DNA from: Methylobacter tundripaludum
GTDB taxonomy: Bacteria > Pseudomonadota > Gammaproteobacteria > Methylococcales > Methylomonadaceae
Direction: 5' to 3'
DNA length: 64,000 bases
Assembly: GCF_002934365.1 (NCBI RefSeq)
Contig: NZ_PTIY01000007.1
Coordinates: 62,001 to 126,000, forward strand
A model generated the notes under the pieces. It was not told where the DNA came from, ran no database searches, and saw nothing but the letters and a program-made list of their open reading frames with translations. The position numbers and the translations under genes were made by a program. This document shows positions 1-64,000 of this stretch, one piece after another. Positions within the stretch are counted from its first letter, which is position 1; every line of letters starts with the position of its first letter.

Positions 1-1
1 A

Positions 2-463
2 AAAATCGATTATCCGAAAGCGGAACACGAAAAAAATATTTTGCATTTGGCCAGAACGGAAGCGCGTTCGGGCTCGGTAAAAAACAGCGGCCAGTTCGAG
101 CCGATCGGGCAACAGACCTTGTTTGACGCACGCAATGAAGTGCTGGATCTGCACATGGCGGAAAGCCTTGAAAACTATTTGCTGCAAATTATTCTGGCGA
201 CCCGCAATCCCGAAGCTTACGGGCAGGATTTGGCAATGTGGCTGCAATATGGCGCAAGCCCCAGAGCCAGCATCGCGCTGGACCGCTGTTCCAGGGCCAA
301 AGCCTGGCTGGCGCAACGCGACTTCGTGACCCCGGAAGATATTCAGGACATGGCCTTTGACGTGTTGAGGCATCGCTTGATCCTGTCTTACGAAGCCGAG
401 GCGGAGGGCATCACTACAGATCATTTTATTAAAGAACTTATCGCCAGAGTCGCCGTACCTTGA
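2..463 (+). CDS. MoxR-family AAA+ ATPase, C-terminal part (5' end outside window)
   Basis: The reading frame is open from base 2, so the gene begins upstream and only about the last 153 residues are visible. A TTG at 41 could be mistaken for a start, but the residues before it (IDYPKAEHEKNIL) continue the family pattern. The fragment is the C-terminal lid domain of MoxR ATPases, with the sensor-2-like stretch YGASPRASIAL and the usual helical tail. MoxR proteins are chaperone-like AAA+ ATPases that act with VWA-domain proteins. The stop (461-463) overlaps the ATG of the DUF58 gene, and the Bat genes follow directly, which supports the assignment. The Walker motifs lie outside the window and cannot be checked. 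Confidence 0.88.
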   Translation, partial: KIDYPKAEHEKNILHLARTEARSGSVKNSGQFEPIGQQTLFDARNEVLDLHMAESLENYLLQIILATRNPEAYGQDLAMWLQYGASPRASIALDRCSRAKAWLAQRDFVTPEDIQDMAFDVLRHRLILSYEAEAEGITTDHFIKELIARVAVP

Positions 464-1434
464 TGATTTTTGCTAAACAAGCTGGCCCGGCCAACGAATT
501 GATTTCAGTGTCGTTAAAAACACTGGTCGATTTGGCGAGACCTGCGGCAGGCATAAAACTGAAACATTCGGCCATACGTTCCGGGCAAAGCGGCGGTTAT
601 GTGTCCCGGTTCAAGGGGCGCGGCATGGAGTTTGAAGAGGCCCGTGTTTATCAGCCCGGCGACGACATACGCAGCATTGATTGGCGGGTTACCGCGCGTA
701 CCGGCGAACCCCATACCAAAATGTTTCGCGAAGAACGGGAAAGGCCGGTGTTTATTTCCGTCGACGACCGTCCGGCGATGCACTTTGCCACGCGCGGCGT
801 GTTTAAATCGGTGCTGGCCGCCAAACTTGCCGGTTTGCTGGCCTGGGCCGCCCAGCATCACGGCGACAGAATTGGCGGGCAGATATTTACCGGCAATGTA
901 TGCCGTGAATTAAAGCCGCAAAACGGCAAACATGCGGTATTGCGGTTTTTAAATGCAATCAGCAGCAATCGCTTGGATCAAGTACAAGCGGAGACTAACG
1001 CCGCTTCCGCCATTACTTTGGAACAGGTGCTGGCAAGGCTTATCCAGCATGCGCGTCCCGGCAGTCTGGTTTATATCATCAGCGATTTTCGCGGCATCAA
1101 CGATCAGGCCGAAACCCATCTGGCAAAGCTGTCGCGGCATTGCGAGGTAGTGTTGATTTTTGTTTACGATCCGCTGGAGAGCCATTTGCCGGAAAAAGGC
1201 CGTTATCGTTTTATCGCCATGGATGGCGTGTATGCCGCAAGCCTGTCAGGAACAGGCGCGGCGACCGGCGACGAGCGGGATGTGGTTGTCGATACCCGCG
1301 ATAGGCAGCGGTTATTGAATTATCAGCAACATTTTACCCGGCGGCTGCATCAGCTGGAGCAGACAGCAAAAAAATTGGGCCTGGCGTTTATTCAATGCAG
1401 CACCACAGACGATCCGATACAACGTTTAAGATAA
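463..1434 (+). CDS. DUF58 domain-containing protein
   Basis: The ATG at 463 overlaps the previous stop as TGATG; a TTG at 460 is also possible. The protein has about 323 residues. The diagnostic DUF58 segment lies at about residues 50-95: GRGMEFEEARVYQPGDD followed by RSIDWRVTARTGEPHTK and a REERERPVF stretch. The rest resembles a VWA-like fold (VYIISDFRG). DUF58 proteins almost always sit between a MoxR ATPase and BatA/BatB proteins, as here. Their biochemical role is not established; a part in assembling or modulating the MoxR-VWA complex is inferred from conserved neighbourhood. No signal peptide is evident, so it is probably cytoplasmic or peripheral to the membrane. Confidence 0.88.
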   Translation: MIFAKQAGPANELISVSLKTLVDLARPAAGIKLKHSAIRSGQSGGYVSRFKGRGMEFEEARVYQPGDDIRSIDWRVTARTGEPHTKMFREERERPVFISVDDRPAMHFATRGVFKSVLAAKLAGLLAWAAQHHGDRIGGQIFTGNVCRELKPQNGKHAVLRFLNAISSNRLDQVQAETNAASAITLEQVLARLIQHARPGSLVYIISDFRGINDQAETHLAKLSRHCEVVLIFVYDPLESHLPEKGRYRFIAMDGVYAASLSGTGAATGDERDVVVDTRDRQRLLNYQQHFTRRLHQLEQTAKKLGLAFIQCSTTDDPIQRLR

Positions 1435-1911
1435 ATGAACCCAACTCTCCTTAATTTGAAAGACATCCACGAACCCGAAGCCATAGGCTGGTGGCCTCCG
1501 GCTATCGGCTGGTGGATCTTGGCGGTGTCGATTCCGTTGCTGGTTATCTGCCTGATCTGGCTTTATAAAAAATTTACCCGCAAAACCGCGCTTAAAACCG
1601 CCGGCAAAATATTGTTGGAGATCAAACAGGATTCAGCCCGCGATAACTTGCAGAAATTATGCGATCTTTCCGTGCTGGTCAGGCGGGTAGCGATCAGCAT
1701 GTCGCCACGGGCAAAGGCCGCCGGATTAACCGGGCGGCAATGGCTGGCGTTTCTCGACAGTTCGGTCAAAGGCACGCCGTTCAGCGAAGGCATCGGCCAA
1801 TTGCTGGCCGATGCGCCCTATCGAAAAACGCCGCCCACGGAACTGGAAATTTCCCAATTAACCGACTTATGCGAAAGCTGGCTTAAATCCCAGGCTAAAT
1901 TAAAATCATGA
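1435..1911 (+). CDS. DUF4381 domain-containing membrane protein
   Basis: The 158-residue protein starts immediately after the DUF58 stop (no gap) and overlaps batA by 4 bases. It has a short N-terminus containing GWWPPAIGWW, one hydrophobic span at about residues 24-44, and a cytoplasmic helical tail with RAKAAGLTGRQWLAFLD. This layout and position match the DUF4381 proteins of gammaproteobacterial Bat operons. Its molecular function is unknown. It is probably a single-pass inner-membrane partner of the VWA proteins encoded next to it; that is inference from context. Confidence 0.8.
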   Translation: MNPTLLNLKDIHEPEAIGWWPPAIGWWILAVSIPLLVICLIWLYKKFTRKTALKTAGKILLEIKQDSARDNLQKLCDLSVLVRRVAISMSPRAKAAGLTGRQWLAFLDSSVKGTPFSEGIGQLLADAPYRKTPPTELEISQLTDLCESWLKSQAKLKS

Positions 1912-2888
1912 TTCACTTTGAATGGCCCTGGCTGTTGGCCGCTTTACCTTTGCCTTTGCTGATCCGCTGGCTGGTTTCAGCCGATATGCCTGCGGAACAG
2001 GCGGCGTTGAAAGTCCCGTTTTTGGATGATTTTTCCGATGTCGAAACCATGGCGGTTTCCCAAACCCGGCGCTGGCCGTTATGGCTGGCGGCTGTTGCCT
2101 GGTTGCTGTTGGTTGTCGCCTGCGCCAGGCCGCAATGGCTGGGCGAGCCGATTGAGCAGGCGGTCAGCGGCCGGGATTTAATGCTGGCGGTGGATTTGTC
2201 CGGCAGCATGGAAGAACAGGATTTTGTTATCAACAAACGGTCTGTAGACCGGCTGGCGGCGGCTAAAATGGTTGCCGGCGATTTTATCAACCGGCGCGTC
2301 GGAGACAGGGTGGGTTTGATCCTGTTCGGCACCCAGGCCTATTTGCAAACCCCGTTAACCTTCGACCGGAAAACGGTGATGACCTTATTGAATGAGGCGG
2401 TTCTCGGCCTTGCCGGTGAAAATACCGCGATAGGCGACGCCATCGGCCTGGCGGTCAAGCGGCTTAAAAATGAGCAAGCCAACAGCCGGGTGTTGGTGTT
2501 GATGACCGACGGCGCCAATACCGCCGGTGAAGTTTCGCCGTTAAAGGCCGCGGAATTGGCTGCTGCCGGCCATTTAAAAATTTACACGATCGGCATCGGC
2601 GCGGATGAAATGATCGTGCGCAGTTTTTTCGGCAGCCGCAAAATAAACCCGTCCGTCGATTTGGATGAAAAAACCCTGATCAAAATCGCCGAGAGCACCG
2701 GCGGTCAATATTACCGGGCCAGAAATACCGATGAGTTGAATAATATCTACATGCGGCTGGACGAACTGGAACCGGTTGAAAAAGACAAACAATATTTCAG
2801 GCCGCGCAGCGAACTGTATTACTGGCCGTTGTCGCTGGCATTGGCTCTGGCCGCAGTTATCGCTTTGTCCAAGGTGCGCTTGTCATGA
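1908..2888 (+). CDS. batA: BatA-like VWA domain membrane protein
   Basis: The 326-residue protein has a hydrophobic N-terminus (WPWLLAALPLPLLI), a second span at about 57-72, a VWA domain at about 90-290 and a final span near the C-terminus. The MIDAS metal site is visible: DLSGS at residues 96-100, the threonine region LQTPLTFDRKT, and MTDGANT. The layout (TM-TM-VWA-TM) and the FEWPWLL start are typical of BatA. The ATG overlaps the preceding stop (ATGA), and the gene overlaps batB the same way, so the genes are probably translationally coupled. In Bacteroides Bat proteins were linked to aerotolerance. Here a membrane complex with MoxR is inferred, and the actual substrate is unknown. Confidence 0.9.
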   Translation: MIHFEWPWLLAALPLPLLIRWLVSADMPAEQAALKVPFLDDFSDVETMAVSQTRRWPLWLAAVAWLLLVVACARPQWLGEPIEQAVSGRDLMLAVDLSGSMEEQDFVINKRSVDRLAAAKMVAGDFINRRVGDRVGLILFGTQAYLQTPLTFDRKTVMTLLNEAVLGLAGENTAIGDAIGLAVKRLKNEQANSRVLVLMTDGANTAGEVSPLKAAELAAAGHLKIYTIGIGADEMIVRSFFGSRKINPSVDLDEKTLIKIAESTGGQYYRARNTDELNNIYMRLDELEPVEKDKQYFRPRSELYYWPLSLALALAAVIALSKVRLS

Positions 2889-4669
2889 ACATAGCCGACT
2901 TTCATTTTATCAGGCCGTACTGGTTGCTGGCGTTGATACCGCAGCTTCTGATACTGGCTTTAATGCTCAGGAACAAGCTGAGTCAAGGCAACTGGTCGAC
3001 GGTATGCGATGAAGCGCTGTTGCCGTACCTGTTGCAGGAAAAAGCGGTCAACCGGAGCCGTTGGCCGCTAACGGCCGGAGCCGTTGCCGCCCTGCTGATG
3101 ATTATCGCGCTGGCCGGGCCAACCTGGGAACGGCTGCCTTCGCCGGTGTTCAGGAACGATTCGGCCCTGGTGATTGCGCTGGATTTGTCCCGGTCGATGG
3201 ACGCCGGCGATATTAAACCCAGCCGCTTGGTTATGGCCCGTTACAAAATCGCCGATATTCTAAAGCAGCGCAAAGACGGCCAGACCGCATTGCTGGTTTA
3301 TGCCGGCGACGCGTTCACCGTAACGCCGTTGACCGACGATACCGAGACCATAGACAGCCAGTTGTCGGCATTAAACACCGATATTATGCCCAGCCAGGGC
3401 AGCAATACGGTCTTGGCGTTGGAAAAAGCCGCCGAACTGTTCAGGCAGGCAGGCCTGCAAAAAGGCCAAATCCTGTTGATCACCGACGGCGTCGAGGCCG
3501 ACAAAACCCTGACCGCAGTAAAATCACTGGACAAGTATTCGCTATCGATACTGGGCGTAGGAACGGATGACGGCGCACCGATAGCGCTGCCGGAGGGCGG
3601 GTTTCTGAAAGACGGGCGGGGCGATATTGTGGTGCCGAAATTAAACTCCGGCGAGCTTAAAAAACTGGCGCAGGCGGGCAATGGCGTTTATCAAACCATA
3701 ACGACAAATGACGCGGATATTAAAACCCTGTTGGCAACCCTGGATAAACCGGTAAAGCAGCAGGACAAGGCAAACGAAAACTTGTTATTGGATCAATGGG
3801 CGGACAAAGGCCCCTGGCTGTTATTGCCGGTTTTGCCGTTGGCCGCTTTGACGTTCAGGAAGGGATTGCTGTGTTTCGCTTTATTGCTGATCCTGCCGCT
3901 GCCCAAAAACAGTTACGCCGTTGACTGGAAGGATTTATGGCGGACCAAAGATCAACAGGCGCAACAGGCTTATAAAAATCAGGATTATGCCAAGGCGGCG
4001 GAACAGTTTGAAAACCCGGATTGGAAAGCGGCGGCGCATTACAAGGCGGGTCAGTATGACAAGGCGTTGGAGAACCTGAAAAGCAGCAAGTCCGAAAGCA
4101 GCGCCTATAACCAGGGCAATGCGCTGGCGAAAGCCGGTCAGTTGGAACAGGCGATAAAAGCCTACGACAAAGCCTTGGCTGTTAATCCTGCCGACGCCGA
4201 CGCCAAACACAACAAAGAGGTCGTAGAAAAGGCACTGGAAAAACAAAAGCAGGAGCAAAAACAGCAGGATCAGCCAAAAGACGACAAGCAACAGTCCAAA
4301 GGCGATTCCGAGCAAAACAAGGATGGCGAACAATCGGAAAAATCCGATGACCAGAAGCCCGAGCAAAAACCGGAACAGAAGCAATCGGACAAGCAACAAT
4401 CGGAAGAAAATCAGCAGCAAGATAAAGCCGAGCAGAAAAAACCGGAAGACGAAAAACCCCAGCAAGCCGAGCAGCGCAAAGACGAAGCCGAGGAGCAGGC
4501 CAAACAGCAAGAGCGTGTCGAGGCCCAGTCCTCGAAAGAACAACAGCAGGCTAATGAGCAATGGCTGAAAAGGATCCCCGACGATCCGGCCGGTTTGTTA
4601 AAACGTAAATTCAAATATCAATACGGGCAGCGCGGCCGCCAATCGAGCGGCGATGCAGGCGGCTGGTAG
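2885..4669 (+). CDS. batB: BatB-BatC fusion: VWA domain plus TPR protein
   Basis: The 594-residue protein combines two Bat functions. Residues 1-320 form a BatB unit: TM spans near 13-28 and 63-78, then a VWA domain with MIDAS DLSRS at 100-104 and LITDGVE. A hydrophobic segment (about 313-335) leads into TPR-like helices at about 370-450 (YKNQDYAKAAEQF, QAIKAYDKALAVNP). Residues about 455-570 are a very Gln/Lys/Glu/Asp-rich, probably disordered stretch, followed by a conserved end (WLKRIPDDPAGLLKRKF) typical of BatC-type proteins. The fused form is common in gammaproteobacteria. A large antisense open frame over the low-complexity part is a composition artefact. Confidence 0.9.
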   Translation: MNIADFHFIRPYWLLALIPQLLILALMLRNKLSQGNWSTVCDEALLPYLLQEKAVNRSRWPLTAGAVAALLMIIALAGPTWERLPSPVFRNDSALVIALDLSRSMDAGDIKPSRLVMARYKIADILKQRKDGQTALLVYAGDAFTVTPLTDDTETIDSQLSALNTDIMPSQGSNTVLALEKAAELFRQAGLQKGQILLITDGVEADKTLTAVKSLDKYSLSILGVGTDDGAPIALPEGGFLKDGRGDIVVPKLNSGELKKLAQAGNGVYQTITTNDADIKTLLATLDKPVKQQDKANENLLLDQWADKGPWLLLPVLPLAALTFRKGLLCFALLLILPLPKNSYAVDWKDLWRTKDQQAQQAYKNQDYAKAAEQFENPDWKAAAHYKAGQYDKALENLKSSKSESSAYNQGNALAKAGQLEQAIKAYDKALAVNPADADAKHNKEVVEKALEKQKQEQKQQDQPKDDKQQSKGDSEQNKDGEQSEKSDDQKPEQKPEQKQSDKQQSEENQQQDKAEQKKPEDEKPQQAEQRKDEAEEQAKQQERVEAQSSKEQQQANEQWLKRIPDDPAGLLKRKFKYQYGQRGRQSSGDAGGW

Positions 4670-4758
4670 GCCCGGTTTTTACTGGTTTTTTAAAACGCTT
4701 AATTTCAGACCGCTTCGTATTTTTATGAGATTCGCGTAATACCCGTTGATTAATCCAA

Positions 4759-6450
4759 ATGACGAACATGAACGCTATAAAAAAATTATTCCTTCTTTTG
4801 TTACTGCTGAATTTTGTGCCTGACGCTGTTGCCGCACAAATTGATGTGTCGTTTGACCGCAGTTCGGTCAGCCTGAATGAAGCTTTCCAGATCATTTTTA
4901 CCGCCAACGGCACGCCGGATAACGACCCGGATTTTAGCCCGCTGGAACAGGATTTCGAGATACTCGGACAAAGCCAGAGCAGCAATTCGTCCTGGATTAA
5001 CGGGCAGTCCAGCAAGACTATACAGTGGACGCTTAACGTGATGGCCAAACATCCTGGCAGTCTGGTTGTTCCGCCGGTGAAGTTTGGCGATGACGTCAGC
5101 CTGCCGGCAAGTATCTTGGTTACTCAGGTGATAGCCAATAAAGCCGTCGATACCGGCGATGATTTGTTTCTGGATGTCGAGGCAAGCCCCCAAAGTCCTT
5201 ATGTGCAATCCCAAGTTCTGTATACCGTGCGGCTGTACAGAAGAGTCGAAATCGCCCAAGCCGGCCTGAATGAACCGGAACTGGGCGATGCGGTGATTGA
5301 AAAACTCGGCGATGACACCAACTACAACACCCAGATCGATGGGGTGAACTACCTGGTTACCGAGCGGAAATATGCGATTTTTCCGCAAAAAAGCGGTTCT
5401 GTGACCATCAAGCCTCTGGTATTGACTGCGGAGGTTGTGGCGCATAGCCGCCCGAATTTTAACGGTTTTTTTAATTCCCAGACGACCAGGACCAAAAAGA
5501 TATTATCCAAAGCGGTGACGCTGGACGTGAAGCCCGCTCCCGCCGCGTTTACCGGGCGGCATTGGCTTTCGGCCGAACAACTGGTTTTAAAGGAAGAGTG
5601 GTCGGGCGACAACCAGCAAATGAGAGTCGGCGAACCGTTGACCAGAACCCTGACATTACTGGCAAAAGGTGCAACGGTCGGCCAGCTGCCGGAGATCAAT
5701 GCCGTCAAAATTGACGACCGGCTGAAAACCTATCCCGACCAGCCGGTATTGCAGGAACAGAAAAAACCGGAAGGCCTGATCGCGTTCAGGGAAGAAAAAA
5801 TAGCCATCATTCCGTCAAAAGCAGGCTTCTATAAATTACCGGCGATAGAAATCCCTTGGTTTAACAGCCAAAGCCAAAAAATGGAAGTCGCCAAAATTCC
5901 CGAAGCCTCCATCACGGTGATGGAAGCGGCAGGAACCCAGCCGGCTCCGTTTGTGCCGGCAGCTCCGGCGGTGCAACAACCGCAACAAGCCGAAGAGGCC
6001 GCGCCGGTTACGAACCCGCCGCAACAGCAAAATGTCTGGTTATGGGTTTCGGTGTTTCTGGCGATAGGCTGGTTGGCGACATTGGTTTACTTTTTGGCCA
6101 AGCGCCCGGCTAAAAAGCCGGTTGTGGAAAAAACCGAGCCGGAAATACGTTTGGCCGATAGCGTAAAAAAACTCAAAAAAGCCTGCATGGATAATAATGC
6201 CGCAGCCGCCAAGGACGCTTTGCTGGCATGGGGGCGGCAAAAGTCCGGCGCCGCAAGCCTGAGCGCTATCGCCGAGCTGAGCGATGCAAGGTTGAGGGAT
6301 GAAATTTTGCTTTTGAACCAGGTTTTATATGGCAAGACGGCGGAGCCGTGGCAGGGCAAAAAATTGTTCCAGGCGTTTGTCGAAAACAAAGCCAGGGAAA
6401 AAATAGCGGCTACGAAAGATGACAAACTGGAGCCGCTTTATCGTTTATAA
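4759..6450 (+). CDS. batD: BatD-like periplasmic/membrane protein
   Basis: The 563-residue protein has a signal peptide (residues about 5-25, FLLLLLLNFVPDAVAA) ahead of a long extracytoplasmic beta-rich region. This starts with IDVSFDRSSVSLNEAFQ, the usual opening of BatD/BatE family oxygen-tolerance proteins. A Pro/Gln/Ala-rich linker leads into one TM helix (about 428-447, WLWVSVFLAIGWLATLVY) and a short cytoplasmic helical tail. ATG 4759 is taken as the start; ATG 4768 is equally possible and keeps the signal peptide. It lies 89 bases after batB in the same direction and is probably part of the same operon. Function is inferred from family and context only. Confidence 0.87.
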   Translation: MTNMNAIKKLFLLLLLLNFVPDAVAAQIDVSFDRSSVSLNEAFQIIFTANGTPDNDPDFSPLEQDFEILGQSQSSNSSWINGQSSKTIQWTLNVMAKHPGSLVVPPVKFGDDVSLPASILVTQVIANKAVDTGDDLFLDVEASPQSPYVQSQVLYTVRLYRRVEIAQAGLNEPELGDAVIEKLGDDTNYNTQIDGVNYLVTERKYAIFPQKSGSVTIKPLVLTAEVVAHSRPNFNGFFNSQTTRTKKILSKAVTLDVKPAPAAFTGRHWLSAEQLVLKEEWSGDNQQMRVGEPLTRTLTLLAKGATVGQLPEINAVKIDDRLKTYPDQPVLQEQKKPEGLIAFREEKIAIIPSKAGFYKLPAIEIPWFNSQSQKMEVAKIPEASITVMEAAGTQPAPFVPAAPAVQQPQQAEEAAPVTNPPQQQNVWLWVSVFLAIGWLATLVYFLAKRPAKKPVVEKTEPEIRLADSVKKLKKACMDNNAAAAKDALLAWGRQKSGAASLSAIAELSDARLRDEILLLNQVLYGKTAEPWQGKKLFQAFVENKAREKIAATKDDKLEPLYRL

Positions 6451-6471
6451 AAGCATGGCGGCAGGAATACA

Positions 6472-6513
6472 CGAAGAACAGCAAAAAACAAAGATAAAGC
6501 TTCGTGTTCTTCG
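6472..6513. repeat. Stem-loop just downstream of batD
   Basis: A 9-base inverted repeat (CGAAGAACA at 6472-6480 and TGTTCTTCG at 6505-6513) with a 24-base A-rich loop starts 21 bases after the batD stop. It could mark the end of the Bat transcript, but it lacks a T-tract, so it is not a convincing intrinsic terminator. It may instead be a fragment of the CACGAAG-type repeat also found at 13072-13159. Confidence 0.3.
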
Positions 6514-6527
6514 GGAGTGGTTTAGAT

Positions 6528-6670
6528 GTAGACCGGAATAAGGTCATCCAAGTCTGTCCTGAGCTTGTCGAAAGGGCGCGTAGCGCGAGGTGGCGTTTCC
6601 GGCGAGTTCAGTAGTGTTTGCCGGAAACGCCAGTTCTCGCTGCCGCTCGAATCGGCTTATTCTGGCCTAC
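6528..6670. repeat. Nested palindromic intergenic repeat element
   Basis: This fills most of the 313-base gap between batD and the PIN gene. The outer arms GTAGACCGGAATAAG (6528-6542) and the complement of CTTATTCTGGCCTAC (6656-6670) match at 13 of 15 bases. An inner pair, GGCGTTTCCGGC (6592-6603) and GCCGGAAACGCC (6620-6631), is a perfect 12-base inverted repeat. The left half also holds CCTGAGCTTGTCGAAAG, a motif shared with the repeat at 41066-41156. This looks like a REP- or MITE-like palindrome. No convincing coding frame is present. Confidence 0.6.
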
Positions 6671-6763
6671 GTTACTGATGTAATGAAACTCAACGATCAA
6701 AGCCAATGGTTGACGAGTTGGGCTTTGAGGCGCTCTGCCCAGTTAACGGCTTTTGTTGGTCGA

Positions 6764-7315
6764 TTACTGGACAGGGAATAAGCGCCTAAAGTCCGCCTCC
6801 AAGTTGGCAGGGCGATCTCCGAAGTTCCGCCAATAATCGCACAGCCCTTTAATGGTCTTCATATCCGTGTGACCGCAGTCCAGCATGATTTTCAGCAGCT
6901 CTAAGGTGGGTATAACCTTGGCATCAAACGCATCGGCCAGAGCAGTCATATCCTGATCGTCAGTGACTACCGGGATGTTCAGTTCAATTGCATAAGCGAT
7001 GTGTAGGACATCCACACGCGAGGGACCCGGCAGGTCGGTTTGCACATGATCCCACAGGTACTCGAAGGTTTGGTCGATGGCGTTTTTCTGCTTTCGACTA
7101 ATGTTTGGGAAGTGCTGGCGATTCAGGACATATTCGTCTTCGGTCACCCAATAGAAGGTGTTTTGTAGCTTGTAGACTTCTAGCTCTTTGTTGAGTTCGG
7201 GGAGGATATACAAGCAGTATTCGTTATCGCCAAATGGCATGGATAACAAGGGGCGGATGGTTTGGGCCAACCTAAGATAGGCATTGGTATCAACAAGTAT
7301 TTTTGACTGGGGCAT
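6764..7315 (-). CDS. PIN domain protein (putative VapC-like RNase)
   Basis: The 183-residue protein begins with ILVDTNAYLRL, the first acidic motif of PIN ribonuclease domains. Later acidic motifs appear in DVLHIAYAIEL and VVTDDQDM, so the catalytic acidic set seems intact. The C-terminal 45 residues (from about TLELLKIMLDCG) lie beyond the PIN fold. It starts on the last base of the upstream XRE-ImmA gene stop (TGATG arrangement), so the two are cotranscribed and probably translationally coupled. PIN proteins in such pairs are usually toxins or RNA-processing nucleases. A toxin role is inference, since the partner is larger than a normal antitoxin. Confidence 0.75.
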   Translation of the reverse strand: MPQSKILVDTNAYLRLAQTIRPLLSMPFGDNEYCLYILPELNKELEVYKLQNTFYWVTEDEYVLNRQHFPNISRKQKNAIDQTFEYLWDHVQTDLPGPSRVDVLHIAYAIELNIPVVTDDQDMTALADAFDAKVIPTLELLKIMLDCGHTDMKTIKGLCDYWRNFGDRPANLEADFRRLFPVQ

Positions 7316-8457
7316 CAGGTTAACTCTGTGTGGATACTCCGGGCATCTAGGAGTGGCATATCCAACACAGTCTGAACGAAGCCAGGGCCTTTGTTGTTTT
7401 GTTTTAAATAGTGGCGCAACAAGTCAAAAAATGGTGTCTCGAACACATGCTCGACTTTGGCAATATAATCCCGTGCGCTGGGTTTGCCGTTATTGTCCCG
7501 CGCTATATCGACAAATAGCGTGTCGCTGAGGTTAAGGTATTTCTTGTTGAAGTTGGTTACGGCACCATCGAACGCCTTACCTAAATGGATTTCAGATTTG
7601 TTTACATGCAAAGCATACTTATTAACCTGCCTGATAACTGTATACGGCGAGATTGTTTGCGCATCGGCTAGGGTGACTACATGAGCAATTTTTGCTGCAT
7701 TGGTAGGCTGTTGATTAATGCTGATATAGGCTTTTTCTGCTAGTTCGTGAGGATATAATAAGCTACCCGAAAACGCATCGGCAAAATCTTCGGCTTCATC
7801 ACCGTCTAAGTTAGGCGACAAGCAATGCCCCAACTCATGCGCCATCCAAAACTTGAAATCGTGAATATTGGTATCAAGATTGAGATACACCCAAGTGCTT
7901 TGAGAATCCGGCAGGAAAATATGGACTGCGTTCTCATGGCGCTTCTTACTGCCCCACAACACAGGGATAACGACCGCTTGGAGTTCGCTAAAGCGACGAA
8001 TCAGATGATTAAAATCAATGGTATCGGTTGCGCCCAAGTTAATGTCTTCCCGCACTTTCGTAGCAGCCTTACGCAGAAAGTCATAGTCGCAATTGGGTGA
8101 CTTGAACACAGGTGGCATTTCCAGTGTATCGAACGGTAAAAAAGGAACCAATTCCCGCAAGAACCGCCCTATTTCCTGAGCTTTCTCGATATGATGATCT
8201 TTGGTTTTAGTGCCTTTCATTTTGCGAAAGGCAATTTTGGGGGCGTTAGGCTCTTCTTTGATTACCAGCTCGTGGAGGCCTAGGTTTAGCAGCTTACCTA
8301 GCTGAAGCAATTTATTTGGACGTGGAAAAGACTTATCATTTAGCCACTGAGAAACCGCCTCTTTAGATACGTCAAGCTTCTCTGCAATTGAGGTTTGAGT
8401 AAGCCCTGCCGCTTCAATGGCCTGTCGAGTATTTGTTGTATTTAGTCTCTTTTGCAT
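7315..8457 (-). CDS. XRE-family HTH regulator fused to ImmA/IrrE metallopeptidase
   Basis: The 380-residue protein has an N-terminal helix-turn-helix (about residues 10-62: GLTQTSIAEKLDVSKEAVSQWL). A COG2856-type zinc peptidase domain follows, with HELGH at 207-211 and a downstream acidic cluster DGDEAEDFADAFSG that would supply the third metal ligand. ImmA/IrrE proteases cleave repressors under stress, and XRE-fused versions often act as antitoxin or regulator beside a toxin gene. The ATG at 8457 follows an AT-rich leader likely to hold the promoter of this two-gene unit. Self-regulation through the HTH is likely but not shown by the sequence. Confidence 0.85.
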   Translation of the reverse strand: MQKRLNTTNTRQAIEAAGLTQTSIAEKLDVSKEAVSQWLNDKSFPRPNKLLQLGKLLNLGLHELVIKEEPNAPKIAFRKMKGTKTKDHHIEKAQEIGRFLRELVPFLPFDTLEMPPVFKSPNCDYDFLRKAATKVREDINLGATDTIDFNHLIRRFSELQAVVIPVLWGSKKRHENAVHIFLPDSQSTWVYLNLDTNIHDFKFWMAHELGHCLSPNLDGDEAEDFADAFSGSLLYPHELAEKAYISINQQPTNAAKIAHVVTLADAQTISPYTVIRQVNKYALHVNKSEIHLGKAFDGAVTNFNKKYLNLSDTLFVDIARDNNGKPSARDYIAKVEHVFETPFFDLLRHYLKQNNKGPGFVQTVLDMPLLDARSIHTELT

Positions 8458-8537
8458 GTGCTAAGTATATGTGCAAGTCAAGTTATGTCAAGTTTTGGTC
8501 TCTTCTAATATTAAATAAGTCTGTGGGTGGTTTTTTG

Positions 8538-9086
8538 CTACGTCGCCTTGAAATATTCCAGCGCCATAAACAGCGCCGCAATCGAACGGGCCTCGGTACA
8601 TTCCCCGGTCGCTAATAATTCATTGATATTGCGTAATTTCCACGGAACAACTTCCAATTCTTCCGGTTCGTCGCCGTCCAGTTTTTCGGCATATAAATCC
8701 TGGGCGAGGACAATTTCGGTCATGTGTTCCAGATAGGACGGCGCGATCGAGAAAGAGCTTAAATGATGCAGGTTTCTGGCGCCAAAGCCGACTTCTTCTT
8801 TAAGTTCGCGGTTTGCGGCATCCATAAAGGATTCCCCGGCATCGGTCTTGCCTTTGGGCAGGCCCAGCTCATAGCGATGCACACCGGCGGAATATTCCCT
8901 GATCAACAACACCGTCTCGGCGTCCAGCATCGGCACAATCAGTACGGCGCTGCCGGGATTGCCGCGGGCCAGCCGTTCGTAGTTGCGCAGTTCGCCATTG
9001 GTAAATTCAATATCCAGCGACTCGATACGGAATAACCGGCTGGTGGCGATGGTGGTTTTGTTAAGGATGGTCGGTTTTTCAGCCAT
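8538..9086 (-). CDS. nudE: ADP compounds hydrolase NudE (Nudix)
   Basis: The 182-residue protein resembles E. coli NudE along its whole length, starting with KPTILNKTTIATSRLF. The Nudix box is complete: GKTDAGESFMDAANREL then KEEVGFG. NudE hydrolyses ADP-ribose, NADH and Ap3A/Ap2A-type dinucleotides in the cytoplasm. The divergent neighbour is the yrfG nucleotidase, the same pairing as in E. coli, which supports the assignment. About 40 bases separate the two start codons, so the promoters must overlap. Confidence 0.9.
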   Translation of the reverse strand: MAEKPTILNKTTIATSRLFRIESLDIEFTNGELRNYERLARGNPGSAVLIVPMLDAETVLLIREYSAGVHRYELGLPKGKTDAGESFMDAANRELKEEVGFGARNLHHLSSFSIAPSYLEHMTEIVLAQDLYAEKLDGDEPEELEVVPWKLRNINELLATGECTEARSIAALFMALEYFKAT

Positions 9087-9128
9087 TGTGTTATTTTATT
9101 AAGTATTTTTTTGCAAATATAACGCACT

Positions 9129-9788
9129 ATGATGATTGATTGGAAGAAAGTTGACACTGTTTTGCTGGATATGGATGGCACGCTGCTGGATTTGAATTTC
9201 GATAACCATTTCTGGAAGGAGTTTGTGCCGCTTAAATTTGCCGAAAAACAGGGCTTGTCGATAGAAGCCGCAAAGCAGCAGTTGCAGCCGCGCTTTAAAA
9301 GCATGGAGGGCAAATTGGAATGGTATTGTCTGGATTACTGGAGCGATGTTCTAGAGCTGGACATTGCCGGACTGAAAGCGGAAATTTCCGGGTTGATTGC
9401 GGTATTGCCGCATGTCACGGAGTTTTTAGAAAAAGCCCATCAGTCGCCCAAAAAAGTGTATTTGGTGACCAATGCGCATCGCGGCAGCTTGGGCCTTAAG
9501 ATGGAAAAAACCTGTTTGCAGGCATTTTTCGACGGCATCATCAGTTCCCATGATTTGGGCTATCCGAAGGAACAAGCCGAGTTTTGGCGCTTGCTGCAAC
9601 AGCGGGTACCGTTTGAAAAACAAAGCGCATTGCTGATCGATGACAGCCTGGCGGTGCTCAATTCCGCCAGGCAGTTCGGTATCGCCCATTTAATTTCGGT
9701 GAGCAGGCCCGATACCAAACAGCCTAAAAAAGAAATAACCGATTATCCTGCTATTGAGGACTTTCGGGAATTGATGGCCGGGCTGTAG
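9129..9788 (+). CDS. yrfG: GMP/IMP nucleotidase YrfG (HAD superfamily)
   Basis: The 219-residue HAD hydrolase has motif I LLDMDGTLLDL (residues 12-22), motif II VYLVTNA, a conserved lysine region SHDLGYPKEQ, and motif IV LLIDDSLAVL. Length and sequence pattern match E. coli YrfG, which dephosphorylates GMP and IMP. The start is ATG 9129 or the next codon, ATG 9132. It is divergent from nudE and converges with rhlB, whose stop is only 7 bases away. Confidence 0.87.
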   Translation: MMIDWKKVDTVLLDMDGTLLDLNFDNHFWKEFVPLKFAEKQGLSIEAAKQQLQPRFKSMEGKLEWYCLDYWSDVLELDIAGLKAEISGLIAVLPHVTEFLEKAHQSPKKVYLVTNAHRGSLGLKMEKTCLQAFFDGIISSHDLGYPKEQAEFWRLLQQRVPFEKQSALLIDDSLAVLNSARQFGIAHLISVSRPDTKQPKKEITDYPAIEDFRELMAGL

Positions 9789-9795
9789 GGTTATA

Positions 9796-11115
9796 CTAAC
9801 CCGGCCTGCGCGCTTGATTTGGACGTTTTCCCTGATACTCGCTTCTGGGTCTGTCGGGCCTTTTTTCAGGGATTACAATGTCGGCCAAAAGATCGGCGGT
9901 AATGGGCAGAACCGGAATTTTCTGTTCAATGTATTCTTCGATATCCGGCATTGAATAGGCATATTCTTCGCAGATAAAACTGATCGCGACGCCGCTGGCG
10001 CCAAAGCGCGCAGTACGGCCTATCCTGTGCACATAATCTTCGACGTCCTGCGGCAGGTCGTAATTAAACACATGGGACACGTCGGCAATATGCAGGCCGC
10101 GGGCCGCAACATCGGTTGCAATCAGCAAGGCGATTTTGTTTTCCTGAAAATCGGCAAGCAGGCGCTGGCGTTTGTCCTGCGGCACATCGCCGCTGAGCGC
10201 GGCGGTCTTGTAACCGTTAGCGTTCAGGACGTCATCGAGCCGTTCGGCGCAGCGCTTGGTGTTGACAAATATAATGCTGCGTTGGGGCTGATGCTGATTC
10301 AATATGCCGACCAGCAAAGGGATTTTTTGTTCATTCGACGGACAAAATGCGCTTTGCTGGATCGCTTTAGAGGTGACTTCTTCGGTTTCGACGCGAATCA
10401 AAACCGGATTGTTCATGTGTTCGTAAGCCAGCTCGGTGACTTTGTAGGATAACGTCGCCGAGAACAGCATGTTCAAACGCTGGTCCGGCGGCGGCATGCG
10501 CCGCAATAAATAGCGGATGTCCTTGATAAAGCCCAAATCGAACATCCGGTCGGCTTCATCCATCACCGTGACTTTGACGTTATCCAGCGTGAACGCGTTT
10601 TGCCGGTAAAAGTCGATGATACGGCCCGGCGTACCGATGATGATATCGACATTGGCTTTCAGGCTGTCCAGTTGTTTTTGATAGTCGGTGCCGCCGTATA
10701 TCAGGGCAAATTTAAGCGTGAGATGCTTGCCCAGTTGCAATGCATCCTTGTGGATCTGAATGGCTAACTCGCGGGTTGGCGCGAGAATAATCGCTCTGGG
10801 ATATTTGATTTGTTTGCTTTTGGCGGCGACTTTTGGCGTCGGTTTTTCCGCATCGATGTCATCGTCGGCTTCTATTTCTGCATCGTCCTCGGCATCATTG
10901 ATTAAATACTGAAAAGTGGACAGCAAAAAAGCGGCGGTCTTGCCGGTTCCGGTTTGGGCTTGCCCCGCAACATCCATGCCTCGCAACGACAAAGGTAAAG
11001 CTCTTTTTTGGATCGGGGTGCAGTGATCAAAGCCGGCGTCTTTTAAGCTGCGTAAGATAGAATCAGACAATTCGAGATTGCTGAAGCGGGTTTGAGTTAA
11101 ATGTGTATTGTTCAT
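9796..11115 (-). CDS. rhlB: ATP-dependent RNA helicase RhlB (DEAD box)
   Basis: The 439-residue protein carries the full DEAD-box set: Q motif (FDHCTPIQKRALP), AQTGTGKT, PTRELA, TPGRIIDF, MDEADRMFDLGF, SAT and HRIGRTARFG. In E. coli RhlB unwinds RNA in the degradosome. Divergent placement next to trxA-rho is the E. coli order and favours RhlB over other DEAD-box proteins. An acidic insertion of about 30 residues (EDDAEIEADDDIDAEKPTPK) sits between motifs I and Ia. The C-terminus is a short Arg/Pro-rich tail (RRPG end), probably RNA-binding. Confidence 0.9.
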   Translation of the reverse strand: MNNTHLTQTRFSNLELSDSILRSLKDAGFDHCTPIQKRALPLSLRGMDVAGQAQTGTGKTAAFLLSTFQYLINDAEDDAEIEADDDIDAEKPTPKVAAKSKQIKYPRAIILAPTRELAIQIHKDALQLGKHLTLKFALIYGGTDYQKQLDSLKANVDIIIGTPGRIIDFYRQNAFTLDNVKVTVMDEADRMFDLGFIKDIRYLLRRMPPPDQRLNMLFSATLSYKVTELAYEHMNNPVLIRVETEEVTSKAIQQSAFCPSNEQKIPLLVGILNQHQPQRSIIFVNTKRCAERLDDVLNANGYKTAALSGDVPQDKRQRLLADFQENKIALLIATDVAARGLHIADVSHVFNYDLPQDVEDYVHRIGRTARFGASGVAISFICEEYAYSMPDIEEYIEQKIPVLPITADLLADIVIPEKRPDRPRSEYQGKRPNQARRPG

Positions 11116-11212
11116 AGGCTATAGGATAACGTAAAAATCAAATCAGCTGAAATTGATTGACTACTCTCTTCATCCCTCCTATAGTTTTGCTTTTGATAAT
11201 TGGAGAAATAAA

Positions 11213-11539
11213 GTGAGCGATTCAGTCCTTCATGTAAGCGATAGTGAGTTTAACGAAACTGTTCTTAAAGCTGCTGGTCCAGTGCTGGTTGACTATTGGG
11301 CTGAATGGTGCGGACCTTGCAAAATGATTGCGCCGGTCCTGGATGAAATTGCCAAAGAATATGCAGGCAAACTGACCGTTGTAAAATTAAACATAGACGA
11401 AAATCAGGACACTCCGCAACGTTACGGTGTACGCGGCATTCCAACATTGATGCTGTTTAAGGACGGCGAAGTGGAAGCAACCAAAGTAGGCGCATTGTCA
11501 AAATCGCAACTTGCCGCCTTTCTTGATAGCAATATTTAA
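11213..11539 (+). CDS. trxA: Thioredoxin
   Basis: The 108-residue protein contains the active site [10 protein letters not shown] and the cis-proline region [13 protein letters not shown]. The open frame extends 20 codons upstream (to 11153). A GTG at 11213 preceded by GGAGAAATAA gives the normal thioredoxin length and N-terminus ([12 protein letters not shown]), so that start is chosen. TrxA is the cytoplasmic dithiol reductant for ribonucleotide reductase and many other proteins. It shares a divergent control region with rhlB and precedes rho, as in E. coli. Confidence 0.93.
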
Positions 11540-11557
11540 TATATGACCTCCATGGAA

Positions 11558-11641
11558 GGAGCGAATGATGCAGATGATTGCCCCGAGCAATCGCTGCTCC
11601 CCTACTCAGGCCTGTCATAAAAGGTTGGACGGGGCTGAGTA
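11558..11641 (+). promoter_or_regulatory. Structured leader between trxA and rho
   Basis: The 238-base trxA-rho gap holds two possible hairpins. The first has outer arms GGAGC (11558-11562)/GCTCC (11596-11600) around an inner GATTGC (11576-11581)/GCAATC (11587-11592). The second pairs TACTCAG (11603-11609) with CTGAGTA (11635-11641). No T-tract follows either. In E. coli the rho leader mediates Rho-dependent autoregulation. An analogous attenuating leader is plausible here, but the hairpins alone do not prove it. Confidence 0.35.
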
Positions 11642-11777
11642 CTTGGGTTACACTTATGCGGTGCGAAATCTAAGCGCACCCCAGCATACCGTCCGATAAA
11701 CCACATCCCTGAATTATAATCCTGTCCTCGTAGTTGCGGTTTAACACCGTTTGTACTTTTTCTTGAGTCGTCCTTTT

Positions 11778-13034
11778 ATGAATCTAACTGAGTTAAAACT
11801 AAAACAAATAAGTGAAGTTATTGAAATCGCCGAGTCCCTCGGACTTGAAAATGTCGCCAGATCCCGCAAGCAGGATTTGATTTTTGCCATCCTGAAAAAA
11901 CAGGCAAAAGCCGGCGACGATATATCAGGCGACGGCGTTTTGGAAATTTTACAGGATGGATTTGGTTTTTTACGGACGCCGGGTTGCTCCTATTTAGCAG
12001 GTCCTGACGATATTTATGTTTCACCCAGTCAGATCAGACGATTTTCTTTAAAGACCGGCGATACGATTAGCGGAAAGATCAGGCCGCCGAAAGACAACGA
12101 ACGTTATTTCGCGATGCTCAAGGTTGACCAGATCAATTTTGAACCACCGGAAAACACCAAAAACAAAATCACCTTCTCAAACCTGACCCCCCTATTTGCC
12201 AAACAAAGATTTGTTCTTGAACAGGGCAACGGCACCAGCGAAGACTTAACCGGACGCATCATAGATTTAATCGCCCCGATCGGAAAAGGCCAACGCGGCT
12301 TGATCGTGTCGCCGCCTAAAGCCGGTAAAACCATGATTCTGCAAAGTCTGGCTCAAGCGATAGCGGAACAAAATCCCGAGTGTTATCTGATTGTATTGCT
12401 GATCGATGAACGTCCCGAGGAAGTCACGGAAATGGAGCGTTGCGTGCGCGGCGAAGTTATTTCCAGTACCTTTGACGAACCGGCAACCCGTCACGTACAA
12501 GTTGCGGAAATGGTTATCGAAAAAGCCCGTCGATTGGTCGAGCATAAACACGATGTGGTCATCTTGTTAGACTCGATTACCCGTCTGGCCAGAGCTTATA
12601 ACACCGTCGTTCCTTCTTCAGGCAAGATATTAACCGGTGGTGTCGATGCCAATGCATTGGAAAAACCCAAACGTTTCTTTGGTGCGGCGCGGAACATAGA
12701 AGAAGGCGGCAGCTTGACCATTATCGCCACAGCTCTGGTTGATACCGGTTCAAGAATGGACGAGGTTATCTACGAGGAATTCAAAGGTACCGGCAACATG
12801 GAGCTGCACCTGGATCGCAAAATTGCCGAGAAAAGAATTTACCCGGCGATCAACATCAACCGTTCCGGCACCCGGCGGGAAGAATATCTGGTTGATCCCG
12901 ATACCCTGCAAAAAACCTGGATCTTGCGCAAGATCCTTCAGCCGATGGATGAAACCGCGGCGTCAGAATTTCTGATCGGTAAGCTTAAAGATTTTAAAAC
13001 GAATGCGGAATTTTTTGATTCGATGAAGCGGTAG
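11778..13034 (+). CDS. rho: Transcription termination factor Rho
   Basis: ATG 11778 gives a 418-residue protein starting [14 protein letters not shown], matching E. coli Rho (419 residues); nine extra in-frame codons upstream are disregarded. Domains: N-terminal helical region, a cold-shock-like RNA-binding domain ([20 protein letters not shown]), then the RecA-like ATPase with Walker [10 protein letters not shown], Walker [17 protein letters not shown], the Q-loop region and R-loop (KGTGNMEL). Rho is the hexameric RNA translocase that terminates transcription. No truncation or unusual residue was seen. Confidence 0.96.
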
Positions 13035-13071
13035 CATCAACTTGGGAGCCGGCGCATATACTCTCTTTTAT

Positions 13072-13159
13072 TCACCACGAAGGCACGAAGGACACGAAGT
13101 TTAGTTTTTTCTTCGTGCCTCGGCAATTGCTCCTGCATTCATGCAGTCGTTCGTGGTGA
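13072..13159. repeat. CACGAAG-type inverted repeat between rho and yggX
   Basis: The convergent rho/yggX gap holds outer arms TCACCACGAA (from 13072) and TTCGTGGTGA (13150-13159). Inside are GAAGGCACGAAG and GGACACGAAG copies facing CTTCGTGCCTC after a TTTAGTTTTTT stretch. It could form a long hairpin and serve both genes as a transcription end. Similar CACGAAGGCACGAAG strings occur as dispersed intergenic repeats in many bacteria. Confidence 0.5.
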
Positions 13160-13174
13160 GAAAAATGCTTTTGA

Positions 13175-13447
13175 TCAGCCTTTTGGCGGCACATAGCCTT
13201 CCGGCATGTCGTTGTTGCCTTCAAACAGAAACTTGGTTCTTTCTTCGGCTAAAAATGTCCTGGTCTTAGGGTCGAAGCTGGCTAATCTTCCTTCGTTAAT
13301 CAGCATGGTTTGCTTGGCTAACCATTCCTTCCAGGCTTGCTTGGATACTTTCTCAAATATCTCCTGACCCTTGGGGCCTGGAAACGGCGGCGCATCCAGG
13401 CCTTCGGCTTCTATTCCCAATTTTACGCATTTAACCAGTCTAGTCAT
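13175..13447 (-). CDS. yggX: Fe(2+)-trafficking / oxidative damage protection protein YggX
   Basis: The 90-residue protein matches the small YggX family over its full length: the opening [17 protein letters not shown] includes the conserved cysteine, then [18 protein letters not shown], and the end [11 protein letters not shown]. YggX protects Fe-S proteins and buffers iron in the cytoplasm. Its ATG overlaps the mutY stop by 4 bases. The mutY-yggX pair is conserved in gammaproteobacteria, where MutY itself carries an Fe-S cluster. Confidence 0.93.
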
Positions 13448-14493
13448 TTTATTCTCGTTTGTGATTGTTGGAGCAACAGCTTAATCGGTGCGGCTAAGCC
13501 AAGCTGATTAGCGTGTTCAGCTTTATACCAGACAGTTTGGCCGGCTTCCATCACAAAATTTATAAGGTTATCGGATTGAATCAGCAGCGGCGTGTAATCC
13601 AAATGGTAGTGGGAAAAAGTATGGCGCCGGGTTGTCAGCGCCTGCTGGTCGGCAATATGAATGCTCCGGGTTAGGCACCAGTCGTGCGCCGCCTCAACGC
13701 TGTCAAATTCCGGCAGACTCCATAAGCCGCCCCAGATACCGGTTGGCGGTCTTTTTTCCAGCAATATCCGGTTGTCGGCATTGCTCAGCAATAACAGGGT
13801 CAGTTGTTTGACCGGCAAGGTCTTGGCAGGTTTCGGCGTCGGGAATGCCGATACATTGTCTGTACGCCTAGCCAAACAACCGGTATTAAGCGGGCAAGCC
13901 TCGCAAGTCGGCTTGCTGCGGGTGCAGACGGTTGCGCCCAAGTCCATCATGGCCTGGGTGTAATCCGCAACGCGCGCTACGGGAGTCAGCTCAGCGCTGA
14001 TCGCCCACAGTTTTTTATTGACCGCGCTGTTGCCCGGCCAGCCGGAAACGGCTTTAAAACGGGTCAGCACTCGTTTGACATTGCCGTCGAGAATCGGGTG
14101 GCTTTTATCAAAGGCGATGCTCAATATGGCTCCCGCCGTTGACAGACCTATGCCGGGTAGATCGATCAGATCATCTAATGTATCAGGGAAGTTGCCACGT
14201 TCGTCAACGAGCTGCGCCGTTTTGTGCAGGTTGCGGGCGCGGGCGTAATAGCCCAAGCCCGACCAAAGATGCAGAACCTCATCTATAGGCGCATTCGCCA
14301 AACTCGCCACATCGGGGAATTTTTCTATAAAAACATTGAAGTAAGGGATAACGGTAGCGACCTGGGTTTGCTGTAACATGGTTTCGGAAAGCCATACGCG
14401 GTAAGGTGTAAGGTCTTTTTGCCAAGGCAGATCTTTACGCCCGTATTGATCGAACCAGGCGAGGATGTTTTGTTGAAAAGCTGAAGGGGTCAT
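13444..14493 (-). CDS. mutY: A/G-specific adenine glycosylase MutY
   Basis: The 349-residue protein has the N-terminal HhH-GPD glycosylase domain ([30 protein letters not shown], helix-hairpin-helix [14 protein letters not shown] followed by the catalytic-region aspartate in [10 protein letters not shown]). The four-cysteine Fe-S motif is C-x6-C-x2-C-x5-C ([17 protein letters not shown]). A C-terminal Nudix-like domain (about 225-345) recognises 8-oxoG. MutY removes adenine mispaired with 8-oxoguanine. It overlaps yggX downstream and follows the AsmA-family gene by about 10 bases, so the three probably form one transcript. Confidence 0.95.
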
Positions 14494-14503
14494 AGCAAGC
14501 GGC

Positions 14504-16609
14504 CTACTTTAGGAAGTTCTTTAACAGGTCGCCGACACCAGGGCCTAATTTTTTGTCGATTTTGTTGATCAGTTTTTCAATCTTGGCTTTGTTTTGATCG
14601 GTTAATAGTGAGGCTATATCAATTGTATAAGACGGCTTGTCCAGCGTTCCTGCAATATCAATGGCTATGGCGGCTTTAACTTGTTCAGGTTCAGTGGCGG
14701 CTACCTCATCATTAAGCAGCTTGGCGTCGATTTTATAGTCCACGGCTTCAGAGTTCAGGTTTATGTTGCCCTTGCCATCGACACGGAGTTTGGAGGATTT
14801 GGCAACAAGGTCGTTGTTTTGAATGACGCCGTTGTTGATCGTCGCGGTACCGCTCATTTCTGTAAACAGCGTCTGGTCGGTTTTAGCATCCGCAGGCAAA
14901 GCGGACCCCTTAATCAGCGCTTTGCCGCTATCGATTATTTTTTGCAGGTTAAAACCCTTAATAACCGAATTTTTAACCAGGAAACTGAACTGGCCATTAA
15001 GCGATGATTTTAGTTCACTGGTTTTGTTGCCCTGCCCTTGCAGCTGAGTTGTCGCATCGACGATGCCGCTGATTCGGGCTTCACCGTGATAATCTTTTAG
15101 TAACGGTTCAATTTGCACATGGTCTATTTTTTCGTTTACGGCCAACGTCGATTTGTCTCCGTGCGCATCCACGCTCAGATTGCCGGAATAAGCACCCTGA
15201 TAAAACTGCTGAACCGACTGTTGCGTGGTCACTGCGCCGTTTTTAGCGTTCAAATTTAACTGGATGTCCTGCATCGTCAAACCGTTGGCCTTGAGCTTGC
15301 CCACCGCCACAGAGCCTTCGGCATTGAGATTTCTCAAGGTCTCAACGGGTAAAGCGGAAGCGCCGACAGCCAGTAAAACGGCAGGGGTGGCTATCGGCTT
15401 GGATGATTTATCGGCAGGCGGTAGATAACGATCGACATCAATCGTATCAATGTCCAGCAAAAAGCCGATAGCAGGTTGGGCAAAGTTTTTTATGCCGACA
15501 GAGCCTTTGATTTGGCTATCGTCCAGCGTCATTACCAGATTTTTAAAGTCAGCCGAATCGGCCGTAGCTGCGAGGTCAAAATTAACGGCCAACTTGCCCA
15601 GCGCGTTGGCATCCTGCATGACCGGCAAGACGATGCCCAGTTGCTGCATAAACTTGGCGGGACTGAACGACGCAATGCTAACCGGCCCCTGAAAAGACGG
15701 CTTGTCCTTGATATTGGCGCCGGTCAATTCGGCAGAGAGTGCCGCATCGCCGGATTTGAGCTGCAATCCTGAAATCTTGGCTGTTTGTCGGCTCATATTC
15801 AGCGCTGTATCGGCGACGGCCAGTGCCGTCGTTAACGATTTGCCGGGAACAGTTTCGCCGGATGTCGTTACCTGCAAATCGCTATGGACTAGCGCAATAC
15901 TATCGAGTTGCTCATTAACGCTTAATTCGGTACTTAGTTTGATAGTGTGAGCTGTTTTGGATTCGGTATCCGTAGCGGTCAGGGTAGCGGCAATGCCAAT
16001 CGGTTCATCAAAGGCGAATTCATCGGTATTCAGGTTAAAGTCTTTTATTTCGATGTGCTTTTCGGCTTGCAGGTCGTCCCAGTTAATCCGGGCATTTTCA
16101 ATAGCAATGCCCCCGATCTCAAAATCCGCCGGTGCAGCGGTGGCTATGGGCTGTTCTTCCTGTTTGCCGGCGGCGGCAGCCGGCGCTACGGTTTTGGTGT
16201 CGTCAGAAGCGGTTAGATCGCTCCAGTTGGCGATACCCTGTTTGTTTCTGGCAAGGTTTAAGACTAGGCCTTTTAAGGCGATGCGGCTGATTTCTATTTT
16301 TTTCGACAACAGCGGCAGTAGCCGCACTTTTACACTGCCCTCTTCAATTGTTGCAAAGGGGCGATCTTGAAACCCGGGCGCGTTACTGAGTTCAATTTTC
16401 CCTGTTGAAATGCTGGCCCAGGGAAATAGCGAGAGTTTTAATTCGCCGTCCAGCACCAGTTCCCGGCCGGTCTTGTCCTTAACGGCGGCGACAATTTCAG
16501 GCTTGAAGTCATTGGGATCGAAAACGAATGGCAGGATGCAGACAGCGGCAATCAGCAGAAAAGCCATTGCAGCAACAGTCGACAAAATGATTTTAAGCGG
16601 TTTTCCCAC
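14504..16609 (-). CDS. AsmA family protein
   Basis: The 701-residue protein has one N-terminal membrane anchor (about residues 7-29, [20 protein letters not shown]) followed by the AsmA signature region ([20 protein letters not shown] and [18 protein letters not shown]). The long body is periplasmic beta-rich, and AsmA-C-like repeats lie near the C-terminus (residues about 540-640). AsmA-like proteins are inner-membrane anchored bridge-type proteins linked to outer-membrane lipid homeostasis. Its position just upstream of mutY on the same strand is common in gammaproteobacteria. Which AsmA paralogue this is cannot be told from the sequence alone. Confidence 0.87.
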
Positions 16610-16754
16610 ACTACTCTCCTTGCGTAAAAAAATGTAATGACAATCAATTATGGAATATGATTATCTACTTATAACAGCTGTTGCCGGTTAAGCGCCAGTT
16701 GGGTAGAGTGTAAACACTGTATATTTATTATAATTAAAAAAATGAGGTGTAAAA

Positions 16755-17039
16755 ATGTTGCATTTGGCTAGATTTGCCGGAATTGCGGTTCTGGTATGGT
16801 TTTATTTGAGCGCAAAGGAAAAGGGTGAGTCGCCTCTTAATTGGGCTATCATTGGATTAATCGGCTATTGGATTACTTGGTGGGTGATCAAGCTGACGGT
16901 GGTTTCCGCTTTGTCCGGTATGGTTGCTAAAAATCCTATGGGAACTTTTTTGTTGTATCAGATACCCGCTTTATGTGCAATCGGCGCGGCTTTTTTAATC
17001 AGAAAAAAACTGTTGGCGGATGCCGCTGAAAAAGATTAG
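16755..17039 (+). CDS. Small hydrophobic membrane protein of unknown function
   Basis: The 94-residue protein has a good ribosome binding site (GAGGTG about 6 bases before ATG 16755). Three hydrophobic segments are visible: about residues 4-20, 28-54 and 65-80 (LLYQIPALCAIGAAFLI). A charged, probably cytoplasmic end follows (RKKLLADAAEKD). No known family was recognised. It stands alone between two genes on the other strand, so it must have its own promoter in the 145-base gap upstream, which it shares with the AsmA gene. Confidence 0.65.
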   Translation: MLHLARFAGIAVLVWFYLSAKEKGESPLNWAIIGLIGYWITWWVIKLTVVSALSGMVAKNPMGTFLLYQIPALCAIGAAFLIRKKLLADAAEKD

Positions 17040-17123
17040 GTTGGATGTAAAGTTTCGGGCGAAGCGGTGCGGCGTTGCCTTTTTTAGCGCCACCTGTCTT
17101 GGCCGGATCGATTGATAAGGGGG

Positions 17124-18755
17124 TTAGCTCCCATAACTGATTTTTTTATCAATGAGCCGAAAAACTGTTTTCCCCCGTTCCTCTTTGGCTTTCCATATCT
17201 GATCGCCAATCCTGACTTCGACACCGGTACAGAGGGTATGATCCACAACAACTTTGGCGTACTCGGCAAACGATATTTCGGCGAGCAAGCTTTCTCGGAT
17301 AGCTTGATGCTGGGCGATTTCAGTCGTCAGTTTATCCAGGGTGCGGCGCGCTTTGTTTAGGAGGCCGTTTTTGTCTTTTTCAGGGTTGTTTTCAATGAAG
17401 GTGATAATCTTTTTTATATCGTCCTGATTTTTTCCATTGGTTTCGATCTCACGGTCAATAGCATTCAGCTGCTCTTGGGTATGCGGATTTAAGCCGGCTT
17501 GAATGTAAGTTTTAATGCCGACATCAGAGCCGACTGAGGCGGCTTGTACCAGCATCATGGCGCGGGCAGTACCGCCTATGATCAGTCCTTTTTTGCCGCC
17601 GGGTTTGCCAACCAGGATCTGATTCATCGCGGTCAATTGATTATTCATGGAATATTCCTCAATGACGATGTTGGTGCCGGCTACAATATTGAAATATTTG
17701 GCAAAACGCACGCTAACCGAACCTTTACAGGAAATTTTTCCTCCAGCCGAAGCCGCCAAGCTGCTGTTGGTATCACTGTTGCCGATCACGCCGCCTTTGA
17801 TGCTGATATTTCCGCCTGCTTCAAGTTCTGCGGCTTCAACGGTTCCGCCTATGAAAATATCATTTAATGCGTAAACCTTCATTCCTTCCATCACATCACC
17901 CAAGATATTAATCGTGCCGTCGAAACTTAGGTTGCCGGTCGAGATGTCCACTTTCGGTACGGTGATGGTGGGCGACACCATAACGCCATTGGGGATCAGC
18001 AGTGGTTGGCCGATGATTGAGGATACCAGCAGATCGCAATCGTCCGGGTCGAACGTGGCGCCTTTTAAATCTGAGGCGAAAGGTGTGTTCTGGCTAGGCT
18101 TTGGCGTAAGTATCTGGCCCAGGATATTTTTCCCTTTTTTTCCTTCGGTGGGAAGGGTGCGGCGCATGAGTGGATCGCCTTGCTTCACCAGAATCAGATT
18201 GCCAAGATTACGATAATCAGCGATGCCGTGTTCATTTATCTGGGGACGGCGCTCTTGCATTTCCGGCACCAGGCTATGGAACTGCGCATCCAGGCCCGGC
18301 ACGGGCGGCATGCCTTGAGCAATCAGATAATCCGTGGCATGACCTTCTTTCAGTACGGCTTCGATTTCAGCGGATGTGATGAGGCCGCTGACGATGCCTT
18401 TTTCTTTCAAGGATTGCCGGATTTGTTCAAAGGTGACAGGGGCGCCTCCGTATGCGGGAGTCAGAGTTAGCCAAGCGCTCATCTTGTCTTTGGCGACAGT
18501 GATGGTAAACTCCCCATCTCGCCGCTCACCAATTTCCAGCACAAAACCGGCATTGGTATTGTTGTACATCTGTACTAAGCGGGAGAGCGCTTTTTCATCA
18601 AGGAACAGGTCGGACAGGTTTTGCTGGACTAGCATTTCTTTGATTGCAGCTGCATCCAGCGCAACTTTATATACTTCCGGTTCGAATACAGCAAGTAATT
18701 TGTTGTTTTCGTTCAGTCTGAATGTCAGAGCATCTTTATGTGTCGTCTCATCCAC
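17124..18755 (-). CDS. DUF342 (FapA-type) polymer-forming protein
   Basis: The 543-residue protein follows the DUF342/FapA layout. A helical and beta N-terminal third contains YGGAPVTFEQIRQSLKEKGI and GKKGKNILGQ. A central right-handed beta-helix-like section (about 250-400) has regularly spaced glycines and short hydrophobic triplets (INILGDVMEGMKVYALNDIF, GGTVEAAELEAGGNISIKGG). A coiled-coil-like tail runs at about 430-500. Members are cytoplasmic; some affect flagellar or polar protein localisation. No flagellar gene is in the window, so its role here is open. It seems to be a single-gene unit. Confidence 0.83.
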   Translation of the reverse strand: MDETTHKDALTFRLNENNKLLAVFEPEVYKVALDAAAIKEMLVQQNLSDLFLDEKALSRLVQMYNNTNAGFVLEIGERRDGEFTITVAKDKMSAWLTLTPAYGGAPVTFEQIRQSLKEKGIVSGLITSAEIEAVLKEGHATDYLIAQGMPPVPGLDAQFHSLVPEMQERRPQINEHGIADYRNLGNLILVKQGDPLMRRTLPTEGKKGKNILGQILTPKPSQNTPFASDLKGATFDPDDCDLLVSSIIGQPLLIPNGVMVSPTITVPKVDISTGNLSFDGTINILGDVMEGMKVYALNDIFIGGTVEAAELEAGGNISIKGGVIGNSDTNSSLAASAGGKISCKGSVSVRFAKYFNIVAGTNIVIEEYSMNNQLTAMNQILVGKPGGKKGLIIGGTARAMMLVQAASVGSDVGIKTYIQAGLNPHTQEQLNAIDREIETNGKNQDDIKKIITFIENNPEKDKNGLLNKARRTLDKLTTEIAQHQAIRESLLAEISFAEYAKVVVDHTLCTGVEVRIGDQIWKAKEERGKTVFRLIDKKISYGS

Positions 18756-19076
18756 TGTTCGCTCCTCAGGAAAAGCTTGTAACGCTACTAGATATGAAAA
18801 GAGTCTGCATTATTTAACTACAATTATGTGAAGTATATCGCGTTTTTAATGAAAGCAGGGTGTTAAGACGGCTTCAGTTAACTAAAGGTTGTTCTGACCA
18901 TTTGTCCGGTTAATTCAATTGGTCACAAAAACTATTCGATAAAGGCTGCTGTTTCTCAATATTCTGGTTTCAGAAAAAACAAACAGTATATATCCCATGT
19001 TTAGTACACTAAAAGTAACAGGTATTAAATTCCGCAGTTGTAAGTCTTAACAATAAAAAAATTTGTTTCTTTCTCA

Positions 19077-19105
19077 TTGTTGTAGGTTACAACGATTATT
19101 ATACG
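19077..19105 (+). promoter_or_regulatory. Candidate sigma-70 promoter upstream of rfbB
   Basis: The 423-base gap 18756-19178 has no gene. Within it, TTGTTG (19077-19082) and TATACG (19100-19105) are 17 bases apart, about 75 bases before the rfbB start. Surroundings are AT-rich. This is a plausible promoter for the polysaccharide locus, judged by eye only. The rest of the gap holds nothing recognisable beyond the divergent start region of the DUF342 gene. Confidence 0.4.
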
Positions 19106-19178
19106 ATAAGGCGGCTGGACAACATTGATAGATAAAGATTTCCCGGATTTTTATAAAAAGCGCAAACAGGCATATTGA

Positions 19179-20246
19179 ATGATTTTAGTAACGGGCGGCG
19201 CCGGATTCATCGGTGCGAATTTTGTGTTGGACTGGCTGGCGCAATCCGATGAAACAGTCATCAATCTCGACATACTTAGCTACGCAGGCAACCGTGAGAA
19301 TCTCGCTTCATTGGCAGGAGATGAACGGCATCTTTTTGTACAAGGCGACATCGGTGATTCCGCCCTGGTGACTAGTCTACTCATCCAGTACCAACCCCGC
19401 GCCATCATTAATTTTGCTGCGGAAAGCCATGTGGATCGATCCATTCATAGTCCGGAAGACTTCATCCAGACCAACGTCGTCGGTACTTTCCGGCTGCTGG
19501 AAGCAGTGCGTGCCTATTGGAGCAGCCTGCAAGGCGAAGTCCGGCAAAATTTTCGCTTTCTGCATGTCTCTACCGATGAAGTTTACGGTTCACTTGCCAA
19601 GGATGATCCGGCATTTTCAGAAACCCATCGCTACGAACCCAATAGTCCTTACTCGGCGAGCAAAGCAGCAAGCGACCATCTGGTTCGCGCTTATCATCAT
19701 ACTTATGGATTGCCTGTGCTCACCACCAACTGCTCCAACAACTACGGTCCGTATCATTTCCCGGAAAAGCTCATTCCGTTGATGATCGTTAATGCCCTCG
19801 CAGGTAAGCATTTGCCTGTGTATGGCGATGGACAGCAAATCCGGGACTGGCTTTACGTTAAAGACCATTGCAGTGCTATTCGTCGGGTACTCGAAGCAGG
19901 CAAAGTCGGCGAAGTTTACAATATCGGAGGCTGGAACGAAAAAACCAATATCGACATCGTCCACACTGTTTGCGAACTGCTTGATGAACTCCGTGCCCGA
20001 GTAGATAGCAAGAGCTATCGAGAACAAATTACTTATGTTACGGATCGCCCCGGCCATGATCGTCGCTATGCTGTTGACGCGAGCAAGATAGAACGTGAAC
20101 TCGGTTGGAAGCCTGCGGAAACTTTCGATACTGGCATTCGAAAAACGATTCAGTGGTATTTGGGAAATCAGGGCTGGGTTGCCAACGTCCAATCCGGCGC
20201 TTACCGGGAATGGCTTAAACGGAACTATACTGGGCGTGTCGTATGA
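19179..20246 (+). CDS. rfbB: dTDP-glucose 4,6-dehydratase
   Basis: The 355-residue extended SDR has the NAD-binding [10 protein letters not shown] (residues 6-15), the 4,6-dehydratase signature STDEVYG, and the catalytic YSASK. It matches RfbB/RmlB across its length ([26 protein letters not shown]). It converts dTDP-glucose to dTDP-4-keto-6-deoxyglucose in the cytoplasm. The neighbouring rfbA would supply the substrate, while rfbD is broken and rfbC is absent from the window. The pathway could therefore stop at the 4-keto intermediate, or continue with enzymes encoded elsewhere. Confidence 0.96.
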
Positions 20247-20311
20247 CAAATCTGTTGGAAGAACGTTGCACGTTGTGGCTGCACGAAAGGCGATGGGCAG
20301 GGCGGCTCAAC

Positions 20312-20498
20312 ATGAAAGCCCGTCTGTTTGGAAAAGTCGGTCACGTATGTTGGGAGTGGCAACGCAGCTCTGCGCCTGCGGGTGAGCTGTTGGCACTGGA
20401 TATTCCTGTGTGGCGACTTCATTAATCTGGAAGGCATCGCCCAAATCGTGGGCGCTATCATCTCCATGTTTACTGAAACTTTTGAGAAGCAATCATGA
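20312..20498 (+). pseudogene. rfbD: Remnant of rfbD (dTDP-4-dehydrorhamnose reductase)
   Basis: ATG 20312 opens a frame reading MKARLFGKVGHVCWEWQR and then SSAPAGELLALDI, matching the N-terminus of RfbD/RmlD (LLFGKTGQVGWELQR in E. coli). At about 20405-20409 the match moves to the next frame, CGDFINLEGIAQIV, which corresponds to the RfbD stretch CGDFSNPEG. The frame ends at 20498, overlapping the rfbA start. Only about 60 of roughly 300 codons remain, with a frameshift, so no reductase can be made. It sits exactly where rfbD stands in rfbB-rfbD-rfbA operons. Confidence 0.85.
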
Positions 20499-21391
20499 CC
20501 CAACGCAAAGGCATCATTTTGGCAGGCGGCTCCGGTACGCGGTTGCACCCGAGCACATTGGCGGTATCCAAGCAACTCCTGCCGATTTACGATAAACCGA
20601 TGATCTACTACCCTCTATCCACGCTGATGTTGGCAGGAATACGCGATATTCTGATTATCTCCACACCGCAAGATACGCCGCGTTTCGAGCAACTGCTGGG
20701 CGACGGCAATTCGTGGGGACTGAATCTGCGGTATGCCGTGCAATCTTCGCCAGATGGGTTAGCGCAAGCGTTCATCATCGGTCGGGAGTTTATCGGTAAC
20801 CATCCTTCAGCTTTGGTGCTAGGAGACAATATTTTCTACGGGCACTCGTTCCAGAGCCAATTGAAAAAAGCCTCTCGGCAAAGTGAGGGAGCGACGGTGT
20901 TCGCCTATCATGTTCGCGATCCGAAACGTTATGGGGTGGTGGAATTCAACGTAAACGGGCACGCTATTTCGCTGGAAGAAAAACCGGACCAACCCAAGTC
21001 CAACTATGCCGTCACCGGCCTGTATTTTTACGATAATGTGGTGGTGGATATTGCCGCGAATCTCAGGCCTTCGTCGCGTGGCGAGCTTGAGATCACCGAT
21101 GTGAACCGTCTCTATCTTGAGCGCGGCAAATTATCGGTTGAAATCATGGGGCGAGGCTATGCATGGCTGGATACCGGCACGCATGAATCTATGTTGGACG
21201 CCAGTCAATTTGTTCAAATGATCGAGCATCGGCAAGGATTAAAGATCGCCTGTCCTGAAGAGATTGCCTATCGCCAGGGATTCATCGATGCTACACAACT
21301 GGAGAGGCTTGCCGCCCCTTTGTTGAAAAGCGGTTATGGCGATTATCTGGTGCAGGTGCTTAAAGAAAAGGGTTTCTCGCAACGAAAGTGA
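20495..21391 (+). CDS. rfbA: Glucose-1-phosphate thymidylyltransferase
   Basis: The 298-residue protein has the nucleotidyltransferase signature [20 protein letters not shown], then [24 protein letters not shown] (metal-binding Asp) and the [13 protein letters not shown] segment. Length and sequence match RfbA/RmlA throughout, ending in a helical tail. It makes dTDP-glucose from glucose-1-phosphate and dTTP, the substrate of RfbB. Its ATG overlaps the end of the rfbD remnant. Confidence 0.96.
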
Positions 21392-21702
21392 TTCAAACAG
21401 TTATCTCCGATTGATTACCTGTTTAGTTTCGCAATTAAGTGGTATATTTTGCTGTCAACTTAAAGATGAAAAGCAATGGGACGAGTATTACACGGAATAG
21501 CCACGACTAGGCACGCTACCAGAGTAAAAACACAAGCGTCTGGGTTCCGCAGTGTCGCATTAATCCCAAAGGAAGCATCGATAAATCTCCCTGTATGGGA
21601 TATTATTATCGATTAAAATAAGCCCAATACTTAATCCGGTAAAGTATTGATAATCGGTTAGTATTATCTAATTAGTATTTTCCTTTTCGCTCATTTATGA
21701 AG

Positions 21703-21708
21703 TATAAT
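21703..21708 (+). promoter_or_regulatory. Candidate -10 box (TATAAT) in the rfbA-manC gap
   Basis: The 381-base gap 21392-21772 contains no gene and is clearly AT-rich, with several GATAAT/TATTAT-like strings between 21600 and 21720. TATAAT at 21703-21708 is a perfect -10 match about 65 bases before the manC start; the -35 region about 17 bases upstream (TTCCTT) is weak. A separate promoter for manC and the following export genes is plausible. Confidence 0.35.
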
Positions 21709-21772
21709 TCCGGGTCTTATAATTCATTGTGTGTACTATCGTGGACGACACAATAATATCCAAGGGACGTTT

Positions 21773-23188
21773 GTGCGGTTGATTCCAATAATTCTTTGTG
21801 GTGGTGCCGGATCCCGGCTGTGGCCAGTTTCTCGTGAGCTGCACCCCAAGCCGTTTATACGTTTGGATGATGGGCAAAGTCTCTTGCAAAAGGCGTTTTT
21901 GCGAGGCGCATTATTGCCGGATGTGGAAGAAGTTTTAACCGTCACTAATCGGGAGCTATTCTTCAAAACAGAAGATGAGTTTCGTGAGGTAAATACTGGC
22001 GAGGTAGTAACATCCTTCATCCTGGAACCCTTCGGACGTAATACCGCTCCAGCAATTGCTGCTGCCGCTTACCAAATCGCCCAAAAATATGGTAATGATG
22101 CAATCGCGTTGGTGCTTGCCGCCGACCATTTGATTATTAACCAGCAAGCCTTCCAGGAAGCTGTGCTTAAAGCCGTCGAGCTGGCAACATCGGGCAAATT
22201 GGTTACTTTTGGTATCCAGCCCGACTCGCCCGAAACCGGCTACGGCTACATTGAGGCCGATGGCAACACGGTGCTGCGCTTCGTTGAAAAACCGTCACTT
22301 GAAAAAGCACAGGAATATCTTGCTTCTGGCCGGTTTCTTTGGAATTCCGGGATGTTCTGTTTTTCCGTTGGCGCTATGTTGCAACAGATGGAGCAGTACT
22401 GTCCGCAGATTCTTATCGCTACAAAGGCTTGTATCGAGCAGTCACGATTCGCCGAAGGCAAGGGCTATGCGCTACTTGAGCTCGATCCCGATACCTTCGC
22501 TAATGTTGCTGATGACTCCATTGATTACGCGGTAATGGAAAAATCGAATCAGGTTGCCGTTGTCCCGTGCAATATCGGTTGGAGCGACATAGGCACCTGG
22601 ACGGCGTTGGGTGATCTTGCCGAGCCTGACGCCGATGGCAACCGAATCCAGGGCGATGCTCTGTTGTACGATACACGGAACTGCACCATCCAAAGTAGCG
22701 ACCGCTTGGTTGGCGCGGTTGGAGTGGAAAACCTCATTATCATTGATACGCCGGATGCCGTTCTGGTGGTCGACAAATGCAGCGCACAGGATGTAAAGCA
22801 CATTTACTCAGAATTAAAGATCAAGGGTCACGATGCACATAAATTCCATCGCACCGTCCACCGGCCATGGGGTGTATATACGGTACTGGAAGAAGGAAAT
22901 GGTTTCAAGATCAAGCGTATCGAAGTCAATCCAGGGGCGAGCTTGAGTCTGCAAATGCACAGTCATCGGAGTGAGCATTGGGTTGTCGTTAGCGGCATTG
23001 CAAAGGTCATTAATGGTGAACGAGAAATCGTTATCAACACCAACGAATCCACATTTATTCCTGCTGGCCATAAACACCGCCTGCAAAATCCCGGGACTGT
23101 GCCTTGCGTGATGATCGAAGTGCAAAGCGGCGACTATGTTGGTGAAGATGACATTGTGCGCTTTGAAGATGTCTATGGCCGTGTGTAA
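21773..23188 (+). CDS. manC: Mannose-1-phosphate guanylyltransferase / mannose-6-phosphate isomerase
   Basis: GTG 21773, preceded by AAGGGA at good spacing, gives about 471 residues; the open frame extends to 21731 but without a matching leader. The N-terminal transferase domain shows IILCGGAGSRLWPVSRELHPK, LEPFGRNTAPAIAAAA and FVEKPS. The C-terminal cupin (type II PMI) domain shows RPWGVYTVLEEG, HSHRSEHWVVVSG and IPAGHKHRLQNPG. The bifunctional enzyme makes GDP-mannose. No gmd follows, so GDP-mannose may be used directly. The gene heads the first ABC-export group. Confidence 0.93.
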   Translation: MRLIPIILCGGAGSRLWPVSRELHPKPFIRLDDGQSLLQKAFLRGALLPDVEEVLTVTNRELFFKTEDEFREVNTGEVVTSFILEPFGRNTAPAIAAAAYQIAQKYGNDAIALVLAADHLIINQQAFQEAVLKAVELATSGKLVTFGIQPDSPETGYGYIEADGNTVLRFVEKPSLEKAQEYLASGRFLWNSGMFCFSVGAMLQQMEQYCPQILIATKACIEQSRFAEGKGYALLELDPDTFANVADDSIDYAVMEKSNQVAVVPCNIGWSDIGTWTALGDLAEPDADGNRIQGDALLYDTRNCTIQSSDRLVGAVGVENLIIIDTPDAVLVVDKCSAQDVKHIYSELKIKGHDAHKFHRTVHRPWGVYTVLEEGNGFKIKRIEVNPGASLSLQMHSHRSEHWVVVSGIAKVINGEREIVINTNESTFIPAGHKHRLQNPGTVPCVMIEVQSGDYVGEDDIVRFEDVYGRV

Positions 23189-23207
23189 GTATTAAGTAGC
23201 AGCTCTA

Positions 23208-24005
23208 ATGATCTTGCTTCGGCTATCCGGCATTTATCGTTTTCGCGGTTTTATTTATGAAAGCGTTCGGCGCGAGTTTGCCTCGCGCTATCGAAACTCC
23301 ATGTTGGGCGCTGCTTGGCTGGTGTTGCAGCCTTTGGCGCAAATTTTGGTGTTTACGCTTGTTTTTTCACATGTGATGCGAACGCGTCTGCCCGGGGTTG
23401 ACAGCTCTTTCGGCTATAGCATTTTCCTATGCGCCGGCCTACTAACTTGGGGGCTTTTTGCCGATATTTTGAATCGTAGCCAAAACATGTTTCTGGACAA
23501 TGCTAATTTGCTCAAGAAATTGAGCTTTCCTCGTATCTGCCTGCCTATTATCGTTAGCCTTAACGCTTGTATAGGGTTCGCCATCATTTTTAGCCTTTTT
23601 GTCGGATTTTTGTTGTTCACTGGCAGTTTTCCTGGTTGGGCGTTCTTCGCTATTGCACCGGTTCTGCTGTTGCAAATTCTTCTTGCTATTGGAATGGGCA
23701 TGGTTATTGGGGTGCTCAACGTTTTTTTCCGTGACGTCGGGCAACTTTTCGGCATTGTGTTGCAATTCTGGTTTTGGCTCACACCGATCATCTATCCGCT
23801 TGCCACATTGCCGGACTGGGCGCAGCGTATCGTGATGCTAAATCCCATGACTCCACTGGTGGTGGCCTATCAGGGCATTCTCGTTCAGGGTACGATGCCA
23901 TTGTGGGCTAGTCTATGGCCAACTGCACTATTGGCCTGCATGCTTTGTTTTCTCGGCATGCGTCTTTTTCAAAAGCACGCAGGTGAAATGGTAGACGAAC
24001 TCTGA
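23208..24005 (+). CDS. wzm: Polysaccharide ABC transporter permease (first system)
   Basis: The 265-residue protein has six hydrophobic spans and the ABC-2 layout of Wzm/KpsM permeases. The N-terminal cytoplasmic stretch VRREFASRYRNSMLGAAWLV is characteristic, as are FFRDVGQLFGIVLQFWFWLTP and the end region LNPMTPLVVAYQGIL. It would form the membrane channel exporting a lipid-linked polysaccharide. It ends on the first base of the next gene (TGATG), so it is cotranslated with its ATPase. Confidence 0.92.
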   Translation: MILLRLSGIYRFRGFIYESVRREFASRYRNSMLGAAWLVLQPLAQILVFTLVFSHVMRTRLPGVDSSFGYSIFLCAGLLTWGLFADILNRSQNMFLDNANLLKKLSFPRICLPIIVSLNACIGFAIIFSLFVGFLLFTGSFPGWAFFAIAPVLLLQILLAIGMGMVIGVLNVFFRDVGQLFGIVLQFWFWLTPIIYPLATLPDWAQRIVMLNPMTPLVVAYQGILVQGTMPLWASLWPTALLACMLCFLGMRLFQKHAGEMVDEL

Positions 24006-25339
24006 TGGGTACTATCACTGTTACACAATTAGGTAAGGCTTATCGCCAATACCCTACCCGTTGGTCTCGTCTCATAGAATGGATTATACCGGGACATAAA
24101 CCTCGGCACAGTCTCAAGTGGATACTGCAAGATATTAATTTCAGTGTCTCCCCCGGTGAAGCCGTTGGCGTTATCGGAGTTAATGGCGCAGGCAAGAGCA
24201 CCTTGCTTAAATTAATCACCGGCACTACCCAGCCAACAATCGGTTCGGTGGAGATGGAGGGGCGCGTCGCCGCACTGTTGGAATTGGGTATGGGTTTTCA
24301 TCCCGATTTTACCGGTCGGCAGAACGCCCTGATGGCAGGGCAGTTGCTCGGCTTGCAGGCACATGAAATCGATCTCCTCATGCCGGAAATTGAAGCTTTT
24401 GCAGAAATTGGCGATTACATTGACCAGGCTGTGCGCGTGTATTCTAGCGGCATGCAGGTGCGCCTTGCGTTCGCAGTGGCTACGGCTGTGCGGCCTGATA
24501 TTCTGATTGTGGATGAAGCACTTTCAGTCGGCGACGCATACTTCCAGCACAAGTGTTTTTTAAGAATCCGACGGTTTCAGGACCAAGGCACCACGCTCCT
24601 GTTTGTTTCCCACGACCTTGCTGCTGTTCGAGCCCTTTGTGCTAGAGCCATCTGGCTCGATAGTGGCGCTGTTCGTGAGATTGGTGAAACAAAAGACGTT
24701 CTTGATGCTTACGCAACGGCGCTATATGCCAAGGAACAGGATGTTGATAATGCTGCAAAGCAATCCGCAGTGAAAGACAGTGTAATAAAGGAAGTTTCCA
24801 AACAAAAACGCGATTGCAGACTTGATTTCATAAATAATTCAAATCTGAGAAACGATATCAAAGTTTTTGAATTTAATAAGGATGCGGCCCGCTGGGGAGA
24901 TGGCCTAGCAAAGATTACGCATACCTACCTGCAGGATGCTAATGGAACCCCGGTGAGTTGGATAATCGGAGGGGAAGAAGTGGTGCTTACGATCGAGGCG
25001 TTAGCTTTGCAAGAGCTATGTGGCGTATTTGTGGGGTTTATGGTCAGGGATAAGTTGGGGCAAACTCTTTTTGGCGACAACACTTACCTTACGACAATTG
25101 ATTCACCGGTGACCATAAGAGCGAATCACCGATTTAAAACAACATTTCGTTTCTTGATGCCTATATTACCTCAGGGTACTTATGCAATTACGGCTGCTAT
25201 AGCGGTTGGTACCCAACAAGATCATGTTGCTCATGAGTGGATCAATGAGGCCATTTTTATTGAGTCGCATAACGGATTTGCGGTAAGCGGGCTGGTTGGA
25301 ATACCTATGCATGCTATTGAGATTGGTGAATTCATATAG
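24005..25339 (+). CDS. wzt: Polysaccharide ABC transporter ATPase with C-terminal glycan-binding domain (first system)
   Basis: The 444-residue protein has an ATPase domain with Walker A GVNGAGKST (58-66), signature YSSGMQVRLAFA and Walker B ILIVDEALSVGD. A linker (about 245-285) leads to a Wzt-C-like beta-sandwich of about 160 residues. In known O-antigen systems this domain recognises the modified end of the chain, so export depends on chain termination. The two methyltransferase genes directly downstream are candidates for such a terminal cap; that link is inference. Confidence 0.92.
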   Translation: MGTITVTQLGKAYRQYPTRWSRLIEWIIPGHKPRHSLKWILQDINFSVSPGEAVGVIGVNGAGKSTLLKLITGTTQPTIGSVEMEGRVAALLELGMGFHPDFTGRQNALMAGQLLGLQAHEIDLLMPEIEAFAEIGDYIDQAVRVYSSGMQVRLAFAVATAVRPDILIVDEALSVGDAYFQHKCFLRIRRFQDQGTTLLFVSHDLAAVRALCARAIWLDSGAVREIGETKDVLDAYATALYAKEQDVDNAAKQSAVKDSVIKEVSKQKRDCRLDFINNSNLRNDIKVFEFNKDAARWGDGLAKITHTYLQDANGTPVSWIIGGEEVVLTIEALALQELCGVFVGFMVRDKLGQTLFGDNTYLTTIDSPVTIRANHRFKTTFRFLMPILPQGTYAITAAIAVGTQQDHVAHEWINEAIFIESHNGFAVSGLVGIPMHAIEIGEFI

Positions 25340-25410
25340 CGTGACTCACCGCTAAGTTTCGTGAGATAAGTCGGTTAGTTCCTAATCCAACAAAATGAGG
25401 TAAATATAAA

Positions 25411-26100
25411 ATGGATTCAAGTCAAAATTTTCTCACGCCTTACTATCAACGGCACAACCAACGGCGCCAAGAGCACTTGGCTAGTTTAGGATTGCCTATT
25501 GCGGGTAAAACTGTGCTTGAAGTTGGGTCGGGAATTGGAGATCACACATCCTTCTTTATAGACAGAAAGTGCAAGGTTACAAGTACAGACGGGAGGCAAG
25601 AATTACTAGGTATCTTGCAGGAAAGACACCCTCAGGCAGCGACAATTTTATGGAACGTTGAGTTACCCCCTTCTGAATTTATTCCAAAAAGTCAGATCGT
25701 TTACGCATATGGCATTCTTTACCACACAAGAAACCCCCAGTCTGTGCTAGAGAACTTGGCCTCTCTTTGTACTGAAATGTTATTGCTTGAAACATGTGTT
25801 TCTTTTGGTGATGAAGAACTTGTCAATTTAACCAGTGAAACGATTGGTGATCCAACGCAGGCCCTGCAGGGAACTGGTTGCCGTCCAACAAGACCGTGGA
25901 TTTTTAAATCGCTTAAAAATCTTTTTCCCTTTGTGTATTTAACTAGAACACAACCTTGGCACGAGGAGTTTCCAGTCGACTGGACTAATCCTGCCGAAAA
26001 GAATGAGGCGGGTTTAAGCCGTTCAGTTTTTGTTGCCTCTAGAACACAGCTTTGTAATCCTAATCTGTCTACTGAATTGCTTAATTACCAAGGGCGATGA
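25411..26100 (+). CDS. Class I SAM-dependent methyltransferase
   Basis: The 229-residue protein has the SAM-binding motif I VLEVGSGIGDHTSFF (about residues 34-48), an acidic post-motif (STDGRQELL), and motif IV-like IVYAYGILYHTRNPQSVL. It is preceded by an AT-rich 70-base gap with AATGAGGTAA as ribosome binding site. It overlaps the FkbM gene by 4 bases. Its substrate cannot be told; given the neighbouring Wzt with a C-terminal domain, methylation of a sugar or chain end is likely. Confidence 0.82.
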   Translation: MDSSQNFLTPYYQRHNQRRQEHLASLGLPIAGKTVLEVGSGIGDHTSFFIDRKCKVTSTDGRQELLGILQERHPQAATILWNVELPPSEFIPKSQIVYAYGILYHTRNPQSVLENLASLCTEMLLLETCVSFGDEELVNLTSETIGDPTQALQGTGCRPTRPWIFKSLKNLFPFVYLTRTQPWHEEFPVDWTNPAEKNEAGLSRSVFVASRTQLCNPNLSTELLNYQGR

Positions 26101-27293
26101 TAATGGATCCCATGATTTCCTATGCCCAGAACGGTGAAGACGTTATTTTAAAAAGAGTTTTCGGCGACAAGAAAACAGGTTGCTATATTGATATTGGTGC
26201 TTCTCATCCGGAAAATTTGTCTGTTACCAAATATTTTTATGATATGGGGTGGCGAGGAATTAATGTAGACCCTTTAAAAAATAGTATGGAGCTTTTTTCG
26301 CAAAGTAGGCCTGACGAGCTAAATTTAAATGTCGCAATTGATATAGAAAAAGGATTCCTCGATTTTTATGAGATTACTGATTACCCTGAATTGTCAACAT
26401 TCTCTGCGGAAGCCGCAGCGTCTTTATTAGAGGCTGGTCACAAGGTGATTTGTTATCCAGTTGAGAGAATAACGGGAAATGAATTATTTGAAAAATATGT
26501 AGAGAGCCCCGTTGATTTCTTAAAGATAGATGTTGAGGGAAGAGAGCGCGACGTAATCCGCTCAATTGATTTTCACCGATACAGACCTAAAGTCTTAGTG
26601 ATAGAGGCTACAATTCCTAACTCTATTTTTCCTGGATGGGATAATTTTGAATCCATTTTTAACTTCGGGGAATGGGAGCCGATATTGCTGAATAGTGGAT
26701 ATATTTTGGCTTATTTTGATGGGTTAAATAGATTTTACATAAGCGAAGAAAACAAAGAAATGTTGAGCTGTTTTCAAGTAGGTTTATGTCTTTGGGATAA
26801 TTTTTTCATCCATTCGCAAGTTAAGCGTATTGCAGATCTTGAATGGAATTGTGCGGAGAGAATGAAGCAGGTCGAGATGCTGACTGGGATGCTGAAGGAA
26901 TCAGAGACTGACCGTGAAGCGCGAGGGACGCAGGTCGAAACGCTTACGAGGATGTTGGAGGAATCAGAGGCTGATCGTCAAGCGCGAGGGACGCAGGTCG
27001 AAACGCTTACGAGGATGCTGGAGGAATCAGAGGCTGACCGTGAAGCGCGAGGGACGCAGGTCGAAACGCTTACGAGGATGTTGGAGGAATCAGAGGCTGA
27101 TCGTCAAGCGCGATGGACGCAGATTGAAACGCTTACGAGGATGCTGAAGGAATCAGAGACTGACCGTCAAGCGCGAGGGACGCAGATCGAAACGCTTACG
27201 AGGATGTTGGAGGAATCAGAGGCTGATCGTCAAGCGCGATGGACGCAGATTGAAACGCTTACGAGAATGCTGAAAGAGAAGGAGGCTGAGTGA
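26097..27293 (+). CDS. FkbM-family methyltransferase with C-terminal repeat coiled coil
   Basis: The 398-residue protein has an FkbM-type methyltransferase domain (about residues 5-235): SYAQNGEDVILKRVF, CYIDIGASHPENLSVTKYF, FLKIDVEGRERDVIRSIDF. A linker leads to a C-terminal region (about 245-398) built from a 21-residue unit (ESEADRQARGTQVETLTRML), repeated six times with a degenerate first copy. Twenty-one residues are three heptads, so a long coiled coil is expected. It may tether or space the enzyme at the export complex, as coiled coils do in chain-length regulators such as WbdD; that is inference by analogy. Confidence 0.85.
   Translation: MIMDPMISYAQNGEDVILKRVFGDKKTGCYIDIGASHPENLSVTKYFYDMGWRGINVDPLKNSMELFSQSRPDELNLNVAIDIEKGFLDFYEITDYPELSTFSAEAAASLLEAGHKVICYPVERITGNELFEKYVESPVDFLKIDVEGRERDVIRSIDFHRYRPKVLVIEATIPNSIFPGWDNFESIFNFGEWEPILLNSGYILAYFDGLNRFYISEENKEMLSCFQVGLCLWDNFFIHSQVKRIADLEWNCAERMKQVEMLTGMLKESETDREARGTQVETLTRMLEESEADRQARGTQVETLTRMLEESEADREARGTQVETLTRMLEESEADRQARWTQIETLTRMLKESETDRQARGTQIETLTRMLEESEADRQARWTQIETLTRMLKEKEAE
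26898..27275 (+). repeat. Six tandem 63-base repeats inside the FkbM gene
   Basis: Units start at 26898, 26961, 27024, 27087, 27150 and 27213, with a partial unit from 27276 and a degenerate one before 26898. Differences are few (GCG AGG versus GCG ATG G, GAG versus AAG), showing recent duplication. All changes keep the frame. The unit encodes 21 residues, three heptads. Copy number could vary between strains by slippage. Confidence 0.93.
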
Positions 27294-27405
27294 GCGTCGC
27301 TCTTGACTGATTTGCAGGTTTTGTTTGCTCGCATGGGTTGCTGGCGGACTAGATTATTAAGCTGGACAGAAGTAAAGAAATTAGCAGAATGGATCAGAAC
27401 ACCCA

Positions 27406-29052
27406 ATGAATAATCAACTTAGAACTATCGCGGTAGATTTAACCCCCGTTCTGCCCGGTGGAGAGAACGGGGGCGCGAAGATATTCGTGCTCGAATTGCT
27501 GCGCCGCTTGGCGGAAATGTCGCCCCAGACGCAATTTGTATTACTCACGCAAGTGGCATCGCACGAAGAGCTTGCGACATTGGATCGACCCAATATGCGT
27601 CGTCAGATGGTCGTCGGGCAAGTGCTGGCGAATTCCCTACGTCCACGTCTACTAGGCCTGGCTTCCCGTGTTTTGCCTCATTTACCTGGCAGGCTGCGTA
27701 GGGTTGTTAGCCGACTAGGTTACAAAGTGAATGCGATGTTGAAGCGCGGCAGTTCCAGTGCGTTGTTGCGCGACATGGCAGCCGATCTGCTTTTCTGTCC
27801 ATTTACCGCACCTACATATTTCGAGCCGGGGGTTCCGACGGTCTGCACAATTTATGATCTGCAATACAATACCTATCCCGAATTCTTTGCGGCAGAGGAT
27901 GTTGCTAACCGCGAGCGCACCTTTATAGAAGCTTGTCGTCGGGCAACGGTCCTCGCCGCAATATCCGACTATTCGCGGGATTCCGCTATAGCGCATGGCA
28001 ACCTTGCCTCGTCTCGAATACACACCATTTACCTGCGCATGGCTCAACGCATTGCGCCGGGAGTTGAAAACGATAAAGCCATATTGAGGCGTCATAATCT
28101 CACCCCGCAAGGATATCTAATTTATCCCGCCAACTTTTGGAGGCACAAGAACCACGAAATGCTCCTTACCGCCTTTGGTATGGTTAGGCATCAGGGACTG
28201 TCGGTGGATATTAAGCTGGTTTGCACCGGTGCTCCGGGGGCGCGGCAAGACTGGTTGATAAGTGCGGCACACACCATGAATCTGGGTGATCATGTTCTTT
28301 TTCCGGGGTATTTGTCCGATGCAGATTTGGCAACCTTGATAGCCAATTGCAAAGGTGTGGTGTTTCCTTCACTTTATGAAGGTTTTGGTTTGCCGGTCAT
28401 TGAGGCTATGGCTGCGGGTGTTCCAGTGGCGTGCAGCAACACGACTTCACTCCCCGAAGTGGCAGCCGATGCGGCTATTCTATTCGATCCACGCGTTCCA
28501 ACCCAGGTTGCGCAAGCCATGATTGCTCTGGTGGAGAATGAAGCATTGCGTGCACGGTTAATTCAGGCAGGGCAACGTCGCGCAGCTGAATTTTCAGACT
28601 CAGAGTGTATGGCACGGGAATATTGGGAGCTGTTCCAGCATGCTTTGGCCAACGTAAAGCATGAAAATTTGCTGACCGGCGCCTATGCTGATGGCTGGGT
28701 CGGACACTGTTTACACATACAAGTGGCCCCCGCAGCGAACAAACAAACGTTGGCGATTGAATTCTCAGTTCCGGAATGGCTGCCGGAGCGGCGTCTCACA
28801 ATGCAAGTGAGTCTTCATGGAAATCGCCTAGGTGATTCGTTTGTATTCGACCATACGACTAACGCCGCTCTGTCTCTGCCCATAGAGCCTGCCGGGGGGG
28901 GGTACGAAGTCACGATTACTCCGACTTTTGTGCCGGCCTACACAGGCCATGGTAATGATCATCGTGAGCTTTCGGCGATATTGCAGAAATGCGGTATCGT
29001 CCATGCCGATGGCAAATATGACGCATTATTCCCCGAGAAGGTTAACGCATGA
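27406..29052 (+). CDS. Glycosyltransferase family 4 with C-terminal extension
   Basis: The 548-residue GT-B enzyme has a Rossmann-like N-terminal half (TIAVDLTPVLPGGENGGAK, VCTIYDLQYNTYPEFF). The donor-binding half shows FWRHKNHEMLLTAF, VFPSLYEGFGLPVIEAMAAG and TSLPEVAADAA, typical of GT4. After the GT fold (about residue 410) come about 130 extra residues that look beta-rich (LHIQVAPAANKQTLAIEFSV), a domain not recognised. It overlaps the next GT2 gene by 4 bases. Donor and acceptor sugars are unknown. Confidence 0.87.
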   Translation: MNNQLRTIAVDLTPVLPGGENGGAKIFVLELLRRLAEMSPQTQFVLLTQVASHEELATLDRPNMRRQMVVGQVLANSLRPRLLGLASRVLPHLPGRLRRVVSRLGYKVNAMLKRGSSSALLRDMAADLLFCPFTAPTYFEPGVPTVCTIYDLQYNTYPEFFAAEDVANRERTFIEACRRATVLAAISDYSRDSAIAHGNLASSRIHTIYLRMAQRIAPGVENDKAILRRHNLTPQGYLIYPANFWRHKNHEMLLTAFGMVRHQGLSVDIKLVCTGAPGARQDWLISAAHTMNLGDHVLFPGYLSDADLATLIANCKGVVFPSLYEGFGLPVIEAMAAGVPVACSNTTSLPEVAADAAILFDPRVPTQVAQAMIALVENEALRARLIQAGQRRAAEFSDSECMAREYWELFQHALANVKHENLLTGAYADGWVGHCLHIQVAPAANKQTLAIEFSVPEWLPERRLTMQVSLHGNRLGDSFVFDHTTNAALSLPIEPAGGGYEVTITPTFVPAYTGHGNDHRELSAILQKCGIVHADGKYDALFPEKVNA

Positions 29053-29915
29053 AATTCAGTATTGTCACTCCCTCCTATCAGCAAGGACAATTTATTGAGC
29101 GTACGCTGCAAAGTGTTGCCAGCCAGACAGCACCAGGCGTGGAAGTCGAGCATGTGGTTTTTGATGGTGGTAGTACCGACAATACAGTTGAAATACTTAA
29201 ACATTTCAGCCCGGCGGTGCGATGGGAATCAAAAAAAGATAACGGGCAAACCGATGCCGTCAATCAAGGCATCCGTGCCACTGATGGCGATATCATCGGC
29301 TGGCTGAACTCTGATGACATTTACTATCCCGATGCCATTGCCCGTGTAGCAGCCTATTTTAAAGTTAACCCGGAAGTTGACGTGGTCTATGGCATGGCCG
29401 ACCACATCGACCTTGACGACCAAGCCTTTGAAAGTTATCCATCGGAACCCTGGGATTTCGGGCGCCTTCAAGAAACTTGCTTTATTTGTCAACCGGCCTT
29501 GTTCTTCCGGCGGGGAGTAGTTGAGCAATATGGTCTGCTCGATGATTCGCTGAATTACTGTATGGACTACGAATTATGGCTCCGGTTTGGTAAAGCCGGA
29601 GTGCGATTTGGCTATCTTGAAGAGAAGCTCGCCGGCTCTAGATTGTACGCAGATAACAAAACACTAGGGGCGAGGGTAAAAGTGCATAAGGAAATCAACG
29701 ATATGTTCAAAAAGCTACTCGGCAAGGTGCCGGATCGGTGGTTGTTTAATTACGCGCATGCCGTGGTGGAAGCTAAATTAAATCGTAATGCGGCACCAAA
29801 GCGTTTTGTCTTAGAACTCGGATTAAGAGCATTATTCTCCGCCCTGTATTGGAATCGCAGTATTTCTCCGTCGATGCGTAAAGAAATTAAGCGATGGATT
29901 TTTAATCATGAGTGA
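29049..29915 (+). CDS. Glycosyltransferase family 2
   Basis: The 288-residue GT-A protein shows IVTPSYQQGQFIERTLQSV, VFDGGSTDNTVEIL and the metal-binding region GWLNSDDIYYPDAI, followed by the acceptor-side ETCFICQPALFFRR and YCMDYELWLRFGKAG. No membrane span is evident, so it is probably a peripheral cytoplasmic transferase adding one sugar to the growing chain. It overlaps its neighbours on both sides, indicating tight coupling. Confidence 0.9.
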   Translation: MKFSIVTPSYQQGQFIERTLQSVASQTAPGVEVEHVVFDGGSTDNTVEILKHFSPAVRWESKKDNGQTDAVNQGIRATDGDIIGWLNSDDIYYPDAIARVAAYFKVNPEVDVVYGMADHIDLDDQAFESYPSEPWDFGRLQETCFICQPALFFRRGVVEQYGLLDDSLNYCMDYELWLRFGKAGVRFGYLEEKLAGSRLYADNKTLGARVKVHKEINDMFKKLLGKVPDRWLFNYAHAVVEAKLNRNAAPKRFVLELGLRALFSALYWNRSISPSMRKEIKRWIFNHE

Positions 29916-30610
29916 GTTTTTTACTTTCTCGTTATCGTATCGGCGGCGCTGTCGTGACTTTTGATTTACTTTGTACCTTTTGTTCTGGTGAAAGTCTAAA
30001 ACAGTTGGTGGAACATTTTTTGGTATGGATTCAGCCGATTCTTGTTAATTATCCTCTGGCGGCTCCATTAGTGTTTATTGGGGTGCATACTCTTATGGCT
30101 GTTTTCTTCTTGCCTTGCTCTCCAATGACGCTGATGGCCGGAGTGTTATGGGGCGGCGGATATGGGTTGGTCGTGTCCATATGCGCGGCGATGGCGTCTT
30201 CAGCAACAACGTTTTTTTTGTCTCGCAGCTTCTTGCACGGCAAGATTGAAAAAGTACTTGTGCAGCGCTATCCGAAAGTAGCAGGAATGTTGGTGCAAGC
30301 GGTCGTCCATGACTGGAAACTTATCGCCGTTTCGCAGCTGAACCCATTGATACCTGCATCTACAATGGGTTACGTTTTCGGCCTAAGTCGGATTACTTTT
30401 ACACGGTATCTTATGTTTTCCGGAATATTCATGCTGCCTCTTCAGGCTCTGTTTGTGATGACTGGGCATTCGGTAACGAGCATATTTACAGCTGACGGGC
30501 ATTGGGAAATAGCTTTAGCGTTGATTCTCCTTGTTCTCACCGTGCCATTGGTAACCAAACGTATTTATAGAAAACTTTGTCAATTATTTGGAGTTAAAAA
30601 TGGGGCGTGA
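29912..30610 (+). CDS. VTT/TVP38-TMEM64 family membrane protein
   Basis: The protein of about 232 residues starts at GTG 29912, overlapping the upstream stop. Five to six hydrophobic spans are visible. The VTT (DedA-like) core is present: VFFLPCSPMTLMAGVLWGGGYGLVV, and VSQLNPLIPASTMGYVFGLS with the amphipathic reentrant pattern. DedA and related proteins have been shown to recycle undecaprenyl phosphate or move polar lipids; which lipid this branch handles is not known. It overlaps the downstream GT2 by 11 bases. A VTT-GT2 pair recurs at 53155-54614. Confidence 0.82.
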   Translation: MSFLLSRYRIGGAVVTFDLLCTFCSGESLKQLVEHFLVWIQPILVNYPLAAPLVFIGVHTLMAVFFLPCSPMTLMAGVLWGGGYGLVVSICAAMASSATTFFLSRSFLHGKIEKVLVQRYPKVAGMLVQAVVHDWKLIAVSQLNPLIPASTMGYVFGLSRITFTRYLMFSGIFMLPLQALFVMTGHSVTSIFTADGHWEIALALILLVLTVPLVTKRIYRKLCQLFGVKNGA

Positions 30611-31580
30611 GTTAGCCAAGGTTTCTGTGATTTTGTCATTTTACAACGAGCGATCGGTACTTCCTGAATTGCTGCAGCGGTTAAGGGCGGTTTTTTCCAC
30701 GCTGATAGCAAACAAAGACGTAGGGTCGTATGAATTTATTTTTGTTAATGACAACTCAACCGACGAGTCCGAGAAATACCTGCGATCCGAATTGAAGAAT
30801 GGCGACATAGTGCTTATTAATATGTCTCGTAATTTTGGTGTTTCGGAATGTGTTATGGCGGGAATGACTCATGCTACCGGTGATGCAGTGATTTATATGG
30901 ATGCCGATTTGCAAGATCCACCCGAGGTAATTTTTCAGCTTATCAATGCTTGGCAGGCGGATGATGAGGCGGAAGTCGTCTACACCACGCGAACCCGTCG
31001 TGAAGGCGAGCATTGGTTGAAAATGCTCGTAACAAAGATTGGATATCGGTTCATTAACGCCATTTCGGAAATTGAATTGCAAGTTGATTCAGGGGACTTT
31101 AAGCTCCTGTCTCGACGCGCGGTCGATAATCTTCTTCAGTTGAAAGAAGATAAGCCATACATGCGTGGGCTTGTCAGCTGGATTGGTTTTAAGCAGGTCC
31201 CGGTGTTTTATGAGCGGTTAGAGCGATTCGATGGTCGCGAAAATACCAAGATGAATGTTTTGAGCAGGAAAGTAATCTATTATTGGCTTGACCGGGCATT
31301 GATCTCTTTCTCGGATGCGCCACTCAAGTTGATGCTTTTTTCGGGTTTTGGCTTGTCCATAATTTCATTTTGCTACATATTTGTTGTGTTTTTACAAAAG
31401 ATATTAGGGGTCTCGGTACCCGGTTGGGCGGCAATTATGTCCGCCATACTCTTCTTAGGTAGCATACAGATAATGATGCTTGGTTTTATCGGGCTATACA
31501 TAAGTGCGATATTCAAGGAATCAAAGCGACGTCCGCGGTACATTATCAAAGAAGTACTCCGGCCGGCTGATGCAGGTTAG
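30600..31580 (+). CDS. GtrB/DPM1-like membrane glycosyltransferase family 2
   Basis: ATG 30600 with GGAG at 30590-30593 is preferred over the upstream TTG at 30588, giving 326 residues. The GT-A domain carries VILSFYNERSVLPELL, FVNDNSTDES, YMDADLQDPPEVI and the QVDSGDFKLLSRRAVD region typical of polyprenyl-phosphate glycosyltransferases. Two C-terminal TM helices (about residues 240-262 and 272-300) match GtrB. Such enzymes transfer a sugar from its nucleotide to undecaprenyl phosphate on the cytoplasmic face. The overlapping VTT gene suggests a linked lipid-carrier step. Confidence 0.88.
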   Translation: MGRELAKVSVILSFYNERSVLPELLQRLRAVFSTLIANKDVGSYEFIFVNDNSTDESEKYLRSELKNGDIVLINMSRNFGVSECVMAGMTHATGDAVIYMDADLQDPPEVIFQLINAWQADDEAEVVYTTRTRREGEHWLKMLVTKIGYRFINAISEIELQVDSGDFKLLSRRAVDNLLQLKEDKPYMRGLVSWIGFKQVPVFYERLERFDGRENTKMNVLSRKVIYYWLDRALISFSDAPLKLMLFSGFGLSIISFCYIFVVFLQKILGVSVPGWAAIMSAILFLGSIQIMMLGFIGLYISAIFKESKRRPRYIIKEVLRPADAG

Positions 31581-31851
31581 TGCTACTTTCGGAACTATTA
31601 CGCGCCATTTGTCGTCAAAATTTGCCCCACCTCCCTCGGTAGGTTAAAATTAACAAAGTAAGTAAGGTATAAGTAGCTATGAATAGGCGTTATTCTTATT
31701 ATCGCTACATGCGTATATGTTCATGGTGAGGGATTTCGGTCTCATTGCAGTTTAGTTCACCTGTTTCAAGTCACTTTTTTCATTACAGCCATGTCAGGGG
31801 TTAGATGTCTGCCATGGTAGTGTTGTTATGTTTTATAACCGGATGGTAATA

Positions 31852-33378
31852 ATGGATGTTTTGTTCGTCAATCCCGACTCTTCAGCTAAGGCTTATCAAG
31901 GGCTGGCAAAAGTTTATTCGGCAATAGAGCCGCCAACATGGTCTCTGTTATTAGCAGAGTCCTGTCGTTCGAAGGGGTTTGGGGTTGGTATTCTTGACTG
32001 TGATGCGGAAAGGTTGTCTCTTGAGCAATCGATACAAAGAGTCCAGGACTTAAAACCTCGTCTTGTTGTCTTCGTGGTTTACGGACAAAATCCAAATTCC
32101 GGAACTACAAGCATGATTGGTGCATTAGCAATGGCAAATGCGCTCAAAGATCACCACCCTGAACTTCCGATTTGTTTTGTTGGGTCTCATACCAGTGCGC
32201 TCCCAATGGAAGTGCTCTCTTACGACTGTGTCGATATTGTGTTGCTCAATGAAGGCGTATACGCCTTGCACAATCTTCTTAAGAGCAATCTGGGCGAAGA
32301 TTTGCAACATATCAAGGGGATTGGATACAAAAGGCGAGACGCCTCAAACGCCAGAATTCCTACGCTCAACCCGCCACAGGCGATAGTGCCGCAGGATCGG
32401 ATGGATCACGACTTGCCGGGCTATGCTTGGGATCTCCTGCCTTACCGGGAAAAGCCGTTAGATCTCTATCGCGCGCATTTTTGGCATGCAGAATTTGACC
32501 ATGATAAGCGAACCCCTTTCGCAGCGATATATACCTCGTTGGGTTGTAATTTCGGCTGTAATTTTTGCATGATCAATATCGTTAATCGCGCCGACAACGG
32601 CGATGATGTTAATGCAGCAGATTCTCGTGGGATGCGCTTCTGGAGCCCTGAATGGGTAAGCCGTGAGATGCGAAAACTCGCAGATATGGGTGTGCGCACC
32701 CTGCGAATCAGCGACGAGATGTTCTTTTTAAATCGCAGATACTATGCCCCGATACTTCAAGAGGCCATTGATCAGGATTTTGGTTTCAACATGTGGACCT
32801 ATTCCCGCGTCGATACGGTTCGTAAAGACGCGCTCGACCTGTTCAAGCGTGCAGGGGTTAACTGGCTCGCGCTTGGCGTTGAAGCAGGCAACCAATTAGT
32901 TCGCCAAGAAGTATCGAAAGGCTCCTTCCAGGAAGTCAATATTCGCGACGTCTGCAAAACGATTAATGATTCCGATATCAAAATAATCAGCAATTACATT
33001 TTTGGATTCCCTGAAGACACTATGGAGACCATGCAAGAAACATTGGATCTTGCACTGGAACTCAATACCGAAATGGCAAATATGTACCCTTGCCAAGCAT
33101 TGCCCGGCAGCCCGATGTACAACATCGCCAAGAAAAACGGCTGGGCTTTACCTGACTCCTATGAAGGTTATGCTTTCTTGTCATATGAAAGCCAACCCCT
33201 ACCGACCAAATATGTCAGCTCAGCGGATGTCTTGAGGTTCCGTGACGAAGCATGGCAAAAATACTTTACCAATCCCGCTTACCTAACGCTTGTTGAGCAA
33301 AAATTTGGCGCAGTCGAAAGAAAAAATATCGAAGATATGGCCAGCATCCACCTTAATCGTAAAATCCTGGGTGATTAA
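31852..33378 (+). CDS. B12-binding domain radical SAM protein
   Basis: ATG 31852 gives about 508 residues starting MDVLFVNPDSSAKAYQG, the usual opening of a B12-binding domain; ATG 31828 is an alternative. The B12-binding-like domain (about 1-150) lacks DxHxxG, as in many class B radical SAM methylases. The radical SAM domain has the cluster motif C-x3-C-x2-C (GCNFGCNFCMIN, cysteines at about 232, 236, 239), followed by TYSRVDTV and LGVEAGNQ. Likely reactions are methylation at unactivated carbon, or another radical rearrangement. It is followed 6 bases later by the hddA-like gene, so a sugar-related substrate is likely but unproven. Confidence 0.82.
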   Translation: MDVLFVNPDSSAKAYQGLAKVYSAIEPPTWSLLLAESCRSKGFGVGILDCDAERLSLEQSIQRVQDLKPRLVVFVVYGQNPNSGTTSMIGALAMANALKDHHPELPICFVGSHTSALPMEVLSYDCVDIVLLNEGVYALHNLLKSNLGEDLQHIKGIGYKRRDASNARIPTLNPPQAIVPQDRMDHDLPGYAWDLLPYREKPLDLYRAHFWHAEFDHDKRTPFAAIYTSLGCNFGCNFCMINIVNRADNGDDVNAADSRGMRFWSPEWVSREMRKLADMGVRTLRISDEMFFLNRRYYAPILQEAIDQDFGFNMWTYSRVDTVRKDALDLFKRAGVNWLALGVEAGNQLVRQEVSKGSFQEVNIRDVCKTINDSDIKIISNYIFGFPEDTMETMQETLDLALELNTEMANMYPCQALPGSPMYNIAKKNGWALPDSYEGYAFLSYESQPLPTKYVSSADVLRFRDEAWQKYFTNPAYLTLVEQKFGAVERKNIEDMASIHLNRKILGD

Positions 33379-33384
33379 TAAACG

Positions 33385-34380
33385 ATGATTATCACACGAA
33401 CCCCGTTCAGAATTTCTTTTTTTGGTGGCGGCACCGACTATCCAGGTTGGTATCGGGAACACGGCGGCGCGGTATTAGCAACTACTATCGACAAATATTG
33501 TTATATTACATGCCGTCGTTTGCCGCCGTTTTTCGAGCACAAGCATCGCATTGTTTACTCTCACATCGAAAACGTTTGCCATAACGATGAAATCCAGCAT
33601 CCCGCAGTGCGGGCAGCGTTTAATTGGGCTAATGTTGTCGAGGGGCTGGAGGTTCACCATGATGGCGATTTGCCTGCGCGTTCAGGCTTAGGTTCCAGCT
33701 CCGCTTTTACCGTAGGCTTGGCGCATGCATTGTATGGCCTTAACGGTAAAATGGTTAGCCAAGACACGTTGGCGAAAGATGCTATTCATATTGAACAAAA
33801 CATCATCGGCGAGAATGTCGGCTCGCAAGATCAGGTTTCGGCAGCATACGGCGGACTCAACCGCATTGATTTTCACCGAGACGACTCCTTTGATGTGGCC
33901 CCGATCATTCTTCCCGAACACAGACGCGAAGAGCTTCGTGACCACCTTATGCTTTGCTTTACCGGCTTCTCCCGCATCGCCGACGAAATTGCGAAATCCA
34001 AGATCGACAACCTCAAAAATCGCGAAACGGAACTCAAGTGCATGAGGGAAATGGTTGACGAGGCTATTGCCATTCTTACGAACATTGACGTCAGTATTGA
34101 CGAGTTTGGCAAACTGCTCGACCTAAGCTGGAAATACAAACGCAGCCTATCAGACCGGGTTTCAACCCGGGAAATCGACCAGATTTACGATCAAGCTATG
34201 CGCGCCGGTGCAATCGGCGGCAAGATTCTTGGCGCCGGCGGCGGTGGATTTATGCTGCTTTTCGCAAAACCCGATAAACATGCCGCAATTCGCGAAGCCC
34301 TTAAAGACTTGGTGCATGTATCTTTCAATTTTGATGATTCCGGCAGTCGTGTCGTACTTTATCAACCCAACGGCCTGTGA
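33385..34380 (+). CDS. hddA: GHMP-family sugar kinase, HddA-like (heptose-7-phosphate kinase)
   Basis: The 331-residue GHMP kinase shows RTPFRISFFGGGTDYPGWY at the N-terminus, the ATP loop RSGLGSSSAFTVGLAHAL, and GGKILGAGGGGFMLLFA near the C-terminus. This pattern fits D-glycero-alpha-D-manno-heptose 7-phosphate kinase (HddA); fucokinase-like relatives share it. GmhA and HddC genes in the same operon favour the heptose role: HddA would form heptose 1,7-bisphosphate. The phosphatase (GmhB) needed next is not in the window. Confidence 0.78.
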   Translation: MIITRTPFRISFFGGGTDYPGWYREHGGAVLATTIDKYCYITCRRLPPFFEHKHRIVYSHIENVCHNDEIQHPAVRAAFNWANVVEGLEVHHDGDLPARSGLGSSSAFTVGLAHALYGLNGKMVSQDTLAKDAIHIEQNIIGENVGSQDQVSAAYGGLNRIDFHRDDSFDVAPIILPEHRREELRDHLMLCFTGFSRIADEIAKSKIDNLKNRETELKCMREMVDEAIAILTNIDVSIDEFGKLLDLSWKYKRSLSDRVSTREIDQIYDQAMRAGAIGGKILGAGGGGFMLLFAKPDKHAAIREALKDLVHVSFNFDDSGSRVVLYQPNGL

Positions 34381-34383
34381 TTG

Positions 34384-35340
34384 ATGAATAAAACAGATAA
34401 AATCTTTGTTGCCGGACACACCGGCTTAATCGGCTCGGCCGTTGCCCGGCGCTTGCAAAACCAAGGATATGACAATTTGCTGTTGGCCGGTCATGCTGAG
34501 CTGGAACTGACCGATGCCGTAGCAGTGGATCGTTTTTTTGACGAGCACTCGCCTGATTATGTGGTACTGGCTGCTGGCAGAGTCGGCGGCATTATCGAGA
34601 ACCAGACCTACCCGGCTGATTTTATGAACGCCAACTTGGCGATTCAATTAAATGTACTGAAGGCGGCGCACCGCTCGGGTGTGCAAAAACTGATCCTGTT
34701 TGCATCCTCCTGCATGTATCCGCGCGAATGCCCGCAACCGATGGCGGAGACAGCGCTGCTATCAGGACATCCCGAGCCGACCAGCCTTGCCTACGCAATT
34801 TCGAAACTGGCCGGTATGCAAATGTGTCTCGCCTATAACAAGCAATATGGTGAGCAACGATTTATTCCAGTGATCCCTAATAGTGCTTTCGGCCCCAACG
34901 ATAATTTTGACCCAAAATCAGGACACGTCCTCTCGTCATTGATCCGTCGCTTCCATGAGGCGCAGCAAACTGGCGTAGAAAGTCTGACTCTTTGGGGTAG
35001 CGGCACACCGCGTCGTGAATTTATCCATACCAACGATATTGCCGACGCCTGCATCGCGCTGCTCACCGGGGACACAACCGCGCTTGAACTGCCCCTAAAT
35101 TTGGGAACCGGCAGAGATTTTTCCATTCGTGAGTTGGCTGAAACCATTGCCGGCGTAATCGGTTATTCCGGGACCATCGAATGGGATACAAGCAAACCCG
35201 ACGGCGCCCCAAGAAAATTACTCGACAGCAGTCGGCTTCGCGCCTTTGGTTGGCAACCGGCTGTAAATTTTGAAGAAGGCGTTAAAGACACCTATCAGTG
35301 GTATCTCGACAATGCATTGAGTACGGAGACCCGCTCGTGA
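34384..35340 (+). CDS. fcl: GDP-L-fucose synthase family epimerase/reductase
   Basis: ATG 34384 is chosen over TTG 34381, giving 318 residues. Features are NADP-binding VAGHTGLIGSAVARRL, FASSCMYPRECPQPM, catalytic YAISK, PNSAFGPNDNFDPKSGHVL and GTPRREFIHTNDIADA, all typical of Fcl/WcaG. The known reaction is 3,5-epimerisation and 4-reduction of GDP-4-keto-6-deoxymannose. No gmd is present, and the neighbours make GDP-heptose, so a 4-keto-heptose substrate, as for the Campylobacter and Yersinia 6-deoxy-heptose reductases, is a reasonable alternative. Confidence 0.8.
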   Translation: MNKTDKIFVAGHTGLIGSAVARRLQNQGYDNLLLAGHAELELTDAVAVDRFFDEHSPDYVVLAAGRVGGIIENQTYPADFMNANLAIQLNVLKAAHRSGVQKLILFASSCMYPRECPQPMAETALLSGHPEPTSLAYAISKLAGMQMCLAYNKQYGEQRFIPVIPNSAFGPNDNFDPKSGHVLSSLIRRFHEAQQTGVESLTLWGSGTPRREFIHTNDIADACIALLTGDTTALELPLNLGTGRDFSIRELAETIAGVIGYSGTIEWDTSKPDGAPRKLLDSSRLRAFGWQPAVNFEEGVKDTYQWYLDNALSTETRS

Positions 35341-35342
35341 AT

Positions 35343-36155
35343 ATGAGTCCTATCGATCTACGCGAGAAAGCGCATTGGGTCTGGAGAGAAACATTGGCGG
35401 TACATCGCCGGGCTCCGGAAACCCGTTTGGCTTCATCGCTCTCGTCCATCGAAATTTTCGTAGCGCTTTACTATGGCGGCGTGCTGCGTTTCGATCCCAC
35501 ACAGCCGCTTGCCGAACATCGGGATCGTTGCGTTATCAGCAAAGGGCATGGTTCAATCTGCATGTACCCGATTCTGGCTGACTTGGGCTATTTCCCGCTT
35601 GACGAATTGAAACGAGTCTGCCAAACCGGCAGCTTTCTGGGCGGAATACCGGACCCGGTGATTCCAGGTTACGAAACCGTCAACGGCTCGCTGGGCCACG
35701 GCGTGGGTGTTGCGACCGGTATGGCTTTAGGCTTGAAATGCAAAGGCAGCGATCGCAGCGTGTTTGTCGTGTCAGGCGACGGCGAATTACACGAGGGCGC
35801 AAACTGGGAAGCGATCATGTTCGCTTCGCAACATAAGCTCGATAATCTGCACCTCATCATTGATGACAACCGGATCAGTATGCTCGGCTACACAGACGAC
35901 ATTGTTAGCCACGGCTCGCTCTCCGCTCGTTTATCAGCTTTCGGCTGGGATTGCCTTGAAGTCGACGGACACGATGTCGCAGCCGTGCAGGCAGCCCTGC
36001 TGAAAATGAAAAAAAACCGCGCAGGAAAACCTAAAGCACTGATAGCCAGGACCTTGAAAGGACACGGTGTGCCCGGCCTGGAAAACGCCCCGCTTTCGCA
36101 CATCATGAACCCTAAACCGGAGCTGATTGACAGCTTGCTGGAGCAAAACCCATGA
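35343..36155 (+). CDS. Transketolase-like protein, N-terminal (ThDP-binding) subunit
   Basis: ATG 35343 (or GTG 35337, overlapping the fcl stop) gives about 270 residues. The ThDP/metal motif is clear: VSGDGELHEGANWEAIMFA followed by LIIDDNRI. Other transketolase marks are CVISKGHGSICMYPILAD and GSLGHGVGVATGMA. It covers only the pyrophosphate-binding half; the next gene encodes the rest, so the pair forms a split transketolase. Possible roles are supplying sedoheptulose 7-phosphate to GmhA, or transferring a two-carbon unit onto a keto sugar. Confidence 0.88.
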   Translation: MSPIDLREKAHWVWRETLAVHRRAPETRLASSLSSIEIFVALYYGGVLRFDPTQPLAEHRDRCVISKGHGSICMYPILADLGYFPLDELKRVCQTGSFLGGIPDPVIPGYETVNGSLGHGVGVATGMALGLKCKGSDRSVFVVSGDGELHEGANWEAIMFASQHKLDNLHLIIDDNRISMLGYTDDIVSHGSLSARLSAFGWDCLEVDGHDVAAVQAALLKMKKNRAGKPKALIARTLKGHGVPGLENAPLSHIMNPKPELIDSLLEQNP

Positions 36156-37117
36156 GCATTAAACCTCTTGCGATGCGCGACGTATTGCTCGACCGTATCT
36201 GGAGAGCAATGGCGGAAGACGCGAAGATTTACTTCGTTAGCGCCGATTTCGGCTCCCCGGTTCTCGACAAAATTCGCGCCGATTTTCCTGACCGTTTCGT
36301 CAATGTCGGGATCGCCGAACAAAATCTGATCAACATTTCTGCGGGCTTGGCGCTGGAAGGTTATACCGTCTTCGCTTACGCCATTGCCCCCTTCATTACC
36401 ATGCGTTGCTACGAGCAAATTCGGGTCAGTTTGGCACTGCTTTCTGAAGTGCGGCCGATGAACGTCAATTTGATCGGCGTGGGTGCTGGTTATAGTTATG
36501 TCGTGTCCGGGCCGACCCACCAGTGCTACGAAGACCTTACCCTGATGCGCGCCCTGCCCAATTTCAGAGTGCTTTCACCATCTGACCATATCAGTGCCGG
36601 AGCCCTGTTTGACCGTTGCGCGAGCACTAAAGGTCCAAAATACCTGCGGTTTGATGCCCAAGTGTTGCCCGTAATCTATGAGAACGGCGCTCCAGACTTG
36701 GATGTCGGTTTTCATATTCACAGCACCGGTAAGGACGTTTGCCTGATAGCGACGGGCTACATGCTGCATACCGCTCTCAACGTGGCCGCGAACCTCACCG
36801 CTGCCGGCCATTCGGTCGGAATCATAGACCTTTTCGATATTTCCAATTTTGCCGCAGACCAGCTCCAGGCCGTGCTCTCGTCTTACGCGGGCATCGTCAC
36901 TCTCGAAGAAGGTTTCCGTGGACGGGGCGGTGTCGATTCCATGTTCTTTGAATTCATTGCCCGGCGCGGCCTGTCTACCCGTATGCTCAATATTGGCGTC
37001 GAGGGAGGCTACCGCTTTGAACTCGGCTCACGTGAGGAACTGCACGAGCAGGTAGGAATCGGCCCTCAATCCGTGCTGAGCAGTGTAACAACGTTTGTAC
37101 AATCACTTTCTGATTAA
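36152..37117 (+). CDS. Transketolase-like protein, C-terminal subunit
   Basis: The 321-residue protein has the pyrimidine-binding domain with the catalytic glutamate in VGIAEQNLINISAGLALEGY, then YEQIRVSLALL and GPTHQCYEDLTLMRALPNF. A transketolase C-terminal domain (about 190-315) shows CLIATGYMLHTALNVAANL. It overlaps the N-terminal subunit by 4 bases and is followed 15 bases later by the ColD-type dehydratase. Split transketolases of this kind occur both in central metabolism and in sugar clusters; location here favours a dedicated glycan role. Confidence 0.88.
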   Translation: MSIKPLAMRDVLLDRIWRAMAEDAKIYFVSADFGSPVLDKIRADFPDRFVNVGIAEQNLINISAGLALEGYTVFAYAIAPFITMRCYEQIRVSLALLSEVRPMNVNLIGVGAGYSYVVSGPTHQCYEDLTLMRALPNFRVLSPSDHISAGALFDRCASTKGPKYLRFDAQVLPVIYENGAPDLDVGFHIHSTGKDVCLIATGYMLHTALNVAANLTAAGHSVGIIDLFDISNFAADQLQAVLSSYAGIVTLEEGFRGRGGVDSMFFEFIARRGLSTRMLNIGVEGGYRFELGSREELHEQVGIGPQSVLSSVTTFVQSLSD

Positions 37118-37132
37118 TTTGGTGAAAATAAG

Positions 37133-38302
37133 ATGAAATTTCCTTTGATGCGTAACAACATCCTGCGCGAAGATCTTGACGCAGTAATCGAACATTTGAA
37201 GCAGGACGATCCGATCCTGACTCACGGCGCCAACGTAAGAGCATTCGAAGCTGAATGGTCTGAATGGCTAGGTGTAAAATACAGCGTGTTCGTTAACTCA
37301 GGCGCATCTGCAAACCTGTTGACTATGGCGATACTGAAGATTCGTTACCCGGAAGGAGGAGAAGTCATTACTCCGCCTTTAGCATGGGTTTCGGATGTCG
37401 CATCTGTGCTGCAAAACGGATTCACGCCAGTGTTTGCGGATATTGATCCAACCACCCTGGCGATGGACCCAGCTCAGATTTTGAGCAAAATCACCGATAA
37501 AACGCGGGCGGTGTTCTTGACTCATGTACAAGGTTTCGACGGGCTGACTGACGAACTGATCGATGAACTGCAACGTCGTAATATTCCGCTGATCGAAGAT
37601 GTCTGTGAGTCCCACGGCGCTACCCACAACGGCAAACGCGTGGGCAGCATTGGCTGGATATCGAACTTTTCGTATTACTACGCCCATCATATGAGTACCA
37701 TCGAAGGCGGCATGGTCTGTACCAATGACCCTGATGTCTATCAGCAAGTCCGCATGTTACGTTCTCATGGTATGGTTAGGGAGTCTAACGACGAAAATGT
37801 ACGCGCAGCCTATATAGCTGAATATCCCGAGCTGAACCCGGACTTCATCTTCGCGTACCCAGCCTATAATACACGCAATACCGAGATTGGCGGCATTATG
37901 GGACGCAGTCAGCTTAAACGTCTGGATCAAATCGTCAAACGGCGGACTGAAAACCTGATCCGGTTTTTGGATCAAATCGATTCATCAAAATATCGTACCG
38001 ACTTCAAGTTGGAAGGATCCAGTAACTACGCCTTCAACCTTATTCTGAAAGAGCCGGATGATGCTCTAGTCGAACGCCTCATGCAAAAAATGCGCGAGTC
38101 TGGCGTCGAGTTCAGAAGAGGTAGTGCTGGCGGCGGCAACCAGATTCGTCAACCTTATCTGAAAGGTATTGTGCCTACCGGGCATCATCTTGAGTTCCCT
38201 GAAACGGAACACGTCCATTTCTATGGTTTTTACATCGGCAACTTCCCCGACTTGAAAAATGAGGAAGTAGACGAACTCTGCGCAATTATAAATTCGGTCT
38301 GA
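37133..38302 (+). CDS. DegT/DnrJ-family PLP sugar 3-dehydratase, ColD-type
   Basis: The 389-residue fold-type I PLP protein shows VNSGASANLLTMAIL, EVITPPLAWVSDVASVLQNG, the PLP-phenolate aspartate region LIEDVCESHGA and NTRNTEIGGIMGRSQL. Where aminotransferases of this family have lysine, it reads SYYYAHHMSTIEGG (His185/His186). That histidine replacement is known from GDP-4-keto-6-deoxymannose 3-dehydratase ColD and the CDP-sugar dehydrase E1, which remove the C3 hydroxyl instead of transaminating. A 3-deoxy-4-keto sugar nucleotide is therefore the expected product; the actual nucleotide sugar is inferred as GDP-linked. Confidence 0.85.
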   Translation: MKFPLMRNNILREDLDAVIEHLKQDDPILTHGANVRAFEAEWSEWLGVKYSVFVNSGASANLLTMAILKIRYPEGGEVITPPLAWVSDVASVLQNGFTPVFADIDPTTLAMDPAQILSKITDKTRAVFLTHVQGFDGLTDELIDELQRRNIPLIEDVCESHGATHNGKRVGSIGWISNFSYYYAHHMSTIEGGMVCTNDPDVYQQVRMLRSHGMVRESNDENVRAAYIAEYPELNPDFIFAYPAYNTRNTEIGGIMGRSQLKRLDQIVKRRTENLIRFLDQIDSSKYRTDFKLEGSSNYAFNLILKEPDDALVERLMQKMRESGVEFRRGSAGGGNQIRQPYLKGIVPTGHHLEFPETEHVHFYGFYIGNFPDLKNEEVDELCAIINSV

Positions 38303-38313
38303 GGTAGCGCGCA

Positions 38314-39018
38314 GTGACCTCAGCCGTAATTCTTGCAGGTGGTTTGGGCACACGTCTTCGTAGCGCCGTACCGGACTTACCCAAACCAATGGCGCCGATC
38401 AGCGGGAGGCCGTTTCTTGAGCACCAGCTCGACTACTGGATTAAACAAGGGATCAATCGATTTGTACTATCCGTTGGCTATCGATATGAGGTGATTGTTG
38501 ATCACTTTGGCAATCGGTATAAGGATGCCGAGCTTGATTACGTGATTGAGGAAACCCCGCTTGGTACGGGCGGTGGACTCTTGTTGGCCGCAGAAAAGGT
38601 CAGCAAGGACGAATCGTTTTTGCTGCTGAACGGCGACACCTATTTTGCTGTGGACTTGAAGACATTGATCGAATTTTCCTTGGCAAACGACGCGGATTGG
38701 TGCTTCTCTTTGTTTCGCACTCATGAGGAAGGGCGATACATGGGGATGGATGTTTCGCCGCAAGGGCAAATTGTCTCACTCAAGTCAGGTACTGGCCGAC
38801 CAGGCCAGCTGGCAAACGGAGGCGTGTATTGGGTTAACCCGCGCGCCTTACTCAATGAACGATTTTCACCAGGCGACAAGTGTTCTCTGGAAGACGACAT
38901 TTTCATGACTGCCATGGTTTCAGGCCAGCGCCTATTGGGCGTTGAGTTCTCGGGCGCGTTCATTGACATTGGCGTGCCTGATGACTATCATCGTGCACCA
39001 GAGCTACTTTCGTCATAA
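38314..39018 (+). CDS. hddC: D-glycero-D-manno-heptose 1-phosphate guanylyltransferase-like nucleotidyltransferase
   Basis: The 234-residue nucleotidyltransferase starts at GTG 38314 and shows VILAGGLGTRLRSAVPDLPK, PFLEHQLDYWIKQGI, EETPLGTGGGLLLA, LLNGDTYFAVDL and FIDIGVPDDYHRA. Length and pattern fit HddC, which forms GDP-D-glycero-D-manno-heptose; glucose-1-phosphate nucleotidyltransferase relatives are similar. The adjoining gmhA and the nearby hddA support the heptose reading. Confidence 0.85.
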   Translation: MTSAVILAGGLGTRLRSAVPDLPKPMAPISGRPFLEHQLDYWIKQGINRFVLSVGYRYEVIVDHFGNRYKDAELDYVIEETPLGTGGGLLLAAEKVSKDESFLLLNGDTYFAVDLKTLIEFSLANDADWCFSLFRTHEEGRYMGMDVSPQGQIVSLKSGTGRPGQLANGGVYWVNPRALLNERFSPGDKCSLEDDIFMTAMVSGQRLLGVEFSGAFIDIGVPDDYHRAPELLSS

Positions 39019-39030
39019 GAAGGACATCTG

Positions 39031-39615
39031 TTGAATACAATTGAACGACTCAAGAAAAACCTGGAAGCTTCCATACAGGCCAAGCATCAAATGCTTGCCG
39101 ATGCGGAATGCCTTGAGCTGTTTTCCAAGGCTGTAGAAACCGTCGTCGACCGCTACAAACAAGGCGGGCGTATCTATATCGCAGGCAACGGGGGCTCGGC
39201 AGCTGATGCGCAGCACTTGGCGGCCGAGTTTGTCAGTAAATTGGCGCGCGACAGGGCTCCATTACCAGCCGAAGCCCTCACAGTAGATAGCTCCATTCTC
39301 TCCGCCATCGGCAACGACTACGGCTATGAGCAGGTTTTTTCCAGGCAACTGGCCGGCAAGGCAACAACCAAGGACGTCTTCCTTGGCATAACCACTTCCG
39401 GGCGGTCCCAGAATATTCTCAAAGCACTGGAACAATGCCGTACCATGGGTATACCGAGTATTGTGTTTTGCGGCGGCGATGGCGGTCAAGCAAAAGCGAT
39501 GGCCGACCACGCGATCATTGCTCCAGGCAAAGCAACAAGCACCATTCAAGAACTGCATATCGTATTGGCGCACACGCTCTGTGAATGCGTCGAAGTGGCG
39601 ATGTTTGGCGAATAA
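39031..39615 (+). CDS. gmhA: Sedoheptulose 7-phosphate isomerase GmhA
   Basis: The 194-residue SIS-domain protein has IYIAGNGGSAADAQHLAAEFV, the GmhA signature, then DSSILSAIGNDYGYEQVFSRQL, LGITTSGRSQNIL and QELHIVLAHTLCECVE. It starts with a rare TTG (39031) after AAGAAGGA. It isomerises sedoheptulose 7-phosphate to D-glycero-D-manno-heptose 7-phosphate. The split transketolase upstream could supply its substrate. Confidence 0.92.
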   Translation: MNTIERLKKNLEASIQAKHQMLADAECLELFSKAVETVVDRYKQGGRIYIAGNGGSAADAQHLAAEFVSKLARDRAPLPAEALTVDSSILSAIGNDYGYEQVFSRQLAGKATTKDVFLGITTSGRSQNILKALEQCRTMGIPSIVFCGGDGGQAKAMADHAIIAPGKATSTIQELHIVLAHTLCECVEVAMFGE

Positions 39616-39643
39616 TTTTTTTGACAATTTAGAAAGGAACACA

Positions 39644-40582
39644 ATGAGCTACAATATTCTCGTCACCGGCGGCGCCGGCTACCTCGGTTCTACCATGGTT
39701 CCGGATCTGCTTAACGCCGGCCACAAAGTGACAGTGTTGGACAACTTCATGTTCAAGCAGACCAGCCTTAATCACGTTTGCAACAACCCAAACTTTTCTG
39801 TCGTCAAGGGCGACATTCGTCTTGAGAAGGTTATGGCGCCGTTACTCAAAAAAGCCGACATCGTTATTCCACTGGCGGCATTAGTTGGTGCTCCATTGTG
39901 TAACCTCGATCCCGTTGGCGCAACAACGATTAACCACGACGCAATCACGCTGATGATTAAGCTGCTGTCCAAAGAGCAAATCGTGCTGATGCCGACCACC
40001 AACAGTGCTTACGGCACCGGCGACGAAAACAACTTCTGCACAGAAGAATCCCCGCTACGTCCTATCTCCCAATACGCGATAGAAAAAGTAGGCATCGAAA
40101 AAGAACTGATGCAACGCGAAAACGCAATCAGCTTCCGCCTTGCCACCGTGTTTGGCATGTCGCCACGGATGCGGATTGATCTACTCGTAAATGACTTCAC
40201 CTACCGCGCCGTTAACGATCGATTCGTCGTCCTGTTTGAAGGCTACTTCAAGCGCAATTACGTGCATGTCCGTGACGTCTCACGCGCTTTCCAACACGCA
40301 ATCGTCAACTTTGACAAAATGAAAGGCGAGATATACAACGTCGGTCTTTCCGAAGCCAACGTATCGAAGAAAGAACTGTGCGAAACCATCCAGAAACAAA
40401 TTCCTGACTTTGTCTTCCTTGATGCACCCGTAGGTAAAGACCCCGATCAACGTAACTACATTGTGTCGAACGCAAAAATTGAAGCAACAGGCTACAAGAC
40501 CTCAATGTCGCTGGATGCGGGTATAGCAGAGTTGATCAAAGGCTACACTATGATCAAGAACACTCAATACGGCAACGTTTGA
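39644..40582 (+). CDS. NAD-dependent epimerase/dehydratase (extended SDR)
   Basis: ATG 39644 after AGAAAGGA gives 312 residues; the open frame runs further up but into gmhA. It has NAD-binding [15 protein letters not shown] and catalytic YAIEK. The position where 4,6-dehydratases carry TDE/TSE reads TTNSAYG, so a 4,6-dehydratase role is doubtful. An epimerase, reductase or 4-dehydrogenase acting on the module's nucleotide sugar is more likely. It is the last gene of the module; an 845-base gap follows. Confidence 0.8.
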   Translation: MSYNILVTGGAGYLGSTMVPDLLNAGHKVTVLDNFMFKQTSLNHVCNNPNFSVVKGDIRLEKVMAPLLKKADIVIPLAALVGAPLCNLDPVGATTINHDAITLMIKLLSKEQIVLMPTTNSAYGTGDENNFCTEESPLRPISQYAIEKVGIEKELMQRENAISFRLATVFGMSPRMRIDLLVNDFTYRAVNDRFVVLFEGYFKRNYVHVRDVSRAFQHAIVNFDKMKGEIYNVGLSEANVSKKELCETIQKQIPDFVFLDAPVGKDPDQRNYIVSNAKIEATGYKTSMSLDAGIAELIKGYTMIKNTQYGNV

Positions 40583-41427
40583 TTGCACGGAAGTTAATGA
40601 CACGGACTACGTTTTTGAGTTCGTCCATGTTGAGGCTGGCACTAGCGGTCTCAACGTGGCTCATAAGCCATACCTTAGAGAAAACATCAAAAACCTGTAT
40701 GTCATTGATTTAATCGCTCCGGCGTCCACCCGTTCATTTACATTTGGGTTCTTGGTCGTTGATGAAAGTGGCGCGTTTTGATACTATCTATTGAAATAGA
40801 TAGCAACCTATGCACCATCTTCGACAATTTAACCCGAACTTGTCAATCAATCGACAGACTCAGCGCCTAACTGGTTCAACATGAAATCAGTACCGACCCG
40901 GAAATCGCCACCCTCCACGAAGTGTTGTTTTTGAGAACACAGTTTTCTTCGTATTCGCAGACCACATTATTAACAAAAATGGACATCAAGTAGAGCAGTA
41001 TTTGAGAGCGGTATCTAAGGATATGGTTAGTAATAACTTCCCGACATGGATCGGATGAAATTTTTCCGTTCGCCCTGAGCTTGTCGAAGGGTGGGCGGAA
41101 AAATTTCGACCTACCGCGTCAAGCCGATCATGCTTCGACAGGCTCAGCACGAACGGATTGACGACCGAAAATAGTGATTTCTGCTTTGTGGGGAGCTCTA
41201 TCGGGGGGTGTAGTACCTCCTGTCGACGAAAACAATGTCGTATTAATCCGAATATTCAGACATACTCTTGATCCGAGGGGGCGGGGATGCTATTAAAGGA
41301 CATGATGAAAATGTTTTTTCTGTCCTGCTGAAATTGATAACCTCATAAAAAATAATCAGATTGAGAATCCCAGTACTCTGGCCATTTTATTAAAGAAACG
41401 CATGAAACAAGCAATGCCGGTAATACC
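40583..41427. other. Long intergenic region with a possible gene remnant
   Basis: No intact gene is seen in this 845-base gap. From 40590 to the stop at 40779-40781 one frame reads a protein-like string (FEFVHVEAGTSGLNVAHKPY then LRENIKNLYVIDLIAPAS) without any start, which may be the tail of a lost gene; its family was not recognised. The inverted repeat at 41066-41156 follows. The last 200 bases are AT-rich and probably hold the promoter of the second exporter group. Confidence 0.5.
41066..41156. repeat. Inverted repeat with CTGAGCTTGTCGAAG arms
   Basis: The left arm (41066-41089, CCGTTCGCCCTGAGC then TTGTCGAAG) and the complement of the right arm (41133-41156) match at 21 of 24 bases, around a 43-base centre. 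The CTGAGCTTGTCGAA core also occurs in the element at 6528-6670. This is a dispersed REP-like repeat known by its sequence in many bacterial genomes. Confidence 0.75.
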
Positions 41428-42249
41428 ATGATTACTTCAACGCAAACAACGCTGACTTTTGTTCAGTTTTTTCGCCAAGTGCTTCATCATCGTGACATGA
41501 TTCTTGCGTTAGCTGTTAGAGATTTACAAAGCAGATATGTAGGTACGTTAGGCGGGCTTATTTGGGCATTTGTTCATCCTCTTGCGATAGTTTCTGTTTT
41601 CTATTTTGTTTTTGCAGTTGGCTTTCGAGCGCAAGGGCCAGGTAGCACCCCATTTATTCTCTGGTTCGTGTGTGGTTTGATCCCTTGGTTCCTCTTCAAT
41701 GACACACTGTTAGCGATTACAAACGCTATTACCGGCAATGCGCATCTGGTTAAGAAAACTATTTTTCCAACCGAAGTCCTGCCGTTGGTACACGTTATCT
41801 CCAGTCTCTTTCCGCATTTGATTTTCATGCTGACTTTGGTTGGGATGTTGGTTTTCTTCAACGTTCCTTTTTTAGTCGAGCGTCTATTCGTTGTCTATTA
41901 TTTGCTATGCACGATTACGCTGGTACTTGGTTTGGGCTGGTTACTATCAGCACTACAGGTTTTCTACCGAGATATAGCCCAAGCGCTCACTATAATGCTC
42001 AACTTATGGTTCTGGGTAACGCCTATTGTATGGTCGCAGGAGATTGTCCCGCCAGAGTATCGCAGCCTGTTGTCTTTCAATCCTATCTTCTATATTGTTG
42101 AAGGCTATCGTGGCTTGATGATTTATAAAACAGCTGTATGGCCAAGTTTACAAGAAACGGCTTGTTTTTGGAGCATTACCCTGATTGTTCTTTTTGTGGG
42201 TATCTATGTGTTTCGCCGATTAAAGCCTGAGTTCGCCGATGTTATATAG
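41428..42249 (+). CDS. wzm: Polysaccharide ABC transporter permease (second system)
   Basis: The 273-residue Wzm/KpsM-type permease has the cytoplasmic lead ALAVRDLQSRYVGTLGGLIW, six hydrophobic spans, the FYRDIAQALTIMLNLWFWVTP region, and FNPIFYIVEGYRGL near the end. It is related to the permease at 23208 in layout but clearly different in sequence, so it is a separate system rather than a recent copy. The last codons overlap the open frame of its ATPase partner. Confidence 0.92.
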   Translation: MITSTQTTLTFVQFFRQVLHHRDMILALAVRDLQSRYVGTLGGLIWAFVHPLAIVSVFYFVFAVGFRAQGPGSTPFILWFVCGLIPWFLFNDTLLAITNAITGNAHLVKKTIFPTEVLPLVHVISSLFPHLIFMLTLVGMLVFFNVPFLVERLFVVYYLLCTITLVLGLGWLLSALQVFYRDIAQALTIMLNLWFWVTPIVWSQEIVPPEYRSLLSFNPIFYIVEGYRGLMIYKTAVWPSLQETACFWSITLIVLFVGIYVFRRLKPEFADVI

Positions 42250-42259
42250 CCAAGAAACT

Positions 42260-43603
42260 ATGAATAAAGAGATTGCCATTTCTGTTCGCCGAGTCTCAAA
42301 GAAATTCAGGCTTTTCAACTCGGCTAAAGAGCGTCTTGCCGAAGCTTTGCATCCATTCCGAAAGAAATACCATCGTGAATTCTGGGCGCTGCAAGACGTT
42401 TCTTTCGACGTTTACCGAGGCGAGATTATTGGAATTCTTGGCAAGAATGGGTCTGGTAAATCGACTCTTCTACAGATTATCTGCTCTGTTATGCAGCCCA
42501 CCGAAGGAGTGGTTGAAGTCAGTGGACGCATCTCTGCATTGCTGGAATTAGGCGCCGGTTTTAACCCTGAGTTTACCGGAAGGGAAAACGTTATCCTGAA
42601 CGGCTCCATCATGGGAATCTCGCGACAGGAGATGTTGCGCAGACTTCCTGCTATTGAAGCATTTGCCGATATTGGTGATTTTTTTGATCAGCCTGTAAAG
42701 ACCTATTCTTCCGGCATGTTTGTGCGTGTGGCATTTGCCGCGGCTATTCATGTCGACCCGGAAATACTGGTTGTTGACGAGGCGCTCAGTGTTGGCGATT
42801 CAAAGTTCCAACATCGCTGTTTTCAGCGTATCCGGGAATTTATGGAGCAGGGTAAAACCATTATAGTCGTTTCACATAGCACGGATACCTTGTTGCGAAT
42901 ATGTCACCGAGGCATTGTTTTCGATTCAGGAAAGTTAAGCCATATAGGTCCCATCGCTAGTGCGGTCAATCATTATCAGAATCTATTATTCGGGTCGCCG
43001 GATGCTGTTGAAAAATCTTCTGAACTTGTATTTGAGGACAAGAAAAATAAAGCCGAAATTTCTACCTCGTTAATCGGTGCACTATCCAATGATACCCGTG
43101 ACAAGGTGTCGGAGAAGCCGAATTACAATTCACATGAGGTGCGTTTAGGCAGTGGGGCGGCTACGATAATTGACTTCGACTTGATTTCTGCTGGGATAAT
43201 TAATCCCCACGAAATTTCGGCTCACGCAGAAACGGAGCTCATCATCAAGCTCAGGTACAATGACGACCTTACAAACACATCGGTTGGCTTTGCGCTTGTC
43301 ACGATTGATGGAACCTATGTTTTTGGGACGAACATGATCATGATGCAGGCACCGCTAATCAATGCTGAAGCAGGGCGTTGTTATGCGGTCAAATTCATGT
43401 TTACATCCCGGCTAGTGGGGGGCGAGTATTTTCTGAATATCGGCTGCAACCAGCTTGTCGATGGAACCGACATGTTTCTTGATGTTCGGCGTTCAGTCGC
43501 TCGCATCAAATTTTCCGACACGCCTAGCGTTGTCGGCTTTGTCGACCTTGGTGTTGTGCATGAGGTAATCGACCTAAATATCACTCGGAGCTGTTCGATA
43601 TGA
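42260..43603 (+). CDS. wzt: Polysaccharide ABC transporter ATPase with C-terminal domain (second system)
   Basis: ATG 42260 (MNKEIAISVRRVSKKF) is preferred; ATG 42239, overlapping the permease, is possible. The protein is about 447 residues. The ATPase domain has Walker A GILGKNGSGKST, signature YSSGMFVRVAFA and Walker B ILVVDEALSVGD. A Wzt-C-like beta domain occupies about residues 290-447 (INPHEISAHAETELIIKLRY). Two different Wzt-C domains in one locus imply two different exported glycans, or one of the systems being silent. It overlaps the next gene by 4 bases. Confidence 0.91.
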   Translation: MNKEIAISVRRVSKKFRLFNSAKERLAEALHPFRKKYHREFWALQDVSFDVYRGEIIGILGKNGSGKSTLLQIICSVMQPTEGVVEVSGRISALLELGAGFNPEFTGRENVILNGSIMGISRQEMLRRLPAIEAFADIGDFFDQPVKTYSSGMFVRVAFAAAIHVDPEILVVDEALSVGDSKFQHRCFQRIREFMEQGKTIIVVSHSTDTLLRICHRGIVFDSGKLSHIGPIASAVNHYQNLLFGSPDAVEKSSELVFEDKKNKAEISTSLIGALSNDTRDKVSEKPNYNSHEVRLGSGAATIIDFDLISAGIINPHEISAHAETELIIKLRYNDDLTNTSVGFALVTIDGTYVFGTNMIMMQAPLINAEAGRCYAVKFMFTSRLVGGEYFLNIGCNQLVDGTDMFLDVRRSVARIKFSDTPSVVGFVDLGVVHEVIDLNITRSCSI

Positions 43604-45195
43604 ACTCAGGCGCCGCACTTGTTGTCGGTTATCCACGTACCGGCTTCACCCTGCTGATCAGCGTAATTGCTGAGATTTCAAACTGCGCTAATATTGTACG
43701 GCCTAATCGCCATGCGCTGAAGGTATTCTGTGATACAGCAGGAATGCAGATATCGGAGCATATCGAGCAGGTGTTCCTGCGTCGAGGCATTTCAAATGAA
43801 CTCCTTTACAACTATAACTTCAGGCAAATGGTTGGAGGGCCGAAGTGGTTGAAAGAGGGCCGCAGTGATACCGCCTGTTTTCGTAAATACATTGGGGTCA
43901 AAGGAAAGGGGGACTTTACCCTGCTTACTTCGCACCCGCGACAGGTTCTGGATTATTACGAAATCACACATTCTCACGTTGCTCCAAGCCGGTGGGCGGC
44001 ACATCCTGGCTATGCGGAACATCAGCGATTTGCATCTATACGGCATCCTGCGGGTACGCTAGCTTCGGCCTGTTTTTCACTTAATGCGCTGGCGAGCGAA
44101 TATATACAAAAGTTTGTTCCGCCGGAACAAGATAACGATCTTCTTCGGCAGAAATTTGCGCTCTACAAGCTTTCCGACCTGAATTTTTTTGAAGCCTTGC
44201 TAAGTCCGTTTAAGGCCTATCTGGAAGAGTTTTCTCGTTGCTCGGATCAATATGTAACGATGCGCTGGGAGGATTTGATTCAAAATCCTGTAGACACGGT
44301 TCTCAAGGTTGCTGATGCAATGGGTGTCAGTATTGATCGGCAGCAGGCTGTTGAAATTTGGCACAAACTCGATCATGTCAACCTTACCGGTGCGCATAAG
44401 CATAATCTTCGTTATGGACATGGGGTTGTAAACGGGTGGAAGCTTTGGCTTACCAACACCCATCTCGATATGATGCGAGATTACGGGCTGGATGTTTTTT
44501 CGCAAGAATGGGGATATGGATCAATCGGCACCTTGGATGAAGCCGCCTACACGCCTTTCCAGAAGCAGCTTGCAAGCGCTATCAGTAATCACGAGATCAT
44601 TCGTGAATACGATGATGAAGATTTATTCGGGTTCGCGTTCAACAAATCAAATCTTGATTTGAGTCGGTTTGCATTCAAACGATACGATTGGCGAACCCAT
44701 ACTCAGATCGAACGCTCATCTTGTACAGAGGATGATCTGGTGATGGAGGTATGGGATGCCGCTGAATCTGCTTGCGATGCAATCAACCGGTCTTTGGGTC
44801 ACTGGTTCGACATTGCTGAAGCAACGAACATCCCGGACAACCCGCAGCGAATCGAGATGATGGCTATTGATCTTGCTCCGCTTTTTTGCGATTCTTCGGC
44901 GTTATCTGCATGGAAGAATACTATGTTTCAGGCGATCAGCTATGATGACATGGAGCAACGAGACGAGGGAGTATCTCCTGCCCCCGATTTGCTTTCGCAT
45001 AAGGCCATTGAGCCCGTGCTATTAGAGAGCATTGATGCTATGAACATCATCAATTACTCTGGCAAGTACTATGCCGTACCACAGTGTTTAGGGCCTATAG
45101 ACTTTCATAAACAGAATGTTGAAGCTATGTCGGGCGTGCTTGTGGCTAAAAATATGGAAGACATTTTATTCACTTTGAAAAAGAATTCGATTTGA
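43600..45195 (+). CDS. Sulfotransferase-like protein with C-terminal NII-Y module
   Basis: The 531-residue protein has a PAPS-type 5'-phosphosulfate loop VVGYPRTGFTLLISV (about residues 8-22) and a 3'-phosphate-binding motif FASIRHPAGTLASACF (about 147-162), so a sulfotransferase fold is likely. MRWEDLIQNPVDTVLKVADA fits the later sulfotransferase region. The last 50 residues are a separate module, AMNIINYSGKYYAVPQCLGP then IDF and GVLVAKNMEDIL, that also recurs in the next two genes. It would add sulfate, probably to a sugar, in the cytoplasm. The substrate is unknown. Confidence 0.75.
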   Translation: MNSGAALVVGYPRTGFTLLISVIAEISNCANIVRPNRHALKVFCDTAGMQISEHIEQVFLRRGISNELLYNYNFRQMVGGPKWLKEGRSDTACFRKYIGVKGKGDFTLLTSHPRQVLDYYEITHSHVAPSRWAAHPGYAEHQRFASIRHPAGTLASACFSLNALASEYIQKFVPPEQDNDLLRQKFALYKLSDLNFFEALLSPFKAYLEEFSRCSDQYVTMRWEDLIQNPVDTVLKVADAMGVSIDRQQAVEIWHKLDHVNLTGAHKHNLRYGHGVVNGWKLWLTNTHLDMMRDYGLDVFSQEWGYGSIGTLDEAAYTPFQKQLASAISNHEIIREYDDEDLFGFAFNKSNLDLSRFAFKRYDWRTHTQIERSSCTEDDLVMEVWDAAESACDAINRSLGHWFDIAEATNIPDNPQRIEMMAIDLAPLFCDSSALSAWKNTMFQAISYDDMEQRDEGVSPAPDLLSHKAIEPVLLESIDAMNIINYSGKYYAVPQCLGPIDFHKQNVEAMSGVLVAKNMEDILFTLKKNSI

Positions 45196-48100
45196 TGCAA
45201 AAACTTTATTTTGAGGCCCCAACCTCGGAAGCCTTCTTAAAAGTTCTCCAGCCTCTTTGGGGTGACGAAGCCTTTAGCGTCAGCCTAATCGGTGATAATG
45301 AGTTGGCAAATGAACTTGCTGCCGCTGCTTCCCAGCAAGGAATTACTATCCGGCGCAGCGACGTTATGCCTACAGTTAGTTCTAAAAAAACGCAACTGAA
45401 AAAGACGAGATTATTCATTATTACGGAACAAAAAGGCGAAGAACTCAGCAAGCAATTGTTGTCTTGTGTCGATCTGGATAATGTAATTGTCGTCGCTCCG
45501 ATAACTGATTGGCATTTCAGTCAAAAACCACTGTTCCTGGTATCAATCCCAAAAGCGGGGACACATCTGATTTACGAATTGGCCAAGGCGCTGGGCTATT
45601 ACGAAGGTATCGAGGTTCCTGAGTTTCCTGAGGGGCAGACTTGGTACTGTGTTGAATACACTAACTCGCATACAGTGGCCCGCGATTTTTTTGTCGACAC
45701 AGTAAGGCGATCACCTTTCGGAAACCGCCACCACAGTTTTATGTATTCGCCAGCCTTATTTATCTACCGGCATCCTCTTGATATTCTTGTGTCCGAAGCG
45801 CATTACTATCATAAAGATGGCAAAACAGCATTTGCAGGCTGGCTTGATGGGATTGGTTTTGATGAGCGTATTGCCCGACTGCTCGATGATAACTGGCTTG
45901 TCGGTTCGCTACGTGAACGGATTGGTGGCTTCCTACCGTGGCTGGATTTCCCTAACGTTATTTCACTTTCATTTGAAGAATTGATCGGCGCTGCAGGCGG
46001 CGGCAATGATATAGATCAATTGCGGCTTATTTGGTCCATTCAGCTAAAATTGCAGGCGCCCGGCGATTCGAGTAACATTGCTTCTCACTTATTTAACCCT
46101 GATTCTGCTACGTTCAGGTCGGGCCAACTTGGGGGCTATAAAAAGCATCTTCCAGATCATATTGTTAGTGACTTTCTCAATAAGAATGAGGATATACTGA
46201 CAAAGTTGGGTTATCCATCGGATGGATCTGTCGGTTTGCCCATGGACAGGATGGCTCGCCGAAAACGGAATATTCGGTTTTCTAAAGCTGATTATGAAAA
46301 TATGCCCATCACCATTGAAAGCGATTTTCTAGGGTGTAATTTAGTTCGCTATTTAAAACGCTTCTTTGCTATTCCCATTTCTGCCGGCCATGTTGCGCTT
46401 GAAGCATTACCTGCTGATGTGTTGGCAATAATTCCATCAGCTCCCTCTTTGAGTGAAATCAAAGCCACCCTTCTGATAGGCAACATTGATCTTTCTGTTC
46501 GTCGACACGCACTCGACAAACTGGCTCAGAGCATAAAAGGATTGGTGCCAATCCAAGCTGTTGATCAATATTGGATAGGCGTTAACACTCCTCACTTACT
46601 GCAGGAGGGTTATTTTGGCTACAATCTGATCGCTTACGCCGGCCGGGTATGGGCAATAGAAGTGACCGCAGGACCACTCGACTTCGCCAACGCTGACGTT
46701 GTGCAAGACTGGCTGGCAAACGGAAGTTTGCTGCGAGCGGCTACCGTTGATGGCGCATGCGCAGCGGTGGATAGACTGCTGGATCGTCGAGCTTTTGAAG
46801 CTGGCCTATCTAAATTGGGAACAACGTTTGATGAAAGATTGATCTCTTTGACTTCTCGTCTTGAGAACGGCTTGGAAGAAGCGGCGTACCGCAATGACGA
46901 GCGCTTGAACACAATGGAAGCCCGCCTGGAACAAAGACAAGAGTCTATAGCGCAGCGGCTATCCTTGATCGCACCTGAATCTGACGGCGGGACTCGGCTA
47001 CTACAGGAAGACTATCATGGCTACAATCTGATCGCCTACGCCGGTCGGGTATGGGCAGTAGAAATGACTGCCGGGTCGCTTGACTTCGCCAACGCTGACG
47101 TTGTGGAAGACTGGCTGGCAAACGGAAGCCTGCTGCAAGCCGTCACCGTTGATGGCGCATGCGCAGCGGTGGATAGACTGCTGGATCGTCGAGCTTTTGA
47201 AGCTGGCCTATCTAAATTGGGAACAACGTTTGATGGAAGATTGATCTCTTTGACTTCTCGTCTTGAGAACGGCTTGGAAGAAGCGGCGTATCGCAATGAC
47301 GAGCGCTTGAACACAATGGAAACCCGCCTGGAACAAAGACAAGAGTCTATAGCGCAGCGGCTATCCTTGATCGCACCTGAATCTGACGGCGGGACTCGGC
47401 TATTACAGGAAGACTATTATGGCTACAATCTGATCGCCTACGCCGGTCGGGTATGGGCAGTAGAAATGACTGCCGGATCGCTTGACTTCGCCAACGCTGA
47501 AGACTGGCTGACAAACGGAAGTCTGCTGCAAGCGGCCACCGTTGATGGCGCATGCGCAGCGGTGGATAGACTGCTGGATCGTCGAGCTTTTGAAGCTGGC
47601 TTGTCAACAATGGAAACCCGTCTGGAGCAAAGACAAGAGTCTATAGCGCAGCGGCTATCCTTGATCGCACCTGAATCCGACGGCGGGACTCGGCTACTAC
47701 AGGAAGACTATCATGGCTACAATCTGATCGCCTACGCCGGTCGGGTATGGGCAGTAGAAATGACTGCCGGGTCGCTTGACTTCGCCAACGCTGACGTTGT
47801 GGAAGACTGGCTGGCAAACGGAAATCTGCTGCAAGCGGCCACCGTTGATGGCGCATGCGCAGCGGTGGATAGACAGCTGGATCGTCGAGCTTTTGAAGCT
47901 GGCTTGTCAACAATAGCGCAGCGGCTATCCTTGATCGCACCTGAATCTGACGGCGGGACTCGGCTACTACAGGAAGACTATCATGGCTACAATCTGATCG
48001 CCTACGCCGGTCGGGTATGGGCAGTAGAAATGACTGCCGGGTCGCTTGACTTCGCCAACGCTGACGTTGTGGAAGACTGGCTGGCAAACGGAAGTCTGCT

Positions 48101-48914
48101 ACAAGCAGCCACCGTTGATGGCGCATGCGTAGCGGTGGATAGACTGCTGGATCGTCGAGCTTTTGAAGCTGGCTTGTCAACAATGGAAACCCGTCTGGAA
48201 CAAAGACAAGAGTCTATAGCGCAGCGGCTATCCTTGATCGCACCTGAATTTGACGGCGGGACTCGGCTACTACAGGAAGACTATCATGGCTACAATCTGA
48301 TCGCCTACGCCGGTCGGGTATGGGCAGTAGAAATGACTGCCGGGTCGCTTGACTTCGCCAACGCTGATGTTGTGGAAGACTGGCTGGCAAACGGAAGTCT
48401 GCTGCAAGCAGCCACCGTTGATGGCGCATGCGCAGCGGTGGATAGACTGCTGGATCGTCGAGCTTTTGAAGCTGGCTTGTCAACAATAGCGCAGCGGCTA
48501 TCCTTGATCGCACCTGAATCCGACGGCGGGACTCGGCTACTACAGGAAGACTATCATGGCTACAATCTGATCGCCTACGCCGGTCGGGTATGGGCAGTAG
48601 AAATGACTGTCGGATCGCTTGACTTCGCCAACGCTGACGTTGTGGAAGACTGGCTGGCAAACGGAAGTCTGCTGCAAGCAGCCACCGTTGATGGCGCATG
48701 CGTAGCGGTGGATAGACTGCTGGGTCGTCGAGCTTTTGAAGCTGGCTTGTCGAAACTGGGAACAGCGATTGATGAGAAACTGACATCGTTGGCGTCTCGT
48801 CTTGAGAGTAGCTTGGAAGAAGCCGCGCGTCGCAGTGACGAGCGTTTTGTTGTATTGGAGCGCCCCAGATGGCGGCAGTGGTTAGGACGCAAGAAAAATA
48901 ACGGGAAAGTTTAA
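45195..48914 (+). CDS. Large sulfotransferase-like protein with seven tandem repeats
   Basis: ATG 45195 overlaps the preceding stop (TGATG), giving 1239 residues. Residues about 1-110 are an unrecognised alpha/beta domain. A sulfotransferase domain (about 112-355) has PLFLVSIPKAGTHLIYELA (5'-phosphosulfate loop) and FIYRHPLDILVSEAHYYHK (3'-phosphate motif). A diverged single module (NLVRYLKRFFAIPISAGH, about 376-430) precedes seven near-identical repeats (from residue about 467) built on GYNLIAYAGRVWAVEM and LDFANADVVEDWLANGSLLQ, each followed by charged helical linker. The protein ends in a basic tail (RWRQWLGRKKNNGKV). Sulfate transfer is inferred; the repeats may bind glycan or organise the enzyme. 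Confidence 0.75.
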   Translation: MQKLYFEAPTSEAFLKVLQPLWGDEAFSVSLIGDNELANELAAAASQQGITIRRSDVMPTVSSKKTQLKKTRLFIITEQKGEELSKQLLSCVDLDNVIVVAPITDWHFSQKPLFLVSIPKAGTHLIYELAKALGYYEGIEVPEFPEGQTWYCVEYTNSHTVARDFFVDTVRRSPFGNRHHSFMYSPALFIYRHPLDILVSEAHYYHKDGKTAFAGWLDGIGFDERIARLLDDNWLVGSLRERIGGFLPWLDFPNVISLSFEELIGAAGGGNDIDQLRLIWSIQLKLQAPGDSSNIASHLFNPDSATFRSGQLGGYKKHLPDHIVSDFLNKNEDILTKLGYPSDGSVGLPMDRMARRKRNIRFSKADYENMPITIESDFLGCNLVRYLKRFFAIPISAGHVALEALPADVLAIIPSAPSLSEIKATLLIGNIDLSVRRHALDKLAQSIKGLVPIQAVDQYWIGVNTPHLLQEGYFGYNLIAYAGRVWAIEVTAGPLDFANADVVQDWLANGSLLRAATVDGACAAVDRLLDRRAFEAGLSKLGTTFDERLISLTSRLENGLEEAAYRNDERLNTMEARLEQRQESIAQRLSLIAPESDGGTRLLQEDYHGYNLIAYAGRVWAVEMTAGSLDFANADVVEDWLANGSLLQAVTVDGACAAVDRLLDRRAFEAGLSKLGTTFDGRLISLTSRLENGLEEAAYRNDERLNTMETRLEQRQESIAQRLSLIAPESDGGTRLLQEDYYGYNLIAYAGRVWAVEMTAGSLDFANAEDWLTNGSLLQAATVDGACAAVDRLLDRRAFEAGLSTMETRLEQRQESIAQRLSLIAPESDGGTRLLQEDYHGYNLIAYAGRVWAVEMTAGSLDFANADVVEDWLANGNLLQAATVDGACAAVDRQLDRRAFEAGLSTIAQRLSLIAPESDGGTRLLQEDYHGYNLIAYAGRVWAVEMTAGSLDFANADVVEDWLANGSLLQAATVDGACVAVDRLLDRRAFEAGLSTMETRLEQRQESIAQRLSLIAPEFDGGTRLLQEDYHGYNLIAYAGRVWAVEMTAGSLDFANADVVEDWLANGSLLQAATVDGACAAVDRLLDRRAFEAGLSTIAQRLSLIAPESDGGTRLLQEDYHGYNLIAYAGRVWAVEMTVGSLDFANADVVEDWLANGSLLQAATVDGACVAVDRLLGRRAFEAGLSKLGTAIDEKLTSLASRLESSLEEAARRSDERFVVLERPRWRQWLGRKKNNGKV
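46593..48750 (+). repeat. Seven near-identical 270-402 base in-frame repeats
   Basis: Units begin at 46593, 46995, 47397, 47691, 47961, 48264 and 48534. Their lengths are 402, 402, 294, 270, 303, 270 and a final copy leading into a 3' section like the long linker of the first two. The core of about 270 bases is almost unchanged. Length differences come from an optional 33-base block (METRLEQRQES), a longer linker (KLGTTFDERLISL ... NDERLN) in units 1 and 2, and a 9-base loss in unit 3. All changes keep frame. Open antisense frames across the region are artefacts of the repeat. Confidence 0.95.
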
Positions 48915-48915
48915 A

Positions 48916-51090
48916 ATGACTAAATACAAAAATTTATCTGTTGCAGTTCCATGGAGTTTGAGCCACTACATTCCCCTAAATGGTTTTCATCCGTTATATC
49001 GGGCTCTATTTGATCACCGCCCGGAAAATATAACAATTAATGCCTGGGATAATATCGAGTTGTCGCAGGTACTGCATGGCGACAATGAGCTAAGAGTAAA
49101 ATTGCTCAAGGCCGTTTCAGTGCAACATAAAATGCTCAGAAGTAAGATCAGCTCTAGTCTTGCTGCGAAATACATAGAAGGATATTTCCCTCCCAATATA
49201 GCGCTAACTAGCTTGTTGCCGGGAGATATCGAATTCCATCATACTGCCCCCTTCCCGAGCCTGACACGGCCATTTGTGTTTCATTGTGAGTCCTTTGCCC
49301 CCATTTTTTTTCCTTTTTCCCACCAAGGTAAAGGGAAGATGCTGTCGCATGAAAAGCTTCGCAGCCATTACCGACGCATCTTGGGTGATCCACTTTGCCT
49401 GGGAATATTTTCGCACGTTCCAGAAACGCTTCAGGATATAAGTCATTTTTTTAATTCCCCCGCCATCGATGCAAAACTACACCCATCAAGAATCGGGCTG
49501 GGCGGTCAATCGCTACCAAAAGAGATACCAGAAAAAAGAGGGCTGGTATCTACCCCCCGCTTTTTGTTTGTAAATTCGGCCAACCAGAATCCTGTGAACT
49601 TTTTTCATTGCGGCGGACATGTAGTGTTGCGATTCTGGCAGAAATTGATGGCATCAGGTCGCCAGGGTAAACTTTATTTGCGTTGCGCCCGCCCCAGCGA
49701 TGAATTGCTAAGTAAGCACGGAGTGGATGTTGCTTTTCTTCATAGGGAAGAATGTAATAGTGTTATCTGGATTCAAGATTATCTGACCAATCAGGAATTG
49801 AATGCTTTGATGACGGATGCGCATTTTTTCCTTCTTCCAAGCGCTTCATTACATTCAGTATCGACCATGCAAGCAATGGCTTTAGGGACGGTGCCGGTTA
49901 TTTTCGACACGGTCGGAACATCGCTTTATGTGAAGAACGATCATAACGGTATTGTTCTTGAAGGCGTGTTTTCAACAAATTGTATGAAAAATCCGGCAAC
50001 AGGTGTCTTGATTGACAATTATCATCGTAATCGGGCGCTTGATGACTCTCTGGTGCGTCAGCTTACACAACGTATCACTGAGCTATTAGTAGAGCCAGAT
50101 GTTTTTGATGAGTTGCGGCAAAATGCTTTGGCTGATGCGCGCAGCCAATTTTCCGGCAGTTCTTTCAGCAATGAATTCTGGGCGACAGTCCAGACACTGT
50201 TTACGGAACATGCCGGCAGAGAGTCACGCTCAAAGCCGAAGTCATCCGCAGCAATCGCGGGGCTTGAGCACTGCACTGTCGATCAGAATGATTGGGCAAG
50301 AATCTTTGAAAGTGTTCAGCAGCCTGTCACAAGGATTTTTTCTGGCAATGGCCGGGTTACAGAGTTAGGAGGCGCTTTCATACACACCATCGGCAGTTCT
50401 GTGGTGAGACGTCATAATTGGTCGGCTTTGGCGGAATACTATAAGAATGGTCCGAGACTTACCTATGCAAAAAGTATCAAGGAGTTGGAGGGGCGCTATA
50501 TGTCCCGCTCAGGAGACGCATGTATTGAAAGTCGGTTTCGCATGGTCATAGATTGGACTTCAAGGTTATTAAGTCCATTCCCCAGGCTTCATCGGGTTGC
50601 GGCCAGAATTTTAAAAGTGACTAGAAAGCGAGGCAAGCCATTAGACAAATGGGTTAGATCAGAACTACAGCTTGATGTCCAGCTGGTCAAACAGGATGCC
50701 TCCGGGTTTAACGTGATTCGTTATTTTGACAAGTACTACGCAATTCCGCAGCACCAAGGTGAATTTTTGAAAGAAAAGGCTGATAACGGTGACTACAGTA
50801 TCTGTTTTGTTGGAAACTCGGTTAAAGAGGTGCTGCGCCAAATTGCCGAGCATGATGTTCAGACTCAAGAGGAAGGCAGAAAACAAAATCAAAATAACGC
50901 ATCTGCCGAACTAATAGAGGAAGGGATTCACGGATTCAATATTATCCGTTTCTTAGATTGCTTTTATGCGATACCACAAAGCGAAGGAGCCTTTGAATAT
51001 GACCGATTTCTCGCCGGAGGGTATAGTCGAATTTATACTCAGCAATCCGTTGCGGATATTAAAGCTGCAATTACGAGACACAACGCATGA
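48916..51090 (+). CDS. Glycosyltransferase-like protein (GT-B) with two C-terminal NII-Y modules
   Basis: The 724-residue protein starts one base after the repeat protein stop. Residues about 200-420 look like a GT-B donor-binding domain (RFLFVNSANQNPVNFFHCGG, FLLPSASLHSVSTMQAMALG, TVPVIFDTVGTSLYVKND). The serine-rich loop stands where GT4 enzymes have EGFG, so the assignment is tentative. Two C-terminal copies of the shared module follow: ASGFNVIRYFDKYYAIPQHQ and HGFNIIRFLDCFYAIPQSEG, each ending in a short helix after a valine-rich stretch. It overlaps the next gene by 4 bases. Donor and acceptor are unknown. Confidence 0.65.
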   Translation: MTKYKNLSVAVPWSLSHYIPLNGFHPLYRALFDHRPENITINAWDNIELSQVLHGDNELRVKLLKAVSVQHKMLRSKISSSLAAKYIEGYFPPNIALTSLLPGDIEFHHTAPFPSLTRPFVFHCESFAPIFFPFSHQGKGKMLSHEKLRSHYRRILGDPLCLGIFSHVPETLQDISHFFNSPAIDAKLHPSRIGLGGQSLPKEIPEKRGLVSTPRFLFVNSANQNPVNFFHCGGHVVLRFWQKLMASGRQGKLYLRCARPSDELLSKHGVDVAFLHREECNSVIWIQDYLTNQELNALMTDAHFFLLPSASLHSVSTMQAMALGTVPVIFDTVGTSLYVKNDHNGIVLEGVFSTNCMKNPATGVLIDNYHRNRALDDSLVRQLTQRITELLVEPDVFDELRQNALADARSQFSGSSFSNEFWATVQTLFTEHAGRESRSKPKSSAAIAGLEHCTVDQNDWARIFESVQQPVTRIFSGNGRVTELGGAFIHTIGSSVVRRHNWSALAEYYKNGPRLTYAKSIKELEGRYMSRSGDACIESRFRMVIDWTSRLLSPFPRLHRVAARILKVTRKRGKPLDKWVRSELQLDVQLVKQDASGFNVIRYFDKYYAIPQHQGEFLKEKADNGDYSICFVGNSVKEVLRQIAEHDVQTQEEGRKQNQNNASAELIEEGIHGFNIIRFLDCFYAIPQSEGAFEYDRFLAGGYSRIYTQQSVADIKAAITRHNA

Positions 51091-52064
51091 CCTCCAACTT
51101 ACAGGCAAATTCTACTGTTCACCTCTGGATTTACAATCATCCTTTTCATGGCGTTACCGATCAGATTGAATATTTTCTAATGATTATGCGGCAAAACGGC
51201 TATCAGGTTTCAGTGGGTAATCAACCACGCATTGATGCATTAAATGTCGTCATCGAGAATTTTTCGGAGTCCACGAGCGAAATACTCATAAATTTTTGCC
51301 GCACTTCGGGAAAACGAGTGGGAGTCATCATGACAGAACACCTTGACTTCATAGGGGAACAGATTTATATTCATGGCGACCCTTTATGGAACGACAATGA
51401 TTACATGCACCCAGCTACTCAAGTGGCTCGAATAAAGAACCTCATGGATTGCGTACAGTTCATTCAATGTTTTTTTGTCCTTGGTGATCTGCCTGAACTC
51501 CTGAATATCAATGAGATGCTCCCAGGAGTAGCTGTGCGGACGTTACCGTTTCCAAAATTTCAGCCATTGTCCACAAATGCTCTTATTCAAGACAATAATT
51601 TAACTGCAGATATGGTTTTTGCTGGTGTTGTTACCAGCTATCGGGCCGATTTGCTGGGACAACTGGAGGGGCAAATGTCGGTAACTTGCCCTGGAACCTT
51701 CGTGTCTCGACGAGTAAGAGATAATCTTAGTCGGTCAGCGAAGATTGTCCTCAACATCCCTCAACGTAAAGATTGGAAATGGCTATCCTTGATGCGAGTT
51801 ATGGCCGCGCTTCGCTGCGGCAGAGCAACAGTTTCTCTTGGCACCTCGGATAATTCAAAAATATCAGCCTGCTGCACACAGCTTGATATAACGCAGGCTG
51901 ATTGGCTAGATAGCTTAAGAGAATACGTTAGTCACTGGGATACAACTTATCAGCATGCGTTTGAAAATTATGAGGCGATGGCGATAGCTTTCGAGCAAGA
52001 AAAACCCTTCCCAAGTGATATTTTTGAATATTGGGCTGTGATTGAGCAATTTCACTTTAAATAA
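51087..52064 (+). CDS. Unrecognised protein, possibly GT-B-like
   Basis: The 325-residue protein, with no signal peptide or clear TM helix, begins in the stop of the upstream gene. Alternating hydrophobic strands and helices (VGVIMTEHLDFIGEQIYIHG, MVFAGVVTSYRADLLGQLEG, WLSLMRVMAALRCGRATVSL) suggest two Rossmann-like halves, as in GT-B glycosyltransferases or CgeB-like proteins. No decisive motif was found. Its tight coupling to the preceding glycosyltransferase-like gene suggests a role in the same glycan step. Confidence 0.55.
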   Translation: MTSNLQANSTVHLWIYNHPFHGVTDQIEYFLMIMRQNGYQVSVGNQPRIDALNVVIENFSESTSEILINFCRTSGKRVGVIMTEHLDFIGEQIYIHGDPLWNDNDYMHPATQVARIKNLMDCVQFIQCFFVLGDLPELLNINEMLPGVAVRTLPFPKFQPLSTNALIQDNNLTADMVFAGVVTSYRADLLGQLEGQMSVTCPGTFVSRRVRDNLSRSAKIVLNIPQRKDWKWLSLMRVMAALRCGRATVSLGTSDNSKISACCTQLDITQADWLDSLREYVSHWDTTYQHAFENYEAMAIAFEQEKPFPSDIFEYWAVIEQFHFK

Positions 52065-52088
52065 ATCAACTAAGAAAAGGACAGTTTT

Positions 52089-52595
52089 ATGCAAACAACT
52101 AAATTTTGTACTATTGCCTTGATTTCTACGGCTGCAGCGATTTTTGCAGGTTGTGACAGTTCAGAACAATCTGTTAATAACATAGAAGCAACCAAAGCTT
52201 TTATAGTCACTGCCAGCTCCCAATTACAAGATTATGGTCCACAAGGACTCTTTGAAGCGGTGCAACCTGGATGGCATTCGGCTACGCCTCCAACATATCC
52301 TGAGTCCCTGATGGTCGATTTTATGACGCCACAAAAAGTCAAATTTATAGGCTTGCTGCAACAGGATGGCCTCCCTGCCCGTGCTCCGAAGTCGTTGCGG
52401 ATCGAAGCCAGCAGTGATGGGAAAACATGGACAGAGGTCGGAGGCTCCGATGATGCGTGTGTGCCTAATAAACCTGACGGATGGGTCAAGATTGATCTTG
52501 CAAAACCGATTACAACTCAATACATGAAAATCGTGATTTTTTCGAGCTGTGGCGATACGCCGCTTTTGACCTTGAGAGGGCTACGCGTTGGCTAA
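52089..52595 (+). CDS. Lipoprotein with discoidin (F5/8 type C)-like domain
   Basis: The 168-residue protein has a lipoprotein signal (TIALISTAAAIFAGC, lipobox cysteine at about residue 21). The mature part is one beta-sandwich-like domain of about 130 residues: ASSQLQDYGPQGLFEAVQPG, SLMVDFMTPQKVKFIGLL, SLRIEASSDGKTWTEVGG, MKIVIFSSCGDTPLLTLRGL. This pattern fits F5/8 type C carbohydrate-binding domains. The same domain forms the C-terminus of the GtrII-like protein at 55392. It is probably membrane-anchored facing the periplasm and glycan-binding, which is inference. Confidence 0.75.
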   Translation: MQTTKFCTIALISTAAAIFAGCDSSEQSVNNIEATKAFIVTASSQLQDYGPQGLFEAVQPGWHSATPPTYPESLMVDFMTPQKVKFIGLLQQDGLPARAPKSLRIEASSDGKTWTEVGGSDDACVPNKPDGWVKIDLAKPITTQYMKIVIFSSCGDTPLLTLRGLRVG

Positions 52596-53154
52596 AAATA
52601 GAACGGTGTTGGTGAAGATCGAGCGTATGAAAGACCATGAATCACTTTTTACCTCTAATTCGGAACCGACACGTTACAGTAGATCATACGGTACAGGGCA
52701 ATCAAGCTGAAGTTTTAACTATTTAAAACCAATACGATACAAATGGGCTTTTGTGGGGCTATGATTACCCTGAGATGATAATGTTTGTAAGCAATTGGTT
52801 TTTAATGCTATTGTAAAAACTGAGTTCATTTAAGCGTTTGCCCTGACATGCTAAGCCTGATAAGACAGCGGGATGCTCCCGTGATAAAATGCACTTGTAT
52901 TTTTGGGGCTTGTGCGGCTAAGGTGTCTGGGAGGCGTGAGATTTATACCTTTTAGCACTTCGGTGATCTCTTCTTTATTGGTCGTTAGCCGGTCACCTGA
53001 CTCGAGGACCGAGGACCGAGGACCGAGGATCGCAGGAACATATTTTTAATGAGATTATTTCACTGATGTTAATCAAGCTGGATTTTAGCGGCGACCGAAT
53101 ATTGCATATCTATTGCCGAACTTTTTCGGCATTCAATGAATTAGGCTTGATTGC
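52596..53154. other. Intergenic region, no gene seen
   Basis: This 559-base stretch separates the discoidin lipoprotein from the VTT gene. The only structure seen is a short tandem repeat, four 7-base units (GAGGACC three times, then GAGGATC) at 53004-53031. No frame gives a plausible protein. The last 100 bases are AT-rich and may carry the promoter of the following group. Confidence 0.6.
53004..53031. repeat. Four 7-base tandem units (GAGGACC)
   Basis: Perfect copies lie at 53004-53010, 53011-53017 and 53018-53024, with one changed copy (GAGGATC) at 53025-53031. This is a short intergenic tandem repeat that could vary by slippage. Confidence 0.9.
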
Positions 53155-53874
53155 ATGTCTTTAATACTAAAATCTATACAGAAAAAACGCGGGATTCGCC
53201 GCTATATTGGCCCCAAACGAATCATCCTGCTTTTGGGGTTTATTGCTTTTGTATTTTGGGCTTGGGACCATTACCACGCCGGTTCCCTCAGCCCGGCTAT
53301 AATTGAGCAATACGGTAATTACCACCCTGTACGCGCAATCATATTATTCATCCTGGTTTATGCAATATCAGTCATTGCTTCTGTGCCGTCCCTACCGTTA
53401 AATCTTGCCGCTGGATTTTTTTGGGGTGGTTTTCTTGGAGGCGTTTACGCCACCATAGGAATGACTACCGGTGGCTGGATTGCATTTATTGCGGCCAGAT
53501 TGTTAATTGGTCAGCCGCTCTCGGAAAAATTTGATAATAAATGGGTGAGCACGGTACAACGCGAGTTCGATCAAGGTGGTTGGAAATTTGTTGCATTCGC
53601 ACGCATTAACCCTATTATCCCTGCCGGTCCTTTAAATTATTTGCTTGGCCTTACTTCGCTATCGAATTGGAATTTCCTCTGGGAAACTTTTATTTTCTTG
53701 CTACCCCCAGCAATTGCAATTGCCTACATCGGCGATACACTTCAAACCTTTACTACCCAGCAATCTGATGTCAACGAAATAGTCAGGAGCATTCTTATTG
53801 TATCTGCTGCCGTGACATTTTTGGTTAGCATAAAATTCGCCACAACAATATTCAAGAAAACAAAGGATCAATAA
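53155..53874 (+). CDS. VTT/TVP38-TMEM64 family membrane protein (copy A)
   Basis: The 239-residue protein has an N-terminal basic stretch and about six hydrophobic spans. VTT core motifs are SLPLNLAAGFFWGGFLGGVY and FARINPIIPAGPLNYLLGL, the conserved R/NP-x-x-P-x-G pattern of TVP38 proteins. Its stop touches the ATG of the GT2 gene, so they are coupled, like the VTT-GT2 pair at 29912-31580. A decayed copy exists at 61742-62018. Known DedA-superfamily members move or recycle lipids such as undecaprenyl phosphate; a lipid-carrier role here is inferred. Confidence 0.85.
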   Translation: MSLILKSIQKKRGIRRYIGPKRIILLLGFIAFVFWAWDHYHAGSLSPAIIEQYGNYHPVRAIILFILVYAISVIASVPSLPLNLAAGFFWGGFLGGVYATIGMTTGGWIAFIAARLLIGQPLSEKFDNKWVSTVQREFDQGGWKFVAFARINPIIPAGPLNYLLGLTSLSNWNFLWETFIFLLPPAIAIAYIGDTLQTFTTQQSDVNEIVRSILIVSAAVTFLVSIKFATTIFKKTKDQ

Positions 53875-54614
53875 TGAAAACAACCCTCCTGGTAATGACG
53901 TTAAATGAGATCGATGGCATGAAAGCTATCATGCCCCAGATAGACAAGTCATGGTGTGAACAAATAATTGTAGTGGATGGGGGATCAACGGATGGAACCA
54001 TTGAGTGGGCGCGTGAAAATGGTTACGAAGTTCATGTACAAAGGCAAAAAGGCATCCGCTATGGATATTTCGAAGTTATGCCGTTGGTTAAAGGGGACGT
54101 TATTTTAACTTTCAGCCCAGACGGTAATTCACTTGTTTCGGCCATTCCACTACTAATCGAAGAGATGAAAAAAGGTTTTGATATGGTCATCGGCTCCCGG
54201 TACCTACCCGGCGCGGGCAGCGAGGATGACGACATAATTACTGCTTTTGGTAACTGGCTCTTCACAAAAACTGTAAATCTCCTTTACGGGGCGCATTATA
54301 CGGATGTCATGGTCATCTTACGGGCCTATCGTACATCGTTGATTGATGAACTGGATTTGCTAAATGAAAAGGCTTATACAATACCCGAACGGCTATTTGG
54401 AACAAAAATAAGTTGGGAGCCGTTGATGTCCGTTCGTGCTGCTAAAATGAACATGAGAATTGGCGAAATTCCTGCGGCAGAACCAGCCCGTATTGGAGGC
54501 GAAAGAAAATTACAGATACTACGCTGGGGTGCCGCCTATTATTCCCAATTCTGGTTGGAACGGTTTTTTTGGCTTGGCGGTAAAAAATGCGCCAAAAACA
54601 AAACCACGCAATGA
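53874..54614 (+). CDS. Glycosyltransferase family 2 (copy A)
   Basis: The 246-residue GT-A protein shows TLLVMTLNEIDGMKAIMPQI, IIVVDGGSTDGTIEWA and, in the metal-binding position, LTFSPDGNSLVSAIP. MVIGSRYLPGAGSEDDDII follows. No C-terminal TM pair like that of GtrB is seen, though the end is aromatic-rich (WLERFFWLGG). Polyprenyl-phosphate transfer or chain elongation are both possible. A decayed, internally deleted copy lies at 62000-62250. Confidence 0.87.
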   Translation: MKTTLLVMTLNEIDGMKAIMPQIDKSWCEQIIVVDGGSTDGTIEWARENGYEVHVQRQKGIRYGYFEVMPLVKGDVILTFSPDGNSLVSAIPLLIEEMKKGFDMVIGSRYLPGAGSEDDDIITAFGNWLFTKTVNLLYGAHYTDVMVILRAYRTSLIDELDLLNEKAYTIPERLFGTKISWEPLMSVRAAKMNMRIGEIPAAEPARIGGERKLQILRWGAAYYSQFWLERFFWLGGKKCAKNKTTQ

Positions 54615-54631
54615 CCGGTTAGGTAAGCAAT

Positions 54632-55372
54632 ATGCAAGCAAACGAATATGAATTAATGCGCGACGTTCAAGGTCAACATTGGTGGTGGCTTGGGCGCGAA
54701 AGGTTATTACGCTACATGATGGATAAATACCTAGTTGGCGATCGTCGCGATTACCTAGTTGCCGACGTGGGCAGCGGTTTTGGCGCGAATATTTCTTTAT
54801 TGTCAGAATATGGCACCGTTTATGCGTTGGAAACTGATAGTGATTGCTTGGCATACATATCTGAAACCGAACCGGAAGCAACTCCAATTAGATGGCAATC
54901 CCCTGAGCCTGTTGATCATAAGTTCGATGTAATGCTCTTGGCGGATGTGCTGGAGCATATCGAGGATGATCATGCTGCGATGCAGTGGGTTGCCGACCAT
55001 TTAAAACCAGGTGGATTGGCATTTATTACAGTGCCGGCACACATGCATTTATGGTCTGAAATGGATGAAGTGGTACACCATTTTAGGCGATATTCCAAAA
55101 ACGCGTTATTGGATACAGTCAACTCAAAACTGACGATTGAAAAGCTCAGTTTTTACAACGCTATCTTGTATCCAGTAAAGATTTTGTTCGTGGCATTAAC
55201 TACGGCTTTGCGAATGTTTTTTCCCGCCAAGACCAAAAAGTCCTATAACGATTTACCGCCTTCATTTATTAACACTATTTTTAAAGTCATCATGTACGTT
55301 GAGGCGTGGGTGATCCGCTGCATTAACCTGCCTTTTGGCGTTAGCCTTGTAATGGTTGTGAAAAAATTGTAA
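54632..55372 (+). CDS. Class I SAM-dependent methyltransferase
   Basis: The 246-residue protein has SAM motif I YLVADVGSGFGANISLL, an acidic ALETDSDCLAYI, and MLLADVLEHIEDDHAAMQWV followed by LKPGGLAFITVPA. A hydrophobic segment in the last third (FYNAILYPVKILFVALTT) suggests membrane association. It lies 17 bases after the GT2 gene and 19 before the GtrII-like gene. Unlike its neighbours it has no counterpart in the second, decayed set. Confidence 0.85.
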   Translation: MQANEYELMRDVQGQHWWWLGRERLLRYMMDKYLVGDRRDYLVADVGSGFGANISLLSEYGTVYALETDSDCLAYISETEPEATPIRWQSPEPVDHKFDVMLLADVLEHIEDDHAAMQWVADHLKPGGLAFITVPAHMHLWSEMDEVVHHFRRYSKNALLDTVNSKLTIEKLSFYNAILYPVKILFVALTTALRMFFPAKTKKSYNDLPPSFINTIFKVIMYVEAWVIRCINLPFGVSLVMVVKKL

Positions 55373-55391
55373 GTCGAGATTAGAGACACTA

Positions 55392-57530
55392 ATGAGAACA
55401 CCCGCTTGCTTTACTGAAGTACGAAAATATTGGAATACAGAAACGGTTCTTTCAAAAGGTTTGATCCTTACAACGCTTTTATTGTTGGTGATGGCCTACC
55501 TTCCGACATTACAATTCGACTATGTAACACAAGATCAGTGGAGAGCTTTTAGATATTCAACTCTGGAACAGACTCCCTACGAACGCGCAAAAGCTTGCGT
55601 GGAAACGACTTGGAAGTTTTATGTCCAGACAGGAAGGCCGTTGGTATGGATGACAGAGTGTGTGGAGCATACAGCGGTAGCGAAGATTTCGGATTTTATC
55701 TACCTGCGTCCGCTTGTTCTGTCTACTGTGCTTATTACTGCGGTTTATCTTGGCGCGGTGTTGGCCCCCATAGTTGGCGGCTTAGCTATGGGAATATTGG
55801 CTGCTTCGGCTTTCTTGATGGCTCCAGGATATTCTTTCATGTACCTTCAGGGCATGCCAGCCTTAATGGTACTGATTTCTGTTATTTTGGCGGCCGCATC
55901 ATTCAGTCTCCTAAGAAAGTGGTCCGACAAAGACTTAACTACCCAGGACTTTAAAATAACAAAACTTTGGGCGCCCTTTTTTCTGTTTGTGTCGAGTTGT
56001 TTAATGTATCCAGCATGGGCATTTTTGGTTGTTCCGTTAGCTTGGATAGCATTTGGTTTTGACCAGAATAAGTCCTGGTCAAAGAAGATTAAGTCTCTCT
56101 GTTTGACACTTTTATTTTATTTCTCCGCTGCAGTTTTCTATTATCTTTTTGTAAAAATTACAGCCGTCATTTTGTTCAAGCTAACAGGATATAATCCCGA
56201 TTTGGGGCCGTATCAAGTGGCGGTGCAGTTGAGTCCGGGCATAATCTGGGAGCGCATACTAGAATCGGCAAAATATTTTTATGCGATGCCACCATTAAAT
56301 TTTCATACGCCAGAAGGTTTGCCTGTGGTTCTGCTTGGGCTTTTTACTGCAAACACTACTTGGTGCGCATATAAAAATAAGAACATGAATTTATTATCTG
56401 CCATTGCTTTCAGTGGACTCATTTTCATTATTGGCTGCGTTATTCTTCTTGCTTCAATTTCACCATGGTTATTTAGCCGAATGGACTCTCTTTCGACTAG
56501 GCATCTGATACCGTGGTATTTGTTTTTTTGCGCGACATTTGTTGGCTTAATATTTTTAGTTGCAAAAAATCTCTTCCCAAAAATTAGTAGTTTGGCGCCT
56601 GTTTTTACTTTGATTGTTTGCATGATTCCTATCGCTGCAATACAAAATAAACTATCTTTTTTAGAAGTAGTCGTCTCTGAAATCGAAATTCAAAATATGC
56701 GGTCAATATTAGGCGAGTGGTTGGAGGGCAAGGGGTATCTGGGCCATAGGTATTTATTGGTTGTTCGTCCTTCAGAAAGCAGACCTGCTTTTGTAAAAGA
56801 ATTGCTCGATAATACGGAAAATATTAGGATGAACGGGAAAATTAATAACGAGAATGCTATGTTATCCAGCGCAGGTAATCCTGTCACAATCCCATGGATG
56901 ATTAACGCCCTACTGAGAGAAAAAGAAAACCACCCGGTAGGTAAATCAGTCGAGATAGTTGACTGTTCTTTTGATCAAAATTGTGCAAATAACATTGTCG
57001 CGGATAGTGCCAAAGTGGCGCTAGGAATTACTAATGGTGATGTACCAATTAAAAGCATAGAAAATCCGTTCATAATTAATAACTCAGCTATCACTTCAAA
57101 ACCAATAAATCCAGTAATTGAACGAGTGGTGTTGCCAGACGTTAAAGCATCATCCCAAATGGAAAGCCTTGGTCCTCAAGGTCTGTTTTTCCACAGACAA
57201 CCTGGGTGGCACGCTGAGCGCAACCCAAAGTACCCGCAGACGCTGTTAATTGACTTTCATGAGCCCCGATCATTTGGTACTATAGGATTGCTACCCCAAG
57301 ACGGAAACGTTGGCCGCGCACCAAAAGCCATAGGCGTTGAAGTTAGCAGTGATGGTGAATCATGGACGTCAGTAGCAGCTACTGACAATGCTTGTACATC
57401 GAATGCATCACAAGAGTGGCGCGATATTAAATTTGCTAAACCAGTGAAGATGCGTTATCTGAAGATTCTTATATTTTCAAATTGTGGTGATCCAGAGTTC
57501 TTAACGTTGCGGGGTTTGAGGGTCGAATAA
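55392..57530 (+). CDS. GtrII-like polytopic membrane protein with C-terminal discoidin-like domain (copy A)
   Basis: The 712-residue protein has about ten TM helices in residues 20-440. The first loop carries FDYVTQDQWRAFRYS and later VQTGRPLVWMTECV, reminiscent of glucosyltransferase GtrII (acidic loop plus GRPL). Residues about 440-580 are soluble. The last 130 residues (57145-57530) are an F5/8 type C-like domain (ASSQMESLGPQGLFFHRQPG, VSSDGESWTSVAATD, LRGLRVE) almost parallel to the lipoprotein at 52089. It likely transfers a lipid-linked sugar to a glycan on the periplasmic face; the family assignment is tentative. Confidence 0.72.
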   Translation: MRTPACFTEVRKYWNTETVLSKGLILTTLLLLVMAYLPTLQFDYVTQDQWRAFRYSTLEQTPYERAKACVETTWKFYVQTGRPLVWMTECVEHTAVAKISDFIYLRPLVLSTVLITAVYLGAVLAPIVGGLAMGILAASAFLMAPGYSFMYLQGMPALMVLISVILAAASFSLLRKWSDKDLTTQDFKITKLWAPFFLFVSSCLMYPAWAFLVVPLAWIAFGFDQNKSWSKKIKSLCLTLLFYFSAAVFYYLFVKITAVILFKLTGYNPDLGPYQVAVQLSPGIIWERILESAKYFYAMPPLNFHTPEGLPVVLLGLFTANTTWCAYKNKNMNLLSAIAFSGLIFIIGCVILLASISPWLFSRMDSLSTRHLIPWYLFFCATFVGLIFLVAKNLFPKISSLAPVFTLIVCMIPIAAIQNKLSFLEVVVSEIEIQNMRSILGEWLEGKGYLGHRYLLVVRPSESRPAFVKELLDNTENIRMNGKINNENAMLSSAGNPVTIPWMINALLREKENHPVGKSVEIVDCSFDQNCANNIVADSAKVALGITNGDVPIKSIENPFIINNSAITSKPINPVIERVVLPDVKASSQMESLGPQGLFFHRQPGWHAERNPKYPQTLLIDFHEPRSFGTIGLLPQDGNVGRAPKAIGVEVSSDGESWTSVAATDNACTSNASQEWRDIKFAKPVKMRYLKILIFSNCGDPEFLTLRGLRVE

Positions 57531-57971
57531 TCAAAGCACGGGCAGCGCCAATTTGTCGTATTGTCCCAGCCACTGATAGATGCAATGGCGATTGAGGTTA
57601 GATATACTGGCAACGGCTAATGGACTTCCACCTCGTTCCCATATCAACGGGCCAGGGTTTTTCGCTAAAGCGAAAAATGATTTGGCAATTATGCATTCAA
57701 AGCGATCCGCTTTCATCCCCCGCCCGTCAGACGCACAATTTCGCGTTGCTGCGCGCCATGCTCCCGTATGCTTGGATCATCGGATGGTTGTGCATTTTGA
57801 CTACGCTAACGCTACACTGCGTCAAAACACCCGGCGGGGGGCAAAGTACACCATTCTGCCAACGTACGCATCCTGTATACTCCTTCGTAACGCTTGATTT
57901 AAGCGATGGATATCTGACTCTTCCTTCTATTTAAGTAACGAAATTATTATGAGGCCAACTGGAAAAATCTA
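57531..57971. other. Intergenic region, possible transposase scrap
   Basis: No intact gene is seen in these 441 bases. On the minus strand 57716-57531 a short frame reads LNRHCIYQWLGQYDKLALPV before its stop, which has the feel of a transposase or phage-protein end but was not identified. Base composition between 57700 and 57860 is more GC-rich than the flanking genes. Sequence just before 57972 is AT-rich and may hold the promoter of the acyltransferase. Confidence 0.4.
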
Positions 57972-59897
57972 ATGGTACACAACATCAAACCAAGTTTATT
58001 AATGGAAAGTGGCAAAAACTATTATAGAGAGCTGGATGGATTGCGCGCTATAGCCGTTATTTTAGTCATTTTGTTCCACCTTGATGTATCTGCCGTTTCC
58101 GGCGGATTTATTGGAGTAGATGTCTTCTTTGTAATTAGTGGATACTTAATGACAACCATTATATTGGAGGAGATAAAATTAAAAGGTACTGTAGAGTTTA
58201 AAGAGTTCTTTGTTCGGCGATTTAAAAGACTTTACCCTGCTCTTATAACAACTTTGTTTCTAAGTTTTTTGATTGCATTCTTTCTTATGAGTGCTCAGGA
58301 TCTTCAGAAATTTGGCGGCTCTGTTGTGTCTTCAATGTTCGGGATTTCAAACTTTTATTTTTGGAGTCAATCGGGCTACTTCGATGTTGCAGCGACTTTA
58401 AAACCGGCCCTGCATACGTGGTCGTTAAGTGTCGAAGCTCAGTTTTATATTTTTTGGGTTATATTGATAGCCTTTGCTGTTGTTAAATTAAATATTAAGC
58501 CATATATAGTTATACTTGGTATTGGCCTTTGTAGTTTGATGTTAAATATTTTATTTGAAACATCGATTAATACAGCAACTCAATTCTTTTTAATACCTTT
58601 TAGAATATACGAATTTGCGATAGGGGCTGCTGTATTTTTCTTAATGTATCTAAGACCTAGTTCAAAGATTTATGCCGATTTAGTGGTTTTTTTTGGCTTA
58701 GGACTGATATTTTATTCTGCCTTTACTTTTACAAGCCAGATTCGGTTTCCATCGTATAATGCTCTTATTCCATGTATTGGTACGGCTTTAATCATTTGGT
58801 CTGCAAATAGGTCGAACATTTTTTCATTTTTATTTCGTTTGAAGTTTGTCATTTATTTAGGATTAATAAGCTACTCGTTATACCTTGTTCATTGGCCGAT
58901 TATTGTATTCTTTAAATATCAAAATTACGGGGACCTTGATATAAAAGATAAGCTTTTAATATTTTTTTTCTCTGTTTTGCTTGCTACTTTAATTTATCGA
59001 TTTATTGAATCGCCTATCCGGCGCTTCAGTTCGAAAGGTAACACATTTAAATTCTTTTTATCATTTGCAGTAATTTCAATTATAGTGGTTATTCCCGCTG
59101 CAGGGGCCTGGGAAAATTCAGGCTGGCCTTGGCGTCACCCTGAAGGGGTTGATGATATCTCAAATAAGACCAGTGAATCTTTAAAATATAGAAACGTTAG
59201 AGATGCCGCATGCAGTTTTACCAATTTTGATAATTTTTCAAAGGAAAAATGTGTTTATCCGGAAAAAAATAAAATCAATATTCTTGTTTTTGGCGATTCA
59301 GTTGCTGATTTTTCATGGCATGGTCTGCATAAAAATTTACCCGCAGATCGGTATAATATACTTCAATTGACACCTTCTAATTGCCGTCCGGGTATTAATT
59401 GGGGGGAAGGCTACTGTCGGCAATCGAATGATTATATATTTAAACATATCTTAGAAAGCGATATTGAGTTGACGATTATAATCAGTTTAGGCCCTGATTT
59501 AGAAAACTTTAAATCTACACTAGACTTTTTTTCTAAAAACAACAAAAAAGTTTTAGTTATAGGTCTCCCGTTTATTTTCAAAGAAAGGTTGCCTGATATT
59601 TTAAGAAAAACAGTCCCGCTGCCAAAGAATGAAAGTGAAATAAATATTGCCGCTTCTAAGGGACTGATAAATTCGATGACGCAGGCGAGAGACCAGATGA
59701 AAAATGTTGCGGTTGCTGCCGGCGTTGCATATTACGATATTCAAGAACAGCTTTGCCGTATTCCAGATGATTATGAAACGTGTAATTTCATAGTCGACGG
59801 AACACTAATAACAGCGGACAATGTTCATTTTACGCCAAATGCTTCAACTCAAGTCTTCTCTGAACTTGGGAAAAGAATAATGCGGGAGTTCCCTTGA
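57972..59897 (+). CDS. OafA/YrhL-type acyltransferase 3 fused to SGNH domain
   Basis: The 641-residue protein has an acyltransferase-3 membrane domain (about residues 15-375, ten or more TM helices). The catalytic histidine region is YRELDGLRAIAVILVILFH, and SYSLYLVHWPIIVFF lies further on. A linker TM leads to a periplasmic SGNH domain (about 430-640) with LVFGDSVADFSWHGL and a C-terminal DNVHFTPNAS supplying Asp and His. Such fusions O-acetylate surface polysaccharides in the periplasm. The gene is AT-rich compared with its neighbours, which suggests separate acquisition. Confidence 0.9.
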   Translation: MVHNIKPSLLMESGKNYYRELDGLRAIAVILVILFHLDVSAVSGGFIGVDVFFVISGYLMTTIILEEIKLKGTVEFKEFFVRRFKRLYPALITTLFLSFLIAFFLMSAQDLQKFGGSVVSSMFGISNFYFWSQSGYFDVAATLKPALHTWSLSVEAQFYIFWVILIAFAVVKLNIKPYIVILGIGLCSLMLNILFETSINTATQFFLIPFRIYEFAIGAAVFFLMYLRPSSKIYADLVVFFGLGLIFYSAFTFTSQIRFPSYNALIPCIGTALIIWSANRSNIFSFLFRLKFVIYLGLISYSLYLVHWPIIVFFKYQNYGDLDIKDKLLIFFFSVLLATLIYRFIESPIRRFSSKGNTFKFFLSFAVISIIVVIPAAGAWENSGWPWRHPEGVDDISNKTSESLKYRNVRDAACSFTNFDNFSKEKCVYPEKNKINILVFGDSVADFSWHGLHKNLPADRYNILQLTPSNCRPGINWGEGYCRQSNDYIFKHILESDIELTIIISLGPDLENFKSTLDFFSKNNKKVLVIGLPFIFKERLPDILRKTVPLPKNESEINIAASKGLINSMTQARDQMKNVAVAAGVAYYDIQEQLCRIPDDYETCNFIVDGTLITADNVHFTPNASTQVFSELGKRIMREFP

Positions 59898-60007
59898 GGA
59901 TATGAGGCCAGCTTAACGACGATCTGACAACAGCAGAAGTGGACATAAAATGCAGTCTAGGTTCTGTTGACGTTTGGCGGATTCAACTCCGAAGTGCAAT
60001 CCTGGTG

Positions 60008-61741
60008 GGGGGCGTAAAATTTTTGTGTAAACGGTCATTAGGCAGGAAACTGCCGTACCTTAGTAAAGAGTCAAAATGACCGTATCAAAACCCATTCCTA
60101 CCGACCTAATCGATAGCTTATGTCAGGTTATCAAAAACCCGAAGACCTGATCGACGGAAATGGCCTGCTGAAGCAATGTAAGCGGCCAGCCTTCCCACGT
60201 GTAAACAATATTCCGCCTGCGGCATCCTGTGATTTCTTGAACAGGAGAAATTATGGCCGCCACATCGGAAATGGCGTGAGCATATTGAAGCGTGGCAACG
60301 CAGTGGCTTGTCGCAAGCCGAGTATTGTGCTGAGCAGCCAATCAATGTTCGTACATTTTTTGCGGCGCGACTGAGCGACTATCGCAAATTACCCGAGTCC
60401 TCCGGCTGCCTTGATACCGGTGCGGGTTGAGCCGTCTGCGGCAGGCGTCATGGTATTTACCCATGCCTAAGGTCAACGCTTGGAGTTGCCCGCCTCTGTA
60501 TCGGCGAATTGGGTGGCAGAGTTGTTTCGATGCCTGGCTTGATCGACACGCCCGCGGTGGGTTTGCTGACTTCGGTGATGATCAACAAATTCCTCGATCA
60601 TCTGCGGCTGTATCGACTGGAACAAATCGCAGCTCGGGACGGCGTGAATCTGTCTCGTTCCACACTAGCTGATTGGGTCGGATGACTCGGCGTCGCCTTA
60701 CAACCCTTGGTCGACCGCCTGACTTGGCATCTATTGCAGCGCGATAGCTTGCATGCCGATGAAACCCCGGCGCCGCACTCGATCCCGGCAACGGCAAGTC
60801 CAAGAAAGCCTATCTGTGGGGCTTACCGCAGCAATGATTTGCAATCTGGCCCAAACTCAATTGTCTTCGACTATCAAGCCGGTCGCAGTGGCCGCCTACG
60901 CAAGCGTTTCTACAAGACTGGCAAGGCCATCTCGTGGTCGACGACTATGGTGGTTACAAAGCCTTGTTTGCGGCTGCCCGTGCGCATCCCGAAACCCAAC
61001 GTCTGCTCGAACCCTGTATCGAACTCGCGTGTTGGCCGCACGCGCGCCGGAAATTCTTTGACCTGTTCCAGACCAGTCAAAGTCCGATCGCGCAAGAAGC
61101 CTTGAACCGCATCGCGCTGCTCTATACCATCGAAATCGAAGGCCACCAGATGACAGTCGACGAGCGTCAACGTCTACGGGCAGAGAAAAGTCTGCCTATA
61201 CTGGCGTCCTTATACGACTGGCTGCAACAAACGCGTCTGCGCACCGCGCCCAATAGCACCACGGCCAAAGCCATCGATTACAGCTTGAAATGCTGGGCGG
61301 CGCTGATGCGTTATGCCGAAACCGGTGATTTGCCGATCGATAATAACTCCGTCGAAAATAGCATTCGACCGATTGCCTTGGGTAAAAAGAACGGGTTGTT
61401 CGCTGGATCGGAGCGCGCCGGTCAACGCGCCGCCGTCATTCAAACCCCACTTGGCCCAATAGCCGCATCAACGAACTGTTGCCTTTTGCCTCAGCCGATT
61501 AAATCATAACGGCGACGGTCTGACGATGTGGAATGGTTGAGCGCTTACCAAGAATCGAGGCTCGTTTCCCAGCGATGAGGCGCTGTCAAAGCCGTTCTAT
61601 CTGGCACTGATGAACATCAATAAAAAATGGACCATGCCTTTACATGACCGGAAAACCGCTTTGAATCGGTTTACTATTCAAACCGATGATCGAATGCCAA
61701 ACCCTTTAATAAACTCCGTTTACACAAAATTCAGGACACCC
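60008..61741 (+). mobile_element. Remnant of an IS256-family element, interrupted by IS66
   Basis: The left end near 60008 (GTAAAATTTTTGTGTAAACGG) and right end (complement of 61716-61741, GAATTTTGTGTAAACGG) share an inverted TTTTGTGTAAACGG. A transposase N-terminus starts at 60076 (MTVSKPIPTDLIDSLCQVIK then NPEDLIDGNGLLKQ). Its C-terminus is at about 61549-61690 (KNRGSFPSDEALSKPFYLAL, NINKKWTMPLHDRKTALNRF). Both match IS256 transposases. The whole middle is lost and replaced by the IS66 remnant, so the element is dead. Confidence 0.8.
60178..61548 (+). mobile_element. Degenerate IS66-family element
   Basis: The ends are imperfect inverted repeats beginning GTAAGCG (60178; complement at 61548) and matching on through CCxxxCCAC. 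Inside are an IS66 accessory-type frame (WREHIEAWQRSGLSQAEYCA, about 60260-60320) and a TnpC transposase split over several frames: LYRLEQIAARDGVNLSRSTL then ADWVG, RDSLHADETP, AYRSNDLQSG, VVDDYGGYKALFAAA, PHARRKFFDLF, and LPIDNNSVENSIRPIALGKK. Several frameshifts, a stop after ADWVG and a deletion near the C-terminus make it inactive. No target duplication is seen. Confidence 0.88.
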
Positions 61742-62018
61742 TCCAGTTTGCTCCCTTTACCCGGATTAACCGGGTTCCTAAATTATTTATTGCGACCTTT
61801 TTTCTATCTGCAACCTTGGTTTTTTCTGTTGCTGCTATCGATCATGGTCACTTATACTATCAATAGCGATGTATTGTAGGCATTCACAGACCAGTAAACT
61901 GATGTTAACGACATCATCCGCCGCATTCTCATCGTATCGGTTGCCGTTAGATTTTTGGCGCCCATCAATTCGCCCTCAAATATTTTGAAGAAAAGATCGA
62001 AAAAATGGAGTCAAAGGC
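61742..62018 (+). pseudogene. Decayed partial copy of the VTT/TVP38 gene (copy B)
   Basis: Directly after the IS256 right end, bases such as CGGATTAACCGGGTTCCTA then AATTATTTATTG align with 53604-53660 in the intact gene. TGATGTTAACGACATC and GCATTCTCATCGTATCGG then TTGCCGT align with 53765-53815. Frameshifts and stops (61877-61879) break the frame, and the first two thirds of the gene are missing, replaced by the insertion sequence. It is the 5' end of the second, decayed set. Confidence 0.75.
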
Positions 62019-62250
62019 ATGAAAACCCTCATGCCGAAAGTTGATTGTTCGTGCTGAGTCCAATCAGCGTTGTGGATGGTGGATCAACCGGTGAAACCAT
62101 TTCGGTGGGCGAAGGCAAAACTGAAAATAACTGAAATACCAATGACGCACCACGTCGTATCGGCGGCGAAAGAGAGCTGCAAATCTTTCGTTAGGGAGGC
62201 TGTATTACTTCCAATTTATGTGTGAACTCTGGCTCTGGAGGCCGAAAAAA
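62000..62250 (+). pseudogene. Decayed GT2 copy with internal deletion (copy B)
   Basis: Fragments align in order with the GT2 gene at 53874: GMKTLMPKVD (GMKAIMPQID in copy A), then VVDGGSTGETI (VVDGGSTDGTI). After a jump of about 125 codons come IGGERELQIFR (IGGERKLQILR) and, in shifted frames, CITSN...CVNSGSG where copy A has YYSQFWLERFFWLGG. Multiple frameshifts and stops are present. The start codon of the next gene follows immediately. Confidence 0.8.
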
Positions 62251-64000
62251 ATGATATTTGAAAACCTGCTTAACAAGACAGTCCGAACGTGGAGAGGACA
62301 AGATGTAATTTCTAAATTAGTAATCATAACGTCGTTGCTTCTGGTCGTTCTTGCTTATTTGCCAACCTTGCAGTTCGACTATGTCACTCAAGATCAGTGG
62401 AGGGCATTCAGGTACTCAATTGACGGTGAACCAGCACTTGAGCGAGCAAAGTTGTGCGCAAATATGGTTTCCGGCTTGTATGTTCAGACCGGTAGGCCGC
62501 TGATATGGTTTACCGAATGTATAGGGCATGCCGGAGTATTCAATATATCTGATTTTGCTTACTTTCGGCCTGTCCTTCTAGTAATAGCACTTGTGACGGT
62601 GATGTACTTGGGTTCTGTTTTGTCACCGCTTGTTGGCGGCTTGGCTACAGGAGTAGCGACGGCTGCTGCTCTTATGTTTGCTCCGGGGTATTCTTTTATG
62701 TTTTTGCAAGGTATGCCGGCAGCGATGGTGCTCATTGCTGTCATCTTGGCAGCCGCATCCTTTAGTCAATACAGCCAAAGGAATAAAACAAATAGCGGAG
62801 AATTTAAAAGAATTTTACTTGCCTCCTTGTTTTTCGTATTAGCCTGTATGATATATCCGGCATATGCTTTTATGGTTTTGCCGCTCGCACTAATAGAATT
62901 TAGCTTTAGCAGTTCAATAAACTTATCAAAAAGGCTTAAAAATCTTTTTTCAACCCTTATCTTTTATTTCGGTAACTCCATTCTATATTATGTACTGGTC
63001 AAGGCGAGTGTCTCGTTATTGGAAAAGACTCAAGATTTGGGTGAGTACGAAGTAAGCGTTCAGCTCACTCCAGCAGTGCTATGGGAAAGAGTGCTTGCAG
63101 CAGCAACGTATTTCTACTCAATGCCGCCGCTGAATTTTTCTACCCCTCCAGGAGCAACTTTGATAATTCTAGTTGTGCTGCCCCTAATTTCTGGATGGTT
63201 AATCAGGAAAAAACGGAATGAAAGTGTTAGGTCGGCACTGATTTTTAGTATCGTTTTTTTATCAATCGCCAGCATTGTACTTTTGGCGTCGGCATCGCCC
63301 TGGCTCTTCAGTAAAATGGGTGGTCTTTCTACCAGGCATATTTTTCCTTGGTATTTGTTTTTTTGCTCAGCAATATCCGTACTTTTGTCATCGTTTTTTA
63401 AATTATTTTTAAATAAATATTCTAAGTGGACTCCTTTAGCTGCCTTACTACTCATAGTGTTGCCAACTGCTTTAGTTCAAAACCGGCTATCCACGCTTGA
63501 GGCGGTGGTTACTGGAGTGGAAATACAAGCTATGCGCTCAAGAATATCCGAATGGGTAGCTCAGAAAGGCTGGGTTGACAACCGGTTTTTATTTGTTGTA
63601 CTGCCAAAAATTAATCGTCCCGTTGGTATAGAGAACATGCTTAAGGGTTCAAAGGTTAACCATGAGAACGCCGTGCTCGCAAGCGCATACAACCCAGTTT
63701 CTGTCCTTTGGATGGTTCATGCATTACTTCGAGAGCGTGTTGACCGGCCAAAATTTAATTTAGTTTACTGCGCTTTTGATCAAGAATGTGCGGATAAGGC
63801 TCTGGAAGAGCCGAAAAATATTGTTCTTGGCTATGCGTATGGGCAGGAGACAATTATTAGTAATGTTGAGCCATTTGTAATTAATTTCTCAGAGCTTACA
63901 TCCAAACCGGTCAAACCTAAATTTTCGCGAATTAAGCCACCGAAAATTAGCGCATCCAGTACTCTTGGAAATTATGGTCCTTCGGGACTGTTTGCTTCGA
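62251..64000 (+). CDS. GtrII-like polytopic membrane protein (copy B), 3' end outside window
   Basis: An unbroken frame of 583 codons runs from ATG 62251 to the window end. It parallels the protein at 55392 throughout: LAYLPTLQFDYVTQDQWRAF, VQTGRPLIWFTECIGHAG, APGYSFMFLQGMPAAMVLI, STRHIFPWYLFFC and EIQAMRSRISEWVAQKGW. The last visible residues (ISASSTLGNYGPSGLFAS) begin the same C-terminal discoidin-like domain. In contrast to the VTT and GT2 fragments just upstream, it shows no frame damage, so it is probably still under selection. About 130 residues remain outside. Confidence 0.8.
   Translation, partial: MIFENLLNKTVRTWRGQDVISKLVIITSLLLVVLAYLPTLQFDYVTQDQWRAFRYSIDGEPALERAKLCANMVSGLYVQTGRPLIWFTECIGHAGVFNISDFAYFRPVLLVIALVTVMYLGSVLSPLVGGLATGVATAAALMFAPGYSFMFLQGMPAAMVLIAVILAAASFSQYSQRNKTNSGEFKRILLASLFFVLACMIYPAYAFMVLPLALIEFSFSSSINLSKRLKNLFSTLIFYFGNSILYYVLVKASVSLLEKTQDLGEYEVSVQLTPAVLWERVLAAATYFYSMPPLNFSTPPGATLIILVVLPLISGWLIRKKRNESVRSALIFSIVFLSIASIVLLASASPWLFSKMGGLSTRHIFPWYLFFCSAISVLLSSFFKLFLNKYSKWTPLAALLLIVLPTALVQNRLSTLEAVVTGVEIQAMRSRISEWVAQKGWVDNRFLFVVLPKINRPVGIENMLKGSKVNHENAVLASAYNPVSVLWMVHALLRERVDRPKFNLVYCAFDQECADKALEEPKNIVLGYAYGQETIISNVEPFVINFSELTSKPVKPKFSRIKPPKISASSTLGNYGPSGLFAS

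Follow-up and report, generated by a model that had tools for sequence, protein, structure and literature searches.

In the characterised systems of Klebsiella pneumoniae the chain terminator is carried on a coil protein, and a coil-bearing terminator has been taken as a marker of this assembly strategy (PMC11231755). Coil length sets chain length in Escherichia coli O9a and K. pneumoniae O12 (PMC11231755, PMC5082667). The ruler of WbdD measures about 20 nm (PMC5082667), and the C-terminal region of the protein combines an amphipathic helix with a site for recruitment of the polymerase (PMC11231755). The length of surface polysaccharide chains influences how bacteria interact with their surroundings, and the ruler idea is so far based on coils engineered in a few enteric bacteria.

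We analysed a stretch of 64,000 nucleotides from Methylobacter tundripaludum (contig NZ_PTIY01000007.1, positions 62,001 to 126,000), hereafter the window. It carries a gene that we read, with a probability of roughly two in three, as encoding the putative chain terminator of a Wzm/Wzt-exported polysaccharide, in which a methyltransferase would cap the chain and a coil would measure it. The surrounding cluster runs in the order manC-like gene, wzm, wzt, a gene for a 229-aa methyltransferase, the gene for the FkbM-coil protein, GT4, GT2, a gene for a VTT-domain protein and a second GT2, and the members located below are all on the forward strand. Wzm, the permease (23208-24005; Pfam ABC2_membrane, 1.6e-25), and Wzt, an ATPase with a C-terminal carbohydrate-binding domain (24005-25339; ABC_tran plus Wzt_C at residues 294-432, 2.6e-31), identify by Pfam an ABC-dependent export system at 23208-25339. 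An earlier note on this DNA had placed the FkbM gene just after wzt; in fact the gene for the second SAM methyltransferase (25411-26100) intervenes, its Methyltransf_12 match (3.1e-6) lying slightly below the curated cut-off. Downstream lie the GT4 gene (27406-29052; Glycos_transf_1), a candidate polymerase or polymerase partner, and the two GT2 genes (29049-29915 and 30588-31580; Pfam). Scanning for promoters and terminators gave fewer promoter-like sites than in shuffled sequence and a weak excess of terminator-like sites. The host is probably a methanotroph, because its genome contains two AMO/PMO matches.

Two further regions of the window were noted. On the 3' side of the glycosyltransferases, genes for a B12-binding radical SAM protein, a GHMP kinase, a split transketolase-like pair, a DegT aminotransferase and a nucleotidyltransferase (31828-39015) suggest an unusual activated sugar. 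Two sulfotransferase-like proteins come after a second Wzm/Wzt pair, again with Wzt_C (41428-48914). In the second of them (45192-48914, 1240 aa), a weak match to sulfotransferases precedes about seven near-identical domain repeats with the motif GYNLIAYAGRVWAVEMTAGSLDFANADVVEDWL, linked by short coil segments, and the protein ends in a basic C-terminus; only two weak matches (28%) were found in other Methylomonadaceae genomes. It may be a further case of a cap enzyme with a spacer made of repeats, here with globular units.

The open reading frame at 26097-27293 (+) is uninterrupted and encodes 398 aa. Residues 32-203 match Methyltransf_21/FkbM (PF05050; E 3.4e-20) at 73.3 bits, against a curated Pfam cut-off of 22.7, and the DIGA and FLKIDVEG motifs fall at columns that are conserved across 37 sequences. 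The head, a putative cap enzyme with a high-confidence predicted fold, spans 26097-26810. A fold search with the model of the FkbM-coil protein returned only generic SAM methyltransferases, with TM scores that are low because the helix makes up a large share of the model. A plasmid search found FkbM proteins at 32-41% identity and none closer.

Behind the head lies the repeat array. Tandem Repeats Finder reports a period of 63 bp at 26867-27272 (6.4 copies with 90% matches; score 637); at a period of 126 bp the matches rise to 96%. Repeat analysis resolves six full in-frame units of 63 bp, each encoding 21 residues or three heptads (26868-27245), and a partial seventh unit of 15 codons (27246-27290). 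Unit 1 is the most divergent and shares 51-56 of 63 bases with the others, while units 2-6 have 56-62 of 63 bases in common. No exact repeat within the array exceeds 80 bp, a length that an assembly from short reads could bridge, and the copy number is probably, though not certainly, correct. A single heptad register runs through the tail, which is predicted to form one long helix from residue 239 to residue 398 of the frame (26811-27290). In an AlphaFold model of the read-through protein the helix runs without a break from residue 239 to residue 412; pLDDT exceeds 90 up to about residue 320 and is about 50 past residue 350. With a rise of 0.15 nm per residue, the repeats alone are predicted to extend for about 21 nm, and the whole helix as far as the stop for about 24 nm. 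The putative cap enzyme would be separated from the glycosyltransferases by a long predicted helix, with GT4 encoded next and fused to it in relatives. The heptad core is half hydrophobic and half polar, with R-V/I-L and R-L-S at its a/d positions. The COILS-style score of the tail, 1.36, lies within the range of composition-matched shuffles, which average 1.28 and reach 1.43. A coiled coil is argued for by the unbroken predicted helix and the conserved heptad register, and not by that score. Of what the earlier note had claimed for this gene, the FkbM methyltransferase and the six near-identical units of three heptads are borne out, with the partial unit to be added; its predicted coiled coil agrees with the continuous helix and the register and gains nothing from the COILS-style score.

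Directly after the last repeat the frame is closed by a TGA (27291-27293, +). Read past in frame, the sequence continues for 39 residues (27294-27410, +) to a TAA that overlaps the GT4 start. Local alignment showed this segment to be a conserved C-terminal module, putatively a membrane or polymerase anchor: against the C-terminal end of the coil protein of G127, which is encoded upstream of the same GT4 as that of the window, it scores 98, where shuffles gave 21.9 +/- 4.2 and none of 5000 scored as high. The ends of the coil proteins of G221 and G055 are also matched, more weakly than that of G127. By analogy, the module is the positional counterpart of the anchor and recruitment region of WbdD and may have the same function. 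The TGA removes it, and the ruler in this genome may therefore be untethered; barring read-through or sequence error, it is probably left without a C-terminal anchor. The stop may be a mutation, a sequence error or a codon that is read through. For a codon-position selection test, the post-TGA segment is too short and its alignment is offset by a one-codon gap. Re-initiation was considered and rejected: the nearby GTG is in another frame and reads only six codons, so that the module would not be restored. In a set of FkbM-coil proteins from Methylomonadaceae (L159-L164, L166 and L167), the coil mostly ends in an SxSWRxTxPLR-like stretch, followed by a region that finishes near LSxxAxxIYxxLK; this C-terminal module is recurrent and different from that of the window.

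The stop raises the alternative that the gene is decaying, its anchor cut off and the strain deprived of length control or of its O-chain, which would be compatible with a cap-and-ruler role in intact relatives. The module that can still be read in frame past the TGA fits such decay, as does the coil protein of G061, which likewise has no C-terminal module. The motifs of the FkbM head are kept, however, the repeats are open, and wzm, wzt and GT4 are intact. The TGA itself may come from a sequencing error or be passed by read-through. We regard decay as somewhat unlikely.

The origin of the coil can be followed through its neighbor. The GT4 of the window occurs in 6 of 237 Methylomonadaceae genomes and is 61-72% identical in the five others. 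The repeat sequence has matches in only two other genomes of the 237, each time immediately 5' of this GT4, and the coil DNA is 68% identical to that of G061 and G127, the same level as the GT4 gene. In G061, G055 and G221 the coil sits on an unrelated methyltransferase head, and GT4 is 65-66% identical to that of the window; the Wzt of these clusters differs strongly from the window's, as do Wzm and the second methyltransferase where they were read. By these sequence comparisons, the coil belongs with the downstream GT4 and not with the putative cap enzyme. Base composition also changes at the junction. The head has 36.6% GC and a GC3 of 33% (computed on 26097-26852), and GC rises from 36.6% to 55.3% at the coil (coil GC3 60%; repeat region 55.6% GC, GC3 60%), a contrast that is inflated because the units of the array are copies of each other. 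In the simplest reading, we infer a chimeric gene: a cap cassette of low GC would have been joined at the coil start to a resident coil-GT4 unit.

We then ask whether coil-tailed FkbM proteins keep company with polysaccharide export. Among the other FkbM loci of Methylomonadaceae, all 9 that are coil-tailed lie within about 3 kb of wzt, as against 2 of the 18 that are tail-less (Fisher p 1.2e-5, a value that ignores kinship); a single clade may account for part of the association. In 6 of the 9, the next gene on the 3' side encodes a GT4. In L031 (a Burkholderiaceae MAG) and L032 (Bradyrhizobium cytisi), FkbM, coil and GT4 form one polypeptide, and these fusions adjoin ABC exporter genes that include a wzt with a C-terminal domain. 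A general link across phyla found no support: in a survey of 80 FkbM loci from many phyla, with 6-kb flanks and some short contigs, coil tails were not enriched beside Wzm/Wzt (6/38 vs 7/44). An FkbM-coil protein alone therefore does not imply a cap-and-ruler role.

These linkages bear on the possibility that the coil is a scaffold, which would tether an O-methyltransferase to the GT4 complex while FkbM methylates within the chain and length is set elsewhere. Co-inheritance of coil and GT4, and their fusion in relatives, would suit tethering as well as ruling, and outside Methylomonadaceae the FkbM-coil architecture is not linked to ABC export. A simple tether would not be expected to show either the association of coil and wzt within Methylomonadaceae or the large, heptad-locked variation in length described below, and we consider the scaffold unlikely. 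Still less probable is that the 229-aa methyltransferase is the true cap enzyme, which the FkbM-coil protein would only position. Its gene is directly 3' of wzt, and 56%-identical homologs occur in the clusters with the L031 and L032 fusions. Yet it has no coil, whereas the terminators of K. pneumoniae sit on the coil protein (PMC11231755), and within the flanks examined none of the 9 other FkbM-coil loci of Methylomonadaceae has such a neighbor.

The Wzt C-termini closest to that of the window are mostly followed by coil-bearing proteins. In 6 of 6 such coil proteins (L147, L148, L149, L151, L153 and L155) the N-terminal head is Methyltransf_24 by Pfam. On this ground, and given the different type of carbohydrate-binding domain in L031 and L032, co-evolution of the cap with the carbohydrate-binding domain is not supported. 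One of these proteins, of 1630 aa and encoded after Wzt (L148, 1695-6584), joins Methyltransf_24, coil, RgpF and WsaF_C domains.

Repeat periods in the coils keep to the heptad. In the coil tails of Methylomonadaceae, the period is a multiple of 21 bp in 8 of the 10 arrays with a score of at least 50 (binomial 6e-6 against an expectation of 1/7). The same holds elsewhere for 11 of 12 proteins of the FkbM-coil type and for 8 of 9 other coil proteins linked to Wzt; the exceptional periods are 66 bp (G150), 270 bp (G039), 75 bp (L034) and 159 bp (L151). Weak two-copy arrays count for little here, because heptad coding itself favors similarity at 21 bp. Strong arrays are less exposed to this objection, for example that of L154, with 23.4 copies of a 42-bp repeat in a coil-bearing protein of 1481 aa encoded shortly 3' of Wzt (2272-6714). 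Two genomes of one genus (G029 and G053) have near-identical heads and tails, and their coils differ by a net gap of 21 residues, which falls in two pieces (5 + 16) and is accompanied by smaller gaps. The shortest coil in Methylomonadaceae has about 38 residues (G073) and the longest about 490 (G039). A neutral expansion of the array without functional effect would fit its near-identical units, which are what recent duplication should give. It is very improbable, since arrays that arose independently in many genera hold to the heptad register and to the same position in the protein.

In the cap-and-ruler reading, the FkbM head would methylate the non-reducing end of the growing chain, and Wzt would recognize the methyl cap. 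The helix would self-associate and hold the head about 21-24 nm from the membrane glycosyltransferases, so that capping would be limited to chains long enough to reach it. Gain or loss of units that preserves the heptads would reset the distance between head and glycosyltransferases. Such a role, raised in the earlier note, is favored by the gene order in Methylomonadaceae, the FkbM-coil-GT4 fusions beside Wzm/Wzt, the co-inheritance of coil and GT4, and the heptad-multiple periods with varying coil length; the note had missed the intervening methyltransferase, the chimeric junction and the TGA that removes the putative anchor. The ruler function itself is drawn by analogy. Two results fit a strong version poorly, namely the lack of enrichment across phyla and a carbohydrate-binding domain that does not track the head. 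A wider proposal, which we advance tentatively and with the odds somewhat against it, is that coils of Wzt-linked cap enzymes are rulers adjustable in evolution through heptad-locked repeats, and also that the coil start is an exchange site at which cap cassettes, FkbM or other methyltransferases, are placed before a conserved coil-polymerase unit. If this is true, heptad-locked repeats and the swapping of caps at the coil would account for a separate evolution of cap chemistry and chain length. In Methylomonadaceae the gene order stays the same while the coils differ widely in length, a natural series that makes the prediction of the ruler testable on the O-chains of existing strains.

Among described systems, three invite comparison. 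WbdD (E. coli O9a and K. pneumoniae O3; methyltransferase-only in E. coli O8) is alike in domain order: it has an N-terminal methyltransferase cap, a long coil that sets chain length and a C-terminal region that binds membrane and polymerase, with Wzm and a Wzt bearing a carbohydrate-binding module alongside (PMC3482155, PMC5082667, PMC11231755). Membership of the WbdD family was rejected: the FkbM-coil protein of the window has no match to solved WbdD among PDB sequences up to E 1; its head is assigned by Pfam to FkbM (PF05050) only, with no kinase domain found. Its coil, moreover, is built of near-identical 21-residue repeats, and its C-terminal module is cut off by the TGA. WbbB (K. pneumoniae O12) and ORF6 (K. 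pneumoniae O7) unite terminator, coil and polymerase glycosyltransferases in one protein, like the L031 and L032 fusions; they differ in the chemistry of the cap, which is Kdo in O12 and methyl-phosphate in O7, and in glycosyltransferase types, and in the window GT4 is a separate gene. The E. coli O101/O162 protein, according to the accessible text of its report, is a methyltransferase with a C-terminal coiled coil and a proposed ruler (PMC13168486); it is likened here by domain layout and not by methyltransferase type, and that text reports no repeat array (PMC13168486). In the literature covered, which excludes the 2019 chain-terminator survey that PMC11231755 cites, we found no FkbM chain terminator and no repeat-built coil. 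Judged from sequence, the system is a probable variant of the WbdD-type terminator-ruler strategy and not a WbdD homolog, set apart by its putative FkbM cap, its repeat-built coil and its chimeric make-up.

Follow-up and report, generated by a model that had tools for sequence, protein, structure and literature searches.

Carbocyclic surface sugars such as caryose and bradyrhizose have been known for years. Caryose is a 4,8-cyclo-3,9-dideoxy-nonose (PMC9026286), and our literature searches found no paper on its origin. In 2016 the genes for the bicyclic bradyrhizose were still described as unknown, yet a gdh mutant lacks the sugar (PMC4743980); the word transketolase is absent from the main text of that paper.

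Nucleotide-linked heptoses are modified in Campylobacter jejuni, where Cj1427 together with a C3-dehydratase produced GDP-D-glycero-4-keto-3-deoxy-heptose in vitro, as given in the accessible part of PMC10680097. This GDP-heptose modification pathway (HS:5 C3-dehydratase) resembles the gene module described below in its GDP-heptose genes, its Cj1427-type short-chain dehydrogenase/reductase (SDR) and its PLP-type 3-dehydratase, and the same 4-keto-3-deoxy intermediate is expected in both. In contrast to the module, that part of the paper names neither a ThDP ligase nor a radical SAM enzyme for C. jejuni. Precedent for ThDP enzymes acting on sugars comes from antibiotic clusters. Keto sugars receive an acetyl group from two-component α-KADH2 enzymes and, as has been proposed, a hydroxyacetyl group from split transketolases (PMC12247030). 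Like the enzymes of the module, the α-KADH2 enzymes and the miharamycin and amipurimycin split transketolases are two-subunit ThDP proteins that act, or are proposed to act, on keto sugars, whereas those of the module are encoded in surface-polysaccharide loci with GDP-heptose genes and include E1-like subunits that are unusually short. As to radical chemistry, every non-methylating B12 radical SAM enzyme known so far either forms a ring or rearranges one; one of them, OxsB, is proposed to work by two hydrogen abstractions and formation of an sp3–sp3 bond (PMC13142503).

The locus considered here lies in a stretch of 64,000 nucleotides from Methylobacter tundripaludum, referred to as the window. 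A B12-type radical SAM gene in this window is tied to a nucleotide-sugar pathway, a conclusion that is well supported by gene context. Our preferred explanation, to which we assign a probability of roughly 0.4, is that the pathway leads from GDP-heptose to a C4-branched nonose with a carbocycle that would be closed by the radical SAM enzyme.

Gene organization of the locus

The radical SAM gene is the first of nine genes on the same strand (31852–40582; Table 1). The upstream glycosyltransferase ORF ends at 31580, 271 bases before it, and its own stop codon ends at 33378, so that the 6-base gap to the hddA-like gene at 33385 is as the initial annotation had described. Scans for promoters and terminators gave matches no more frequent than in shuffled sequences. 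A longer ORF (31828–33378, plus strand) is also open and offers an alternative start, but the alignments of relatives begin at 31852 (MDVLFV), which makes this the better start. A chance ORF is excluded because full-length relatives with 36–92% identity occur in several phyla.

Pfam searches with the product of 31852–33378 gave 46.5 bits for the B12-binding domain (cut-off 32.1) and 69.8 bits for Radical_SAM (cut-off 29.5). The cysteines of the CX3CX2C motif are invariant in two alignments that both include the window protein (14 of 14 and 45 of 45 rows). The N-terminal B12-like domain and the cluster motif that had been pointed out earlier are thus confirmed, and together they give the protein the architecture of the B12-dependent radical SAM superfamily. 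Cobalamin may be a cofactor; AprD4, which is not known to contain cobalamin, shows that the fold can exist without it.

Table 1. Positions of the genes, domains and motif in the window and basis of their assignment
Feature	Position	Strand	Basis
B12-binding-domain radical SAM protein, 508 aa	31852..33378	+	PF02310 and PF04055 above cut-off; relatives align from 31852
B12-binding domain (Rossmann-like)	31915..32277	+	PF02310, residues 30-150 counted from 31828
Radical SAM core domain	32530..33054	+	PF04055, residues 235-409 counted from 31828
CX3CX2C cysteines C232, C236, C239, presumed [4Fe-4S] cluster	32545..32568	+	read from sequence; invariant in alignments
HddA-like GHMP kinase (resembles heptose 7-phosphate kinase)	33385..34380	+	PF00288/PF08544; best NCBIfam HddA 150.7 bits, below cut-off 600
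GDP-L-fucose-synthase-like SDR (epimerase/reductase)	34381..35340	+	PDB 8du0 E 6e-105; NCBIfam Fcl 399.8 bits, below cut-off 500
Split transketolase, N-terminal (ThDP-binding) subunit	35343..36155	+	PF00456 120.5 bits (run from 35337); first in-frame ATG 35343
Split transketolase, C-terminal subunit	36152..37117	+	PF02779 and PF02780
ColD/RfbH-like PLP-dependent 3-dehydratase, aminotransferase fold	37133..38302	+	best PDB ColD 2gms E 1.2e-53; PF01041
HddC-like nucleotidyltransferase	38314..39018	+	PF00483; best NCBIfam HddC 174.7 bits, below cut-off 300
GmhA-like sedoheptulose-7-phosphate isomerase	39031..39615	+	PF13580; gmhA 172 bits, below cut-off 209
SDR related to C. jejuni GDP-heptose 4-dehydrogenase Cj1427	39644..40582	+	PDB 6vo6 E 1.5e-112 over 311 residues (2-312)
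ABC exporter, Wzm/Wzt kind: membrane ORF 41428-42249, ATPase ORF 42239-43603	41428..43603	+	ATPase: ABC_tran and Wzt_C; membrane gene by position only

The nine operon proteins are named by resemblance, since none of them reached an NCBIfam equivalog cut-off; the 3-dehydratase, for example, scored 188.3 bits with the curated RfbH model, which has a cut-off of 423 bits. In the same protein a histidine replaces the PLP lysine as in ColD (ahhmst compared to shhiat in ColD), while the otherwise similar chain 3b8x has an N at this position. The last enzyme of the operon is closely similar over its full length to a solved structure (6vo6) that we take to be Cj1427, the Campylobacter GDP-heptose C4-dehydrogenase. 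The heptose route requires a 7-phosphatase, and none is encoded in the operon (31852–40582); a HAD-type gene is located near 12 of the 80 best loci (out of at least 569) described below.

Conservation of the gene context

A search of 398 genomes from the phylum to which the window belongs detected relatives of the radical SAM protein (E 1e-60 or better) in 14, its own genome among them, and the gene is present in 3 of 392 genomes of a family-level sample that represents the family of the caryose producer. A scan of GTDB genomes confirmed at least 569 places, of which the best 80 were kept, so that the context counts refer to the nearest relatives only. For these counts the 80 loci were searched by tblastn with the genes of the window and with two E1-like genes. 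A ColD/RfbH-type 3-dehydratase is nearby in 73 of them, hddA in 70, hddC in 62, gmhA in 30, a Cj1427-like SDR in 61 and an Fcl-like SDR in 49, the remaining 31 showing no Fcl-like gene; the counts include a few weak matches (the 3-dehydratase of L062 at 36% identity, the SDR of L103 at 24%, and the E1 matches of L097, L102 and L111 at 28–32%). Gene calling based on ORFs had first given E1-like genes in 31 loci and neither ThDP type in 16, because antisense ORFs hid genes; tblastn changed these to 41 and 6.

Eight genomes of the 398-genome set encode a close 3-dehydratase (E 1e-120 or better), and the radical SAM gene is present in every one of them (P about 2e-13 on the assumption of independent genomes). 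Six of the 14 radical SAM carriers lack the close dehydratase, and 3-deoxygenation by this enzyme is therefore not universal. The co-occurrence and the neighbourhoods of the 80 relatives give good support to the earlier proposal that the radical SAM gene heads a sugar-nucleotide module. The linkage with sugar genes recurs with varying gene order in seven phyla (Pseudomonadota, Nitrospirota, Verrucomicrobiota, Planctomycetota, Bacteroidota, Chloroflexota and Cyanobacteriota). This recurrence and the eight-out-of-eight association make it very improbable that the gene acts outside sugar chemistry, for example as a lipid or peptide modifier that became an operon neighbour by chance. Such a reading could draw on relatives with 23–25% identity that sit in hopanoid, bacteriochlorophyll and other loci, and on the 5 of 19 more distant loci that have no ThDP pair. 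Searches of plasmids with the 3-dehydratase (E 1e-80) and with the short E1α (E 1e-20) found nothing, and a phage search found only relatives with 24% identity, in a single Streptomyces phage represented by two records.

The pathway takes its shape from two features that the initial annotation did not name, the 3-dehydratase and a two-subunit ThDP ligase. The ligase is encoded in 74 of the 80 loci (best 80 of at least 569), as a split transketolase in 33 and as a pyruvate dehydrogenase E1-like protein (pair or half) in 41, with no locus having both. Five of the six loci without a ThDP match are contigs of 5.6–8.1 kb; the sixth, L101, has only 1.8 kb upstream, the side on which the ThDP genes lie in its phylum. 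On a tree of the 74 corresponding radical SAM proteins (33 with transketolase including the window, 41 with E1-like proteins) the ThDP type changes at least six times, as expected if both types fill one role. Another 19 loci, most of which belong to a more distant subfamily, encode a transketolase (10), an E1-like enzyme (4) or neither (5), and none has both.

The E1-like subunits match pyruvate dehydrogenase E1 α and β in Pfam and NCBIfam, with NCBIfam scores below the cut-offs. The α subunits are unusually short, with 196–204 residues in 36 of 36 matches; the β subunits have 176–252 residues in 23 of 38 matches, and a frame walk did not resolve the other 15. At L061:3835–4977 and similar loci the α and β proteins have about 199 and 178 residues and the usual C-terminal transketolase domain is missing. 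From its sequence, this E1 pair would be a very small two-subunit ThDP enzyme.

The radical SAM gene also varies. In three loci it encodes a protein that is only 36–40% identical to the window protein among otherwise close genes: in L023 the 3-dehydratase is 84% and the transketolase 75–78% identical, in L032 these values are 83% and 74–77%, and in L142 the 3-dehydratase, Fcl-like SDR and hddA product are 77%, 64% and 67% identical. Such divergence on a close backbone suggests that the radical step is exchanged on one set of genes.

Relation to other B12-dependent radical SAM enzymes

Orthology with the hopanoid enzyme HpnJ or the bacteriochlorophyll enzyme BchE would speak against the proposed sugar function. 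It was looked for and is ruled out by scores and phylogeny. HpnJ is the best-scoring curated model (TIGR03471), with 120.6 bits for the window protein and a cut-off of 577.6, and BchE (TIGR02026), also among the top NCBIfam models, gave 85.1 bits with a cut-off of 481.35. In a 42-row tree the radical SAM family forms one 28-row clade with 100/100 support, which extends from the window protein to sequences of Azospirillum and Solidesulfovibrio, and the two HpnJ and two BchE rows, whose long outgroup branches call for caution, fall outside. The HpnR model has a single, weak match in the window's own genome, which is the radical SAM gene itself. Resemblance to HpnJ and BchE is weak, because 6 of 10 other proteins of the B12 radical SAM kind likewise have one or the other as their best-scoring model, and for the same reason the HpnJ score was given up as proof of ring chemistry. 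HpnJ, which catalyzes the last step to bacteriohopanetetrol cyclitol ether, does share with the window protein the B12-binding and radical SAM domains and action on a sugar unit, but besides the score and the separate clade it differs in that the operon has no hopanoid genes.

An AlphaFold2 model built on 45 rows (pLDDT 83.5, pTM 0.86) gave the best fold match with AprD4 (Z 26.2 over 402 residues), with MgmA (24.0), CysS (23.6), TsrM (22.9), OxsB (22.8) and TokK (21.3) also among the matches. Because these include dehydratase, methyltransferase and ring-contraction enzymes, the fold does not pick a chemistry. Moreover, HpnJ and BchE were absent from the matches of the PDB searches, and the ranking is bounded by solved structures, so that no function can be read from it. 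OxsB, a nucleotide-sugar ring-contraction enzyme, is similar to the window protein in fold over 419 residues and serves as a model for radical formation of an sp3–sp3 C–C bond with cobalamin (available part of PMC13142503). It differs in length (about 730 compared to 508 residues), shares 16% identity and acts on a deoxynucleotide.

The radical SAM 1,2-diol dehydratase AprD4 from apramycin biosynthesis is also the best PDB sequence match (6fd2, E 1.6e-11) and Foldseek match (E 3.1e-20). Since its substrate is a sugar, an AprD4-like reaction can be considered, in which the branched sugar would lose a hydroxyl group at C6 or C7 and one of the SDRs in the operon would serve as reducing partner. 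However, the window protein scores only 56.4 bits with the AprD4 family model (NF033070, cut-off 500), the motif is C-x3-C-x3-C in AprD4 but C-x3-C-x2-C in 45 of 45 rows of the window family, and the top rank of AprD4 is subject to the structural bias noted above. We regard this reaction as improbable.

A better case can be made for C-methylation, which the initial annotation had suggested; the enzyme would then be a methylcobalamin-dependent C-methyltransferase that places a methyl group on an unactivated carbon of the branched GDP-sugar. B12 radical SAM enzymes are predominantly tied to methylation, according to the available part of PMC13142503, the model resembles TsrM, MgmA, CysS and TokK in fold (Z 21–24), and the PhpK-type P-methyltransferase model (TIGR04479) gave 82.7 bits, nearly equal to the BchE score. 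Yet the cut-off is 600 for PhpK and was reached for no methylating family, and in branched sugars that are known, such as caryose, the additional carbons already come from pathways of the E1 or transketolase type. Methylation is therefore considered unlikely, though less so than diol dehydration.

Proposed pathway

The gene content suggests a possible sequence of reactions. GmhA, HddA, a 7-phosphatase encoded elsewhere and HddC would produce GDP-D-glycero-manno-heptose. The Cj1427-like SDR would oxidize C4 of this GDP-heptose, after which the ColD/RfbH-like enzyme could take off the 3-hydroxyl group to give GDP-4-keto-3-deoxy-heptose. The two-subunit ThDP enzyme would then place a two-carbon unit on the C4 ketone, both the transfer and its position in the order being inferred; the split transketolase of the window would deliver a hydroxyacetyl group and the E1-like pair an acetyl group. 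Where present, the Fcl-like SDR may reduce the new branch ketone. Since the SDR and 3-dehydratase would offer a C4 ketone and the ThDP enzyme would add two carbons to it, a C4-branched nine-carbon sugar is expected, and we consider it probable that the pathway of the operon makes such a sugar in GDP-linked form. It would be destined for a surface polysaccharide exported by the ABC transporter.

The radical SAM enzyme presumably acts after these steps, on the branched sugar. Caryose can be dissected into C1–C7 from a heptose, C8–C9 from an acetyl group at C4, a 3-deoxy position and a C7–C8 bond, and only this bond lacks an enzyme in the module. Caryose is our best guess for a product that fits the E1-type version of the module. 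In the mechanism that we favor, the radical SAM enzyme would join C7 of the heptose to the branch by oxidative C–C bond formation, with a radical mechanism like that of OxsB or HpnJ, to give a carbocycle as in caryose. Ring closure is assigned to this enzyme because it is the step left over and because ring formation or rearrangement is what the known non-methylating members of the superfamily catalyze; the assignment is tentative.

If one backbone can be combined with either ThDP type and either radical SAM subfamily, each combination could yield a different carbocyclic or branched sugar. A broader and somewhat more doubtful possibility is that the module represents a widespread, as yet unnamed pathway to carbocyclic surface sugars of the caryose kind, in which the enzyme couples C7 to the branch carbon and both ThDP types and radical SAM subfamilies are swapped. 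If true, the module would be a route to such sugars and the radical SAM proteins a new sugar-acting family within a superfamily whose non-methylating members are little understood. Annotation of at least 569 genome loci would follow. Carriers among Methylomonas, Bradyrhizobium and Nitrosospira isolates, for instance the cultured Methylomonas sp. LW13 and Nitrosospira sp. Nl5, make a direct test possible.

Comparison with the bradyrhizose locus

A search with a published gdh primer, allowing up to three mismatches, picked 13 of 265 Bradyrhizobium genomes. A reversed control pattern matched seven genomes, and single primer matches therefore prove little; both published primers match exactly in the Bradyrhizobium genome L127. 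Twelve of the 13 loci were fetched (L127–L138), and in all twelve gmhA, a nucleotidyltransferase, an SDR and a split transketolase surround gdh. The locus in L127 (7287–12480) also holds zinc alcohol dehydrogenase, methyltransferase and HldE-like genes.

The gdh cluster for the bradyrhizose O-antigen of photosynthetic Bradyrhizobium thus shares gmhA, the nucleotidyltransferase, SDRs and the split transketolase with the module, but has zinc alcohol dehydrogenase, methyltransferase and HldE-like genes instead of the radical SAM gene, hddA and the 3-dehydratase, no match to the latter two being present in the twelve loci. A radical SAM relative (E 1e-30) was found in none of the 13 primer-picked genomes, while three carriers searched alongside did match, which rules out bradyrhizose as a product of this radical SAM family. 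The gdh locus is a candidate for a route to bradyrhizose from a heptose and a two-carbon unit. The recurrence of heptose genes and a split transketolase in the locus of a carbocyclic sugar supports the carbon logic of the module. At the same time, its lack of a radical SAM enzyme indicates that ring closure need not be radical.

Further observations on surface-polysaccharide genes

The initial annotation remarked that B12 radical SAM enzymes are rarely discussed in O-antigen clusters. This agrees with the literature: title and abstract searches of open-licence papers for radical SAM together with O-antigen, transketolase, heptose or branched or carbocyclic sugars gave no paper on such a module. 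Two neighbouring but different radical SAM genes of the B12 type lie among glycosyltransferase and epimerase genes on a plasmid of Eleftheria terrae (L162:948–3997), which is another possible use of the superfamily in surface sugars. A BchE-like radical SAM gene on plasmid pDCAR1 of Solidesulfovibrio carbinolicus (L150:2920–4389; 203 bits, below the cut-off) stands between a glycosyltransferase and a sialate O-acetylesterase gene.

In the window, a remnant of a Nudix hydrolase gene is located at 40918–41413 (plus strand) as three pieces in different frames. The gene is intact in the nearest relative, another Methylobacter (L034:10081–10659), and a Nudix gene occurs near 8 of the 80 loci (best 80 of at least 569). 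The surface-polysaccharide region encodes two Wzt-type ATPases with a Wzt_C domain (24005–25339 and 42239–43603), and therefore two glycans are possibly exported. The gene at 43600–45195 encodes a protein of 531 residues with no Pfam match, relatives of which (35–40% identity) are found near some radical SAM loci (L020, L028).
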